A program made the translations under genes and the position numbers. Positions 1 through 64,000 of a stretch of DNA of 64,000 nucleotides are shown piece after piece. Under the pieces are notes generated by a model. That model did no database searches. It was not told the DNA's origin and was given only the letters and a program-made list of their open reading frames with translations. Each line of letters starts with the position of its first letter. Positions within the stretch are counted from its first letter, which is position 1. The stretch spans positions 64,769,953-64,833,952 of the forward strand of contig CM049311.1 in the NCBI GenBank assembly GCA_026874595.1, read 5' to 3'. The DNA comes from Sipunculus nudus (Eukaryota; Annelida; Sipuncula; Golfingiida; Sipunculidae).

Positions 1-21
1 GTCCTGAAGCAAGAAAGACAG

Positions 22-185
22 GATCACAATCTGGACCAGACTAAACTACTATTGCAATCTGGGCTCGACAAATCTTAGATCTTGCCAGCCTGGATTGCGA
101 TCGCAGTTTGGGCCGGCCTGAACTGCGATCACAGTTTCGGCTGGACATGATCCAAGATCTGTCTAGATTGCGATCTGGGCCTTGA
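22..185. repeat. degenerate GATTGCGATC-rich tandem repeat
   Basis: Short motifs built around ATTGCGATC and CTGGACC/GGGCC recur every 30-50 bases in both orientations. The pattern is too degenerate to define a unit precisely. No coding potential is visible. Confidence 0.45.
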
Positions 186-1285
186 CATATATATATACAT
201 ATTTATATGTGATTCACCTAACTTTATGTGCTGGCAGTTAGACTGGCTGAGTTAATGAAATGGCTCTTAATTGTTGCCTCTGACAGAGAAATCAAATGTT
301 CTCTCACTGTATTGCACTCAATGTTGGTACTGCCAACTCGCAGCTAATTACATAACTTGACCCTTTTATTTCATTGACTTATAAACTTGGGCTTTTCTGG
401 ACAGTCAGCGCCACACATCACCCCCTCGCTGAACTATGGTTTTTCTGAGTGACACTAATTAATTAGTGGTCTTTCACAGAATCTTTCTCAAAACCAACAT
501 AGTTAATTCAGTATTTTTGGCTTCCAGCTTGCTATTTATTTTCCCATTTTATCAGACTTAATATTTATAGTTACTCAACTATTTTGAGTACAGCAAGACT
601 TTCAACACTATATATAACCCTCAGCCTCAGTGATTCAGTGTGTAAATGTTTATCAGACCATCGCTTTTCAAAGCAAGCCGGTTTGAAAATGTATCTCTAT
701 CTCAGTCATTCAAAATGAGATATTCAGGTCCACATGTGACAAACACAGTCAAACTGTAATTTATGTACCAGTTGGCTGAAATGATCACAGCGATCAGTGT
801 GTTGGCAACTTAACAATGCAGTGGCAAGAGTTCCAAGTGTACTTGAACAAATAAATAGGACAAAATTGATGTGACAGTGACAATATTCATTATATTATAC
901 TCAGGCTTTTAAGTAGTTGCAGTGATATACTGATCATCTGACGAACCATTCATAATGTACACTTTTTTAAATGGGCTTGATCATTGTGGCTGCAATATAA
1001 GTTTATCTAATACAGCCTACAACTCTGGATCGGACTAGTGCAGTGAACCATGTGTTTACTAGATGGACAGGTGGAAGTGAGACAATTATGTGACCAAACT
1101 TAGTCTCTATATGATCTTGAGCAAAAACTGGATCATATGTATACCCCCCTGTTAATCTTTGTTTTACAATACTGACTTGCATCATTAAAGGATGATTCAT
1201 GTTAACCCAGAGGCTTTGGGGATGGAGATAATTAAGTGAGCAAAATCAGAGTCAGTTTGCATTATAGATGAAATTAAAAACAGTG
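186..1285. other. intergenic, nothing recognised
   Basis: AT-rich sequence with only short open frames and no protein family resemblance on either strand. Confidence 0.5.
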
Positions 1286-1596
1286 CTGTTAAATCAGACT
1301 TCAAGAGGGTGTAACATTCTTTTAAAGTGCCTCTAAAGCACTTATTATAAAAATGAAAATGATTGAATTGAAAGTATTTGTAAAAAAGAAGAGTAAAATA
1401 GAGAAAAACTCATTTTTTTAATAAAAGTTGGTCTAAACAGTAGTTTATTGAATCATCAAACAGGGCATAGCCCTATATTAATTCCTCTCCTAAATAATTT
1501 AATAAAAGTTGATTTAAATCAGTGATTTAAAAAAAATCAAGTGATTTAAATTGTGATTTAAATTGGTGATTGAAATCAATGTGATTTAAATCAAAC
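1286..1596. repeat. dispersed repeat, inverted relative to 5217-5422
   Basis: This block contains TTAAATCAGACTTCAAGAG, a stretch like GTAAAAAAGAAGAG, and then several GATTTAAATC units. The reverse complement of 5217-5422 carries the same landmarks in the same order. It is therefore a dispersed AT-rich repeat with one copy inside the 3309-6771 element. Confidence 0.6.
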
Positions 1597-1599
1597 AAC

Positions 1600-1682
1600 C
1601 ATGGGAAGGACGGAAAGACAGGAGGACGGACTGACACGGTGATCACTATAGGGCACCGTTTGTCAAGCATGGCCCTAATTAA
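1600..1682 (+). repeat. GGACGG-type repeat terminus, related to 20790-20883
   Basis: A GGAAGGACGGAAAGAC tract is followed by TGACACGGTGATCACTATAG and then GTTTGTCAAGCATGGCCCT. The same three modules in the same order occur at 20790-20883. This looks like the end of a dispersed element. Confidence 0.6.
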
Positions 1683-2250
1683 ATCTTCTACAGGAAACCT
1701 GCATATGTGCACTCTGCTAGAATTTATTCAAACTTACTTTCAGATTTGATATATCCAGATAACATACAAGTTTAATATTAGACCTCAACTATTCCAATGT
1801 AAGGCCAAAGAAAAAAAGGTATAGTTCTCAGGCACTGCCCGCGTCTATTTTAACTTATTAACAAGCATCAAACATTTTGATTTTGATTTTTTGGCTTTCG
1901 GGAAGTTAAAATAATACAAATTTGCTTTGTTATGTAGTGCTTTTAACTGTTTAGCCTTAAAATTCTGTTGTGTTCAGGCTTTTCCCTGATCATATGCCAT
2001 TTTTATCGAAACATACAAAAAAAGGTAAAAAATAAATACAGCCTGCCTGCACTGATTTCTGAAAAATAAGTGCCTGAGCATCATACCTTTTTATTCTTTA
2101 TGTTTTATTTTATTTTGATAAATAAACCAGATCACTAGGACAAGTTGACCTCCTGGACCAGACCTCCTACAGCTGGACTGGACCAGGATCAGACCCCTTA
2201 TATATGTGTTTGTTTCACTCTACAGGTACAGCGGGGAGGGCGGGGCTCCG

Positions 2251-2271
2251 GGGGGGGGGGGGGGGGGGGGG
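2251..2271. repeat. poly-G tract
   Basis: An essentially uninterrupted run of about 20 G. The length in the assembly may be unreliable. Confidence 0.85.
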
Positions 2272-2441
2272 AGGGAATGTGTGCTTCAAGTGGGCAAGTA
2301 GGAAGACAGGAGTGCCAAGACTCTGTCAGTGGCTGTCTGGTGAACTAGAAACATCAGCTGTCGTGTAAACTGGTAAACTCTTCAGGAGTCCCTGATCACA
2401 TATGAAAGTAGCGGAATCCATACCACACAAGCTAAACTGCT

Positions 2442-2691
2442 TGTAGTGGTATACAGGTCCATACACTCCGATAGACGATACCTAAACAAAAAAGTTAAAC
2501 TAACTTTTAAACTGACAGCTTCTCACCTTTTATCTGGATGATGTCAGCATAAAAAGTCTATTTAGTCTGTTTGGTTGATTTATCCACAGCAGGTTTACAT
2601 TAAAATTAGTTGGCTTAATTATTATACTTTTTTGTTCGAGGGGCTGAAACAAACACTACTCAGAGACAGCCTGTCGTCTGGTTAAACATGG
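2442..2691 (+). repeat. ~250-bp dispersed repeat, copy A
   Basis: Near-identical in reverse complement to 14953-15201. Landmarks such as TGTAGTGGTATACAG, CTGACAGCTTCTCACC and GACAGCCTGTCGTCTGG appear in mirrored order there. It has no coding capacity. Confidence 0.8.
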
Positions 2692-2743
2692 CTGCTTTGC
2701 ATGACATCAGCAACTAGGGGGCGCCTCTGTGCTATATCAGGGA

Positions 2744-3289
2744 TAGTCTCTCCAACAGACGCCAGGTGCCGCTACCGCTCTTGCACCTTAAGAACACGTG
2801 GTCCTATTTGTTTACATGACCTGGGGAGAGTAGTGAATGGCCTGGCTTTCTCTGGTTGGCTCTAGCCATCATGTGGTGGAGCATCAACAACACCCCATTG
2901 TTTGATTTTTAAGCATGTTAAGCATAATTTCCAATAAAATTGACAGTATTGGTCAACTTTTAAAAAATCTGTGGCCAATCAAAGAGGTGTTGTCCAAATG
3001 CTTGTTTGGGACTGCTTTGGGGGGTATTTTGGGCTTCACTGCATTCGGGCCAGGATGGTTAAAAAATGAGATACACAAGCCCCCTTTTTCTTGGTCTTGT
3101 TTGACTGAAGAAGCAACAAATTCTCAGGTAAAAAAAAAAGTTTAATATCAGAATTTATTTTGAAAATTATTTAAAAGAAGCCCAAACCTCAGGTGTTTTA
3201 TAGATGTTATATAGGGAAAATAAATACAGCCACGTGTCCAGTACTGGTGCAAGAGCGGTAGCGGCACCTGGCGTCTGTTGGAGAGACTA
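2744..3289. mobile_element. 546-bp MITE with 44-bp TIRs and 9-bp target duplication
   Basis: The left end (2744-2787, beginning TAGTCTCTCCAACAGACG) is repeated as an exact reverse complement at 3246-3289, giving 44-bp terminal inverted repeats. TATCAGGGA flanks both ends (2735-2743 and 3290-3298), a 9-bp target-site duplication. Duplications of 9-10 bp are characteristic of the Mutator superfamily, so this is probably a non-autonomous Mutator-like element. The 76-codon open frame inside (2915-3145) resembles no known transposase and is probably incidental. Near-identical TIRs suggest fairly recent mobility. Confidence 0.85.
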
Positions 3290-4344
3290 TATCAGGGAGG
3301 GTATAATTCGCTGATCAGCGCGCTGATCAGCGACCTTTCAATTAAAGCATTAATTTCAGGCAAAGTAGCACCCATCAAGCAACCTTCGGCTTTTGTGTGG
3401 TAAAATATGATTAAACGACACCTTTTCTACCAGTATTACGTATTTTAAAATATGAATATGTTTTTGAGTTAAATTTTTAAACATGAAACGCAACCTACCT
3501 GCAAGTGACTATTTCGCTGATCAGCGACTATTCAATCCAAGCATTAATGATTAATATCAGGCAAATAAGCCTCAATATAGCAACCTCTGACTCTTATGTG
3601 AACAAATGTGATTTAAAGACACATGTTCTATAAGTTTTACGTATTTACAAACATACGAATACATTTTTAACGTGTTACTTCTTATGCATGAAAGCTTTCT
3701 ACCAACTAATATTTCGCTGATCAGCGAACTGCGCAAGGTGCTCATCGGCTATGATTTACGTATTTCTTGGTTATGATCGATACCTGTCATCAGTGATTCT
3801 CTATAATGGTAACTTAGAGGGCTCTCAGTTGTTTTACTTATTTCTTGTGAACACCGAATGATTGCCTATACATATCGTTCCACATACAGTTTACAAATAT
3901 CCGGTCCCCACCGACCACTCGAAAATATTACCTGACAGTAGAAGGCGTTGCAGTAATTTGTTAGTAGTTGTTACCCGGCCAGATGATAGAAATAGCTTAG
4001 ACATATACTAAGTTTGAATGTATTCAAAAATTTGAATTTATTTACAATATCCTGCAAATATAATTCAGAGAAAAGCAACTTATGAATCCACAGCAAAATA
4101 TTGTCGACTTTTTTTTTGCAATCGCTAATATTGTTGAGTATTGTTTTAATAAATTTGAAAGTAGGCCTAATGGAACTGGTAAAACAACATGTATGTTGAT
4201 CAAACAAAAATGAGAGGACATTTACTTAACTGTTTAGAAGAAGGTACATTTAGTCAATTTCCTAAAAGAATCCGTTATAAGACTGACAATTAATGAAAGG
4301 GTCTTTCTATACGAAAAAAAATTGCCATTTCAGCAGGTATATAC

Positions 4345-4353
4345 ATATACATA

Positions 4354-4405
<52 letters not shown>

Positions 4406-4415
4406 TATATATACC
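4345..4415. repeat. (AT)n microsatellite
   Basis: Pure AT dinucleotides with slightly imperfect TATAC edges, in the core of the fold-back element. Confidence 0.9.
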
Positions 4416-5448
4416 TGCATCTGAAAAATAACATATGCAGGTGTATAATATTTTTATAGAGTCTAACATGGCAATAAAAATGTACACTATATAAATTTTT
4501 TTTTCAGCAGAACAGGTTGTTTAATGAAAAATTTTAGTTTTGGCTAATTTAAAGCCCTAATTGTATTATCAATTTATCACCGTTACAGAGTTTAAGCAGT
4601 GATTGGAATTTTTATTTGTGAAAGATTAAGCTGGATATTTTCATGCCAATTTCACGGTCCCGCTTATTTGATTTAGAAAAAAAAATAAGAAAGGTTCATC
4701 TGTACGATGTATTTTATTATAAATATATATTTTAACCCTGTAAATTGCGTATTTTTAATTTTAATTTGTTCCGTTTATATCCAGAAACAAAATACAAATA
4801 CAACCGATGCACAGAAAGTATAATGCAATGAATGGAGGGAAATTATATCTATCTCGTTCAATAAAAATGTTGGCGATAAAAGCATTTTCTAATATGTTTT
4901 TAAGTCTTTTTTTCTTAATTTATGCCTATTTTTCAATTTATAACGGTGTTCAAGAAGAAGAACGGTGTTTATTTAAAATTAAATGTAACCATTAACAAAA
5001 TAAATTAAATCATGCAGACTTCTTTTATAATAAATATATTGAAAGTTTAATATTTAAAAATACATAACACATTGAGTCCTATCAAAACGATGAAATTTTA
5101 AATTATAATGCCAGTTTGTAGAATTAAGATGTTACATCCATCCTGTCACCTTTTATTTTAACACCGTTCATCGACATTCACCACCGTCAAAAGTTAAGAA
5201 TAACAGGATTGTGTGATTTAAATCACGTAGATTTAAATGGCTGATTTAGATTGCTATTTAAATCACTTGATTTAAAAAATAACTGATTTAAATCAACTTT
5301 TATAAAAAAATAGTTTTTCTCTATTTTTCTCTTCTTTTTTTACAAATATTTTCAATTCAATTTAAAAGAATATTACACTCTCTTGAAGTCTGATTTAATA
5401 ACATTGTTTTTGTTTTCATCTGTAAAATGCAAAACCAATAAACAACCA

Positions 5449-5541
5449 ACATTTTCCAAATAAGTAAAAGTAACTTTCTGTAGGCTGCATTTATAAACTC
5501 TTTTGAAGGAGAATATTCAATAGAGAATATATAAATTATTA
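5449..5541. repeat. ~93-bp duplication, copy 1
   Basis: Begins near ACATTTTCCAAATAAGTAAA and includes CTTTCTGTAGGCTGCATTTA. It is repeated almost identically at 5798-5890. Confidence 0.8.
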
Positions 5542-5797
5542 AAGGGTGTCCCCTATTAAAAACTTTTTCAAAAAGCTGAATTTTTCTTTGTTATGAATTC
5601 CCGTACTTTCAATCACATCAGTTGGAAGCATACACGTAAATTAGTTTACAAAGGATTTCCCAGCAATAAGTAAGAATTTAAAAATGGATAAGTTGCTATG
5701 TAGTGCAACTAGACTGTGCAGAAATGCACAATAAGTGCATACATATCAGCATATGGGCTTCCATATAAACTGTCCATAACTATAAAGCAAATAAATA

Positions 5798-5890
5798 ACA
5801 TTTTCCAAATAAATAAAAATAACTTTCTGTAGGCTGCATTTATATACTCTTTTGAAGGAGAATATTCAATAGAGAATATATAAATTATTA
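5798..5890. repeat. ~93-bp duplication, copy 2
   Basis: Direct copy of 5449-5541, about 349 bp downstream, with a few substitutions. Both copies lie inside the fold-back element core. Confidence 0.8.
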
Positions 5891-6804
5891 AATAATAAAA
5901 ATAAAAAAAAACTAACTTTAGTGGATTATTCTGTCGAATATAATAATACACTATGTTCAAATGTGTGCTTGACCACTATCATTGGTCTAAAAGTAGTCTA
6001 AATATAATTTACATTCTGTAAAGTATGGCCATAATTTTTATTTAATTTTTTTAATCCGATTAAGATAAAAAATCCGATTTAAAAAATAAATAAATAAATG
6101 CACTGGCTCATTGGGAAAGAAATATAGTGTATAGGAAGACTGCCAACCTGCCAATAAAATTTTATTTGAAAGTTGTATGTGGTAACCTGGTATTGGCAAT
6201 CATTCGCTTTTCACAGGATATAAGTAAAACAACTGAAAGTCCTCTATGTTACCATTATAGAACTTCTCTGATGTCAGCTAGACAGGTATCTTAGTCAAGA
6301 CATACGTAAATCATTGCCGATGAGCACCATAACAGCGTCAGGCGATTAATTGCGCCGTTTGCTGATCAGCGAAATAGCAGGTGATAGAAAGGTTCCATGC
6401 ATTATATGTAACACATTAAAAATGTATTCGTATGTTTGTAAATATGAAATAATTACAGAACATGTTTCTTTAAATCACACTTAATCACATAATAGTCGGA
6501 GGTTGTTATATTAGGGCTAATTTGCCTGCAATTAATGCTTGGATTGAAAGATTGCCGATCAGCGCAGCTGATCAGCGAAAGTCATTGGCAGGTACATTTG
6601 TTGCGGTTCATGGTGAATTATTCATACAATAAAAAATATATTTAAAAATACGTAATGCTGATAGAAAAGGTGTATTTAATCATGAAATAGTCGGAGGTTG
6701 CTATATGAGGGCTAATTAGTCTGAAATTAATGCTTTAAGTGAAAGGTCGCTGATCAGCGCGCTGATCAGCGTTACTGATTAACCTTGTTAAGATAATTTA
6801 GGTT

Positions 6805-7045
6805 TTTTAGTCCGGAGACCACCCGGAGACGACCCAGAGGCCGGATGTCGGAGTGTACAACCCGGAGACGTCAATATCTCTAGTATCATATGCTATTTTG
6901 AGTTCAATTAGTTACTGGTATAACATGTACTACATATCTTTCCAACAACATTACAAAACCAGGGTGACTTTGACAATTTTTCCATTCTTACAGCATTTAT
7001 AAGACCTGTGTAACCCCGGAGACGATCCCGGAGAGAACATGTGTA
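6805..7045. repeat. CCGGAGAC-rich segment
   Basis: CCGGAGAC recurs at the start (three times within 6812-6870) and near the end (about 7015-7035), separated by about 150 bp of AT-rich DNA. Similar TCTCCGG clusters occur at about 14315-14335, 14905-14940 and 58380-58400. This suggests a dispersed element terminus. Confidence 0.4.
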
Positions 7046-10000
7046 GTCACCATATTTCGCTACCCCTTCGAGCATTATATCGGGCATTGTGCAATTTGTT
7101 GGCCAGGTTATTTAGTGGAGCAGTCATTCCTGTATTAACACATACTTTTATTGGATAATAATTTATAAATAATTAATTGTAAAAAATAACCAATTAATTT
7201 AGAATATAAACGAAATAAATAATACATAAAAAATGTTCACAAAAATTTATTAATGCACCTAATGGACAAGCACCATATTGCTGGTATTTATGAATAGACA
7301 CATAATAGTAAACATACAATGTATTTTACGCATACCGATTGATTCTATCACAACAGAAACATTTTACTGCTTGCTTCAGGGCCTACATGTAAGGGTATAT
7401 ACCAAATATTTCACAAGAACAAGAATAAGCATAATGAAACATAAATCACAGAAATTACAAAACATATATATACACACACATACATACATACATACATGTA
7501 TACAATTGTATACAAAACTGTACACGCTTAATTACTTGTACATAATTTACAAATAAACTCAAAATCTTCTGAAATTTCGTAGGAAACATAGGATCATAAG
7601 TTGTGAAACCAGCTCTCACATACGGAACATATAATCATTTTATTATAAAGATAACCACAAGGACAGTTAATCTCTATTATATGATGTGCATGCTTTATAT
7701 TCATTATACGCTTCTTCTTTATCTTTGGAAACGGTGTGAAGGATTGTTTTTCTAAGCATTTAATTAAAAGAACTCATAATATTTTCATCGTATATCCATT
7801 CACATTTTTTATTACTTAGCCAACAATCTAGCCTATTATGCGCGAATTCTACCGCATATACGGTCAATAATTACGTATGAACTGTAATGAGTCAATCGTA
7901 ATTCTGAACCTGTGGAAGGTGAAGTAAGCTTTTATTGGTATCACTTGTTATTTCTAGCTATTGTCATAACAAGTACCTCTCATCAAAGGAAACCTGTTCA
8001 GGAAAACCTTGCTTGATTGGTTTGAATAAACACATTCCAATACCAACTGATCAACGTTTGATATCTGGGGAGTAATTTAGAGAGTATGTCTCGAGAAGTT
8101 ATGTCAAATCAGGTTTGCTCCTGCAGTAACCTCAGTTTCCTAATCTACCTTTGATCTTCAGTGCGAAGTTAATTACAAACGCAGGAGCTGTTAATGAGAG
8201 GGGTATCTGGTTGGGATTAATCAGAAAGGGAAATAATTAACAAGAAATGCACAATTTTTATTGAAACCTTTTTCTAAAAATCGAATGTATCTGTATGTGT
8301 AAGAATATTTATACATTTTTGATCTATATAAGAGGGATAAAAAAATTAATAATCATAAATCGAGGAGCGTTATTATATGATGAGAAACTGGCGACAAAAA
8401 CATGGAGCGACCAAAACGGTTAAGAAAGAGACTGGATAGGGGATCACTAATAAATTATATATTATATAAATATAAATACATACAAATATAGAAGGAATGG
8501 AAAAAAATCATTTTCATATTTATATTTATAAACACACACACACATATATGAATATATAAGAGAGAGAGACACACACACAGACAGACTGTCACAGACAGAC
8601 AGACAGAGAGATAGCGACAGACGGAGAGAGATATTTGGAAGAGTGAGCGAACGAAAGAGGGAGAGGTCACACTACCTAAATTAGTTCGATTTTTGTATAT
8701 TAAAAAATCACATTATTTTAGTTCGTATACAAAAATATCATAATAAATATATGAAACATGGTTCGTCAAGGTGAGAGAGAGAGATAGAGAGACGAAGAGA
8801 TATCATGAAAGAATTAACGATCGAAAAAGGGAGGGAGGGGGATGTGATAGAGAGAAAGTAAAAACAACATAAATTACTTCGATTTTGGTATATAAACAAG
8901 GGACCCATGGGTCACGACGCTCAGCTGATCATGACTGGACAATAAATGTATCACCATTGTTAAACTATACTGAGTAGAAAAAGCTTATGAATATCATGGT
9001 CATGTTGGGATATGAATATTATATATAAAGGAATATAATGTAATATGTGAGTAAATGATATATGAAATAATCTGACTGATGGATTAATATGGAGTAAAAT
9101 ACAGTGGTTTATTTTTTATTTATTTGGGAGGGGTCGAAAAAAAAAACAATTTATTTGAGCAAATATGAATGCAATGACAGTATACTAAGCAGTGGTATAA
9201 TGATGATAAGGCTATTTGTTGAAGGATCTATAGTGTATGGAAAACTGCAAGCTTTCAATTTGACAGATACAAGGAGGTTAAAATATTAAAAATATGATGA
9301 AATGTAGATAAAGTTTGAGAGGAAGAGGTAATTTGGGCCATGGTTTGCTTATATGATTGAAGAAAATGTTGCAAATAATATTTGAGATCTGACCATGCCT
9401 TTCCATTGGTTACATTTTTGATAAGCTGTTGACAGTTCAACAGTTTACACATTGGTCTGATGAGATCCAATTTATTTGGTAAACCTTTTTTATCAATTTT
9501 ATGATATGTATACAGTTGCCATAACGACCCCACTCCACAGGTGCAATGACTTGATGGAGGGGGGGGGGGGGGGTTGTGTTATGATCAGAGTTACAACGCC
9601 TCTGTCTCTCTGCAGATATTTTCTTTTATTATTAAATTTTATGCTATAGCCATAGAACTATTGTTCACAGTGCCAAGGAGCAAAGCCTCAGTGGGATGAA
9701 GAAGGGGATGGTGAGAGTTACAACACCCTTGCATATACATACAGGATATGAAATTTAATTCAACAGTGCTTATAAAAAAGTTTATTCTAAACATTAAATA
9801 TTTAAAACAGACAGAAAGATGGAGAAACAAAGCAAATCATTTTTTCCTCATTCTACTGAGCCAATAAAAAATTAACAATATTTGCATTTATTCCTTTTTT
9901 TCATTAAATAATTTTTATCCAGGTTTACAAATGTTACTATAAATTTACAGTATAACAAACATGTGATTGTGAATATTTCAGTTGATTCACATTTCTAAAT

Positions 10001-10083
10001 TGCATCAACATTTATAGCTCATGTATCTAGTTTATAGTACCTGTCAACAGAATGGGATGGAGGGAGGAAGGGAGGCAATAAGG

Positions 10084-10085
<2 letters not shown>
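7046..10085. other. intergenic, microsatellite-rich, no gene recognised
   Basis: The stretch holds a CATA/CACA array near 7468-7500, CA/GA/CAGA tracts at 8530-8625 and 8770-8800, and a poly-G run at 9559-9574. The open frames on both strands are low-complexity or AT-biased and match no family. Confidence 0.5.
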
Positions 10086-10087
<2 letters not shown>

Positions 10088-10129
<42 letters not shown>

Positions 10130-10202
10130 GAGAGAGAGAAAGAGAGAGAGAAAAAGAGAGCTGGACTGCCAAAGAGAGAGAAAGAGAGAGAGAAAGAGAG
10201 GC
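10088..10202. repeat. (AG)n microsatellite
   Basis: Long GA dinucleotide array with occasional TG and AAAA interruptions and one CTGGACTGCC interruption. It explains the repetitive open frames on both strands here. Confidence 0.95.
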
Positions 10203-10304
10203 TCTCTGGTAATTACTGCCTGACCCAGCCTGACCCAGACACTCACAGTGGCAGTAGGTCAGACCTGAAGGTGTTATGTAACTGCCCAGTACACTGCATT
10301 ATAC

Positions 10305-11165
10305 TGACCTGATGTAAACAATGAAGACTTGTTACCACCATGGAAACTTGAATAAAATCTACAGTTTTTGATCAATCAGTTTCAAATTTCAGATTTTAAC
10401 AGATGAAATGCTAATGTGTACATCCTGTGAAAATTAAATCCACAGCACTAACAGGAAAAATTTAAATATTTTTATTTTTTTTAAATGGTATCAGGAAAAA
10501 AGAAAAGTATTCTCAACCATGAAACTAATACATGTGTTAAAATTAATCCAAGGATCAAAACACCCAATATATTAGACCAGGAGCAAACTGGAGTTGGGAA
10601 TGTTTAATTTTATGAACTGAAATAAAGGATCAGCAATATGAATTTTGATTATTTAGACAGTATCATGTAACAACTAATTCAACCATGAGTTATAAGTCAA
10701 ACCAATTAAAATCATAAATGAGCACTCTGATGAACATCCACACTTTCATAGCAATACATCACTTTGTGGACACAATTAAATGTGCACTTTAATCATTGTA
10801 ACCCTGGTGGTACAATACAAAATCTAAAATGTAGCATAGCCAAAAATAAAATAAAATACAGAAAATTATGACATTTATCTAGTTTATGCACCAGCTAGGG
10901 GGGTGGGAGAGCAGGGCAGAAGGGAAGCCTGCTAGTAGTGGCCAAGCTAAGCCAAGGTAAGCTGCCTTGGGTGGGTTACATAATGCAAGTGAAGACTGTA
11001 TTACTAGATGGGCCAGATGTAAACAACACTTGACATGGTGTATGAAAACTTGAATAAAAGCTACTCTTTTCAAACAATTCCTTTGAAATTTCAGATTTTA
11101 AAAGATTAAATCCTTATGTATATATGCTGTGAAAATTAAATCAACAGTGCTTACAGGGAAAAAAT
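10305..11165. repeat. two direct copies of a degenerate repeat
   Basis: 10310-10465 and 11008-11165 share GATGTAAACAA, ACTTGAATAAAA, TTTCAAATTTCAGATTTTA-like and CTGTGAAAATTAAATC landmarks in the same order, about 700 bp apart. A weaker third trace (TTCAACAGTGCTTATA) lies near 9760. Confidence 0.6.
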
Positions 11166-11639
11166 GTGCCATTGCCAAAGTTGGACAAAATTTAAGGTAC
11201 TGATTTCTTATTTATGCTAATAACTTGAAAAATTTGCAAAATTCAGATCTAATTTTCGGTAAACAATTGAATCTTGATTAAATAAAGTTATATTCCTGAA
11301 AAAAAGTCTCCAGCCTCAGCATTTCTCATGTTAAGTGAGCAAATATATTTCCTGATTTTTAAGAAACTGCATTATATTTGGGCCCATAACTTCAAAATAA
11401 TACCCAATACTAACCTAATTTTTGGTATGTGCACAGAAAATGTATGGAAAAATATGAATACTAAATATGTTAAAAAACAGATCAGTGGTTTTGATATTAG
11501 GCAGCTTTGAAGTGTAACAATGGCTTTTTAATGGAAAACAGAGGTTTTTCCTTAATATCTCGAAGGAACGAATGCCTAATGACCCATTTTTTGGAATGGT
11601 AGGAGATTTTGGGGACATCTATTGGTATGCAGAATTTTG

Positions 11640-11757
11640 GATTCGTAGGTCCAACGGTTTTAAAACGTGCCCTGTTAACGGCCGGACGGCCGGACGGACG
11701 ACGGACAAAGGACCACGACTATAGCTCAGATGACTTATAGTCAGCTGAGCTAAAAAC
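11640..11757 (-). repeat. terminus of the AGCTCAGCTGA/GGACGG element family
   Basis: On the minus strand this reads TTTTAGCTCAGCTGACTATA, then CATCTGAGCTATAG, then a CCGTCCGGCCGTCCG tract, then TTAACAGGGCAC. The same module series is found at 46773-46860, 48757-48840 and (minus) 55006-55083. The AT-rich sequence from about 11300 to 11640 is probably the body of this copy. Confidence 0.7.
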
Positions 11758-12068
11758 TATCATTTTTTTTAAATTTTGGTTCATCCGAAATTATCATAAA
11801 AAATAGGCCTATGTGAAACATGGTTCTTCAAGGTGTATATATATGTTACAGGGGAGAAATATAATTTGTTTTATATGTCAATGAATACATATGAGATCTT
11901 TGTGTGTTTGACCAGGTGTACTCCTTGTACAATATTCAAGAAACATACTAGTATCCAGCACCCGGTATGTTTTCGCGTCACACCACACGGCATCCGGCAG
12001 AGATGTTTTTTTCAATAAAAGGTATACGTAATATTGAATACTACGCGGATCTAATGCAGCTGAACACA

Positions 12069-12406
12069 TTTTGGGTCGCCTGGTCCATTTTGTGGAAAAA
12101 GGTGATTTCTTTTCAGTAAACACCAAGATGTTATGACAGGGTGTTTGTAAACTAACTACAGCCCTGCCACAGGCCTGTCAATCACTCTGCCCCCAGCCAT
12201 CACCTGGGTCATTCAGCCAATTGCGAGGTGCAAGTGTTTAATTAATGCATGGGCCAAGTACCTCCGTGGCAAGAACTGACGGTCGACGTTTGATAGCCCA
12301 ATCTAATTAGCTGAGCATACAACCGATAAGCGTTGGAGAGCAACCCTCAACTCTAGCTAATTAGTGTGCAAACAAACCCATCCTTGTGAATGATCTGTTA
12401 GTGTCA
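12069..12406 (+). repeat. ~340-bp dispersed sequence, inverted relative to 24632-24889
   Basis: Landmarks TTTTGGGTCGCC, GGAAAAAGGTGATTT, TAATTAATGC, AGCCCAATCTAAT, GTTGGAGAG and GTGAATGATCTGTTAGTGTC all recur in the same order in the reverse complement of 24632-24889. It is unusually GC-balanced for this window. It could be an old non-autonomous transposon. Confidence 0.7.
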
Positions 12407-12407
12407 T

Positions 12408-12908
12408 TGGCCTTTCTGTCTTTTTTTCGGGTATGTTACGTCGAAACACAAATTTTCACTTGACATCATGTTATTTCTGCTATATCGTAAGCCTATCGAC
12501 AGATACGTAAAATTACTTTATAAAAAGCTGCTTCATATCCCAACCATATCGTCTATGATATTCATACTGTCAACACCGCAACAAATAAATATTACGCCAC
12601 TACCAAACGAAACTACGATGGGCCGACGACGCAAATCCCGAATGCCACTTGAAAAACGCTCTGCCGCCTGTGGTTCTGGCATACGTTAGAGCCATGTATC
12701 CTGGGCAAGTGAAAGGCGAAATACGTCCGGTACGTAATAGTGTTGAAATATATAATGTTACGCACTAAACAGAGCATATAAACGGTTTGTAAAACTAAAG
12801 TGTGTAAACAATGAGGGTCAAGGATGTATTAACTATATAATTAGTAATTGTATAGTCACGTTTATTTTGCATATATTAAAATATAAACCTTACTTCTGGC
12901 GGTTGTAA

Positions 12909-12945
<37 letters not shown>

Positions 12946-14270
12946 TATATATATATATATACATTCATATATATAATTTATTACATGTTTGATCAAAATA
13001 TACGACATAACTGGTTTATTATGCGTTTTATTTTTCAGGGGGCCTACGCCGTGAACCTCCAGACCTTCGTGGACGCTGTTATTTGTTGATTGTTTAATTT
13101 GTTGCCATTTATAGATTCCATGTAAATAAACCTTCTTATAAGATAATCGGGCTCCTTCTGTGACTTGAATGTGTGTGAATGATGTATGAAAGTGACAAAC
13201 CACCGTCTTCCTATTCTTCCCTCCAATTAACAATAAGTCCAGATTTCACATATGACTTGTATGTGTATGCGAGATTTGTATGATCGTTATAAACTCGTCT
13301 CTATTGTCAACCCCTAAATACCTATAAAGGTTGTAAACCGTGATAAGTAAATCAATCTTCGTTCTCCTTGAATAACCATAAATCCCGCTCCCCTAGTTCC
13401 TGTGTAAACACGCGGTTACCTATTAGGCCCGGCGATGCACCTGTTCTGCCGCGGGTCCCAGTAGTCGGGTGCTAAGCGCACCTTGGCACTCGGCCAAAAC
13501 TGTAAGCTCCGCCTACTGAAGTCCATGCACGTGGTTTTTGACAAGTCGCTGGTGTGACAGGTCAAACTTTTATCGTTTTAATACGTTTTTAAAGCAAATA
13601 AGTAAATTAATCCATGTTATTATATCATGGTTTGATAGGAATCACCGTCTTGACCAAATTCATGTGACTGTCAACATGTAGTTGTGGTTAGTTACGTGTG
13701 TAGAACGAATGATCCTTACGAATATATTTTTTGGCCATTTTCTCGAAACATCATTTCACCTGAACACCTTATCTTTAGAGCGTTATTTCTCAGTAATCAC
13801 TCGTCCGAAACATACCATCTTTGAGATATATAATTGTTAATATGTCTTCTAAAAAGCGATTTTTATTTTACGCCTATACTAAATTTGAAGGATTTTATTA
13901 AGGTAAAAGTAAAAAATGAAATGATTTGTGAAGATTTCAAAATTAAATACTCTGTAAAATCGTAATTTATAACTTAACTCACTAAACAAAAAAAAAACGC
14001 CTGGGGATTATTATCTAAATTCTCGATTTATTTAAGAAGATTTTCTGTATCTGCTTTAGTTGTGCTGGAATAAACGATTTTTTGTTAAAAATTAAAATTA
14101 AATCAAAATTCTTACAAATTCAAACCTGTTCCTCGGAAACAAAGTTTATTATCACCAAACTATAGAGAATTTTCTTAGCTTTCAGAAAATGTATACTTTA
14201 GGGGGTATTAAAGCATTAGATTGTTCCATGCAAAGGAAAAACTGAAACAAAGTCAGGTCAGGTGGGGGGA
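12408..14270. other. intergenic, no gene recognised
   Basis: Contains (AT)n at 12909-12962 and a relatively GC-rich patch at 13420-13570. No frame shows a recognisable domain. Confidence 0.45.
12909..12962. repeat. (AT)n microsatellite
   Basis: Two AT arrays separated by a short ACACAC interruption. Confidence 0.9.
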
Positions 14271-14466
14271 CCAGTCGTGCCACCTTAAGGTAAGCTGGCC
14301 ACTACACAAGCTCTCTCCGGGTCGCCTCCGGCAAGGAATTTTTCAAATTATGCTGTAATATGTTATGATCCTGCTAACTCCTGCTCCTGCTCCATTATAT
14401 AGGGCGGTCGCCGAGGAATAAAATTATGCAATATGAGGTGAGAATTGACCAAGGGCACAAATATAT

Positions 14467-14903
14467 ACTGTGGTTGGCTTCATATTCGCGAGGCTGAAAT
14501 TTCGCGATTTCTCCATTTTTAATGTTTCGCGAGGGTGTCATTTTCGCTATCTTACCAGAACCTATATCAAATCTTTGGTAAGGCCATTGCTGTGTGTATT
14601 ATAATTTGAGAATAATTCATGAGCTTGTGATATTCTCCTCATATAAGGATGGGCCCGTACACACAGCACACATTCTTTAGTTCCAAATTAAGGGAATGTT
14701 TTCCCTATACCTGCATGGATGTAACTTATATTAAGATTTCTCACTGTTCTAACCTATTTCCATTCAAGGATTGGCTACACTTAATCAGAAGGACACACTC
14801 AATTGGCCAATTATTCCCGAGGGTGTCATTTTCGCGATTATTTCCCAATAGCGAATATCGCGAAATTAAAACCCTCGCGAACAAAAAGGCAACCACAGTA
14901 TTG
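14467..14903. mobile_element. ~437-bp MITE with TACTGTGGTTG inverted ends
   Basis: The left end reads TACTGTGGTTGGCTT, then TTCGCGAGG, then TTTCGCGAT. The right end in reverse complement reads TACTGTGGTTGCCTT, then TTCGCGAGG, then TTTCGCGAT. The inverted ends extend about 45 bp. A second internal pair (GAGGGTGTCATTTTCGC) occurs in direct orientation at about 14530 and 14819. No transposase is present. The target duplication is at most the dinucleotide TA. Confidence 0.75.
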
Positions 14904-14952
14904 ACATCTCCGGGTCTCTCCGGCCGGATCTCTCCGACTTTCAGTCACACCC

Positions 14953-15201
14953 CATGTTTAACCAGACGACAGGCTGTCTCTGAGTAGTCAGTTTGTTTCA
15001 GCCCCTCAAACGAAAAAGTATAATAATTAAGCCAACTAATTTTAATGTAAACCTGCTGTGGATAAATCAACTAAACAGACTAAATAGACTTTTTATGCTG
15101 ACATCATCCAGATTAAAGGTGAGAAGCTGTCAGTTTAAAAGTTAGTTCTAACTTTTTTGTTTGGGTATCGGAGTGTATGGATCTGTATACCACTACAAGG
15201 A
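14953..15201 (-). repeat. ~250-bp dispersed repeat, copy B
   Basis: Reverse complement of copy A at 2442-2691 with few differences (for example the AAACAAACAC/GTTTGTTTC junction differs slightly). Confidence 0.8.
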
Positions 15202-15719
15202 ACGTCAGCTTGTAGGCAGCTGGTAGGATATGTATACCGCTAATATGAAAGGTAAAACCAAAGCCAGGGTCAAATAGCCCTTGCACCCGAGCTCTCTTAC
15301 TACGCTACGCTGTGCAAGATCCTGGTTACCGCAGTTAGGGTCAAAGAGCATAGAAAATAATAGCCCGACACGTACGGACTCCATTTATCTTGACCATTGT
15401 TTACTATATATCAGCGCTGCAGACAGCTGCAACACGGCTGTTCACTGGTGAACATGACCGGAGGCGTGCAGGTACTTGTAGCACTACGCTGCAGACTGCA
15501 ACGAAGAAAATAAGTGACTCACTTGTGTCGACTGTCAGATTCGGTCCAACACCAACCTGCTTCATGAAAAAAAAAAAAAAATTGTCAGTCCACACGATGT
15601 TCCTAAACTGACGATATTAGGTCAACCATATCACCTGTGCACTTTGTCACACAAAATTAATACATGTACTCAATTGCATCGCAGGTGTACATGTAATTGC
15701 TGCCATCGGGCTGGACTTA

Positions 15720-15896
15720 ATACTGAAATACACCGAGTAACACCAAAATGCACCGAAAAAAACCCCACTGAAATACACCGAAATACACTGAAAAAACACC
15801 GAAATACACTGAAAAAATAATCATAACCACCAGTATATGTTTTCAAATAACATGATATATTATATATACATACCTTTTATTAAAAATATATATAAT

Positions 15897-15970
<74 letters not shown>

Positions 15971-16070
15971 ACACCTATACTATTGGTAATGAAAGTTATT
16001 TCAGTGTATTTTTCATTGTATTTTGGTGTTATTTCGGTATATTTTTTTTTGTTTTGTTTATTTTGGTGTT
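15720..16070. repeat. fold-back of CACCGAAA/CACTGAAA repeats around an (AT)n array
   Basis: 15720-15825 consists of repeated AATACACCGAA and AATACACTGAA units. 15995-16070 contains the complementary series (TTCAGTGTATTT, ATTTTGGTGTTATTTCGGT). A long TA/AT array at 15895-15967 lies in between. The arrangement could form a long hairpin. Confidence 0.65.
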
Positions 16071-16298
16071 ATATATTGAATTATTTATATATTTGCTAAC
16101 CCTGTTTATATAAATGCCTGTACATCTTGCTCTTTTTATTAAATGTCATTTTCATAGTTAATACCTATAACCATAGTATATCCGGAAGTATTTGCAGTCA
16201 TACCACCAGTCAAACCCACCAAAAAGTACACTGGAAATAGCACGAACAAATGGTTTGTAGATGTAGTATATATAATTATGATAATGATCATTATCAAG

Positions 16299-16303
<5 letters not shown>

Positions 16304-16344
<41 letters not shown>

Positions 16345-16496
16345 ATGTTTACACTAAATAGCACAAAAGAAATAACAGAATGTTGTTTAATAGAACTGAC
16401 CAAGGAAAAGTACTTTGATGAATCACTAAAAACCAAACATCCAACTAAGTCAAGAACACAAAAATATACACAACAAGTTGCTAAGACTAAACTATA

Positions 16497-16528
<32 letters not shown>
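16304..16528. repeat. two (GA)n microsatellites
   Basis: GA arrays at 16304-16343 and 16502-16528 flank about 160 bp of AT-rich DNA. The open frame spanning them in either direction is a repeat artefact. Confidence 0.9.
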
Positions 16529-16529
<1 letters not shown>

Positions 16530-16532
<3 letters not shown>

Positions 16533-17589
16533 CACTAAATTTGTCAAATTCAGTTCACTTCTCAGCATTTGTACTGTAAAAACAGATCTATTTGTGGAGT
16601 ATATTATGAAAATTGTAGAGCCAGTGGGCATGCATATCAATAGATCTACCGATAAGAAAAGTCTTGTTTCACTGAATGTTGTAGCTTTGATGCATGTTAT
16701 GCATAAGAAGACAATGCAGTATCACTCAAGTATCAGTCTCCTTCTCTTAAGTGTACGAGTCCTCTCTGACTGTATTATTATTGCTCAGATAGGGGTAAAA
16801 ACAAAATGGACATAGGCCTATTTCAAAACACCACATATAAAGAACACAGCAGAAAGGAAGCCTTGGTCAATTTTTTCATTCAGGTACAATTCAGATATCA
16901 GAGCAATTTTAACTTGAGTGTTTGTTGCTTGTTGCTCATATAAGTGTAAAAACGAACCGGACAATACAAAATCGGTGCATACATATATTTTAATGAACAC
17001 AACAGAAAGGAAGACTTGTTCAAACGTTTTATATTCATGCACAATTGCACATATGCACATCATATGTCACATATACTGCATCTGAGAAAGTATTTAAAAA
17101 AAATTATTAGTAACTACAACATGACTGCATATATCATTTACTAGTGAAACAAAATCAGATACCATTATAGGCCTACCGAATATATATTAATGGAATAAAA
17201 ATAATACTGATGGTAACAGAAAGACTATATCAAATTTCTTGGTGAACCTAGTTCAAATGTAAGTAGATTCAATTATCATATACTCAGTAAAACAAGAAAA
17301 AACTATAGTCCTCAACTTCGTGAGTAATATATACAATATAATTACAATGCCATGGCAATATAAAAATTGAATGATTTTTGCAGAATAGTACTGGAGCGAA
17401 CATTATTATACTTTCCATACATCTTGATGAAATGTATGTTAACAGTACTAAAAACTGTTACTTTCATATGCCAAATATTAATGAAAGTAAAATAAGATTA
17501 TGTATGTTGTAAAAATTACATACTGGCGATGACATGAGCAAAGTTAATTATCCAAATCAATTGCGTTGCATGTATATAAGGAGTCGCTG

Positions 17590-17590
<1 letters not shown>
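16530..17590. other. intergenic, no gene recognised
   Basis: AT-rich sequence. Two loosely similar segments near 16830-16930 and 16990-17060 share AACACAGCAGAAAGGAAG-like and ATTCATGCACAATT-like words. No domain is seen. Confidence 0.45.
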
Positions 17591-17630
<40 letters not shown>

Positions 17631-17655
17631 CACACACACACACACACATATATAT
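17591..17655. repeat. (AT)n(CA)n microsatellite
   Basis: A pure AT array is followed directly by a CA array and a short second AT tract. It marks the 3' side of the transposase remnant at 17694. Confidence 0.9.
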
Positions 17656-17693
17656 AATTTTAAAATCATGTCCATATCATTATGAGCGATTAC

Positions 17694-18757
17694 CTCGGAG
17701 CTGTGTGCTCGTCTGATACGTTTGCGTTGACTGACGCTACTTTTGGGATGCAGTAATTTTCTTTTGTAGTCTTGATTGTAGCTGGTGCCTGCTTGTTTGA
17801 TATTGACCGCAATAACCTTCTGAAGTGGCGAACTTTATCATCTTCTGACATGCAACGCTATTTGTTATTGGCTGTGAAGAACTTCTGAAAACGTGCGTCC
17901 AGCACAGTCACCAAGTCTATTGAGGCATCTGCGTTGATTTAGCATTTGTATAGCTTCACTTCAGCATGCATTGACTCTATTAGATCCGGCAATCTCTGCG
18001 ACTTCCATTCAACTGCCAATTTCATTTGATGGTTAAACGACTCAGAGTTGTTATTTGCCCATAGTTTTTTGTTGGTATCTCTGTTGTGCGGCTTGTTGAC
18101 GTGCCCCAAAAGGAATGGTTTTAGTTTTTTTTTCTCTGAAGTAATGAACAAATGTTGGGTACTGTTGACATGAACTTTCTAGTCTTAATGCTCTTTCTTC
18201 GAAAGTGAAGGTATCATTTGCAGAGGCAGTCCCCTCGGCGCCAAATATGTCCAATACGATCTCAACCCATCCCTTGCTATTTGCGCCGACTTTTTCCTGG
18301 AGGTAGCGCCCTACATTGTCTTTCAAATGCTTTGTGCAAAGATATCTGGTGGATCCAGGGAATACACTGTCTATGGCGTTCGTGATTGCTATTTCCTCGT
18401 CACTGCCTATTCGAAGTTCCGTTGCTCTGATATTGGTGTCTAGTTTCAGTTTGATGTGTGACAGGAAGGATTGGCAAGTATAATATGAACCGTCCCAGTG
18501 CTAGTACATTGGTCCCATCATGACAGTGTTCTCCTTTGTATCGCTCCGCAAAACCCTTAGGTTTTTGTATACCAGCAAAGTCACATAACATGCTCCCAGA
18601 TTGAACGTACGATCTATCCCTACTACGTGATCGGAACACGATTGAATGAATGAACGTAAGTCAGCCATTTGTTCTTCCAGGTAAAGTATAATACAAGGCG
18701 ACTTGCCTTTGGAATGAACTATCTCTTGCACAAATGGATGGTCGTTAAGCATGCTGA
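17694..18757 (-). pseudogene. Mutator-like (MULE) transposase core, decayed
   Basis: Read on the minus strand from 18757, the frame starts MLNDHPFVQEIV and runs through VVGIDRTFNLGACYV (first catalytic Asp, about 18612-18614). It then hits a TAG stop after GPMY and continues in the same frame with HWDGSYYTCQSFLSH, ELRIGSDEEIAITNAI (second Asp) and YLCTKHLKDNVGRYL. A shift within a poly-A run after YFREK changes frame to LKPFLLGHVNK and WANNNSESFNHQMK (third acidic residue). Two further stops (after LYKC and after TANNK) precede a tail ending EHTAPR. The order DRTF, SDEE, H, NSESFN is the MULE D-D-E transposase pattern. The stops and the frameshift mean it cannot encode a working enzyme. The N-terminal parts of the same protein lie at 21880-23750. 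Confidence 0.8.
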
Positions 18758-19974
18758 ATATGTGGGGATATATATATAAAAAAAGGGGGGGGGGGCATGT
18801 TAGAATATATGTATCGAAATCGATTTACTCTTCACAGAATTGATTTTTATTTGTTTAATATTTGTTCAATTCCTGGATTTACGTTCTGACGCGGATTCCA
18901 CAAGAAGAGAATAGACGGAATAAAATTCCTATATGTTTAATATGCGTTCTTAAAAAAAATAGATGTGGTCGGACAATGGTCCTCGGAGGGCCCCGCGTTT
19001 CTGCTTGTGCTGGACTTCTTTACATATGGGTGAAAAATTAAGTTAAATTTGAAAAAATATGACAAACATAAACACGTTTTTATCCATATGCATGAGGGAA
19101 AATATCCTACTGGATCAAATGATATTATAGTCCGCCACTTACGGACTCCATTTATCTGTGATATGGAGTCCGACCGTCAAGCGGTGAGAGTTCACCCTGC
19201 CGTACATGGAGGGATCTGTAACATGAATTACCACTGCTTGTTGTGTGATAGAGAATTAATCTTGTATTTATATATAGTAATAAACTTTTAATGTATCAAA
19301 TTAAATCGATATATCACCCTTATGTGCGCCTGTAAATGTTTTTTTTTCCTTTGAACTGCCGGGGTTCAGTTGTTGCATCCCAACTGGACACCGCCGGAAA
19401 AGGAATCCCATGCAAATTAGGTGGGCAATCTATGCAAAAGATGAATTCAGGGGGGCTTTTCCCAGGAATGCCAGTGCCGTGCACTTGGATAGACCATATT
19501 TTCATAAAAATCTTTCCCATTATACATCGCGTGTTGTCAATGATGCTAATTTCCTATTGGCTGTTCCAACTTGAAGGCTCCAAGCGGCCCGACGGAGACG
19601 AAGTAATATCTGACTTCATTAAGAGTAAGTGCCCATACTTTATTACATACTGATCATTCAGCAAAAGTTTTTGTCCAAACGAAGTCTAAGCATCTGTAAC
19701 AATTATAATATGTGGGGTTTGTTTGGTGTCCTCACGCTTCACAAGGCATATGCGTGTCTGAGGGTTTGTACGGATCCGTACAAACTTGGATAGTATAGAC
19801 TCTCCCCGCCAGAGGCTGCATCGCTTGTATTGTTTACTATATATGTCAGCGCTGCAAGACTGCAGCAAATGATTTTAAAGAATATATGTCTGAAATAATG
19901 TGTGCAATAGAAAAACACCGAAAGTTGTCTGTTATCCATATTTGATTTTAAGCAAGTCTTCAATTCAATAGGTC

Positions 19975-20785
19975 TGGAGTTCCCATAGGCACCAATGATC
20001 CCTGTGAAATAGGGAAAGCTGCAGTAGGTTGTTGTTGAGTTATCGCGTGCGAAAGAAAATCAGCGATCGGGCTGTGGCGACCATATTGGAAGTCCAACAG
20101 GTCTGTAATTCAATAGGTCTGGAGCCATCATATGTACCAACAACCATCCCTGTAAATTTGGTGAAGCTGCAGGAGGTTGTTGTTGAGTTATCGCGCGCAA
20201 AAGTAAATCAGCGATCAGGCTATGGCGGCCATTTTGGAAATCCGACAGGTCTGTAATTCGATAGGTCTAGAGCCCGCATAGGTACCAATCATCCCTGTGT
20301 ATTTGGGAAAGCTGCAGTATGTTGTTGTTGAGTTATCGCGCGCGAAAGAAAATGAGCGATTGAGCTGTGGCGGCCACATTAGAATTCCGACATGTCTGTA
20401 ATTCGATACGTCTGGAGCCCTCATAAGTACCAATCATCCCTGTGAATTTCGGAAAGCTGCAGTATGTTGTTGTTGAGTTAATTGCGTGCAAAAGAAAATC
20501 AGCAATAGGGGTGTGGCCGCCATATTAGAACTCCAACAGGTCTGCAATTCAATAAGTCTTGAGTTCCCATAGGTACCAATCATCCCTGTGAATTTGGGAA
20601 AGCTGCAGGAGGTTGTTGTTAATTGCGTGCGAAAGAAAATCAGCAATTGGGCTGTGGTCGCCATATTGGAATTCCGACATGTCTGTTATTCGATAGGTCT
20701 GGATCCCTCATAGGTGTTAATCATCCCTGTGAATTTGGGAAAGCTGCAGTATGTTGTTGTTGAGTTATCGCGTGCGAAAGAAATT
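19975..20785 (+). repeat. six-copy ~145-bp tandem repeat
   Basis: The motif GTTGTTGTTGAGTTATCGCG, or a variant, recurs near 20027, 20176, 20323, 20468, 20611 and 20754, so the period is 143-149 bp. Each unit also carries AATTCGATAGGTCTGGAG and AATCATCCCTGTGAATTTGG variants. The array runs directly into the GGACGG terminus at 20790, as in other composite elements in this window. Confidence 0.85.
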
Positions 20786-20789
20786 GTCA

Positions 20790-20883
20790 ATGATGGAAGG
20801 ACGGAAGTACGGAAGGACGGACATACGGACGGGCTGACACGGTGATCACTATAGGGAACCGCTTGTCAAGCGGGGCCCTTATA
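20790..20883 (+). repeat. GGACGG terminus, related to 1600-1682
   Basis: Same module order as 1600-1682: GGAAGGACGGAAGTACGG, GCTGACACGGTGATCACTAT, then CGCTTGTCAAGCGGGGCCCT. The last module contains the perfect palindrome CGCTTGTCAAGCG, apart from its centre. Confidence 0.7.
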
Positions 20884-21879
20884 AATAGCGGTTACAAAAC
20901 GAGATGCGGTTACTATACAAAAACATACATAAAGTCATCAGTAAAAAATTAAATAAATAAATAAATAAATACACATTGAATAAATCCCTGTATCAACAGT
21001 ATAGGTTACAACTCGCTATAATTTGACAAGTAGATAGGTGATGTTCACAAAAGACATTTCACTTACTTAGGTGCACCGAGGTAATTGAGCTCAATAAATA
21101 TTTCGAAATTGTTCAGAGAACATACAATCAGCACTTCGACAGCAGAGCGTCTTTTCATTGTCTGTATCTCTGCCGAATGTAACGGTTGATCCTGGTCAGG
21201 CTGTTGCAGTGATGTACTTTGAATATGAAAGTTTGTTGGATATGAATGTTCATAAAAAAATCCAGGTACACTTGTGATGAACTCCTGGTACTTGCATGTG
21301 AGATGAATGCGAATTCCCTAACAGGAAATATTTGTGGTTGCTGAAGCGAATGTTCTCAACAAATCCATATGCACCATACGAACATGTGCTAATAAATGCG
21401 AACTTTGTGCTCTTTTACAGAAGCTCAATACGTCCCGAGTAGTTCGTGTACTGTGGTAACTTGTCGAAGAAAATGTATGTGGACTGTATGCATGGTCATT
21501 TTACTGAAGTTCTGCACTGGTGATAGAACAAACCACATGACTCAAAACTGAGCATTTTCTAGAGCTGTAGAGATTTTAAAGAAACATAACGTAATATAAG
21601 GAGTCCTTTTTTCTCAGCTCTTTGATTGCGTGTGTCTCTCAAGAAAACCTGTGGACTTGTGTGGCATGACTGGATGGTTTACCCTTGTCTCAAAGGAAAC
21701 TACCAGGGCGTAGAACCGGCTTAATTGATACATTGTAACACATGACCAATACAAATGCGAATGTTTTGCTGGCAAACTACAGAGTGAATTACGCATGCTA
21801 AAAAATAACAGCCCAGCACACGAATGGCGGCCGGCAAAACACTTAATTGTTTATACATCATAAATAATAGTAGCGTCCG

Positions 21880-22640
21880 CTACAAATACTTGCAGCTTGT
21901 CATTGGCGATATTTTTTTCTGGTGCATGTCCGTTCTTTTGTCGCTTGATTTTGCGACCCACACCTGCTTCATATTACGTGGAAGACTCAAGCTGTTGTCG
22001 GCTTCGTCCAGCAACCGTTTGTATGCCTTTTTGGGGAGGCTCTTTGGCTGCTGCTGACTTGATTTTGTCAATGACGTCTGGGTTCGTCCGAATATATGGG
22101 TTGGCTTGACCTTTAGTATTCCCCTGAGGTACAGTTGATGGTCCTTGATTCCCTATATATTCGTATAATGCAACAGCTGGTCTCTGGGCGTAATTTTCTG
22201 AAATTTCGAGCCATGTCTCTCTATTCTTGAACGAGGTATTTGATGCTAAACAGGTATAATACCAGTGCATTCTGTCAGAACCAGGCTGTGGGTCTAGTGG
22301 CACCCAGGTGATCTTCTTGTTGTTTTCTTACGTGTACAGTACAGGCCATCCTTTAAGCTCACTGTTTTGAGGTTAATCCCTGATGTTAACACAAAATGTG
22401 TACTGGTCGTAGTGCCCTTCGTGCCTGTCCAAGCACCACAATCGTCTGGAAAATTCATCCTCTGTTGAGCGTGGTATTTCTTTACATGTTTTGAGTTATC
22501 TATGACATACCGCGAGACTTGATACCAGGTGGAAGTTTTGACGCTGGTTTCCTTTTCCTGCGGCGTCCAATACAGTCTGTAATATTTCCTCTGCCGTTAA
22601 AGGGATCAGAGTAGTCTTTTTGAAATATTGGTGGCGGTAA
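21880..22640 (-). pseudogene. Mutator-like element protein, N-terminal/linker part
   Basis: Minus-strand frames carry NPYIRTNPDVIDKIKSAAAK (about 22050-22110). A frameshift then leads into KKAYKRLLDEADNSLSLPRN and MKQVWVAKSS (about 21950-22030). Upstream are DRMHWYYTCLAS and NRETWLEISENYAQRPAVAL, and a segment like KHVKKYHAQQRMNFPDDC with a GLYCTRKK end. An (I/V)RTNP...NxKQV arrangement ahead of a MULE transposase is, from memory, typical of invertebrate Mutator-like proteins. It belongs in the same gene as the core at 17694-18757. At least one frameshift and several stops are present. Confidence 0.55.
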
Positions 22641-23480
22641 CTACATCTCCGCTCTGCGGTCCTTCATGGTAGGAGCTGTTACTGACATCAGCAAGTTTGC
22701 ACAAGGCTGGTCTTTTTCAGGTGTTGACTTTCCACGAGACAAATCATTGTACGAATTGTAGCTGAGATCAGCATATTGGTTTACCACAGGCTGGTCTCTT
22801 TGTGGGGTTGAATGTTCGCAAGGCAAGTCAAACGGTATATCCGAAAAAATTGAAATCGCCGTTCACTACCAACGGTGAAACAGGTGGAATAGAAACTCTG
22901 AATGGAGATGGTATTTCGATGATGGATACAAAGTGATTCGGCGACAATATTTTCTAATTTCTGGGGTCTAGACCTAATTGTGACCACATAAGTTTGACAG
23001 GTTCATCACTGGTGGGACTTTCTGGCAAGTAGCCTTTCTTCAAGTCCCTGTGGACAATGTCATCTGTTCCACTGACGGGCGGGTAGAATACTTCTCGGGA
23101 AAGGAATCATATTTGCAAAAGCTCGAATGGTCCAGACAGAGGAATAACCTCCTTCCGTGCAGCAATCTTTTAAAGCATCATCATATTTCGGAGGAAAGCA
23201 TGAAATATCCCAACCACGGTTATATTTGTAACTCTGTATATTTCTCGGCCATTTCAACCGCACAGCGAACACGGAGTTCTGTTGCTGTAGTCCCATTTCC
23301 TGTCAAGTAAACCGAGGTCGCATTGAACAAACAATTTCCATCCCCTGATACGGAAATCGGCTCTCCAGGTACTTGGTATCCAAATGCACTGCATCTTGAA
23401 ACGATTGCTCTAGTATCCTGGTCAGGATACAGTTAAGGACGGATGAGTACATCTGCTTGGAAAGAATATTTGTTGTTAAG
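22641..23480 (-). pseudogene. OTU/vertnin-like domain, decayed
   Basis: On the minus strand one frame encodes RCSAFGYQVPGEPISVSGDG and continues NCLFNATSVYLTGNG and TATELRVRCAVEMAEKY, before a stop near 23230. The GDGNCLFNA string (about 23322-23352) is the OTU-type cysteine protease signature holding Asp and nucleophile Cys. Frameshifted continuations carry RGWDISCFPPKYDDALKDCC and FYPPVSGTDDIVHRD...KLMWSQLGL (about 22965-23095), which resemble vertnin-like invertebrate proteins. The tail to 22641 contains two imperfect copies of a STP(Q/E)(R/K)DQPxxN segment. Function, if any, was probably deubiquitinase-like. This copy has stops and frameshifts and cannot be functional. Confidence 0.65.
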
Positions 23481-23484
23481 CATA

Positions 23485-23755
23485 ATGCTATCTACTTTGG
23501 CCCGAGAATTCAAAGCTGGCAACTCTCTGCGGGTAACCTTATGTAGGCGCTTGAGACTTCTTTTAAAGTCAAACTGGCCACCATCGCCACGAGAGCATCA
23601 GCGGCAATAATATGCTGCAGATTCAGCTGATAATTCCTCCAGCTTCTAATCGGTGTGTCCTTCGCACTTCGCATGAAACCACTGGATGCATTGTTTGCGA
23701 TGAACCGTTTATTCCTGGCAGTTCTGGTTGCAAGTGCTGCAAGGCCATTCTATTT
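23485..23755 (-). pseudogene. PHD-finger-like zinc-binding segment, decayed
   Basis: Minus-strand reading gives WPCSTCNQNC, a TAA stop, then KQCIQWFHAKCEG, a TAG stop, then LEELSAESAAYYCR, a TGA stop, then CSRGDGGQFDFKRSLKRLHK and VTRRELPALNSRAKVDSIML. The C-x2-C, CIQW(F)HxxC and YYCxxC spacing is that of a PHD finger. Three in-frame stops show decay. The segment leads directly into the OTU/vertnin-like part. Confidence 0.6.
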
Positions 23756-23899
23756 GCTGAGGGCGATTACGCTTCTGTGCATGTTATGTATATACTACAA
23801 AATCACACTGGTATGCTGCACAGACATTTCGGCAGAGATTATATAGCCTAATGGATGTGGTTGTATCATTTTATAATTTGCAGTCCTGAAGTAATTCAT

Positions 23900-24630
23900 G
23901 GCCGTACTACGCTGCTACGGTACCTAAAGGCATCGCTGTTGACTGTAGTACATGGCAACAGGTTAACAATTCTTGTCTGACCCATGTAAAGCTACCATTA
24001 AAATAACCCGAGTTATTTTTGTTATTTACCATCAGATATAAGTATTGCAATTAAGCCATTGGTAACCAAAGAGCAATCAACGAGAACGATTGGGGTGGGG
24101 GTGGGGGGATGGACGCCACTTTCTTCTTACGCCCCCATTCTAACACCCCCGTTTGCTGACCATCTCTCTCTTTTGGATTATAACCTCCGCTAGGGGGGAA
24201 GGCGTTCACTTTTGATACATTCACATCGTAATAACACTGGACAGAAAAACAGCAGCTGACAATAGGGCGTTCAGTTGATCAAATTACTAAAGCCATTAGA
24301 TGTCGGGTTAGGGTTTTACTTCATTCGTACTGGTTGAGATACAGTCATCTGACGATTCATCATTACCACCGATCAATTTCCTCACTGAAGATTGTTCGGC
24401 CGGGATATAAGCATACATTTGTTTCTACATGGCGGCTACCATAATGCATTAGAAAAGACGTGGTTCCTTTCAAAATTTAAAAGTTAAGGCCATGAATCCA
24501 ATAATCAAAAATAGCTGCCATAATGCAATGTAATGAATTGGCTCCTATAAAAAATTCAAAGGTAAGGCCACGAATAACAAATGGAAAGGTTTTGCACTTT
24601 TTGCAACATTTTGTTAAGCCACCTGACTAT
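23900..24630. other. intergenic, no gene recognised
   Basis: Unremarkable mixed sequence with G-rich (GGGGTGGGGGTGGGG) and C-rich patches near 24090-24150. Confidence 0.4.
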
Positions 24631-24631
24631 A

Positions 24632-24889
24632 TGACACCAACAGATCATTCACAAGGAAGTATGCGTTTGCACACTTATTAGCTTGAGTTGGGGTTACTCT
24701 CCAACAATCAGTTGCATGCTTGTTATTAGATTGGGCTTCACACCTCTGGCCGCCCTGTGGACAGATTTGACCTAAGCATTAATTACTCCCTTGCACCGCG
24801 CTATTGGCCCAGTTCAAGGCTGGAGGTAGAGTGATTCACAGGCAGGAGAAATCACCTTTTCCAGCAAAATGTAACTGGCGACCCAAAAA
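24632..24889 (-). repeat. dispersed sequence, inverted copy of 12069-12406
   Basis: The reverse complement matches the landmarks of 12069-12406 throughout, with small deletions. Confidence 0.7.
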
Positions 24890-25396
24890 GTGCTAATGTG
24901 CATAAGATAGACAAAATATTAAATACTGAGTACATTTTTTATTGCAAAAACATTTTTTTCATGAATTTAGCTAGTTCTGCTTCTTAAAATTAAACAAATG
25001 ACTTTTTTGATTAAGTATCAATCTAAATACTTCGTTATGAATAATGAGTAATTAACTTCTCAACGAATGACGCCCTAGCACCGTTGAATATATATAAAAC
25101 AGGGGCAACTGCAAAAGTATGAATATAAACGCATACTATTTTATTCTTTTGTTCTCGCAATAACATTAATGAGTCATTTTTTGTTGTTAACTTAAGTATG
25201 AAGTGACATGTCCAGTATAGAATCATTGTCCCCTGCTTTGTTGCACAATGCTGATATTTCCTCTGTATCAAAGTATAATTAGAATAAATTTTATACATGA
25301 GATTCATCAAATACATAATATTATGCCTAATAATAATTTTTCTATTTTCAAATCATACTTAAACCACTGCATCACTATTCAACTGATGAACTTTAG

Positions 25397-25450
25397 ACTC
25401 ATTCAAAGAGAAATATAAATCATAATAAGTCAAGTAGGCGTATTCCATCT
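25397..25450. repeat. 54-bp direct repeat, copy 1
   Basis: GACTCATTCAAAGAGAAATA and the following ATCATAATAAGTCAAGTAGG recur at 26807-26862, about 1.41 kb away. The two copies bracket an otherwise unassigned segment. Confidence 0.8.
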
Positions 25451-26142
25451 CCGCCCGACAAATCCTTTGAACCATCACGCCCCACCCTGCACAATTTTGT
25501 TTATATTTTTACCATCATGCGCCGTACAGAAACACAAGATATCCCACTCTTTTCAAATTTATCAACAAAGATTGGGATCTTAAAAATATCATTTAAAAAT
25601 CAAACCCAGGTTTTGTGATTCACGAAAAGATTATAACATTACATTTACTGCGAGGTTTGCTGCTTATGTATGGGTTATCCGGTTTTTTTAAGTGTTTGGA
25701 AAAATATATGTATTGAAAAAAATTATGTGGAATAATAGCAGAAAAAAACCTACAATTTCATTCATTTTTCATGATATTTTAATAAATGGACCGGTCCGCT
25801 CGCCCGGTCAACCTACTGGACCGGACCGCCATAGCTGTACCAAAAAAAGGGGTCAGATTATGTGATCCGCACCTAAGTACTAGGTATTACTCGATGTGTT
25901 TGGTTTTTCAGGTTGTTTGGAAACTTACCTGACGTTGCACCCGTGTAGTTCCCTCGTCCCCTTGTCTATTTACATCATGGCAAAACGTTTCCCTTGGGTG
26001 TTCAGACGAACCATATTCAGGGACACGTCTGCTCAATGATCTAAAAACGGCCGTTGTATAATGAACTACTCTCCCTTAACATCACTGCAGGGTGAGAGCA
26101 CCTAGGGCACCAAAATCGAGTTATTTAGAGTATTTTGTTGAA

Positions 26143-26281
26143 ACTGTAAATTCAAAACAGTCTGTTTCACGGGATGCGACCCGATCATCAGGTGAATACG
26201 GTTAGAATCTAACCACATTCTAACCACATTCACCAGATGATCGGGTCACATCCCGTGAAACAGACTGTTGTGAATTTACAG
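26143..26281. repeat. near-perfect 139-bp hairpin
   Basis: The left arm (ACTGTAAATTCAAAACAGTC ... GGTTAGAAT) and the right arm (ATTCTAACC ... GTGAATTTACAGT) are reverse complements over about 65 bp, with few mismatches and almost no loop. It could be a very short MITE or a cruciform-forming sequence. Confidence 0.85.
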
Positions 26282-26806
26282 TGTTGTTTTCCTGGGCTAG
26301 TCTTTAAGCCATAGAGCACTTTACAACGGAGGGTAACTCTACCTTCTATATAAATATATATTTATCTAGAAACTATGCAGGTTCTTACAAATCTTCGACA
26401 AGCACCTCCTATATTCCTATGTCAGCATTTTTTCCAATGACAACTTTTCCAATGACAGATCAGTTAGAAGGATGTGAAAAATTAAGGGAAAAATAAATTA
26501 ATGTTTCATTTGGGACATGTAACATTTCTGTAAACCAGGAAAATTATTCAATGATTGCACGCCTGCACTCCTTCAAGCCATGAAATTGACCGCATTCTCT
26601 TCATAAACGGATCGTCGGACCTGGTACCTCTGTTTTTCCTCCAGTAGGCCTACTAACGCAAACAAAGATTAGTCATAACCGAAACTAGTAAATCATAAAA
26701 CGAATTAATTCATGAGTAAAAACAGATAGAAAACATTTATGTGCTACATATGGTAAATCTTGTCTTTCCGTGTAATACTGACACAATCCAGCTTAAAGAA
26801 ATTTAT

Positions 26807-26862
26807 GACTCATTTAAAGAGAAATATAAATCATAATAAGTCAAGTAGGCGTATTCAATACA
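26807..26862. repeat. 54-bp direct repeat, copy 2
   Basis: Matches 25397-25450 with only one or two substitutions. Confidence 0.8.
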
Positions 26863-27129
26863 TGCGTTCACATTGTATATTCAACTCAATGTTGAATCTT
26901 TAAGAGCCCTCCCATGTGATTTGAAAGTGAAACATATACGAGTCGTTATCACATACAATTTAACCACATTCGGAATACACTTTGGCAATAGTGCTATATA
27001 TATAACGTATGTAAAATCTTCATTAGATCTTAATCAAACTCACACTCAGGATTTATAACATACAATCTGTGTGGCTTCTTTCAGATGATGCTTGTCTAGG
27101 TTACATTTTCGTAATATTTGTTGTGCATG

Positions 27130-27134
27130 TTTTT

Positions 27135-27173
<39 letters not shown>

Positions 27174-28625
27174 TACAGCATTTCTAAATTGCCCTATAAT
27201 ATTCTAAAGCATGCTCTATTTTTTAAATTAAATTAAGCTTGTTTAAAAAGATAACTTTTAAAGTGTTCTTAAAAGCGAAAAATAAGAGGTCATCGCTGAT
27301 GTTTTGTGACTAGAAAGTCCTTTCCATAATATGGGAGATGCAGTTCTAAAGGATCTGTTTCCATATGTAATTGTCCTTGACTTGGAACTTGTAACTTGCA
27401 TAAGAGGCTTATCTTAGAGCTCGTGCTGGTTTCCTACCTCTCGACTAGTTCATCGATATACGCTTGTGCAAGTGCAGGTAGGGATTTAAAGGTATAATTA
27501 AACCTTATATTGCAACCCACATTCCACGGGTAACCCATGAAGGCCAATAAGGACAGGCGTTTTGCGATCTCATCGTTTGGTTTCTGTGACAAGTCGGGCT
27601 GTTGTATTTTTCATGCGCTGGAGCCTGTTATTTAATTATTTTGGTATTCTATTTAACAGTATATTTGGATAATCAAGTCTAGAAATTGCTATAGGTTGAA
27701 ATAAAGTTCTGTTCAGTGTGTCATATATTGTCTTATCTTTCGTATTTTGCGTACCATATGGTAGCAGGATCTTGTTACCCCATTCACCTGTTTTAGGGTG
27801 ACAAATTATAAATTCAAATATTCTTGACTTAGCATTAACATATTGGATCTCACTAAACTTTTTTTTTACTTCTGGAACACAAGCAGCAAGTTTGAATTGT
27901 ATAGAACCCAGTCGACCATTGGTTTAATGACCATATAAACCTGGTTGTCTTCGGCGTAAATATGATGGCGCATATCATGCTTTTAGTATTTATATCGAAC
28001 TGGCTTTGTGTAGATGCAGTATAACTTTGGCATAAGCACTGACCCCTTTGGCACACCAAAATATATGGCTGAGTCACTGAAAGTAGTGCTACCAACGTCC
28101 ACACATTGCGCTCTGTTTACTTAATATGATTGTAACCACTTAAAGGCGCAGGAATTTGTGCCAAAGGAGTGTTGAAGACACTGAAGTAAGATACTGTGAT
28201 CTAAAGTATCAAATGCTGCTGATAGGTCCAGTATCATTAGTACAGCAATGAAACCCCAATCTATACCTCAATGATGTCTGTCTGAACTTTAAGAAAGGCA
28301 GCCTCAGTTGAATGGCCCCTCTTAAATGCTGACTGATATTTATAATTAAGTTCATTCCTGGTTAGGAGAACATCGAGGCCCCTAGACACAACCCTCCCAA
28401 GGATTTTAGATATCAATGGTAGGTTAGAATCAAGTCTATTTTTTCAGGCTTTCACTGTCCAAGCTCGGCCTTTTATTTAACGGCATAACAACTGCTTTCT
28501 TATAGTTGACTTGAACATCCGATGTTACACAAGATGTATTAATAATGGATGTTATGGTCGGCAAGAGTTCATCAACACACTGTTTTAGAAGGCACGTTGG
28601 GACAGGATTAAGCTCACACTTTTTG
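27130..28625 (-). mobile_element. LINE (CR1/L2-like) reverse transcriptase remnant with (TTA)n tail
   Basis: The minus strand encodes NPVPTCLLKQCVDELLPTIT and VNYKKAVVMPLNKRPSLDSE (28450-28620). These are followed by ILDLSAAFDTLDHSILLQCL (about 28170-28235), FGVPKGSVL and HIYAEDNQVYMV (about 27950), and a C-terminal stretch TYGNRSFRTASPILWKGLSS. These are motif A, motif B, the motif C box and the conserved C-terminus of a non-LTR reverse transcriptase. The catalytic YADD appears as YAED. Several stops and frameshifts interrupt it. The plus-strand AAT array at 27134-27173 is a TTA tail at the element's 3' end, as in several CR1/L2-type lineages. The endonuclease domain is missing, consistent with 5' truncation. 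Confidence 0.8.
27134..27173. repeat. (AAT)n microsatellite, LINE tail
   Basis: About 13 AAT units at the 3' boundary of the minus-strand LINE. Confidence 0.9.
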
Positions 28626-28649
28626 TATTCAGGTAACTTGCCACCAACA

Positions 28650-28957
28650 TGACTTTGGCTCTACGCGATATAACTTACCGAAAGGAAACTTAACTTTATA
28701 CTATATATGTATAAATGTACTGTGTATAACATTCTGTATTTTAACCCTATCTAGTTTTAAATATCGGAGGTATCATGTATCGTGAAGATATCATACAAAT
28801 ATATCCCTGGAATAAACTTGTTCACGATGGAATTAACATGTTAACGCATAATCCTTTACTAAAGTGAATCCTATATTACGCTATGCATGTACACTTTACA
28901 GTGCATTTTACACGTTAGATTATAACCATCTTAAATTTTGAATAGACAGATCGTGAG

Positions 28958-28997
<40 letters not shown>

Positions 28998-30085
28998 CTT
29001 AAGCATTGCAAATTAATTTTCTAAGGGTTATATCCGAATTAAATAAGTATACGCGTCTGAAAAAAAAATCGTCTTGCGATATTTTCTGTTACTTTATCAG
29101 ACAACAGGCAGAATACTCTCTGTAACAGAACCATTATGACCCGAAAATAAGTGTACTGGTTGCAGGGAAATCACAAGATTCCACAGGATGTTAACGGTAC
29201 TGGTATAACTGGCTTGCATTTGTGGGGAACCGGATAATTTTAGTTATTCTCTTATTAGTTATTAGTTGTGCGTAGCTTATCTCAATTTTTAATTGATTTT
29301 CATATGTTTAGAATGATCAGGAACCATATTCAGTCCAGTCCTGTAAGCCCTCGTGCATTGGTGGGTGCTTTAAGCCTTCTTCAAACCAAATCAGGTCATC
29401 GAATGAAAGTGAACACTCAACTTTGATATTTCCTGCATGCTTTATGTTTTCCCTAAAACTTCATGGTAACTATTCCACACGTTTGTCAGAACTATTTGTC
29501 TGTTTCTTATTGTGGTCATATTGTTGAATTCTATTTCTATTTAATATTCATCGAAGCTTGGTTTTGATCATCTGATTATGTTGCTGTCCTCAGCAAATTT
29601 TCTGAACCCGTTTCCAGGTTAATATTATGGCATGGCAGCTGCTTATGAGAACACTTCATGTTGACATGCTCGATTTATGTGCTCTTTCCAACGATATTTA
29701 GACTAACCCTATGTGCTTAAGAAATATGATTACATTTAGAAAGTTTTTTTTCGCATTTATTTTTGTACTTGATCTTGGACAGTATCCTTTAACTTTGCGT
29801 CTTTTCATATTATAAAGAAGTTTACTGAATAAGTTGCCATTGCATTTGCATCACAGAGATAAGTCACGCACTTAAAGGTCACCGCCGAGGGTTGACGTGT
29901 CCTTTTACCAAGACGTGTATCAAAATACAGGTATCTGCTTATTCATTCGCTCAACGTGTTTTAGCATTACTTGGTGTGTCATGGAATACTCGTTGTAAAC
30001 ACTAACCACACATTTAATAAACTAATGTTAAGGTGAGACTGGACACTGTTTTCTTCGATCCAGATAGTCAGTAGACAAATATCTC
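28650..30085. other. 5' flank of the oxygenase gene
   Basis: No coding segment is recognised. (AT)n at 28961-28996. The promoter should lie in the last part of this stretch, but no certain TATA box or initiator can be assigned. Confidence 0.4.
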
Positions 30086-30289
30086 ATGATGATGTCACAT
30101 ATTCCTGTGGTAGATTTTAAAGAATATGGTCTTGTTCACCAGTCAGCTGAAAAGGCCAGGCTCAACACGAAGGCCTTTTGTGGAATATCGAAAGAACTGA
30201 TGGGCGCGTTCCAGACTGAAGGCTTTGCCTATCTGAAGAACACTGGCATACCAACAGAGCAGGTAAAATTATATTTGCTATCTCAGCTG

Positions 30290-30345
<56 letters not shown>

Positions 30346-33300
30346 TCTGTTAACAGTTTTCACAAAATACTCCGAAAACCGCCGAAGGTATGAAACAAAT
30401 AACCTTTAATTTATTAAAGTTTCCTTTATATATATCTTTTATATATCTCCATTTTATTTTTATTTATAATTTATTAAATATCTTTTCCGAGAAGACGGTT
30501 TAGTGGTGACTTAACAGCGGATAAATCCAAATAACACCAAGTTTGAGTGCTCTCAAATCTGGTCAGTCCTCATATTTGAACCAAACGATTACATAAATAT
30601 GGAAGAGAACCATACTCCAATAAACACCGAGTCAAACATTACTAGATTTGAATAAATAAAAACTGATAATAAAGCAAAAGTGAAAATAACTCTGTCATAA
30701 ATTTAATTAACCGCTTGTATAATACCAAATATACATTGTATTTTATATTGCTTCACAGTGCAAGCTTTTTAACATGCTAGTGAAATTAACTGATCTCTAC
30801 GTTTCACTGACATAAATTATACACCGTGTCATTGGTATATAGGAAATTTATTTTTTTAGAAACAATTAATAAAATATGAAAAAATACCATTTCCTGTAAT
30901 GTCTTCAACATATCCGTTTCTTTCATATTAAAATCTTATAGAATAATGCTTTTCTGTTCAAAGCTGGCTGACGTTATTAAAGCCGGGGATGATTTCTTTT
31001 CGTTGCCAGTAGAAGTAAAACAAAAATATACCCGAACTCCAAGCACAAACAACGGCTGGATTGCATTAGAAGGGGAGAGGTATGCAGTTCTTGTATATAT
31101 TTTTTTGATAACCATTGACAAACCACACCGTTGACATATACTGATACACCATTTCATAATAACAGTACTTGATTAGTGACCATCAGTAATTTTAATTGCA
31201 GTATTAATCAGACTCAGAAAACTCTATAAATAAGTCTGGATTGCCTTTTCAGGTATGCGTCTTTAATAAAACATTGGCATGTAGATATATATTAAATTCA
31301 TATAATATACTATTACAACTCACCAAAATAGGTTAAACCAAGCGAGACCAGGTGATCTTAAGGAGTGCTACAATATAATACCGCATAAAGCAAAGGTAAG
31401 TTTTAAAAGAATAATGTCGGAACAATCTCTTGTGTGTTCTCCTCTCTAACTCTCTAATAAGTTTTAATGAATATCATGATAAAACGGCGCATGTGCTCTC
31501 TTTGATATGTTGAATCAATGACTAAGGCGAACGGCATTTTCTACGTAAGTTCAAAAGTTGGGTTTCCGTAATTTGAGATCAAATGTTATTATTTATAGTT
31601 GTGGCCAAATGAAGTGGTGCCCAACTTTGAAGTTCATGCACTTCGATTTTATGAGAGCTGTACTGAGCTGGCACTACGCGTTCTTGATATTATCTCATAT
31701 GGCCTTGGCCTTCCGGTGAGTGTAAACCCGTTAGAGTAAATATCCTGAATTTAAAATGAAAATCCTTTAAACCCTAGTCAATCATCCGTCTATCACTTTT
31801 GGTTATAATATAGATTGCAACCAGAAAATCTGTCTCTATTAAATATGCGTGTTAGCGGTCCTTTTATTGGGAATCAAATGTATGAGATTTTACTTCGGAC
31901 GAACTTTTTTGAAACAGTGGGAAATATGGTCATATAGATTATTTAGTATATGGAAAAAAAAGTCATCAAGGATATTGACCTGAATATTACACACTTACTG
32001 ATCACAAGTACTCATATTTTACGGACCAACATGTAATGTTAACCATTACGGATATGCATCAAATATTAAACATGTAAGGGTTAAAAAATTACAAAAACAG
32101 GAAATGTCCAGTTAATGCATGTATACAGAAGGTTCAGCCACATTTACAATTACCAGTCACGCATACTTACGTATTGACAGATAGATCAAACTGCCATTGA
32201 ATGCATGTTCCTCCCAACAAGACTACTATTTATTTATCTAAATTTATAAACGACTATTTCCGGTCCCTGTACACACTATATTCAATTTAGGAATTTTTAC
32301 ACTTTTTATCTTCTGTTGTCAAATGTTGTGTTCACATATTCATTCTTATCTGCTGATATCAGTATGTCCATCTATGAGCTATCAAATGAAATGCATGTAT
32401 GAATAGTTTTAGTTTCCTATGTTATTTGTAACTTTAAAATAATCTTTTAGAGTATCGAATACCTAAGGGAGCGTCATCATATATCAGACGGTCGGACCTC
32501 ATCCACTGTCCGTTTACTACACTATCCTTCTTTGGCTAATTCAGGTAAAGTATTTCTTTGCCAATTAGTTATATCTCTGGTGATTATAGAGTTTTTTTAA
32601 ACACGGTATTTGAGTACTGGAAGGCTTATAAAGAGACAAATTAAGTAGCTACACTCTTAACCTCTATCGTTTCAAACGTAAAAATGGAATTTGTTAATAT
32701 AAGATGGACAGAATTTCAATTGTTTGTACCATTATTTATTTATATTTCACTTTTCAAACACTGTTAAAATTACTATTTGTGCCTTCTTTAACAGGGAACG
32801 GTTCCTGATTCTTCCTGGTTCTGATTAACAGCACTGTCGGTGACTTGCGAGGGCATATTTACTGTTAATGCATTCTATGCACTAAAAGCGTAAGCGGAGC
32901 AGGAACTTTGGAGAAAATGTAACTAGTAAATCTGGCAGGATATTAAACTTTTTCATTTGTTTTTCTTAATCGTTATTGTTTTAGTGGTGAAGCCTGGCCA
33001 AGTTCGCCTGGGAGAACACACAGATTATGGATCAATCACTCTCCTGTTTCAGGATCACGTGGGAGGACTCGAGGCACGTGAATCTGATTTCAGGATATAT
33101 AAATCTCAAATAAAGTGATTCTGAGCCAGTCAGTCGTATCTTACTGTTATTTTTTTATTAATACGATGCTGCCAATATCACTCTTTCTTTAGCTACTTTC
33201 TGGAAGGAGACCAGAAGGTCGGCTTAAGCTGTGCAAATCATCTCTGAAGAATTTAATTAAAGTAGCTTTATAGAAAAGTGGATGAATATTTGGGCTAGAT

Positions 33301-34560
33301 TTGGACTTATGATTTATAAAAGGGGAAGTTGTTAAAATTTTCGGATTTTAAGTCATCAAGATTTTAAATAATATCTCGACTACAGTCACATAGAGTTCGT
33401 ATATATGCCTCTCAGTTGGTATTGAACGATAATTCCCATGTAGCAGTTGTTCTATTTCTTAACGGATATATGATCTGACAAAGGGCATTCTTATGAACCG
33501 GTATCGGCAATTTATTTCCTAATTTGCATAGTTTCTTGTAGTTAATATTTGGAAGAAGTCCTTTCCCATGCTTTTCCCTATTCCTCTTATGTATGATAAC
33601 ATAAAAAAATAGAGTAATATATACACTGCTCATATAGAATGAATGCAAATAACCTTGTGCTCTAAATTGGTTTTGATGATATATAAAATCTTTGCAAAGA
33701 ATTGATAAAAAAAATCTTTGCAGGTTCGGTGTCGTGACGGTATATATCGGCCAGCAACTCCCATACCGGACACGGTTCTTGTTAACATCGGCGACCTAAT
33801 GCAACGTTGGACTTCGGATGTTCTCCTGTCAAATGTATGAGAATGGTCTTATATACACATGTTCTGCAGCGATATTTGTTATGAGAGCTTACTTTGTCAG
33901 ATACAAAAGATTTAATTTTTTATTAACAGCTACACAGACATATTTTAATCCTAGTATTTTGTAATTAACTCTGGTAATGAACAGAGAAATGCAATATTAA
34001 AACGAATTTACTTGGTTGCTTTATAACAACGCTTAAACAAATCAACTAAAGTAATCCATAACATCATATAATCTGCTCAGGGTTTTATGTCTATATGTGG
34101 TTAATTGTTTTCAAAGGGTTATAGATCACGCTTTGAATTTAACTGAAAATTATTGTATTTCTCCAAGAGTCATTTGAACATTCTATATCTGTAGAGTGTC
34201 TGTCTTGTTATGTTAATCACAATTCTTTTTGGTCAATAATTTTAGCGATTCAAACAAACTGATTCATTAACAAGCTTGATTAATGTTACAGTCTGCGGAA
34301 GTAGAACACTTTATATTATTAGTGACATTTATAATAAATTTTAAAGAAGACAGGTCTAGTCATGAATATGCGGTCGATTTCAGAGCCACAGGGTAGTCAT
34401 ACCGGAAGAAGAAATCCGGAAGAGAATGGCGAGACGCTCAGTGGCTTTCTTTGTGCATCCGGATGATGACTGCATCGTCGAATGTCTGGACGGCGCCAAC
34501 AAGTATCAACCCATTGCTGCTTTGCATTATTTGCAAACAAAGTTTAAATCTTCATATTAA
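30086..34560 (+). CDS. 2-oxoglutarate/Fe(II)-dependent oxygenase (isopenicillin-N-synthase-like), eight exons
   Basis: Exons: 30086-30262, 30964-31079, 31332-31395, 31599-31715, 32451-32544, 32985-33073, 33724-33834, 34384-34560. Frames chain cleanly and give 314 residues, the usual family length. The N-terminal DIOX_N domain (about residues 4-125) begins SHIPVVDFKEYG and contains GDDFFSLPVEVKQKY. The oxygenase barrel follows, with STVRLLHYP, GEHTDYGSITLLFQD (iron ligands His201 and Asp203), VNIGDLMQRWTSDVLLSN, SHRVVIP (third ligand His258) and ARRSVAFFV (Arg273-x-Ser275, 2-oxoglutarate carboxylate). All cofactor residues are present, so it should be an active cytosolic dioxygenase. The substrate cannot be told from sequence. 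There is no signal peptide. Three ATGs open the frame; the first was used. Intron 1 carries an (AT)n array. Intron 6 uses a GC donor. The convergent relative at 37581-40902 is a pseudogene. Confidence 0.9.
30295..30341. repeat. (AT)n microsatellite in intron 1
   Basis: Pure AT array about 30 bp downstream of the exon 1 donor of the oxygenase gene. Confidence 0.9.
33074..33075 (+). other. non-canonical GC splice donor
   Basis: Exon 6 must end at CTCGAG to stay in frame with exon 7 (GTTCGGTGTCGTGAC), giving GGLE|VRCRDG. The intron then begins GCACGT and ends TTTGCAG. The paralogue has an ordinary GTAGGT donor at the same place. Confidence 0.75.
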
Positions 34561-36055
34561 ATGCACATTTAGAAGGAGGTGATATGATTTCTATTCTTCT
34601 GACCGTCTCTTTAAAGGGGCCCAATCACCTATAAAGCATGTTGAATTAACACGAAAAATAACTTCTTCCTTTTTAAAATATATCTGTACCTGAGAAATTA
34701 TTGCCTTAAAACCGTTAGCTTATTCATGTATACGAGTGTTAAAAACAGTTGAACAGGCGCGATCACAGGTGTCAACATAAACATAGCGAGTGGAGACGTG
34801 GAATCGCGAAGCCACAACACGTGTCAACCAGGGGATGCCCAGACTGACTTGGCCCTAAAAATGTAATGCATGTTCCTGCTGGCTGAAACGCCGCATCTTG
34901 TTGCCTATAATCGGACCTCCAGTCACGCGGCTTTGCTATGGTAAACAGACACACGTTGACTGTGTTTACCAACACGCAGGGCCATAACAAGGTGTTAAAC
35001 AGCCATATGCGAGGTACTGACACTGTGTGGTCGGATCGTTTCCTTGGGAAACTTTTGTATAAAGCAAAACTGAACTAATTGTGTGAAAGAATCGGCATGA
35101 TATTTTTCCTGATTATGACACTTAAATGTCTCTTTGACCTTTGGATCAGGTGGTTTGGAGCTAACCAGGGAATGCGTCTCTGATACTTAGCCCGTACACG
35201 GAATCTTACATTTTTAAGCCTTTCTTCGTTTGTGAGGGAGCTGATGGGACCCCGGCTTGCACGAGTCAATATTGTCAGCTCGAACCCCGACTCCACATTT
35301 TTCGATTCGATTCGGAATTACGTTTTATTGAAAATTCATTTTCTCTGTAAATTCATCATTGATATGATACCTGTAGTGTTATCCATAGGCGGGACCTATC
35401 CCCACATCGGAAGCTGCACATTTGTCCAAGTAAAGTGTTCAAGAAGGTCTAGAAGGAAGGAAAGGGAAATATTAGTGTTAGTGCTTATGCCAGTCAATCT
35501 ATAAAACTTATGTTGTGATAAAGCTTTTTTTTCTCATCCTCGGACAACATCATAATATTTAATGTTAGGACTTTTTGGTTTCGGTTCACAAGTTATTTCT
35601 TAGTGAATACTTTAATAACTTGTACTATTTTTATTTTCTGGGGGTTTGGTGCTGACTTATTGTTTTAATTCTTTTTGGAAGCTTGTTTTCTTTAGTGATC
35701 GATAAGTCACTGTATAAATTTTTATCTTTGTATCCTATCTAAATTCTTAAATAACTTCTTAGAGTAAATGTGTTGACTGCATAATTTTTCATTATCGCAT
35801 ATAATGGCAGGTTATTAAATGTTTGTTAATAAAATGTAATTTTCATTGCCAAATAATAATCTCGTGGCTTGTATTTATATGAAACCTATATGTGTCAGGA
35901 TATATGTTGACCTATTTTCTCCGAAAGAGAAATTTTGTATTTCATTTTTTTTCTAAACAGTATGCAGATTTGATTTGGCACCGCATATGCTAGATTAAAG
36001 CTTAAACGACATTTCCATTTTCACTGTTTTATTTAATTTTACCCTCCTTCATGCA
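34561..36055. other. 3' flank and intergenic DNA, no gene recognised
   Basis: Follows the oxygenase stop codon. A first clear AATAAA lies far downstream near 35828. A GC-richer patch lies at 34745-35040. No domain is recognisable. Confidence 0.4.
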
Positions 36056-36364
36056 CAGTTATACACATTTTAAATAAAAGACCTTTGGGTCTCTTATTAA
36101 GAAATGCAGACTACACGTAACACTGTGATATCTCATAATCATACATCATCAACATAGTATCTGGGATATACAAACTTAATATGCAGACTTTTTCCCGCAA
36201 ACTCGACTTGAAGCCTAATTTATGTCACTATTATTTATATATGTGAATAAGTACTTTAGTAAAATAGTATATTGTCTGATTCAATTAAGTGTCGTGGCCT
36301 GTTTGCCACTTGACGTGTTTTTGCTAGATATACCATAATTTTTTTTTTATTTGCTGACCACTGG

Positions 36365-37150
36365 AATGTTTTAACAGGAGACCCAGGGGTCTAATGCTCA
36401 CTCTGTGAATTACTATGCATGGTAGTGGCTGATTAAGAAATTAAAAAGTGAAAGTAAAATTAAATACAATTCATGCATTTCCCAGTGAACTTTGTGCTAT
36501 CGCTTAAATTTACGGAGGGAAAAAATTTAAATCATGACAGAAAATGATAAAGGGGAGGCAGATTAATCATAAAACAAAATTCCACGTCCTGTAAAGATGC
36601 CATTTTGAAAAAAATTGTATTTCACTGCCCTTCCTTTAAGAAATTGTTTAATTGCATATAAAAGCCAAAATGTTAATACTTTGAGACATATCTTGGAATA
36701 AGCAGATCTATTCATTAAAGAGTGTAGAAGGTCAACACATGTGGCACCATCTGCAGATCAAAATCAAAAAGTCACATGACCAATATCCTTGTAAAGTTTG
36801 GTGCTGAAGGCTGCAGCAGTTCCTCAGCATTTTCACTTCCGTAAAGACGCCATCTTGGAAAATAATTTGACTGAATTTATTCCCATTTAATTCCCCTTTC
36901 TTTTAGGTACTGTTGACTATAGTGTGAAAGCCAAAATGTTAATACTTGTAATTGAGAAAAGAGGAAAAGATTATTTAAAGCCACAGGAAATAGGTCAATA
37001 TAGCCACCAACGCTTATTTTTGTATATTCATCACATGATAAAAACGTCTGCAAAGTTTAATGATGGTAGCTGCAGCGGCTGTTGAGATATTTAGTAACAG
37101 AAGTCGGACGTCGGACGCTGCGCCATATTATCAGTTCACAGAGTGAACAA
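36365..37150. mobile_element. composite repeat element with two ~260-bp units
   Basis: CTCACTCTGTGAA near 36400 is mirrored by TTCACAGAGTGAAC near 37136, which may be element ends. Inside, GTAAAGATGCCATTTTG/GTAAAGACGCCATCTTG, AAAGCCAAAATGTTAATACT and CAAAGTTT...GCTGCAGC recur about 250-267 bp apart. The unit array ends in TCGGACGTCGGACGCTG, like the GGACGG termini elsewhere. It lies between the convergent oxygenase copies. Confidence 0.5.
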
Positions 37151-37825
37151 CTATATGTTGATAACATTGGTTATAAACCAAGAAATCCTTACTTTTTGAT
37201 TTGCCTGGTTGGAGTAGATAAACGATTAGCCTTAAGATAATAATTGTAATAATAATTATATTTATAAAAAGGAAAAGCACAACAACCAGAACAACACAGT
37301 AATGTCTTTTATTATTAATTTAAAAAAAACGACCCTTGTATTCGTATTGGAATAACTGTAACAGAAAACATTTATAACATATTAATTTGATTTTATGTAT
37401 AACAAACCAATAAATGCATATTTTAGTAAGCAAAGTAGGTGTTATAAATGTTCATGTAAAATTATATGCTGGTGTGATGACAGTTTTTGTATAATATCTG
37501 CAGAACTAATCGGCATTCCGTCCTGGGATGTTAGGGAAATCAAGTATTTTTTCCCAAAGCTCAGTCTCGCCTACAATCTGTTACTTAAATAAGGGCGTTA
37601 TTCTTGAATTCAGATGCTCCCCGGCAAAAACAGGAGGATATTTGTTTGATCAAACCAAATATTCGATGACGCAGTCGTCATTTGGATTCACAAAGAAGGC
37701 TAATGATCTCCTGGCCTTGTTCCTCTCACGTTCTTCTGGAACTACCACTCTGTGACTCTGTGACAAATTAACAGTATCACATCGTTGCAGTAACACAGGC
37801 GCGGATGCGGGGGTATGGGTCGAGA

Positions 37826-37926
37826 CCCCCCCCCCCCCCCACCCCTCACACACCGACCTTCTTTTAGGCATGACAGGTACATTGCTCGGAATAATCACCC
37901 GTTGACCAGGTCCCCCCCCCCCCCCC
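37826..37926. repeat. poly-C tracts in exon 7-8 intron of the pseudogene
   Basis: Runs of about 14-16 C at 37826-37841 and 37911-37926. Confidence 0.85.
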
Positions 37927-39755
37927 GCAAAAAAATCCCTGACCCGAGCCTGAGGTTTTTACAGAGGAAATAATTATTAAGCATGGTAATTTATGCATAC
38001 AGAAAATCTAATTGCGGGGAAAGTATTCGGTCAACAGCATTTATATACTAAGCGTTTTTTAGCACCTCTTAAGTTGAGTCTATCTTTTCGTAGGAATAAT
38101 GACACATTATTGTCACCTAAAGCTTGCAAAAAAATCTAAACCTCACGTTGGATAAGAGTACATCTGATAACCAGCGTTGCAAGAGGTCGCCTATGTTGAT
38201 GAGAACCGTGTCAATGATAGGTGGAGCTGGTCGGTAGATTCCGTCACGGCCCTGAACCTGTAACATAACGAACATGCACGACAACCTAGTAATTGATACC
38301 TCTGGGCTATTAAACACATTATATCATTGATAAATCCTGGGACACATAACTAGTCAATGGCAAGAATTGGTTTGTCGAGTAAAGTTTTAGTTTTGTTTAA
38401 CTGAATATTGGCATGTATTTAAATACATTTCAAAATCGAATGTAAAATGAATTAACGTCTTTTCACATTTGCCTCTATCTTAATCTATATTTTTCAGGTA
38501 TATGGTAATAATAACCTACTTCGAGTCCCCCAGCTTGATCTTGGAATAACAATGTAATTGATCCGAAATCCGTGTGGTCCCAAATACGGATATCATCAGG
38601 CTTTACTTCTAAAAAGAGGGGAATAGAAAGGAACGATGACTACAGTACACTTCGTCAGTTTATCCGATTGAAAAATATTATGTATGGCCTGTGGTAAATG
38701 GAGGATCAAAATATACCTCTATAGTGTCTCATATAAAGTTAGGTGACATCACGCTAATATAAGGTTTCTCGGCGTTTCTTTCGAAATTGAGGAATTTTGT
38801 AATCTGATGTTAAAATACTGTGCGACTTAATACCAAGTTTCATTACTGAAATTGAGAAACTTTAGGTAGTTTGGTGCATAATAATAAGTCACTTTTTTAT
38901 TACCCTGGGAGAAAAAGCTTAGCCTTATTTTACTAAAATCTGTTAAACAAAAAGCGTCCATATAGCCTTGTTATAGCAGAAATTTTACACGAGATAACAG
39001 ACCTGTTTCAACCAAGGCAGGGAAATAATTAAAGCGCAAGGTCGTTGGAGCCCGACCACTGGGAATGTCATGACAGGATCTCAAAAAGGTGTAATCGTAT
39101 AATGTTCATAGACAAGTCTACATTAATCAGATTTGGTTATGCAATATAGTTGAAAACAAAATATCGTTGGTATCTTTCCTTTCTAAGCTATTAATGTATA
39201 CATTTTTGGTCTATTTTGTAATGATCCTGTAATATGAAATGAGCAGATATTTTGTCTTTCTACATTTTATGGATCTATCAAATATGGTCTATAACGGTGA
39301 CACATGTACTTTGATACTGAAATTAGAATTTTTTTTTAACCTTGAGTCCCAAGCCGAAGGATATGACATCAAGCACCCGCAACGCCAGTTCTGTGCAGCT
39401 GCTGTAGAAGGCAAGCATAGTGTCTTTGAATTCTGGAACTTCGTCTTTTGGCCAGGGCTGAAGACGTAAAATAGGCGATTTTCTATTGACCTGTTTACTA
39501 CAACGGTGTGGGTCATATCTGTCTGTTAACCAATACCTTTACAATGTTTCTCTTATGAATAATGGAGAACTGTTAATTGATTAACCGATATCTGCTGTTT
39601 GATTTAAAATCAGACGTACACAGAATATTTCTTCCACATTATATTTAATATTGCAATATTTAAAGAAATTTCAGCCATTATCCCTGCCGTATATTAAGGT
39701 AAGGTAAGAGGTAATGAATGGAGGAAATAATTTATCATTATTAGTGATACTGTGC

Positions 39756-39785
39756 TGAAAATATATATATTTATATATACGCATG

Positions 39786-39827
<42 letters not shown>

Positions 39828-39832
39828 TATAT
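39756..39832. repeat. (AT)n microsatellite
   Basis: AT-rich array in the intron between exons 3 and 4 of the oxygenase pseudogene. Confidence 0.85.
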
Positions 39833-41161
39833 ATAAAAGAAAAAAATACCCAGATTTGATTTTGATGGTGAAATTGTGTAGCCCTCTTTCAGGTCGGATG
39901 GATTCAGTCTACAGCGAGTTTAAATATTGAAGTGAAATATAGAGAGTAGATTGTCAATGACGGTCCCTATCAGGTCCCCAAGTATCATTCATATCATAAA
40001 GTCGGGAAATCGGTCAAAGGATAATGACAATTTTAAATATTTTTATACCTTTCCTGCCCCATAGACACCCATCCAAGCCGAGTTTTTGGGGTCAAGAAAT
40101 ATTTATCTTTTACCTCCTTGGCTTGTGCAAAGAAATCATCTCCAACTCGGAAGACATTTTCAACCTGCAATTAAACAGAACACAAAGGCAATACTAAATG
40201 AAGTAACGACATTAATTAGATTGTGTATAATTCTGTTTATTAGTATATACATGGTAAACTTATATATATGAGGAATGGTACACTGTTAAAAAGAAGCACT
40301 TTAAAATGTTTATAATGTTCGAGAAACAATGTTTCTATAATGTTGTAAGTCCAAACAATAATAAGACTCATAATAACTTGACTCTTGGTAGGTTTTCCTT
40401 GTTTCATCATTTGTTGGTAATTGGACCTTTACGTCTGTTGAAGAAAAATTATTAAAATTACTCGCAATCCACAAAAATGAAAATTTACACAACTACCCTG
40501 ATTCACTACAACGTATGCAGTGGAAAGGAATTCATACTGTGCAAGTAAACTTTCCCCGACCTATAAACAGAGGCTGGTACCGAAACCTATTATATTTTCC
40601 GATTTTTTTTGCAGTTATACGTATGTATTAAATTAAAATGTCGGGAAAGCAGTGAATTTCCCTCAAACAGAAACAAAAGAACTGGTTGATGATAGATGAA
40701 CATATTCATAGGTCTATCGACGAAAGTTTCTACCTGTTCATATGATATGTCAGTGTTCTTCAGTAAGCGAATCCTACAGTTCTAAGCGCATGAAGTAGCT
40801 CTTTTGATATGCGATAGAAAGATTCTCCCGGAGTCGTGCATCCTGGACTGATTGGTATCTTAGGCCGTACCCCTTGAAATCTACGATTGGAACACACGAC
40901 ATTTTTAAATAATACTTACACAGTGATGGCCCCTCTCTGTCTAGCTTCTATGCAAATTACAACCTGTAAAAGTTATTAAAATGAGGTCGGTGTATAATAG
41001 TCATTTGAGGGTTATATGATATGTTAGGAGGTATATGCGTACGCACAGCACTAGGAGATCTGGGAACCGCGAGACAAACCTAATTAATACTGCTTTGTGC
41101 ATAAACAAGGTTGAAGGTCGAAACACGTGTCGACATTATAGATTTAATATTAATGTATAAT

Positions 41162-41280
41162 TGAAGTTGCAACTCCTACAACCACTGTACTGTGAAGGTG
41201 ATGAAGGATGAATCCTTTCGGTTTGCTACTCCTGCAACCCCTGTACTGTGAAGATGATGAAGGATGAGTCCTTTCGGTAC
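41162..41280 (+). repeat. two-copy ~58-bp tandem repeat
   Basis: CCACTGTACTGTGAAGGTGA and CCCCTGTACTGTGAAGATGA each continue into TGAAGGATGARTCCTTTCGG. Confidence 0.85.
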
Positions 41281-41879
41281 TAATCATACGCTTATGCCTT
41301 CTGTATGTGCGACCCTCATTTGCGGAGCGCTTTCAGAGAGGTAGTACAAGCAGAACGGAAAATTAAGGATGTCATTATTATCCCGCCTTTTCATTTATTC
41401 CTAACATACTACACGCATACACGCACAAACATACATATAAAATATATACACACATGTATATATATATATGTGCGTATTTTATGTTTGATTACTAATGTTA
41501 GTTCATTGGATACGGGGAGATGATAAAACACGAATATACAGAATACTGAGTTCACTCCGAAGGTAACCATCGCATCCCTTGAGCCTTAATAGGAAGAATC
41601 TCTGTTAGCTCAATGGAAGGTTATCCATACACATTACTCTGACGATCGACACATCGTAGACAGTGTGCTCAGACGTATATACATATTGAGGGGTGTATCA
41701 ACACATATATATTCGGATTTATGGAATTTATGGAAACGTATGTTCATTACTATATCAAATAGCCACGTACCGCTGCGTAAGACACGCGTGAATAGTAGAT
41801 GGCAAGTCAATATAATGGTGATATCCGTAATACTATGAAACATCGAGATTATGCACATAAAAAATAGACACAGAAAATC

Positions 41880-43640
41880 TTAGGAACTATGTGAAACAAG
41901 CAACTAAAATAGCATTAAAGAAAGTTTTATATTTAGCAAAATAAATGACGTGGGAAGTAATCAACAAAACATATGGAAAGTTATTAATGATGTTTTAGGT
42001 AAAAGAAAAAGAGAAACAAGTGAAATGAAATGTAATAAGGATGAGGCCAATACATATTTCTCAAATAATGGAAAGGAGCTATCTGATAAACTCTCGAAAA
42101 ACTAAATAAGCTTTCCGGTGAAATATTCGGCCTAAAACCGTATGACCACATATTGCAAAAGTCGTTGAAAGGGGTATTCATAACCAAATAAAGAAATATT
42201 TGATTACCTATGATATGAAGAAACATGACCAATCGGGCTTCCTAACATATCATTCTGCACAAACAAGCTTACATAAAGTGATAGATGTTTGGCTAGAAGC
42301 TGTTGACATTAAAAGATATACCAGTGCATGTTTTTTCGACCTAAAGATATGTTTTGATACTATCGATCATGAGATTTTACTAAATAATAGTTGAGCATAT
42401 ATGAATTAATCGGTGACGTACATGATCTACTAGTAAATTATCTTTTTTAATAGACATCAGATTGTAAAGATAAGTAATTACACATCTTCACCACAGCATG
42501 TATCTCCAAACGTATTCCACAAGGATCGATTTTAGGTCCACTCTCGTTCATTTCATATGGGAATGATAAAAGGGGTTAAACTGAAAACTGTAAATGTAAT
42601 TTATTTGCAGATGACACTGTTATATTCTTCTTCAATGCCGAGGCGAACACTGTTAAACAGGAGCCACAAGCTGGAGTAGATAGCATTGCAGATCGGTTTG
42701 CTAGTAACCGACTTGCAGTTTATATTGAAAAGACATATTCTTTATCGTTTAGATCACGTAATATGCAGTTCATATTAAACATATCAAAGAAGAAAAGAGT
42801 AAGAGTAAGAGTGTTAAGTACTTAGGTCTTGTATTAAATGAATATATAAACAGGACAGAGTTAAACCGAACAGATATCAAATGCATTATCTTCTATAATT
42901 GATGCTTTATTTATAATCAGTAGCTTTCTATCTAATGATGTACTTTTTAAGATCTGTAAGGGCCTGATTCAGCCAATCTTTGACCAAGGCATGACGATAT
43001 GGGAGTATACAACTGCTAAATATTTTTTTTACAAACTGTAGAAAATTCAGAATCGTGCCCGTTTGTATTATCAGCCAAGTAAATGATTATGAATGTTATG
43101 TAAATGACTTGAGGATTATGCTTGGTATTCAGTCATTAAAAGTACGACGCAAATACCTCCCCTGCTCTTTGGTTTACAAATGTTTAAATAATCAGTTCCT
43201 TTCATACATGACTGACCAATTCACATACACGCGAAGTGTCAATACATATTGCACTAGGCACTCTGTTTACCCAATACCCGAACAGTTCATTTACATTCAT
43301 GGGCCCAAAATTATAGAATAGTCTACCAAAAAATAAAAAACTAAAGAAGCTCCTTCCTTATTTACATTATAAGAAACGCCTCAAGCACTTGAACCATGAG
43401 GGCTACTAACGAACATGAGAATTTTTTAATGAAATCAATTTTTTTAATGATATTGTACATATGTTATATAACATTGTTGGATGCATGTACTCACTTGTAC
43501 CTCATTTGATATTCTGACCTCTCTTGATATTCTGATTATTTTTTAACTATTGTCATTTTTAACAGGGCCTTGTGGAAGATCAGGCTATGCCTGAAAATGT
43601 CACTCTGTAAAGTACTTTCATAATATATAAAATGAATAAA
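41880..43640 (+). mobile_element. LINE (Jockey/CR1-like) reverse transcriptase remnant
   Basis: Plus-strand fragments in changing frames: a pre-RT segment NIWKVINDVLGKRKRET and SNNGKELSDKL (41945-42105); DQSGFLTYHSAQTSLHKVID and CFFDLKICFDTIDHEILL (42228-42380, motif A); CKCNLFADDTVIFF (about 42595-42635, the catalytic box); KYLGLVLNEYINRTEL (about 42815-42865); and a C-terminal stretch around LKVRRKYLPCSLVYKCLNNQ and IYIHGPKIIE, ending near 43320. Many stops and shifts. The 3' region ends near 43640 in AATGAATAAATAAAT, then an (AT)n array. The 5' part with the endonuclease is not seen. The element is dead. Confidence 0.8.
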
Positions 43641-43654
43641 TAAATATATATGTA

Positions 43655-43692
<38 letters not shown>
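43655..43692. repeat. (AT)n microsatellite
   Basis: AT array just after the A-rich end of the plus-strand LINE. Confidence 0.9.
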
Positions 43693-43695
<3 letters not shown>

Positions 43696-44196
43696 AAACA
43701 TGGTTCGTTCTATTTTGAAATGTTCACCTTTCCGACGGAAAGCTGCAAAGCTTGAGGCAAATGTGCCTTTCCGATATAGACGCATCCTATCATCACATCA
43801 AACTTTCAGTCATTCACTTCCGTTTTGACATTTCAGCGGGACAATTACCCTGTGGTTCAGCGTCTGAATGGCTAACCCCGTCAATCTGTTTGTTATGTAC
43901 GCGGTGGTTGAATATAATAGCGGTGTAACATAGCAAATTGGCAAATAACGTATTTCCAAAGTAAAAATGGGTTTGGAGTTTAGACTGATAATCGGTTCTG
44001 TAAATCACTGAGATCTATGGTTTCATCAGCGTTGCAAAGTCATAAAAGCGCGTGGTACCAGGGTTGCCGGGTTTTACGTTTACATAATGCGCAGGAATAT
44101 TTCGTTTTGCGTATTTTTCATGATTTGCTACCAAATGAAACGTACCTTCCCATGTATGTGTTTGCCTGTCTGAGACGTTATTAGCATTATTAAGAC

Positions 44197-44197
<1 letters not shown>

Positions 44198-44248
<51 letters not shown>

Positions 44249-44259
44249 TTATATATATA
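44198..44259. repeat. (AT)n microsatellite
   Basis: AT array with TTTATAT interruptions. Confidence 0.9.
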
Positions 44260-44854
44260 CAATTATACTCGAGGAAGTTATTTGCCGATTATGAAAATGC
44301 CGTTTAGATCTACACATTAGTGTCTGAGCTTGCTATGTATTCAGATAAAAACACAGCTCATGAAATTTAGTCATTGGTCTGGCCCATTTGTTAGCCTGCC
44401 TTTGAATAACAAGGCAAGTGATTTATACGGTGATGTTTAGTATTTCCATATATATTTCATGAATAATGACCATGAAAAATGCTATCAAATATGCAAGACT
44501 AATGCGACTTTGTACTTTTTTTGGCACAATTAGATGCAATTACAGAATATTGCATTTGAGGGTTCAAAACAAAACTGATAGATAAAACAGAAAACTATCT
44601 TAAATGTGTGTATATTGTGCAACTTTAATTATTATATAGGTGCGTATTACCTTTGCAGGAATTTTATACTATGACTATGGTTTTAATGTTTCAATGTTAA
44701 ATTTAAATCATGTTCCCATTAAAAAGTTAACAAAGTATATCAGGGTATGAGCGCGAAAAGATTGTTTTGAATCAAAATGTTAGCCATCGTAACCATTTGT
44801 TACTCTTTCACTGGCCGTACTTTGTACATCGCAACTTAACACTGACCGCAGTGA

Positions 44855-44858
<4 letters not shown>

Positions 44859-44913
<55 letters not shown>
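44859..44913. repeat. (AT)n microsatellite
   Basis: Uninterrupted AT array. Confidence 0.9.
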
Positions 44914-44917
<4 letters not shown>

Positions 44918-46772
44918 ATGTTCCTGCAAACTAGTGACGTAACTAATTTCTCATTCTTAATTTAGAGCGTAAATATGCTACCATTCATGTCAGTTCATTG
45001 ATTTTCTAGATAAAGACCTAATAATATCGGGAATCAGGCATTCCATTCTGTAATCATAAAATGTAAAAATTATCATGTTTTCATCATCTGTAATGAATTT
45101 TGCTTCCACTTTGTCTGAAACATTTTTAACTTATAATTAATATATGTATATATTAGAAATAAAGCTGTTGGATGATGTTATACTGGTAATTATTATATAG
45201 GACAATTGGTCTATTCTGGTTATCTTACTTTCAACCTGCTAGGTCTAGCCTTTCAGGTAATTTTAAAATAATGTGAACGTGTTGGTGCAAAATTTGATAT
45301 GATTTACAATCCAAAGAAAAAATGTTTTCTGTTCAAAAGGGATACAGCAGTTAAACAGAGTTCTCATGGTCAAGGTATCTCTTGAAATCATTTGGTCGAT
45401 AAAGTATTTGATTATGATGAAATTTTGTATAGCTGCCAATATGCCAGTGTGTCGTAACATTTAATGTAACATCCTTAGAACTCAACTTACATTGAAAAAT
45501 ATGTTGATTATAGGTTTTTGATGTCAAGATTTTGATGAAACCAACATATATCAACGGGTAATACATATATGCCAGTTTCATATCCAATAAATACCAAGTC
45601 CATCATAACCTCATCAGGTTTATTATGTACAAATTTCCAAATTTAGATTTTACATAGGTGCGTTTTACTTGTATGATATTTGCAAAATATGCAGCAGGGA
45701 AGTCTCTGCTACCTGAAAGACCATGCACACTTTATACAATTACACTTAGCTGCCATGTTATGTGACAGAGACTGGTAATGTTTTCATGGCACAATACTGT
45801 CCTCAATTTGAAATCCATATTCTAAGGATCTATAGAAAGATTCTCAAAACATACGTGTATGTCACATAGAATGCTTTAAGGTACGGCCCTGGGTAGAATT
45901 GTTTGTTGGTGGCAGATCATGAAGTGAAGTTACTGTTCGTTGATGGTACATTGTGTATCGAAAATGATCGACATTTGCTAAAATATCCACGGTTTAGTAC
46001 CTGAACAAGGTATTTGTCTGTATTGCATAATCTTGTATATTTCCATTCACCCGTTTGAAATCCCTTAGATAGGATATTGGAGTTAGTTGCTTTATTGCTG
46101 TTGCTTTGGTACCATGGTCCATATTTGCAAGTAACGACACTTCGTGTCAAGACATAAATGGCACGAAGAACATAACTATAGGCTGGCCGACTCTTTCTGT
46201 CGAATCATGAATTGGATTATATTGTACTTCGTTTTTGTCTCCAATTCTCCCTCTGAGCCACAGTGCATTAAGTACAAACACATATGGTTCACCAAAGAGA
46301 AAAACGATCTGCATCAGCCCATTTCTTACCCCCAAGGAGGACGAGGAATATTTCGAAAATCTGTTTCTTCATGATCAGAGACTCGATCGTTCAGGATGAT
46401 ATTTGAGCGGTCCATTTTTGACCCATTTTGTTTAAAGGGAATATTATCTCTAACCTGCACTATTCTACTTAAGACAATGTGTACACTCAGGTCTTTCAGA
46501 GTAATATATTCCACTAGACACTTTCCGAGGAAAGCTTCAAGTTTAATTGTATCATTTGATGGTGGAGAGAAACTGTCCAGATCCCTTAGTTGTTTATTGT
46601 CCGAAAATGCTGCTAACAAGAAAAAGAGTTTTTAATGTGCGGCTTTGTCTTTTTCACACATACCTTGATATAAGATTCAAAAATGAAATCTATACGTTGA
46701 GTAATTTTACACATATCCGAGCACCAAGCCCAGGAACTGATAAAATAGTTCCCAAAGGTTGTGACACTCTGA

Positions 46773-48840
46773 TTTTTAGCTCAGCTGACTGTAAGTCATC
46801 TGAGCTATAGCGATCACTCTTTGTCCGTCGTCCGTCTGGCTGTCCGTTAACCAGGCACAAATTGTAACCACTGGACCAAGAATCTTGTAACTTGATATTC
46901 TGAGAAGTCAATAAAAAATTCCTTGGAAATCAGAAATTAGGTCTCTGTTACCCATATTCATTGAGCTATGGGGCCCATAGTACCCCCAAGAGTAGTCAAA
47001 AATTTCATACAAAAACTTCAATATCTCATTAACTACATCACTGTTGGTCATGATTTTTGGCATACATATTGATCATGGGATGTTCCATCAGTTCCTGCAG
47101 ACTGGTGGTACCAACTGTATTTCTCGATTTTTTACGATTTTTTTTTCTCTATTTTTGAGACCTTTAAAAATGTGAACATCTATTAACAGGGCACAAATCG
47201 TAAAGACTGGACCTAGAATCTTCATTCTTGACACACTGAGAGACCCTATGAAAAGCCTCCATGGAAACCAGAAATTAGGTCTCTGTTACCCATATCCTTC
47301 AAGCTATGGGGCCCCAAAGTAACCCCCGGAATAGTAAAAAAAATAATACAAAAACTTCAATATCTCATTAATTACATCACTGATGGTAATGATTTCTGGC
47401 ATACATATTGATCATGGGATGTTTCATCAGTTTCTGCAGACTGGTGGCGCTACCTGTATTTTTCGATTCTTTACGAATTGTTATCTCTATTTTTGAGACC
47501 TTTAAAAATGTGAACATCTGTTTACAGGGCACAAATCGTAAAGACTAGACCTAGAATCTTCATTCTTGACACACAGGGAGACCCATGAAAAGTCTCCATG
47601 GAAACCTGGAATTAGGTCTCTGTTACGCGTATCCTTTAATGTGTATGGCTCCAAAATACCCCCAAGAATAATGAAAAATTTGATACAAAAACTGCAGTAT
47701 CTCAATAACTACAACACTGATAGTCATGATTTTTGGCATACATATTAATCATGAGGTGTTCCATCAGTTTTTGCAGACTGGGTGCGCCACCTCTATTTTT
47801 TCAAATTTTTACGAATTTTTTTCTCTGTTTTTGAGACCTTTAAAGATGTGGTTATCTGTAATCATGGTACAAATCGTAACAACTGGACCTAGAATCCTCA
47901 TTCTTGTCATGCAACCTGAAATTAGGTCTCTGTATCCCATATCCTTCAAGCTAAAGGACTCCGAAGTATCCCTCAGAATATAGACAAATTGAAACAAAAG
48001 CTGAAGTATCTGAACAACTAATGCAGAGATCACTATGATTCTTTGCATGGATATTGATTATGGAGTGTTTCATCAGTTTCTGCAGTCTGGTGGTGCCACC
48101 TTTATTTTAATCAATTTTTCGAATTTGTTTCTCTATTTTTGAAACCTTTAAGGATGCTGTCATCTGTTAATGTGGTACAAATTGTAACAACTGGACCTAG
48201 AATCTTCATTCTTGTCATGCAAGGAGGCCCATGAAAAGCGTCTGTGGAAACCTGAAATTAGGTCTCTGTTACCCATATCCTTCAAGCTATAGGACTCCGA
48301 AGTATCCCACAGAATAATGGAAATTTGATACAAAAGCCGAAGTATCAGAACAACTAATGCAGAGATCACCATGATTCTTTGCATGGATATTGACCATTAA
48401 GTGTTTTTATTAGTTTCTGCAGAATGGTGGAGTGACCTATATTTTCTTAAGTTTACGCATTTTTTCTCTATTTTTGATATACATATAAATACAGACACAA
48501 TTTTTGCCTGTTGATTAATCTGTATGGTGCTTCAGTTGAATGGGTATATACTACCATTCAGATGATAAAATTTCCTTTTGCGAATCTCTTCCCAGTCAGC
48601 TGAGCGTCATGACCAATGGGTCACTTGTTATTATAAATGCCATGACACCAACAACACAGCCTGTTGGCATACGCGATCGTTCCACTGACAGAACAAAGTC
48701 ATTTTGCTCGAGATTTGTCTCGAGTCCTTTCATCAGCTCATGTTTGTTGTTTCTTTGAGCTCAGCAGACTGTTAGTAATCTGAGCTATAGCGATCACCCT
48801 TTGTCCATCGTCCGACCGGGCCTTTAACAGGGCAAAAATC
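46773..48840 (+). mobile_element. tandem-repeat element with AGCTCAGCTGA/GTCCGTCG termini
   Basis: It starts TTTTTAGCTCAGCTGACTGT, then CATCTGAGCTATAGCGATCA, then TTTGTCCGTCGTCCGTC. Five copies of a ~310-340-bp unit follow, marked by GCACAAATCGTAAAGACTGG or variants near 46856, 47190, 47528, 47866 and 48174. At 48757-48840 the same terminus module appears again in the same orientation. It has no coding capacity, so it is a non-autonomous composite element. Relatives lie at 11300-11757 (minus) and 54460-55083 (minus). Confidence 0.75.
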
Positions 48841-49182
48841 GTACCCGTTTGATCTAGAATCGTCTCACTGAACATCCAGGGAGGTCCTGGGCAAACATCC
48901 TTTAAAACAAGATATTAATTCACTGCGATTTATATTCTACCGGATATAGGAAAAAAACATGATTTATGCACCCTAAATGTCAAATGGGCACATATAGTAT
49001 CTGATAGGCCCAGAATCCTCTAAAGAAACATCTACGGAGCTTCTAGACAAAACTCCAAGGAAATCTAAAATTAATTCATAGTGACCTATATTCTGCGAGC
49101 TACTGGCCAAAAGCATAACTTTGATCAGTCAGACATGGTTAATGTGATATATTGGACTAAAAAGTTCACCGAAAACCTAGCT

Positions 49183-49189
<7 letters not shown>

Positions 49190-49231
<42 letters not shown>
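49190..49231. repeat. (AT)n microsatellite
   Basis: Uninterrupted AT array. Confidence 0.9.
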
Positions 49232-49233
<2 letters not shown>

Positions 49234-49299
49234 CATATGTACACAAGTTGTTGGCCCAACATATCGACCGCATATCGGTTATCAAACTAGACGTCGGTT

Positions 49300-51370
49300 A
49301 TTTATCTGACATTTAATTTCATGCTGATTCTGTATTGTCACTCTGATGATACTCAAGATACGGATAACATTCGGGATACAATTATTTCAGTTTTCACGAA
49401 AGTTTTGCCAAGTAAGGAACAAAATGACGCAAAGAAATCGAAAGCGTTTTAAATATTAATTCATGAATATAGGTATCATAGATAGCGTTGAATTCCATAC
49501 TATTAACGTTTCAGATCAAAAGATATCCAGTTTTATGATCTTTTTTGCTTGTTCGTAAAGCGTGGTACTTAATTGTATGATCACGTCACGTAAATAAAAC
49601 ATGGCGTCTTACTAAGATCAATTCAACTGGCGCCCGTCCAACTGACACGTAAAGCGAGGGATACATTGGCAGTTCGAATGTTTGCTCAGAGTGATTAGAG
49701 TAATCGTTGCTAATCAGTCACTTCACACCTGACGCGTGTCCCGGCGCGGAAGGCCATGCCCTAATTACTGATGACCAGCCAGTCGGAGTAGTAAGCCACG
49801 CCTACTTTTGTTTGACAGTTCTTGCGATGTCATTTCATGTTAAAATTTCGTCTTTTTCACCATGACAAACCATTCAATTTTCAATTTTGTTTATGGACCA
49901 ATTCAGAACAGAATATGTAATGAAAACATACGACATAATGTTGTTGATAAAAGTGAAATACAAATAATTTATAAAAAAAGTTGGTGATTCAAAAGGGATT
50001 TTACATAACAAGTAGAGTTTTATAGTATTTTATTGAAGGATAGTTCCAAATGTAATCTAGATGCGATAAAAAAGCAGGATTTTACACGAACATATGCTCA
50101 GTCAGACGGAGTATATAATGTTAATGTTTACAAAGCTAAGAAAAAGATTATTAAGAAGTAGACAAACGGTTTTAGGACGAAATATTGGCAGACAGCATAT
50201 TATTTAAAGCAGAAAGCACTATAATTCCTATAAATTAAACAAACCTGGTATGTGAAAAGATCCCGTTAAGTATAGTTTAATTAAATGTTTTTCTACAAAT
50301 CTGATATTTCTGGTTGAACGGCATCATAATGACCACCCTTCTGATGGCCAAGTTTCTTTACATTTTCAATGCATATTTACCTAGATTTAGGAAGTATTTA
50401 TTGATCGTTCGGTCCTTATTATACCACCTGACTGGGTTTAATCAATATGCCTGTTATTGCTTAATCAATAATGTCTTATATACGCCAGTCATACATTTGT
50501 GCTATACCATCATTTTAATTGTTTGCATCTTAGAATCTAACCTCTCTGGGTTGAATTTAATCGCTTTACCAGTTCTTCGTATTTTTTTGCCCTATTTCCT
50601 GGCTTATATTGTGTACTATGACAATATTTTTGTCAGATGGTATCCTTTGTTACTTAGCTTCTTTCGACTAAATATCTAATACATCTAACGAAAAAGAACG
50701 GTCTCCTCTTTATGATTTTCCCACTCTATGTTGTTTTCTTATAATCTAATGTTCAACGTTTGCTCCTAATGCCCTTCGGAGATACGATATTTTGTTCAAA
50801 AATCTTATTTTGGTTCTCTTTCAGATAGTTAATTCTAGTATTATTCCTTCATTATTGTTGTGGGGCGTGACAATAACCCCTAGCTTTTCCCATGTCTCTC
50901 TATAAGGTGAATTTACATCTGGTATATTTTCCATTTATCATTTGTAATTTTCCCATTATTTTTCATCCAAAAACATGACAAACATGGTAACTGCCTTTTT
51001 CTTATCTTATCAACAAAGTCAGCGTCACATGTAATTATGCAATTCAACCCGCTTCTGTCATATTTTTCCTTTCGTTGTTTTGGTATATTATGCTTCATTG
51101 ACACGTGCTTTCTAGTACTAATGGTTCCATCTTTCATATATTAATGCTACGAATCGCGAACTGGCCTAAAACACACTAAACTAAGTCGACAGATAAACAC
51201 AAAAATCATATTACACAGATGATAATAACAATAATAAAAATTCAGGATAGATTAAAAGAAAAAAACACCTCTGACACCCTGTTGTATCAGAGCACATAGT
51301 CTCAGTGATATGAACACCACATGCGTGTATTTACATATCAATATCATGACAGCATTGGAAATGAAGTCGT
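49300..51370. other. intergenic, no gene recognised
   Basis: A GC-richer patch lies at 49600-49800. A 121-codon hydrophobic frame at 50314-50679 shows no family motif. Confidence 0.4.
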
Positions 51371-51372
51371 TT

Positions 51373-51429
51373 TTAATCCTGCTTCACTTCAGTCACCCCT
51401 AGGTAGGTTTGATTCCGTTTCTCAATAAC
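51373..51429 (-). CDS. possible cytoplasmic-tail exon of the lectin/SRCR/EGF receptor
   Basis: After a good acceptor (ATTTACAG) the minus strand reads VIEKRNQTYLGVTEVKQD and stops. The YLGV tyrosine motif would suit a receptor tail. A second candidate segment at 51513-51572 reads DPDVFDGYGYSFKRSQKIK. The reading phases do not join to the transmembrane exon or to each other under simple GT-AG splicing, so assignment to the receptor is tentative. Confidence 0.3.
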   Translation of the reverse strand, partial: VIEKRNQTYLGVTEVKQD

Positions 51430-52067
51430 CTGTAAATAAGGATAAATCAATTGCATGCAGAAGTGGTACCCGGGAAGGAAAACTGAATAAAAAAAGGACG
51501 AATCATCTAAACCAGATTTAATTTTCTGGCTCCGCTTAAAGGAGTAACCATAGCCATCAAACACGTCGGGATCTTATGAACATGTACAAAGATGTATAAA
51601 ATCATGATACTCATGAATATTTATTGATATTTATGAATATTCATGAAGTTCGATAGGCACACAATGACGTTTCTTAAAGTTACAGTTTAAATACTTCCTT
51701 AAAACGAAGCTTTAAAGAATCCAATGAATGCTTTCCGAATGATCTTCGCGATTATTATTTCAAAGTTTTCCTAATGCATTTTCTTCTTTTTCATTTTTGT
51801 ATATTCAAAAATATATTAACAAGGGCCTTTACAACACTCCAGTCTGGATGTGTTACTGCTGACTTTTAATTAGAATATTTAAATAAGCAGTTTGTTAATA
51901 ACATAGGTACACAAAGCTCTGCAGTTTTGTGTGTGTGTAATAATACCCAGGCAAATTTAAGAATACAGCCAGGATTCTTATCTTCCTGTTTAAGAAATAT
52001 TTCAAAATTTTGGCCCAAGGTTAAACTTTATTAATTAAAACATGGAATTGAATGGAGATGTAATGTC

Positions 52068-52243
52068 TCACCGTTTTCTGTAGTAAAACCTTTGGACCAC
52101 ATTAGCGGCCACCCCTAGGACGGCTGTTAAAACAGCCACGGACAGAACAGGATACACCCAGCCGGCCACTTGACAGTCTGACTGCTCTGAGGTTTGTGCC
52201 TGGGGTGAGCCGCTTGTATCATTACAGCCAGGGTCCTTCAGGA
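52068..52243 (-). CDS. receptor exon: juxtamembrane and transmembrane segment
   Basis: Reads VLKDPGCNDTSGSPQAQTSE, then VAGWVYPVLSVAVLTAVLG and VAANVV followed by QRFYYRKR and TGA. A hydrophobic stretch followed by a basic cluster is a typical type I stop-transfer sequence. The TGA overlaps a perfect donor (G|GTGAGA), so splicing into further tail exons is possible. Confidence 0.7.
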
Positions 52244-55200
52244 CTAAGATTAAGCAGTCATATAAGTAAAACGCATACTTTCCATTTAATCAATTTTCTC
52301 TAAATATTCATAACCAGGTTAACAATAAAAGTCATGAAGAAACCAACGGAGGAAGAGTTACCAGACACAAAAGCTGAACAATTTACAACAAAGCCCCGTA
52401 TAATGAAAAAAGAAAAGAAAAGAATAAGTGACTGGTGTTCATGGCTATACCATGTATGAACCTAAATGCAAAAACCATGTTCGAACATTCATATCAAGAT
52501 TAGATCAGAATGAATGCTAGCTCTCTTACATGCGGAGTAAATACTCGTAGTTTTGTCCATCCTACGATAAGACGTTATACCAACCACCTCAGCGGACTGT
52601 TGAGCCAATAAATACACTTACCTAGGTCACAAAATTCGCCTGTATATCCCGTCATGCATTCCCCATTCAGACATTTTCCATTTATAACATTGCAGTGTCC
52701 GTCAGCACACTTTCCACACTCATTAACGCACGATTCGCCCCAAGAACCAGCAGGGCAGTCTATAAAAACAAATTATAAATTATTTCTCATATTGCTCAGG
52801 CCATTATGGCCTGTGCTACTGATGCAAACCAACATTGATAATTAGAAAAATGCGTTAAATACTAAAACTGAGTATTAAAATACTGTTCTTTGACCCCTCA
52901 ATGTTCCTAGTATCAGGTTTTGAACGACTGATTCTTAAGACCGCCTTTCTGTCCTTTCAATAGTGTGTTCAAATGTGTGTACAAGTAAAGTGTTTCATTC
53001 TGAAATCGGTGAGAAATACCACGGCCCTTCCCCTTGACCAGCCACTTCCAGCACGATCACAGATCACGCCTTACCTTCGTTACACCTTGGACCCTGGTGA
53101 CCGGCCGGGCATTTTGTCACTGTACAAGTACCGTCAGTTGGGTTACACGACCTGTTGTAACAATTTTCACAACTTTCCGTACAGTTCATGCCCCATGTTC
53201 CAGAAGTGCACACTGAGAAGGAGACAGAAAGTATAACATTCCATTCTCATGACATTTATCAAATATTTACAAATAGAAAAAAAGGTCAGCATAAAAAAAT
53301 TGTGTATTTAAAGCTTTTATATTTAGTGGTTTAATGATAACTAAGTGCTCTGACGTTATAAATACGTGTGCATCAGTTGGTTTACAAAGATGAAACGTTG
53401 ATCAAATTTTCTGTATTTAATATAGGCGTATGGTTTTTTTAAGCAGAAAAGGATTTTGCAGGAACATTAGATGAAAAGTAACAACCTTCCTAGTTGATTG
53501 GTGAAAAATAGTATACCATGAACCATATCCGAAATGACTCTGAGGGAATCTACTACTAATGATGTTGGTGTTATTACCTTGGTCACATCTCCGCCCAAGA
53601 TATCCGGGTTTACAGCCTGTCTCGGAACAAAAACCGTCCACAACCGAACATTTCTCGTCTGCGCATTCGCCACATTCGTCACTACAGTCTATACCATAAT
53701 GCTGGTGATCACATGTCACTACCTGGTAAACAGCTTTGAACATACTTATCTGGCTTACCTTTCAAGGCGCGTGCAGCATTATGCATACGGATCCTAAATA
53801 CGAGCCGCAAAAGACGGTTAAGATTTATTAATTTCTTACCCGGTTTGAGAAAGCTTAAAATAAAACACAGCATTAATGAAAAGTAAAACTAGGCTTTCGG
53901 GAGGACGAAATTCTAATTTATCTGAATTTTGCAATATCAAATAAATTCTTTTTAACATAACAAACATAATGCTAATTCTACCTGCGGATCCCGTGGCGAT
54001 TATGTGAGTTGAGAATAATCGCCGGATCGTAACTATTAGAATCTTTCTTGGTTTTCAATATTTCTTAAGTTTTACATTTTCTGCTGAGATAACACTGAAA
54101 TGGCTCTAGTTCACAAAATCGATCACCTTGGGCTCAGTCAAATCAATAGCGCAAGCAAATATCATCATAGTTAGGGAAAGTGCTTGATGAGTTTAAAAGT
54201 AGCAAAAACAATGGACAGCCTTTGAGTTTAGTGAGCTGTACAAGTAATCTGAAAAAAATCTTACCTGTTGTTTAGTGTGGTAACATGCATAAAGAAAAAT
54301 GCATTTCAGATTGGTAACATGTCTAAAGAAATGGTCTGCTCTGAGACTTTGGTACGATACTCAAAGAAGTTATGAGTTGGGTAAGATGTTCAAAGAAATG
54401 GTTTACTGAATGAGATCGGTAAGATGCACAGAGATGATGGTTATAGCTCACAGATTAAAGATCATCATGAATTAAGTTAAGATTATCAGGGAGATTTCTC
54501 CAAAACTGCCCTTGATGTCACTTTAGAAATTTTAAGGTCATATGGATACCATTTTTGCCCTGTTTGATTCTGGGTGCTCAAAACCATGTTTTTGACCCAT
54601 AGTTCGCACTATATACGTCGCCATGATTTAATTTAATTTTTTTAAGGAGAATCGCTTAGGACCGCCCTGGATCTTCAATTAGGAGTTTCTACGTCTAACG
54701 GTTACGGTTTGTGTCTTCATTTGAAGTTCGAAACAATTGTGAAAAATTCGTAAAAATTAGAAAAAATGGCGAGTCCAGCCCTCAGGAACTGATGAAACGT
54801 CCCATGATAAGTATACATGGAAAGAATCATGGTAATCAATGTGTTAGATATTCAGATCCTGGAGCTTTTGTATCATAATATTCATTAATTTGCGGTACAC
54901 AAACAGGCCTCATTACTCAGGTCACGGTGACTCATTTCAGGTGTCAAAGGGGATCTTTTCAAGATTGATATTGAGAAAGATAATTATAGATCTACCGCTT
55001 ACGATTTGTACCCTGTTAACGGACGGACGGTCGGACGAGTCACAAAGAGGGATCGCTATAGCTCAAAACTAAACTGAGCAGAACTTTTCTGCAGTGGCAT
55101 TTGGTTTAAAAGCAGCAAAATCAACTGGAACTCGAGAACTCCTACAATGGAATTATCTGCAAATAGATCTTAAGAAGACCCACAGAGAGATGACTTTCAC

Positions 55201-58099
55201 AGTATATTCGATGAGACTTTCTTTGGTATAAACACTAAACTGAGGATATAGAACTCTAAAGAGAATAGAAGACATTGTGAGCCTTGAAAGACATCAATTA
55301 TAGAAATGTAAAGCAATGCAAGCTTGTGTGTATTTTATGTTACATGACCAACCTTGCTGCAGGTTACATTTGTCTGAGGGTTGGGACATATGAATGTAGT
55401 TTCGTCTTGTTCAAAGCATCGATTTCCGTCTGGAAGTCCATCTGAACATCCCACAAGATATTGTGTTAGATTATCGGAACCTGTAAAGCAAAATGTTATA
55501 TTTTCTTTTTAAACGCGTGGAGTCATGCATCAAAATATAAGTATAACGGATGAAAGAATACAACAACTTGAGAATTGTGATCGATAGATGTCTGATAAAA
55601 TTCATGAATTATGGATCAATAAACGAAAATAATCATCCATGTAAGAAGCGTTTATATTTCTGTGAAATAAAAACGGTTCATGGGTAGGTGCAAATGATAC
55701 ATTATAAAAGTATTGATAGATTCAGCTAAAATTTAAATAATGAAACAATACATCCCTCTCTCTTCCTGGGAGAATATCACCATATGATGAGGAACGTTTT
55801 GTAGTTGTCGACAAGCCACTTGACTGTCCACAGCATCGAAATTCCGGTCACACACGTAGCGCCATTCACCAGAGTGAAATACCTGCAGCATTCCGCGGTA
55901 GAACGTCGTCACGTGACCTCTACCACTGGATCCACCTGTCGTCTGGAAGATATGAGTTACCTTTTTTTTAAATTCAAATCGATTGCACTCTCTAGTGTGA
56001 TTATAATTTGCATCAGTTTAAAAAAAACCGCTTTCTTAGAAAAGTGTATCATGTCGGCAAAAATTCACTGACTTTTTAATATGATCGGTTAATACCTACC
56101 TGATTGTATTTGAAGGAACATGTTATCCTCACTGCTTGGTCAAGTCCGCATGTATGTTGACCCCAAGGCCCGTGAGGGCAGTCACTGAGAGTACTTTCGT
56201 TTCCGGAGCATCTGACGTCATCAATCCAGAAGGTCTCTAATTAACATTCAGAAACATTCAGTTTATATTAGACTGATACATTTATATTCCATATTACATC
56301 ATATTTTTTCACCTAAGAGCACAACCCGTCTTATCGGCGGACACAGTAGCTACTTTGAAGACCATATACCGTGATTAATATTTGAATGCATAATAAGTCT
56401 GAGAAGTAGTGACAAAGTTCAGGTCAATAACCTGTTTATATATAAAATATAAGTTTTATCTGAATTTACCATATATACATCCATAATTACATACAAAAGA
56501 TAACATATAAAATGTCGGAATCGTATACAAGGTGATCAAACTTACAATACATTTTCACTTATATTTTTCATATGGGAAGCTGATGTTTCACAAAAAACTA
56601 GAATATCAGCAGAAGCTGACAAAAGCCCTCAGCCGAAAGAACAGTGTTTAAAGGTGGTAACAGTAACAAGTACTAAATATCTGTTCTCACATGGATGTAT
56701 ATCTGTACATGTCTCAGTTATAAATTTAATTTGGAGAGGTATGTACCATGATTCATAATTAATCCACCAAATGCTTCCTGAAAAATAAGCTTCTAAGTTT
56801 TATTCTATTATAAGCTCTGTGACCTTGAAAAGTAGGTCAAGGTCACCCATCTTCGAACTTGACCGAGATTTTGTCGATATACATCTTCACCAAAGAAATA
56901 AAATTCCTATTGTGAATCCTTTTAGAGATATCTCGCTCACAAGGCCAAAGTTGAAAAATCCAAGAAAAATTCATTAAAAATCAGAAATTGTAGGTGGCGC
57001 CCCCAAACTTGTGCAGCAGTTACAGACCATCAGTCCCTATGATCATAGTAAGTATTGTGAAAATCCACCCAATGGTTCCTGAGAAATAAGCTTCTAAATG
57101 TTTTTTTCTATAATCAGCTCTGAAACGTAGAAAAATAGGTCAAGGTCACCCATCTTCGAACTTGACCGAGATTTTGTCAATATACATCTGTACCGAGGAA
57201 ATAAAATTCTGGCGGAGAATCCTTTTCAAGATATCCCGCTCACAAGCCCAAAGTTGAAAAATCTGATAAAAATTCATAAAAAATCAGAAATTGTAGGTGG
57301 CGCCACCAAACTTGTGAAGCAGGTACAGACTATCAGTCCAAACAATCATAGTAAGTTTTGTGAAACTCCACCAAATGGTTCCTGAGTAATAAGCATCTAA
57401 GTGTTTTTCTATAATCAGCTCTAAAATGTAGAAAAATAGGTCAAGGTCACCCATCTTCGAACTTGACCGAGATTTTGTCGATATACATCTGTACCGAGGA
57501 AATAAAATTCTGGCGGAGAATCCTTTTCCAGATATCCCGCTCACAAGGTAAAAGTTAACGGACGCCGGACGGACGGACGGACAGCTTGATTGACGACAAT
57601 AGCCCATCAGCCTAAGTGCTGAGGGCTAAAAAGTGGAGGTAGGACTTGGAAAATTACCCGATTTCACGGAGCAGACGTAATGCTTTTCACCACTGCATCC
57701 GGCATCGTTCCATTTCCCGTTCGTATAGATTTCTCCACAGAACCTTCCCGTTCCTCGGTTTGGTTCGCCACTGCCCCAGTTAAAGTAGGTTGCCTGAAAT
57801 AGGTTATATTGTAACATGCACTTAACCCTTCAATCTGCAGTTGTAAATGGAAACGTCCCATTGAAATTATTCTTTTTTTTTTTAAATTTTTGTGCAAGTT
57901 TGTTCCCATCACAGACCGAAAAACAGGGTATATTTTAACGTGCAATTGACATCTGTTGTAAAAAAATGAAAGTCAACCTTTATATCCATTAGTATGCATA
58001 TATTATTAGCACAGTTTGTCCATTTCTCAAAATTTCTAAAATGTGACTTTGTATGTGTTATGCGTGTTTTTTTTTCAAATTATGACACGCTACTCAGGG

Positions 58100-58146
<47 letters not shown>

Positions 58147-61100
58147 CATATTTGTCATATATATTCCTTAGTGTATGCTTTTTATGTGTATTGGCTATCT
58201 TGACATAACAACTTTGACTATTTCTACTAAAATTTGAAAATTTGAGCGTTATTCTGCTTAAAATGATTTGCTTCTTGTGACTAGTCTCCCTCCCCGGATG
58301 GATTGTCGCCTGTTGCTTTGTCTTTGATGTACTTTTATGGGGCAGCAGCGTGCTCTTATCGAAACCTGACAGATTTATTTCTCCGAGTCTCTCCGAACTG
58401 CTCACGCTACACCCCGGATGTCACCGGTTGCATGGCAAAATCAGGGATATAGTATATATATAAAAAAAGTAGTTAAGCACTGACCTAAATATTAGCACTT
58501 ATGAAATTATCCTGTACATCTCCAAAAACGTTTAGATATTTAATAACTGATTTGTATAAATACTAAGCGATAGCAGATACAGCAACTAGAAGCTCTACAA
58601 ACCTGCATATAGGTCAAGCCAAGATCTTGCTAATAGCCAGATGCGCATTCGTTTTCAGACGGTATACGTCTGATTGTTCAATATTGATATTTACTTGTAC
58701 TTAAAATGATTAACAGCTAGAGCGTATATGCATGAAGACGGATTCCGGCTATTGCTGTTTAATTAGTTTTAAGGTAGAGAAAGCCTGAAATATGTTGCAC
58801 TGCTAAGCAATTTACATAATCAAAAACATAATGACCATTTGAAAAAAAAAAAAAAAAAACAGATAAAGACATCAGTTAACCATGAATGTGCATAATATCT
58901 GGCCTTAAATAGTAGCCTGCTTTACCAAGTGGCCGGGTCAGAATAATGTTTTTAAAAAAATGAACGCCTGCCTTAAATTGCTGAAGTATATGGTACCATA
59001 ATAAGATGGGTGACTTTTGGGTAGCTAAACTAACATAGATAATATCGATAATATTAAGAATCAATCCTAATTTCAAGGTAGCCCATGTCATTGGCTCATT
59101 GGCAAATGCCTGGTTAACATGCACTCTTACAGTTTTCTTAAGAATGACAAAATGTATGTTTATATGATAATAATGAACATGTATTATAAATAGTTATTCC
59201 TATTCCAAATCAGACAACAAAAGGTTTCCGTGCGGTAAATATTTTGTACTCCTGAGTGTGTGTGTGTGTGTTTTAGCCAGGGGGGATGCGGATGACTCTT
59301 ACCTTTTTAACGTCTGTATGACACATTTCGAATATATTAGCGTTTTTATGACACATTTCAAATATATATACTTAATCACATTTCAAATATTAAATTAAAT
59401 ATAAGGTTTTAGAAAATACGGTATTATGTTTCCAGTATATGTTAATTCTGAACCAGGTTTAAATATATTTCATGTAGTAAACTCATAATTGGAACGAAAG
59501 TCTATATTTTATTATATTACTTTATTTTTGAAGTTTTAGAAAATAAGGTATTATGTTTCCAGTATATGTTTATTCTAAACCAGGTTTAGATATATTTCAT
59601 AAAGTAAACTAATAAATGGAACCAAAGTCTATAATTTTATTTATAACTTTATTTCATTTGCAATATATATTATAAATAATTTTCGTTGAATTTGGGGGGG
59701 GGAACAGGGGGGTTATATTGACAATATCCCATGACCAAAAAGGGTGTGTGTGTGTGTGGGGGGGGTATATATATACCCCGATCCCCCTATATTAACGCCC
59801 CTGAGAGCGGTCCAATGCGGACCGTACCTGTTTTGATGGAGCACTCATGTAAACTCCCAGAGTCTCTGTTTCCTCCAGATAGAACCATGACGACCTATAG
59901 AGGAAACTCGTGACGTATGCATTCTGTTCCGGTCCCGTTATCTCAGCGAGGGTCGCTCCGATGTTATCACACCAAAACTTAGCTCTATCCCAAGAGACTG
60001 AACTCTTGATGAGCTTGTAGCACATGCCTTTCATACCTCCGTAGCCGTCAGGACAACCTGTCAGTCATATATTAGAAACTGTGAAATCAGGCATTTCAGG
60101 AAATGTTTAAGAATTTTTGATTCAATCATTTCACGAAATGACTTAACTTTCAGGGCATTTCGGGTCATGACTGAAAACTGGTTATCATTATTACACATTT
60201 GCTTGATGTGTTTTAGGCAAACAGTGTGACAGATTATTTTCATACAAAAGTACTATATTTTGCAAAACAGTCAGTAACATATAAATATAAACATTTTATA
60301 CGACGGCAGTTGCATATATGTGAATGGAAACATTCTTCATATTTCCATACACATATTTTACATAAAGTTTTGCTTATAGCTCAAGGTTAAGACCTGTTCA
60401 CCATTAGGTAAAGTAAAATAATTCTTTCTCTATATTCAATTCGAAATTTAATATTTCGCAAAATTCAAATTACCGTAAAGAACCGTGAAAAAAAGACATA
60501 CATTGTAATCACTTATGTAACAATGTATTAAAAGTATATGAAATATGTATATGCAAGTGTGAAATACAAAGGTCTAGCGTCAGAAATGACCGTTAATTTA
60601 GGTAACTAAGATGCGTCTTGTTTAAAACACAACTAACTTTAAAACCTCATCTAAACTCTGAGTTATAGTTATACGTCCTACGACAAATGCGAGTGTTAAT
60701 ATTATCATTTCAGGAATCAAGTTTTATTGTCATGTTGAATTACCTTTGATGATTTGTCCTGTCGCAGGCTCCGTGGTACTGTGCCCCATAGGAAGTGAAT
60801 TATTACATACCGGTCTTGAGTCTGTAGCCAGCAGACCGTTACGACTGTGACACTTGTAAGTCAAGGTGGAATTGGTTCTTTGGATGGTTCCTTGCGTCAC
60901 TTCCTCTACTCTAACGAGTCTAACATCTCCTGACTTTTGAAAAAATATACTTCAAAAGTGCGCGCATGATTGTAAAAGCAGGATATCTTAATACAAGTCT
61001 CGGACAAGAATCATGGGCACAGGATATGGAGCATTTTAAATATTGCCAAAGGATTACATTCCGGAACATTAACATTAACGTTGTTGTTAATGATTTAGTC

Positions 61101-61977
61101 TTTATGTTTCATTTGCAATGTCATAAAACATGAAAGAGAAAATGTGTGGCTTAAACTGAGGTGCATCGCCTTATATAAACAAATGCTTCCAACAGATCAA
61201 AAATATAACCTAAAACCAGGATCGTTTTGAGTAGTGGCGTGAAGCTGCTCCCCTTTCTGAAAGAAGATGCTGAAAAAAAACCCATCGACTTTGAAGTCAA
61301 TAAAAAATAATTTTTGTAATCCATAGACAATATACATACATTTGAATATTTACCTGACCTATGTAAAATTTAGAATACAATAATCCTTTTAGATGAATGT
61401 TTTGATTCAGTTCTTTTACTGAAAATTAATGGGAAAATGTTATATATTTTATATATAGTTCACAATGGGGGGGGGGGGGGAGGGGGGGATATTCCTTGAA
61501 CCTCGATCTTGTCCTCCAACCTGAAGATGAAACAAATTTTTTCACATTTTAGATGCTATAAACAGTTATTGCACTAAAGTTCAAACTGGCAAATACTACT
61601 GGAAATTATAAAATTTGCTGGGGCGTGACGTATCCAGAATAACCTATAAAAACACGAAGTTTTGTCAAAACCTTGTAGGAACCACTGTACCAGTTGCATA
61701 TGTGGCCTGACACATCGCTTGCCCATCCGGAATCCACCCGCTTGTGATCCACAAATTTGTAAATTTATCAAAGTAAGCCATCATCTTACAGGACATTTTT
61801 TTCTGATTTTTAGTTGAATCTTTGTCTTCCTCTGTCTTTGGTTTCAAAAGCAGACATAACCTTAATTCCCATACATTATCACCTGATCATGGCTCAGTGC
61901 TGTAGCACATAATAACATAACGACACCAACCGTTTGTTAACAATTCACATCTGATGATTATGATAGCATGAAAAAAC

Positions 61978-62020
<43 letters not shown>

Positions 62021-62322
62021 TGATCGAGGAGATCCATATCTAAAAGGCGCAGATATCCTACCCCCCGGCGGGGGTTTAAAATCCCAGACCCCCCCCCCCC
62101 CGGGCATTTAAAATCCCAGACCCCCCCCCCCCCCCCGGGGATTTAAAATCCCAGATACGCTAATGAAAATCCAAAGACGTTATGGTGTATGAGATATGAT
62201 TTCTCTAAATTCTGTGTAAATTCTGATGGCGCATTGATTTTCGAAATACTTACTGTTTGGGAACATGACCGAGGAACCCATGTCAGTTGTAAGAAAAGTA
62301 TAAACGTTTTCAGAGCAGACAT
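52068..62322 (-). CDS. type I membrane receptor: C-type lectin, SRCR and EGF-like domains
   Basis: Minus-strand gene with candidate exons 62254-62322, 60744-60933, 59828-60057, 57658-57793, 56100-56236, 55781-55942, 55353-55480, 53578-53722, 53075-53212, 52622-52759 and 52068-52243. Order: signal peptide, short Cys-containing region, C-type lectin domain over two exons, SRCR C-terminal half, SRCR N-terminal half, a Cys-rich exon, three 8-Cys EGF-like repeats, transmembrane segment. Junctions 1-5 and the EGF/TM exons chain in phase. The 55781 to 55480 junction does not. The protein should sit in the plasma membrane with its recognition domains outside, resembling molluscan scavenger or pattern-recognition receptors. 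The ligand is unknown. It either ends at a TGA right after the membrane segment or continues into unassigned tail exons. Confidence 0.75.
52622..52759 (-). CDS. receptor exon: EGF-like repeat 3
   Basis: 138-bp phase 1-1 exon. DCPAGSWGESCVNECGKC through NGECMTGYTGEFC has eight cysteines in the MEGF/laminin-type EGF spacing. Confidence 0.85.
53075..53212 (-). CDS. receptor exon: EGF-like repeat 2
   Basis: 138-bp phase 1-1 exon. VCTSGTWGMNCTESCENC to CPAGHQGPRCNE has eight cysteines. Same length and phase as the next exon, indicating exon duplication. Confidence 0.85.
53578..53722 (-). CDS. receptor exon: EGF-like repeat 1
   Basis: 145-bp phase 0-1 exon. VVTCDHQHYGIDCSDECGEC to GCKPGYLGRRCDQ has eight cysteines. 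It links in phase to the exon ending at 55353. Confidence 0.85.
54460..55083 (-). repeat. repeat element in receptor intron, same family as 46773-48840
   Basis: The minus strand carries the AGCTATAGCGATCCCTC / CGTCCGACCGTCCGTCCG / TTAACAGGGTAC terminus at 55006-55083 and one degenerate body unit. It lies in the intron between the exons at 53722 and 55353. Confidence 0.65.
55353..55480 (-). CDS. receptor exon: Cys-rich, phase 1-0
   Basis: Reads GSDNLTQYLVGCSDGLPDGN, then RCFEQDETTFICPNPQTN and VTCSK, followed by a GTTGGT donor. It has four cysteines. Its phase (1 in, 0 out) and VTCS ending match the SRCR half exon at 56100-56236, so it may be a very diverged SRCR C-terminal half. Confidence 0.55.
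55781..55942 (-). CDS. receptor exon: SRCR N-terminal half
   Basis: Reads TTGGSSGRGHVTTFYRGMLQ, VFHSGEWRYVCDRNFDA and VDSQVACRQLQ. The pattern (G)xLQVFHxGxWxxVCDxxFDxxDxxVACRQL is the first half of an SRCR domain. The acceptor is CTTCCAG. A donor at CATATG|GTGATA gives phase 0, which suits the exon at 53722 but not the one at 55480. The 3' limit is therefore uncertain. Confidence 0.65.
56100..56236 (-). CDS. receptor exon: SRCR C-terminal half
   Basis: Reads ETFWIDDVRCSGNESTLSDC, then PHGPWGQHTCGLDQAVRITC. This is the classic SRCR second half (W(I/L)DDVxCxGxExxLxxC ... WGxHxC). It joins in phase 1 directly to the end of the lectin domain. A matching N-terminal half is not found between them. 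Confidence 0.85.
56609..57631. mobile_element. three-unit repeat element in the lectin-SRCR intron
   Basis: Three copies of a ~300-bp unit (marker GGTCAAGGTCACCCATCTTC near 56832, 57137 and 57440) lie between AAAGCCCTCAGCC (about 56625) and the inverted GCTGAGGGCT (about 57619), the latter preceded by a GGACGGACGGACGG tract. A non-coding composite element of the same general design as 46773-48840. Confidence 0.75.
57658..57793 (-). CDS. receptor exon: C-type lectin domain, second half
   Basis: Reads ATYFNWGSGEPNRGTGRFCG, then EIYTNGKWNDAGCSGEKHYV and CSVKSG. EPN and WND, which bind calcium and mannose-type sugars in this family, are present. The usual Glu two residues before the following Cys is Arg (GRFC), so the calcium site may be weakened. 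Confidence 0.9.
58103..58145. repeat. (AT)n microsatellite
   Basis: AT array in the intron between the two lectin exons. Confidence 0.9.
59400..59655. repeat. two-copy ~130-bp tandem duplication
   Basis: GGTATTATGTTTCCAGTATA, AACCAGGTTTA and AAAGTCTATA appear twice in order, about 130 bp apart, in the lectin intron. Confidence 0.85.
59828..60057 (-). CDS. receptor exon: C-type lectin domain, first half
   Basis: Reads GCPDGYGGMKGMCYKLIKSS, then VSWDRAKFWCDNIGATLAEI and so on to MSAPSKQ. The Cys-x-W...A...C...GA.LA.I pattern is the CTLD N-terminal half. The usual WIGL core is WFYLEE here. Phase 1 in, 0 out. Confidence 0.9.
60744..60933 (-). CDS. receptor exon: short Cys-containing, possibly Sushi-like
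   Basis: Reads SGDVRLVRVEEVTQGTIQRT, then NSTLTYKCHSRNGLL and RPVCNNSLPMGHSTTEPATG. Only two cysteines are visible, so it is at best a partial Sushi-like fold. It joins the signal peptide exon in phase 0 and the lectin exon in phase 1. Confidence 0.65.
61979..62018. repeat. (AT)n microsatellite
   Basis: Uninterrupted AT array in the first receptor intron. Confidence 0.9.
62060..62157. repeat. poly-C / ATTTAAAATCCCAGA repeat
   Basis: TTTAAAATCCCAGA occurs three times, separated by long C runs. Lengths may be assembly-sensitive. Confidence 0.8.
62254..62322 (-). CDS. receptor exon 1: start codon and signal peptide
   Basis: ATG at 62322 opens MSALKTFILFLQLTWVPRSC SQT, then a GTAAGT donor in phase 0. 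A Lys followed by a hydrophobic core and a small/polar C-region is a secretory signal peptide. It splices in frame to 60933. Confidence 0.7.
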
Positions 62323-64000
62323 TGCTCACGAGCTTTCCCTTATGCACTGCGGGAAGGCGAACAAGAAGTCGTTACTCAGTACGCTGGAAACTGTCATGCC
62401 AGATTTTAAACTCATATTGTCATTCACGTTGCCTGTTAACATATAAATGCGGCTCTAACGTATCATATAAACAATGCTTGATTGATGCTTGAGTGGATTT
62501 AGTCTACATACATGCAATTTAGGTTAAGGTGCTCGTCTGTGTCGTGACCATTATTCAATGTTGTAGGAAAAGCGGTTAACGAGGGACTTGGAGAATGAGA
62601 CAAAACTTGGCTATTTGTGTAAAGATCGTCTATATGCACTATTGTAATTCTTAAGGCTCAAAGTAAACAAGCCCTCGTTCATATCTGAAAAAAAACATGG
62701 TTAAGTGTAGTCTTGTTTGTTATTCTTTGTTTGTCTGTTCATGTTTAATAACCAATTTTTTTTTATAATTCACAGTTTAGTTAGTACTGATAGTTTGCAT
62801 TTTTAATTTTTCTCATAAATGTGATTTTGCACCAATAAAGAGCGATGAACTACTTTCAGCTTGATAACGGCACCGAGGGACTACCCTTAATTCATCCGCG
62901 TCCCAAGTTACAATGAATAGACTATACATGGTGCTACTAAGGCAGCAGGGTGTGCTATCAGATATTTAGCCACTCCATGTATTAAGTCGGCATTGAATGT
63001 AATAATCATTTCATTGAATGATAAAGCTGATATATCTGTACTTTATGACAGAGTTTTGTATTCATAAAAAATTAAGAATTTCATGTGTCATTTAAGAAAA
63101 CCTATGGGTAGTGAATGAGACCTGGGGGGTACGTACTTAACTAATAGTTTTTTCCGGACGACTGGCTCATTATTGTAATTATATTGACATTGTATGGGAA
63201 CTGGCATGTTGGACAATTGTGGCATTTAATGTACTAGGATTTGTATTGCATAAAAAAGCTTATGGGTTTGCTCATTACGACAGAGTTTTGAGTTGATGTC
63301 AAACTAAGTAAACATCACCTCGACGCTTCACACCTAGTGACTCGACTCGGCTCACATGATCGGAACATATCATGTGTATTATCATAAAGAAGAAAAAAAT
63401 GCGGCTACAAACCGTGTGTGCATAAAAGGGAAACATGTTAAGAACACTGTTTCAAACGGATAGTTTACAAATTGTATCACACAAAACCGCACGGCAGGCT
63501 CTACGTTATGACATGAGAATGCTTTGATTAAATTATTTAAACTTTGACCACTCCTCTTCATCAAATTTTATGTTACTGCACTGTAATTGCTGTCATAAAA
63601 AGTGGCATTAACGCTAACCTCCTTATCTGCATTCCTTTTTCTGTTTATTGGTGTGCTTGTATTGGTTATAAGGGTAATAGATTGTCCTCATATGTAAGAT
63701 GAAAGTACACACCTAATTACTTCAGGGTAATACTTCTTGTATTTTATAACCCTGTTCCATTTATTCATTAAATAAATCATAGGCAGCATAGTTTGAAGTG
63801 TTTCTGTCTGGAGAAAACATTTTTCACATGATGAAACGAAAACGAGACACACAGTACGAAAATGCATTTAATTTTATTTCAAATGAACTGATAACATCAC
63901 TACATGAAGAGGTTAGGTGTAACACAGAATTGCCTGGATATCTTTGGACTTTAAATAAGTTTTTCTGATTTCTCATATATATGTTTGAACTGACGTGTTA
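62323..64000. other. 5' flank of the receptor, nothing else recognised
   Basis: This stretch should contain the promoter of the minus-strand receptor, but no definite core promoter element is evident. Only short frames occur. Confidence 0.4.

Follow-up and report, generated by a model that had tools for sequence, protein, structure and literature searches.

The window, a 64,000-nucleotide stretch of Sipunculus nudus DNA, carries on its minus strand, from 23849 to 17690, a dead copy of an animal Mutator-like element (MULE), a DNA transposon, an identification we hold with high confidence. In the direction of the gene, a PHD finger and an OTU domain in one frame are followed by a linker and a DDE MULE core. 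The motifs named in the initial annotation were all found on this strand in the order given there. The locus that it placed at 17694..23755 also stands, with its bounds now set at 17690-23849; homology to a relative reaches as far as 23849, and the translation ends at the stop codon at 17690-17692. The features are as follows.

17690..23849, minus strand: decayed PHD-OTU-MULE transposon gene with a later insertion inside it (blastn to L046; translation)
23223..23762, minus strand: PHD finger and N-terminal half of OTU in one frame, 180 codons with 4 stops (translation)
23595..23741, minus strand: PHD finger, 7 of 8 zinc ligands retained, 3 internal stop codons (Pfam, phmmer, alignment to L046 and L020)
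22927..23345, minus strand: frameshifted OTU cysteine-protease-like domain, bounded by GDGNC (Cys) and NHFV (His) (Pfam PF02338, motif positions)
21885..22926, minus strand: linker or N-terminal part of the MULE transposase, with DDCGAW, YAQRP, YIRTNP and MKQVW, kept in relatives (translation)
18759..21884, no strand assigned: 3.1-kb insertion, TATT at both junctions, absent from L046 (comparison with L046)
19962..20783, no strand assigned: 145-bp tandem array, 5.7 copies, within the insertion
17690..18758, minus strand: MULE DDE core and C terminus, with DRTF, SDEE, CTKHLK and NNNSESFNH (Pfam, motif positions)
Motifs of the PHD finger and OTU domain, minus strand: WFHAKCEG, 23658-23681; GDGNCLF, 23325-23345; NHFV, 22927-22938
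Motifs of the linker and start of the core, minus strand: YAQRP, 22178-22192; MKQVW, 21958-21972; DRTF, 18603-18614
Further motifs of the core and C terminus, minus strand: SDEE, 18393-18404; CTKHLK, 18321-18338; NNNSESFNH, 18029-18055

Identity and decay of the window copy

The copy was aligned by blastn with L046, a complete relative in the same genome. Window 23849-21885 matched L046 3704-5559 (69%), 18758-18450 matched L046 5558-5866 (75%), and 18221-17732 matched L046 5933-6409 (71%). A frameshift-tolerant coding score was 61 for the minus strand of the 17- to 25-kb region of the window, compared with 11.8 for its plus strand and 0.4 to 17.2 for 12 other 8-kb strand blocks. As a control for chance motifs, 60 first-order Markov sequences of equal length were searched. 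The patterns WFH..C[ED]G, GDGNCLF, CTKHLK, NNN.E.FNH, and MKQVW had no occurrence in the 60 sequences; the weak patterns arose by chance, with means per sequence of 15.0 for NH[FYVIA][VIL], 0.55 for DRTF, 0.52 for Y.QRP, and 0.2 for SDEE.

Of the three profiles that the initial annotation proposed to search, only OTU exceeded its cut-off in the window (PF02338, E 4.1e-5, 24.5 bits against a cut-off of 23.3, in the read-through translation with X). The PHD profile PF00628 covered positions 1-47 of 47 in the read-through piece at an E of 0.0068, and the MULE profile PF10551 covered 3-99 of 99 at 1.5e-4 in a core that is disrupted by a stop codon at 18501-18503 and by a frameshift near 18060; both fell below their cut-offs. 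In phmmer searches, the solved structures closest in sequence to the window PHD finger were Pygopus and MLL PHD fingers, with Pygopus 1 as the best match (E 2.2e-4). The read-through OTU domain had no significant match among solved structures, the hits being designed TPR proteins (E 0.08 and 0.15) and A20 (E 0.58). Rfam had no match within the window, PHROGs had none at E 0.1 for three pieces of the copy, and scans of viral contig and genome contig collections returned no relative of the element. AlphaFold models built without an alignment had mean pLDDT values of 39.1 and 34.5 and were unusable.

The initial annotation had called the copy dead, in agreement with its stops, frameshifts, and insertion, which probably killed it together. 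By eye, 15 lesions were counted from the PHD finger to the linker and 4 in the MULE core, and decay was no different between the two parts (P = 0.23). The insertion interrupts a coding sequence of about 3 kb. An intron between linker and core was considered in view of the intron-like ends in the window, but an insertion is preferred because L046 is contiguous at this point and TATT lies at both junctions. The description of the element as giant is withdrawn, because 3.1 kb of its length is this later insertion; complete relatives are 5.6 to 6.1 kb long (n = 3). For the window copy, neither a TIR nor a target duplication (TSD) emerged from an inverted-match search, a joint TIR and TSD scan (0 matches), or a search with the L046 TIRs, whose longest match in window 13000-28000 was at most 19 bp. 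The best inverted match in the window scored 26.8 bits, where 20 shuffled sequences reached at most 25.4; it is a 65%-identical stretch and was not accepted as a TIR.

Relatives in the same genome

Intact relatives, whose existence had been suggested from the dead copy, are represented by L020, in which one stop-free frame of 1,007 amino acids encodes the PHD finger, OTU domain, linker, and MULE core. Its OTU (E 6.7e-6) and PHD (E 2e-5) matches are above the Pfam cut-offs; its MULE match (E 6.6e-5) is below, and PF00872 matches at 2.6e-4. In L020, an inverted match of 340 columns (97.9%) includes a TIR of about 330 bp (98%), and the element is flanked by a perfect 8-bp target duplication, GTTATAGC. 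L046 has TIRs of 123 bp at 93.5%, a perfect 9-bp target duplication, GATATAAAG, and, 5' of the gene, a block of CT-rich repeats. Thus, complete relatives bear TIRs with target duplications of 8 and 9 bp. In L012, splicing of a GT-AG intron, predicted by eye, would connect a PHD exon with all eight ligands in frame to an OTU-MULE reading frame of 903 amino acids; the inverted repeats of this copy span 145 columns (94%) and 121 columns (92%), and no TSD could be pinned down. The DDE domain and motifs, together with the TIRs and TSDs of the 8- to 11-bp class in L046 and L020, are features of a MULE.

The relatives differ in how much of each module they keep. All eight C4HC3 zinc ligands are present without a stop in L020, L026, L029, L036, L046, and L012, and not in L019, L034, and L037. 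The OTU Cys and His are both retained in L020, L019, L046, and L012; the His is lost in L026, L019 and L026 read GNGNC, and L029, a broken copy of L020 that is 98% identical to it, has GEWNC in place of GDGNC. PF02338 is above its cut-off in L020 and P0003 as well as in the window. The MULE score of P0003 is below the cut-off, and that of L030 is above it (PF10551, E 6.5e-7). L030 and L031 have 524-amino-acid open frames in which part of the PHD finger is joined to the linker without OTU, and L050 has a 443-amino-acid open frame without the DDE core.

The frame with the PHD finger and the N-terminal half of OTU has 33 matches in the genome, window included. Where PHD-OTU is continuous (16 places including the window), MULE sequence lies downstream on the same strand in 13, or in 12 of 15 with the window set aside; one place has the linker only, and two have neither linker nor MULE within about 3.5 kb. 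The separation of OTU/PHD and transposase into unlinked genes, which the initial annotation named as the finding that would overturn it, is therefore not what the relatives display. Among 28 distinct relatives, 9 have PHD, OTU, and MULE in order and 10 have neither PHD nor OTU, the latter a weak count drawn only from 1.5-kb flanks. The architecture is thus collinear in many copies, one of them stop-free between near-identical TIRs and a target duplication. PHD, OTU, and MULE are, very probably, parts of one fused transposon protein in the order PHD, OTU, linker, DDE MULE core.

Selection and the place of the PHD and OTU domains

Silent changes exceed replacement changes in the PHD finger, the OTU domain, and the core. 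In the window versus L036 and L046, dN/dS was 0.13 both over 57 codons of PHD and over 48 codons of OTU, and L026 versus L046 gave a pN of 0.20 and a pS of 0.82 over PHD-OTU. Most between-subfamily dS values were saturated, so only pN versus pS is given for those pairs; pN between subfamilies was 0.20 to 0.38 with silent sites saturated, and the window-MULE rows include a short out-of-frame tail that raised pN. In recent copy pairs, on few changes each, no constraint on PHD-OTU is visible: dN/dS was 0.75 for L026-L019, 0.84 for L036-L046, and 1.99 for L036-L034, and L046-L034 had replacement changes only. The two domains share the reading frame of the transposase and show purifying selection, and so resemble components of the enzyme rather than the cargo first proposed.

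Capture of PHD and OTU exons from a host gene, as passengers without a job, would fit the tendency of MULEs to acquire host gene fragments described in the available text of PMC6446971, the intron predicted by eye between PHD and OTU in L012, the L030 and L031 frames that are still open without OTU, and the lack of visible constraint, on few changes, in recent pairs. However, PHD and OTU are read in frame with the transposase, their collinear order is kept across divergent subfamilies, and the between-subfamily pN, on few sequences, stands against saturated silent sites; we regard such capture as improbable. It is more improbable still that the open copies are genes domesticated by the host. 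The open frames of L012, L020, L030/L031, and L050, the last without a DDE core, could be read as retained genes, but TIRs and target duplications mark L020 and L046 as complete transposons, L012 has long TIRs, and the broken 98%-identical copy of L020 is as expected in a recently mobile family. Chance adjacency of an unrelated MULE to the remnant of a PHD-OTU gene, suggested by the 3.1-kb stretch between linker and core and by L052 and L053, which have PHD-OTU and no MULE across about 3.5 kb of sequence, is refuted because the intact single-frame L020 exists, and both the recurrent downstream MULE and the absence of that stretch from L046 also speak against it.

For the fused protein, the domain content suggests a possible division of labor. 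The DDE core would cut and paste the element between its TIRs, producing the 8- to 9-bp duplications. We tentatively propose that the PHD finger anchors the complex to histone H3 tails, which would bias it to accessible chromatin, and that OTU takes ubiquitin off the transposase, or off chromatin and repair proteins at the cut site; deubiquitination might then shield the complex from degradation or ease repair. PHD-OTU may accordingly form a self-contained chromatin-engagement module, reading histone H3 and stripping ubiquitin from transposase or target chromatin, with both activities needed for efficient transposition. This idea, equally tentative, would include an origin of N-terminal PHD-OTU independent of the PHD-plus-Ulp1 arrangement in Ginger and other Mutator transposases. 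These questions, among them the substrate of OTU and the choice of target chromatin by PHD, can be put to the test with a structurally complete element whose modules share one open frame and whose two accessory domains bear signs of purifying selection; L030/L031 without OTU and L050 without the DDE core are natural derivatives for comparison.

Comparison with known transposons

An OTU domain has already been published for a MULE, MuDR-6_HM, and PHD fingers for Rehavkus, Ginger, and Mutator proteins; our literature search found no description of PHD, OTU, and MULE in one MULE protein. The comparisons below are by description, from the available text of each paper. MuDR-6_HM (MULE group 14, Cnidaria; HM read as Hydra magnipapillata) has an OTU motif and one open reading frame (PMC6446971). 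OTU is thus encoded with a MULE transposase, as in the single frames of L020 and L012, but its listing gives no zinc finger and no TIR. MULE-Mollusca (MULE group 19) is likewise an animal MULE with one open reading frame, and no PHD or OTU appears in its listing (PMC6446971). Rehavkus shares a PHD finger in the transposase, a 9-bp TSD, and TIRs of 26 to 400 bp; it differs in having no OTU listed, an outgroup position to MULEs, arthropod and annelid hosts, and a minisatellite before the 3' TIR (PMC6446971). In the present family PHD is N-terminal, and the repeats listed for L046 include no array ahead of its 3' TIR.

Outside MULEs, Ginger1 has a DDE transposase fused to OTU or Ulp1, with Ulp1 and PHD together in one Ginger1 family, and a figure legend in the same paper names Mutator transposases with Ulp1/PHD (PMC2836005). 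Its core is Gypsy integrase-like, its extra domains are C-terminal, PHD accompanies Ulp1 and not OTU, and its TSD is 4 bp (PMC2836005); in contrast, PHD and OTU here are N-terminal to a MULE core. Helitrons also carry deubiquitinase-type domains, VTD and OTU, but are rolling-circle elements without a DDE transposase, and no PHD is named for them in the available text (PMC9741609). According to that text, Helitron-encoded deubiquitinases of another class (VTD) are active in vitro, and transposon OTU domains had not been assayed as of 2022 (PMC9741609). Taken together, these accounts describe several kinds of DNA transposon in which the enzyme is accompanied by a domain resembling a ubiquitin or SUMO protease, whether OTU, Ulp1, or VTD (PMC2836005, PMC9741609).

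Domains, coding signal and size of the window copy

A PHD finger, an OTU domain, a linker and a MULE core had been proposed in this order on one strand at 17694-23755 and read as one unusual transposon, and the order was borne out by three-frame reading of the minus strand. None of 60 length-matched first-order Markov sequences contained WFH..C[ED]G, GDGNCLF, CTKHLK, NNN.E.FNH or MKQVW; mean chance occurrences per sequence (n = 60) were 15.0 for NH[FYVIA][VIL], 0.55 for DRTF, 0.52 for Y.QRP and 0.2 for SDEE. Among the read-through pieces, the OTU matched Pfam above the cut-off (E 4.1e-5), and the PHD (E 0.0068, entire model) and MULE (E 1.5e-4) matched under it. By sequence, the nearest solved PHD finger was Pygopus 1 (E 2.2e-4), and the MLL PHD ranked after further Pygopus entries (E 8.4e-4). 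The frameshift-tolerant coding score at 17-25 kb was 61 on the minus strand, part of it contributed by a 145-bp tandem array, versus 11.8 on the plus strand; 12 other strand blocks scored 0.4-17.2. The single frame common to the PHD and the first half of the OTU contained 4 stops in 180 codons.

The window copy is close to L046, a relative in the same genome (69-75% nucleotide identity). Window 23849-21885 aligned with L046 3704-5559 and window 18758-18450 with L046 5558-5866. Because the two alignments abut in L046, this relative is contiguous where the window has an extra 3.1 kb, read as an insertion, with TATT at either junction and the 145-bp array inside it. The initial annotation called the element giant. 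This did not hold, as the extra stretch accounts for the appearance and three complete relatives measured 5.6 (L020), 6.0 (L046) and 6.1 kb (L012) between terminal inverted repeat (TIR) ends.

Other features of the window

52092-60061, minus: exon-like pieces with C-type lectin and SRCR matches above cut-off, an EGF-like match under cut-off and a possible membrane helix by eye; perhaps one animal receptor gene, and the basis for taking the host to be an animal
30104-30268, plus: exon-like DIOX_N match (non-haem dioxygenase N-terminal domain), E 6.4e-4, under cut-off
46920-48222: tandem array, units of about 338/309 bp
56761-57547: tandem array, unit of about 303 bp
26143-26282: near-perfect hairpin, 66-nt arms, 92% complementary, 8-nt loop
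24631-24950 and 12007-12407: dispersed repeat of about 320-400 bp, present twice, in opposite orientations

Complete relatives in the same genome

Relatives were searched for in the window's own assembly (1.43 Gb, 153 contigs; the window is G000:C6:64769953-64833952). The Pfam MULE search gave at least 131 matches (150 of 252 first-look candidates scored), from which five loci, including L012, were chosen for long open frames. L012 holds a stop-free 903-aa frame of OTU, linker and MULE. Upstream on the same strand, an exon beginning MVRKR encodes a PHD finger with 8/8 ligands; removal of a GTAAGC...TTTTTAG intron, a splice predicted by eye, puts this exon in frame with the 903-aa stretch. Inverted repeats (145 columns at 94%; 121 columns at 92%) bound this 6.1-kb element. 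It shows no clear target duplication, one of its flanks being a CCCCATCGGACC-like array.

The L012 protein gave at least 64 matches (50 of 321 candidates scored). Among 28 distinct relatives (32 loci minus 4 second views of the same place; tblastn, E 0.01), 11 had a PHD and 16 an OTU; PHD, OTU and MULE stood in order in nine, PHD without OTU in two and neither in ten, the absences being weak because flanks were mostly only 1.5 kb. The intact relative anticipated by the initial annotation is L020, in which one stop-free 1007-aa frame holds PHD, OTU, linker and MULE (Pfam: OTU E 6.7e-6 and PHD E 2e-5, above cut-offs; MULE E 6.6e-5, under cut-off). Its two ends form an inverted match of 340 columns (97.9%), about 10 of which are flank, and the 8-bp GTTATAGC lies on either side. 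L046, itself a broken copy, carries TIRs of 123 bp (93.5%) and a perfect duplication of 9 bp, GATATAAAG. A simple count suggests that chance would produce a match of 8 or 9 bp, over the range of shifts tried, roughly once per thousand.

The OTU Cys and His are retained in L020, L019, L046 and L012; L026 has lost the His, and L029 reads GEWNC. The full PHD ligand set is present in six relatives. L030 and L031 (G000:C1 and C10) carry 524-aa open frames in which part of the PHD is joined to the MULE linker and the OTU is gone, which suggests that the OTU is dispensable or supplied in trans. The two loci are 99.3% identical across the 4.36 kb compared, and represent either a multiplied internally deleted derivative or a duplicated segment.

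Two further MULE groups were observed. In a young-looking family, 43 of the 131 listed Pfam MULE matches each lie in a stop-free 607-aa frame, mostly with identical scores and spread over many contigs. Another long protein is open for 1248 aa at L009:3181-6924 (plus) and 1014 aa at L010:3830-6871 (plus), with MULE and CG-1 matches (the latter E 4.8e-4, under cut-off), a C-terminal PHD in L009 and, by eye, an Ulp1-like cysteine protease stretch that had no Pfam match at E 0.01.

Linkage and selection of the PHD-OTU part

The window PHD-OTU stretch gave 33 matches (58 of 58 candidates scored), 16 of them, window included, spanning PHD and OTU without a break (query start ≤6 and end ≥173). At 11 of the 16, again including the window, a MULE-side match from the L012-protein search lay downstream on the same strand. 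The other five were read individually: linker and MULE are both present in L049, L051 retains just the linker, and in L052 and L053 neither linker nor MULE was found within about 3.5 kb of PHD-OTU. The fifth was as follows.

L050:1-1329, plus: 443-aa open frame joining PHD-OTU to a C-terminal MULE piece, without the DDE core

This frame might encode a repressor or a new host gene. MULE sequence therefore accompanied 13 of the 16 places (12 of 15 without the window), and the initial reading of one transposon stands over consistently separate, unlinked genes. Five of the 17 shorter matches had a MULE-side match when compared against the L012-protein match list only.

By Nei-Gojobori counts, the window against L036 or L046 gave dN/dS 0.17 across the 176 codons of PHD-OTU; PHD alone (57 codons) and OTU alone (48 codons) each gave 0.13, and the window against L034 gave 0.20. 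Between subfamilies, pN over PHD-OTU was 0.20-0.38 with silent sites saturated (pS 0.75-0.87), and pN over the MULE core was 0.13-0.33 at pS 0.81-0.95 with L012 and the recent pair L036-L034 left out (pN 0.43-0.46 with L012 included). Recent pairs, with few changes each, showed no constraint on PHD-OTU (0.75, 0.84 and 1.99; replacement changes only in L046-L034) and would not by themselves reveal long-term constraint; L036-L034 gave 0.24 over MULE. We read these sequence comparisons as PHD and OTU being selected together with the core in the long term, with the transposon protein decaying after insertion.

Proposed mechanism and known systems

The element encodes a fused protein under long-term constraint, with TIRs and target duplications. 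The DDE core would mobilise it, the PHD may tether it to histone H3 tails through putative binding, and the OTU, a putative deubiquitinase, could strip ubiquitin off the transposase, or off proteins located at the break. Bao et al. propose a possible role for Ulp1 and OTU domains in activating repair factors while the element transposes (PMC2836005). A study of Helitrons (PMC9741609) showed their VTD deubiquitinases to be active, suggested that these shield the proteins of transposition from the proteasome, and described the activity of transposon OTU domains as not yet assayed.

Among open-licence PubMed Central papers, we found no published report of PHD, OTU and MULE in a single protein. 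Invertebrate databases commonly contain OTU-MULE proteins. Word searches for OTU or PHD gave nothing in a 2026 arthropod MULE survey (PMC13359780), a clam genome paper (PMC8905726), a bivalve transposon paper (PMC10294476) and a study of transposon-derived transcription factors (PMC10027918); in PMC6875170, "OTU" is the operational taxonomic unit, not the domain. Bao et al. 2010 describe Ginger1 carrying OTU, Ulp1 or Ulp1 plus PHD, and name an alignment of Ulp1/PHD from Mutator transposases (PMC2836005). In Dupeyron et al. 2019 (PMC6446971), an "Ovarian Tumour Gene" is given for the cnidarian MULE group MuDR-6_HM, and a PHD finger for Rehavkus.
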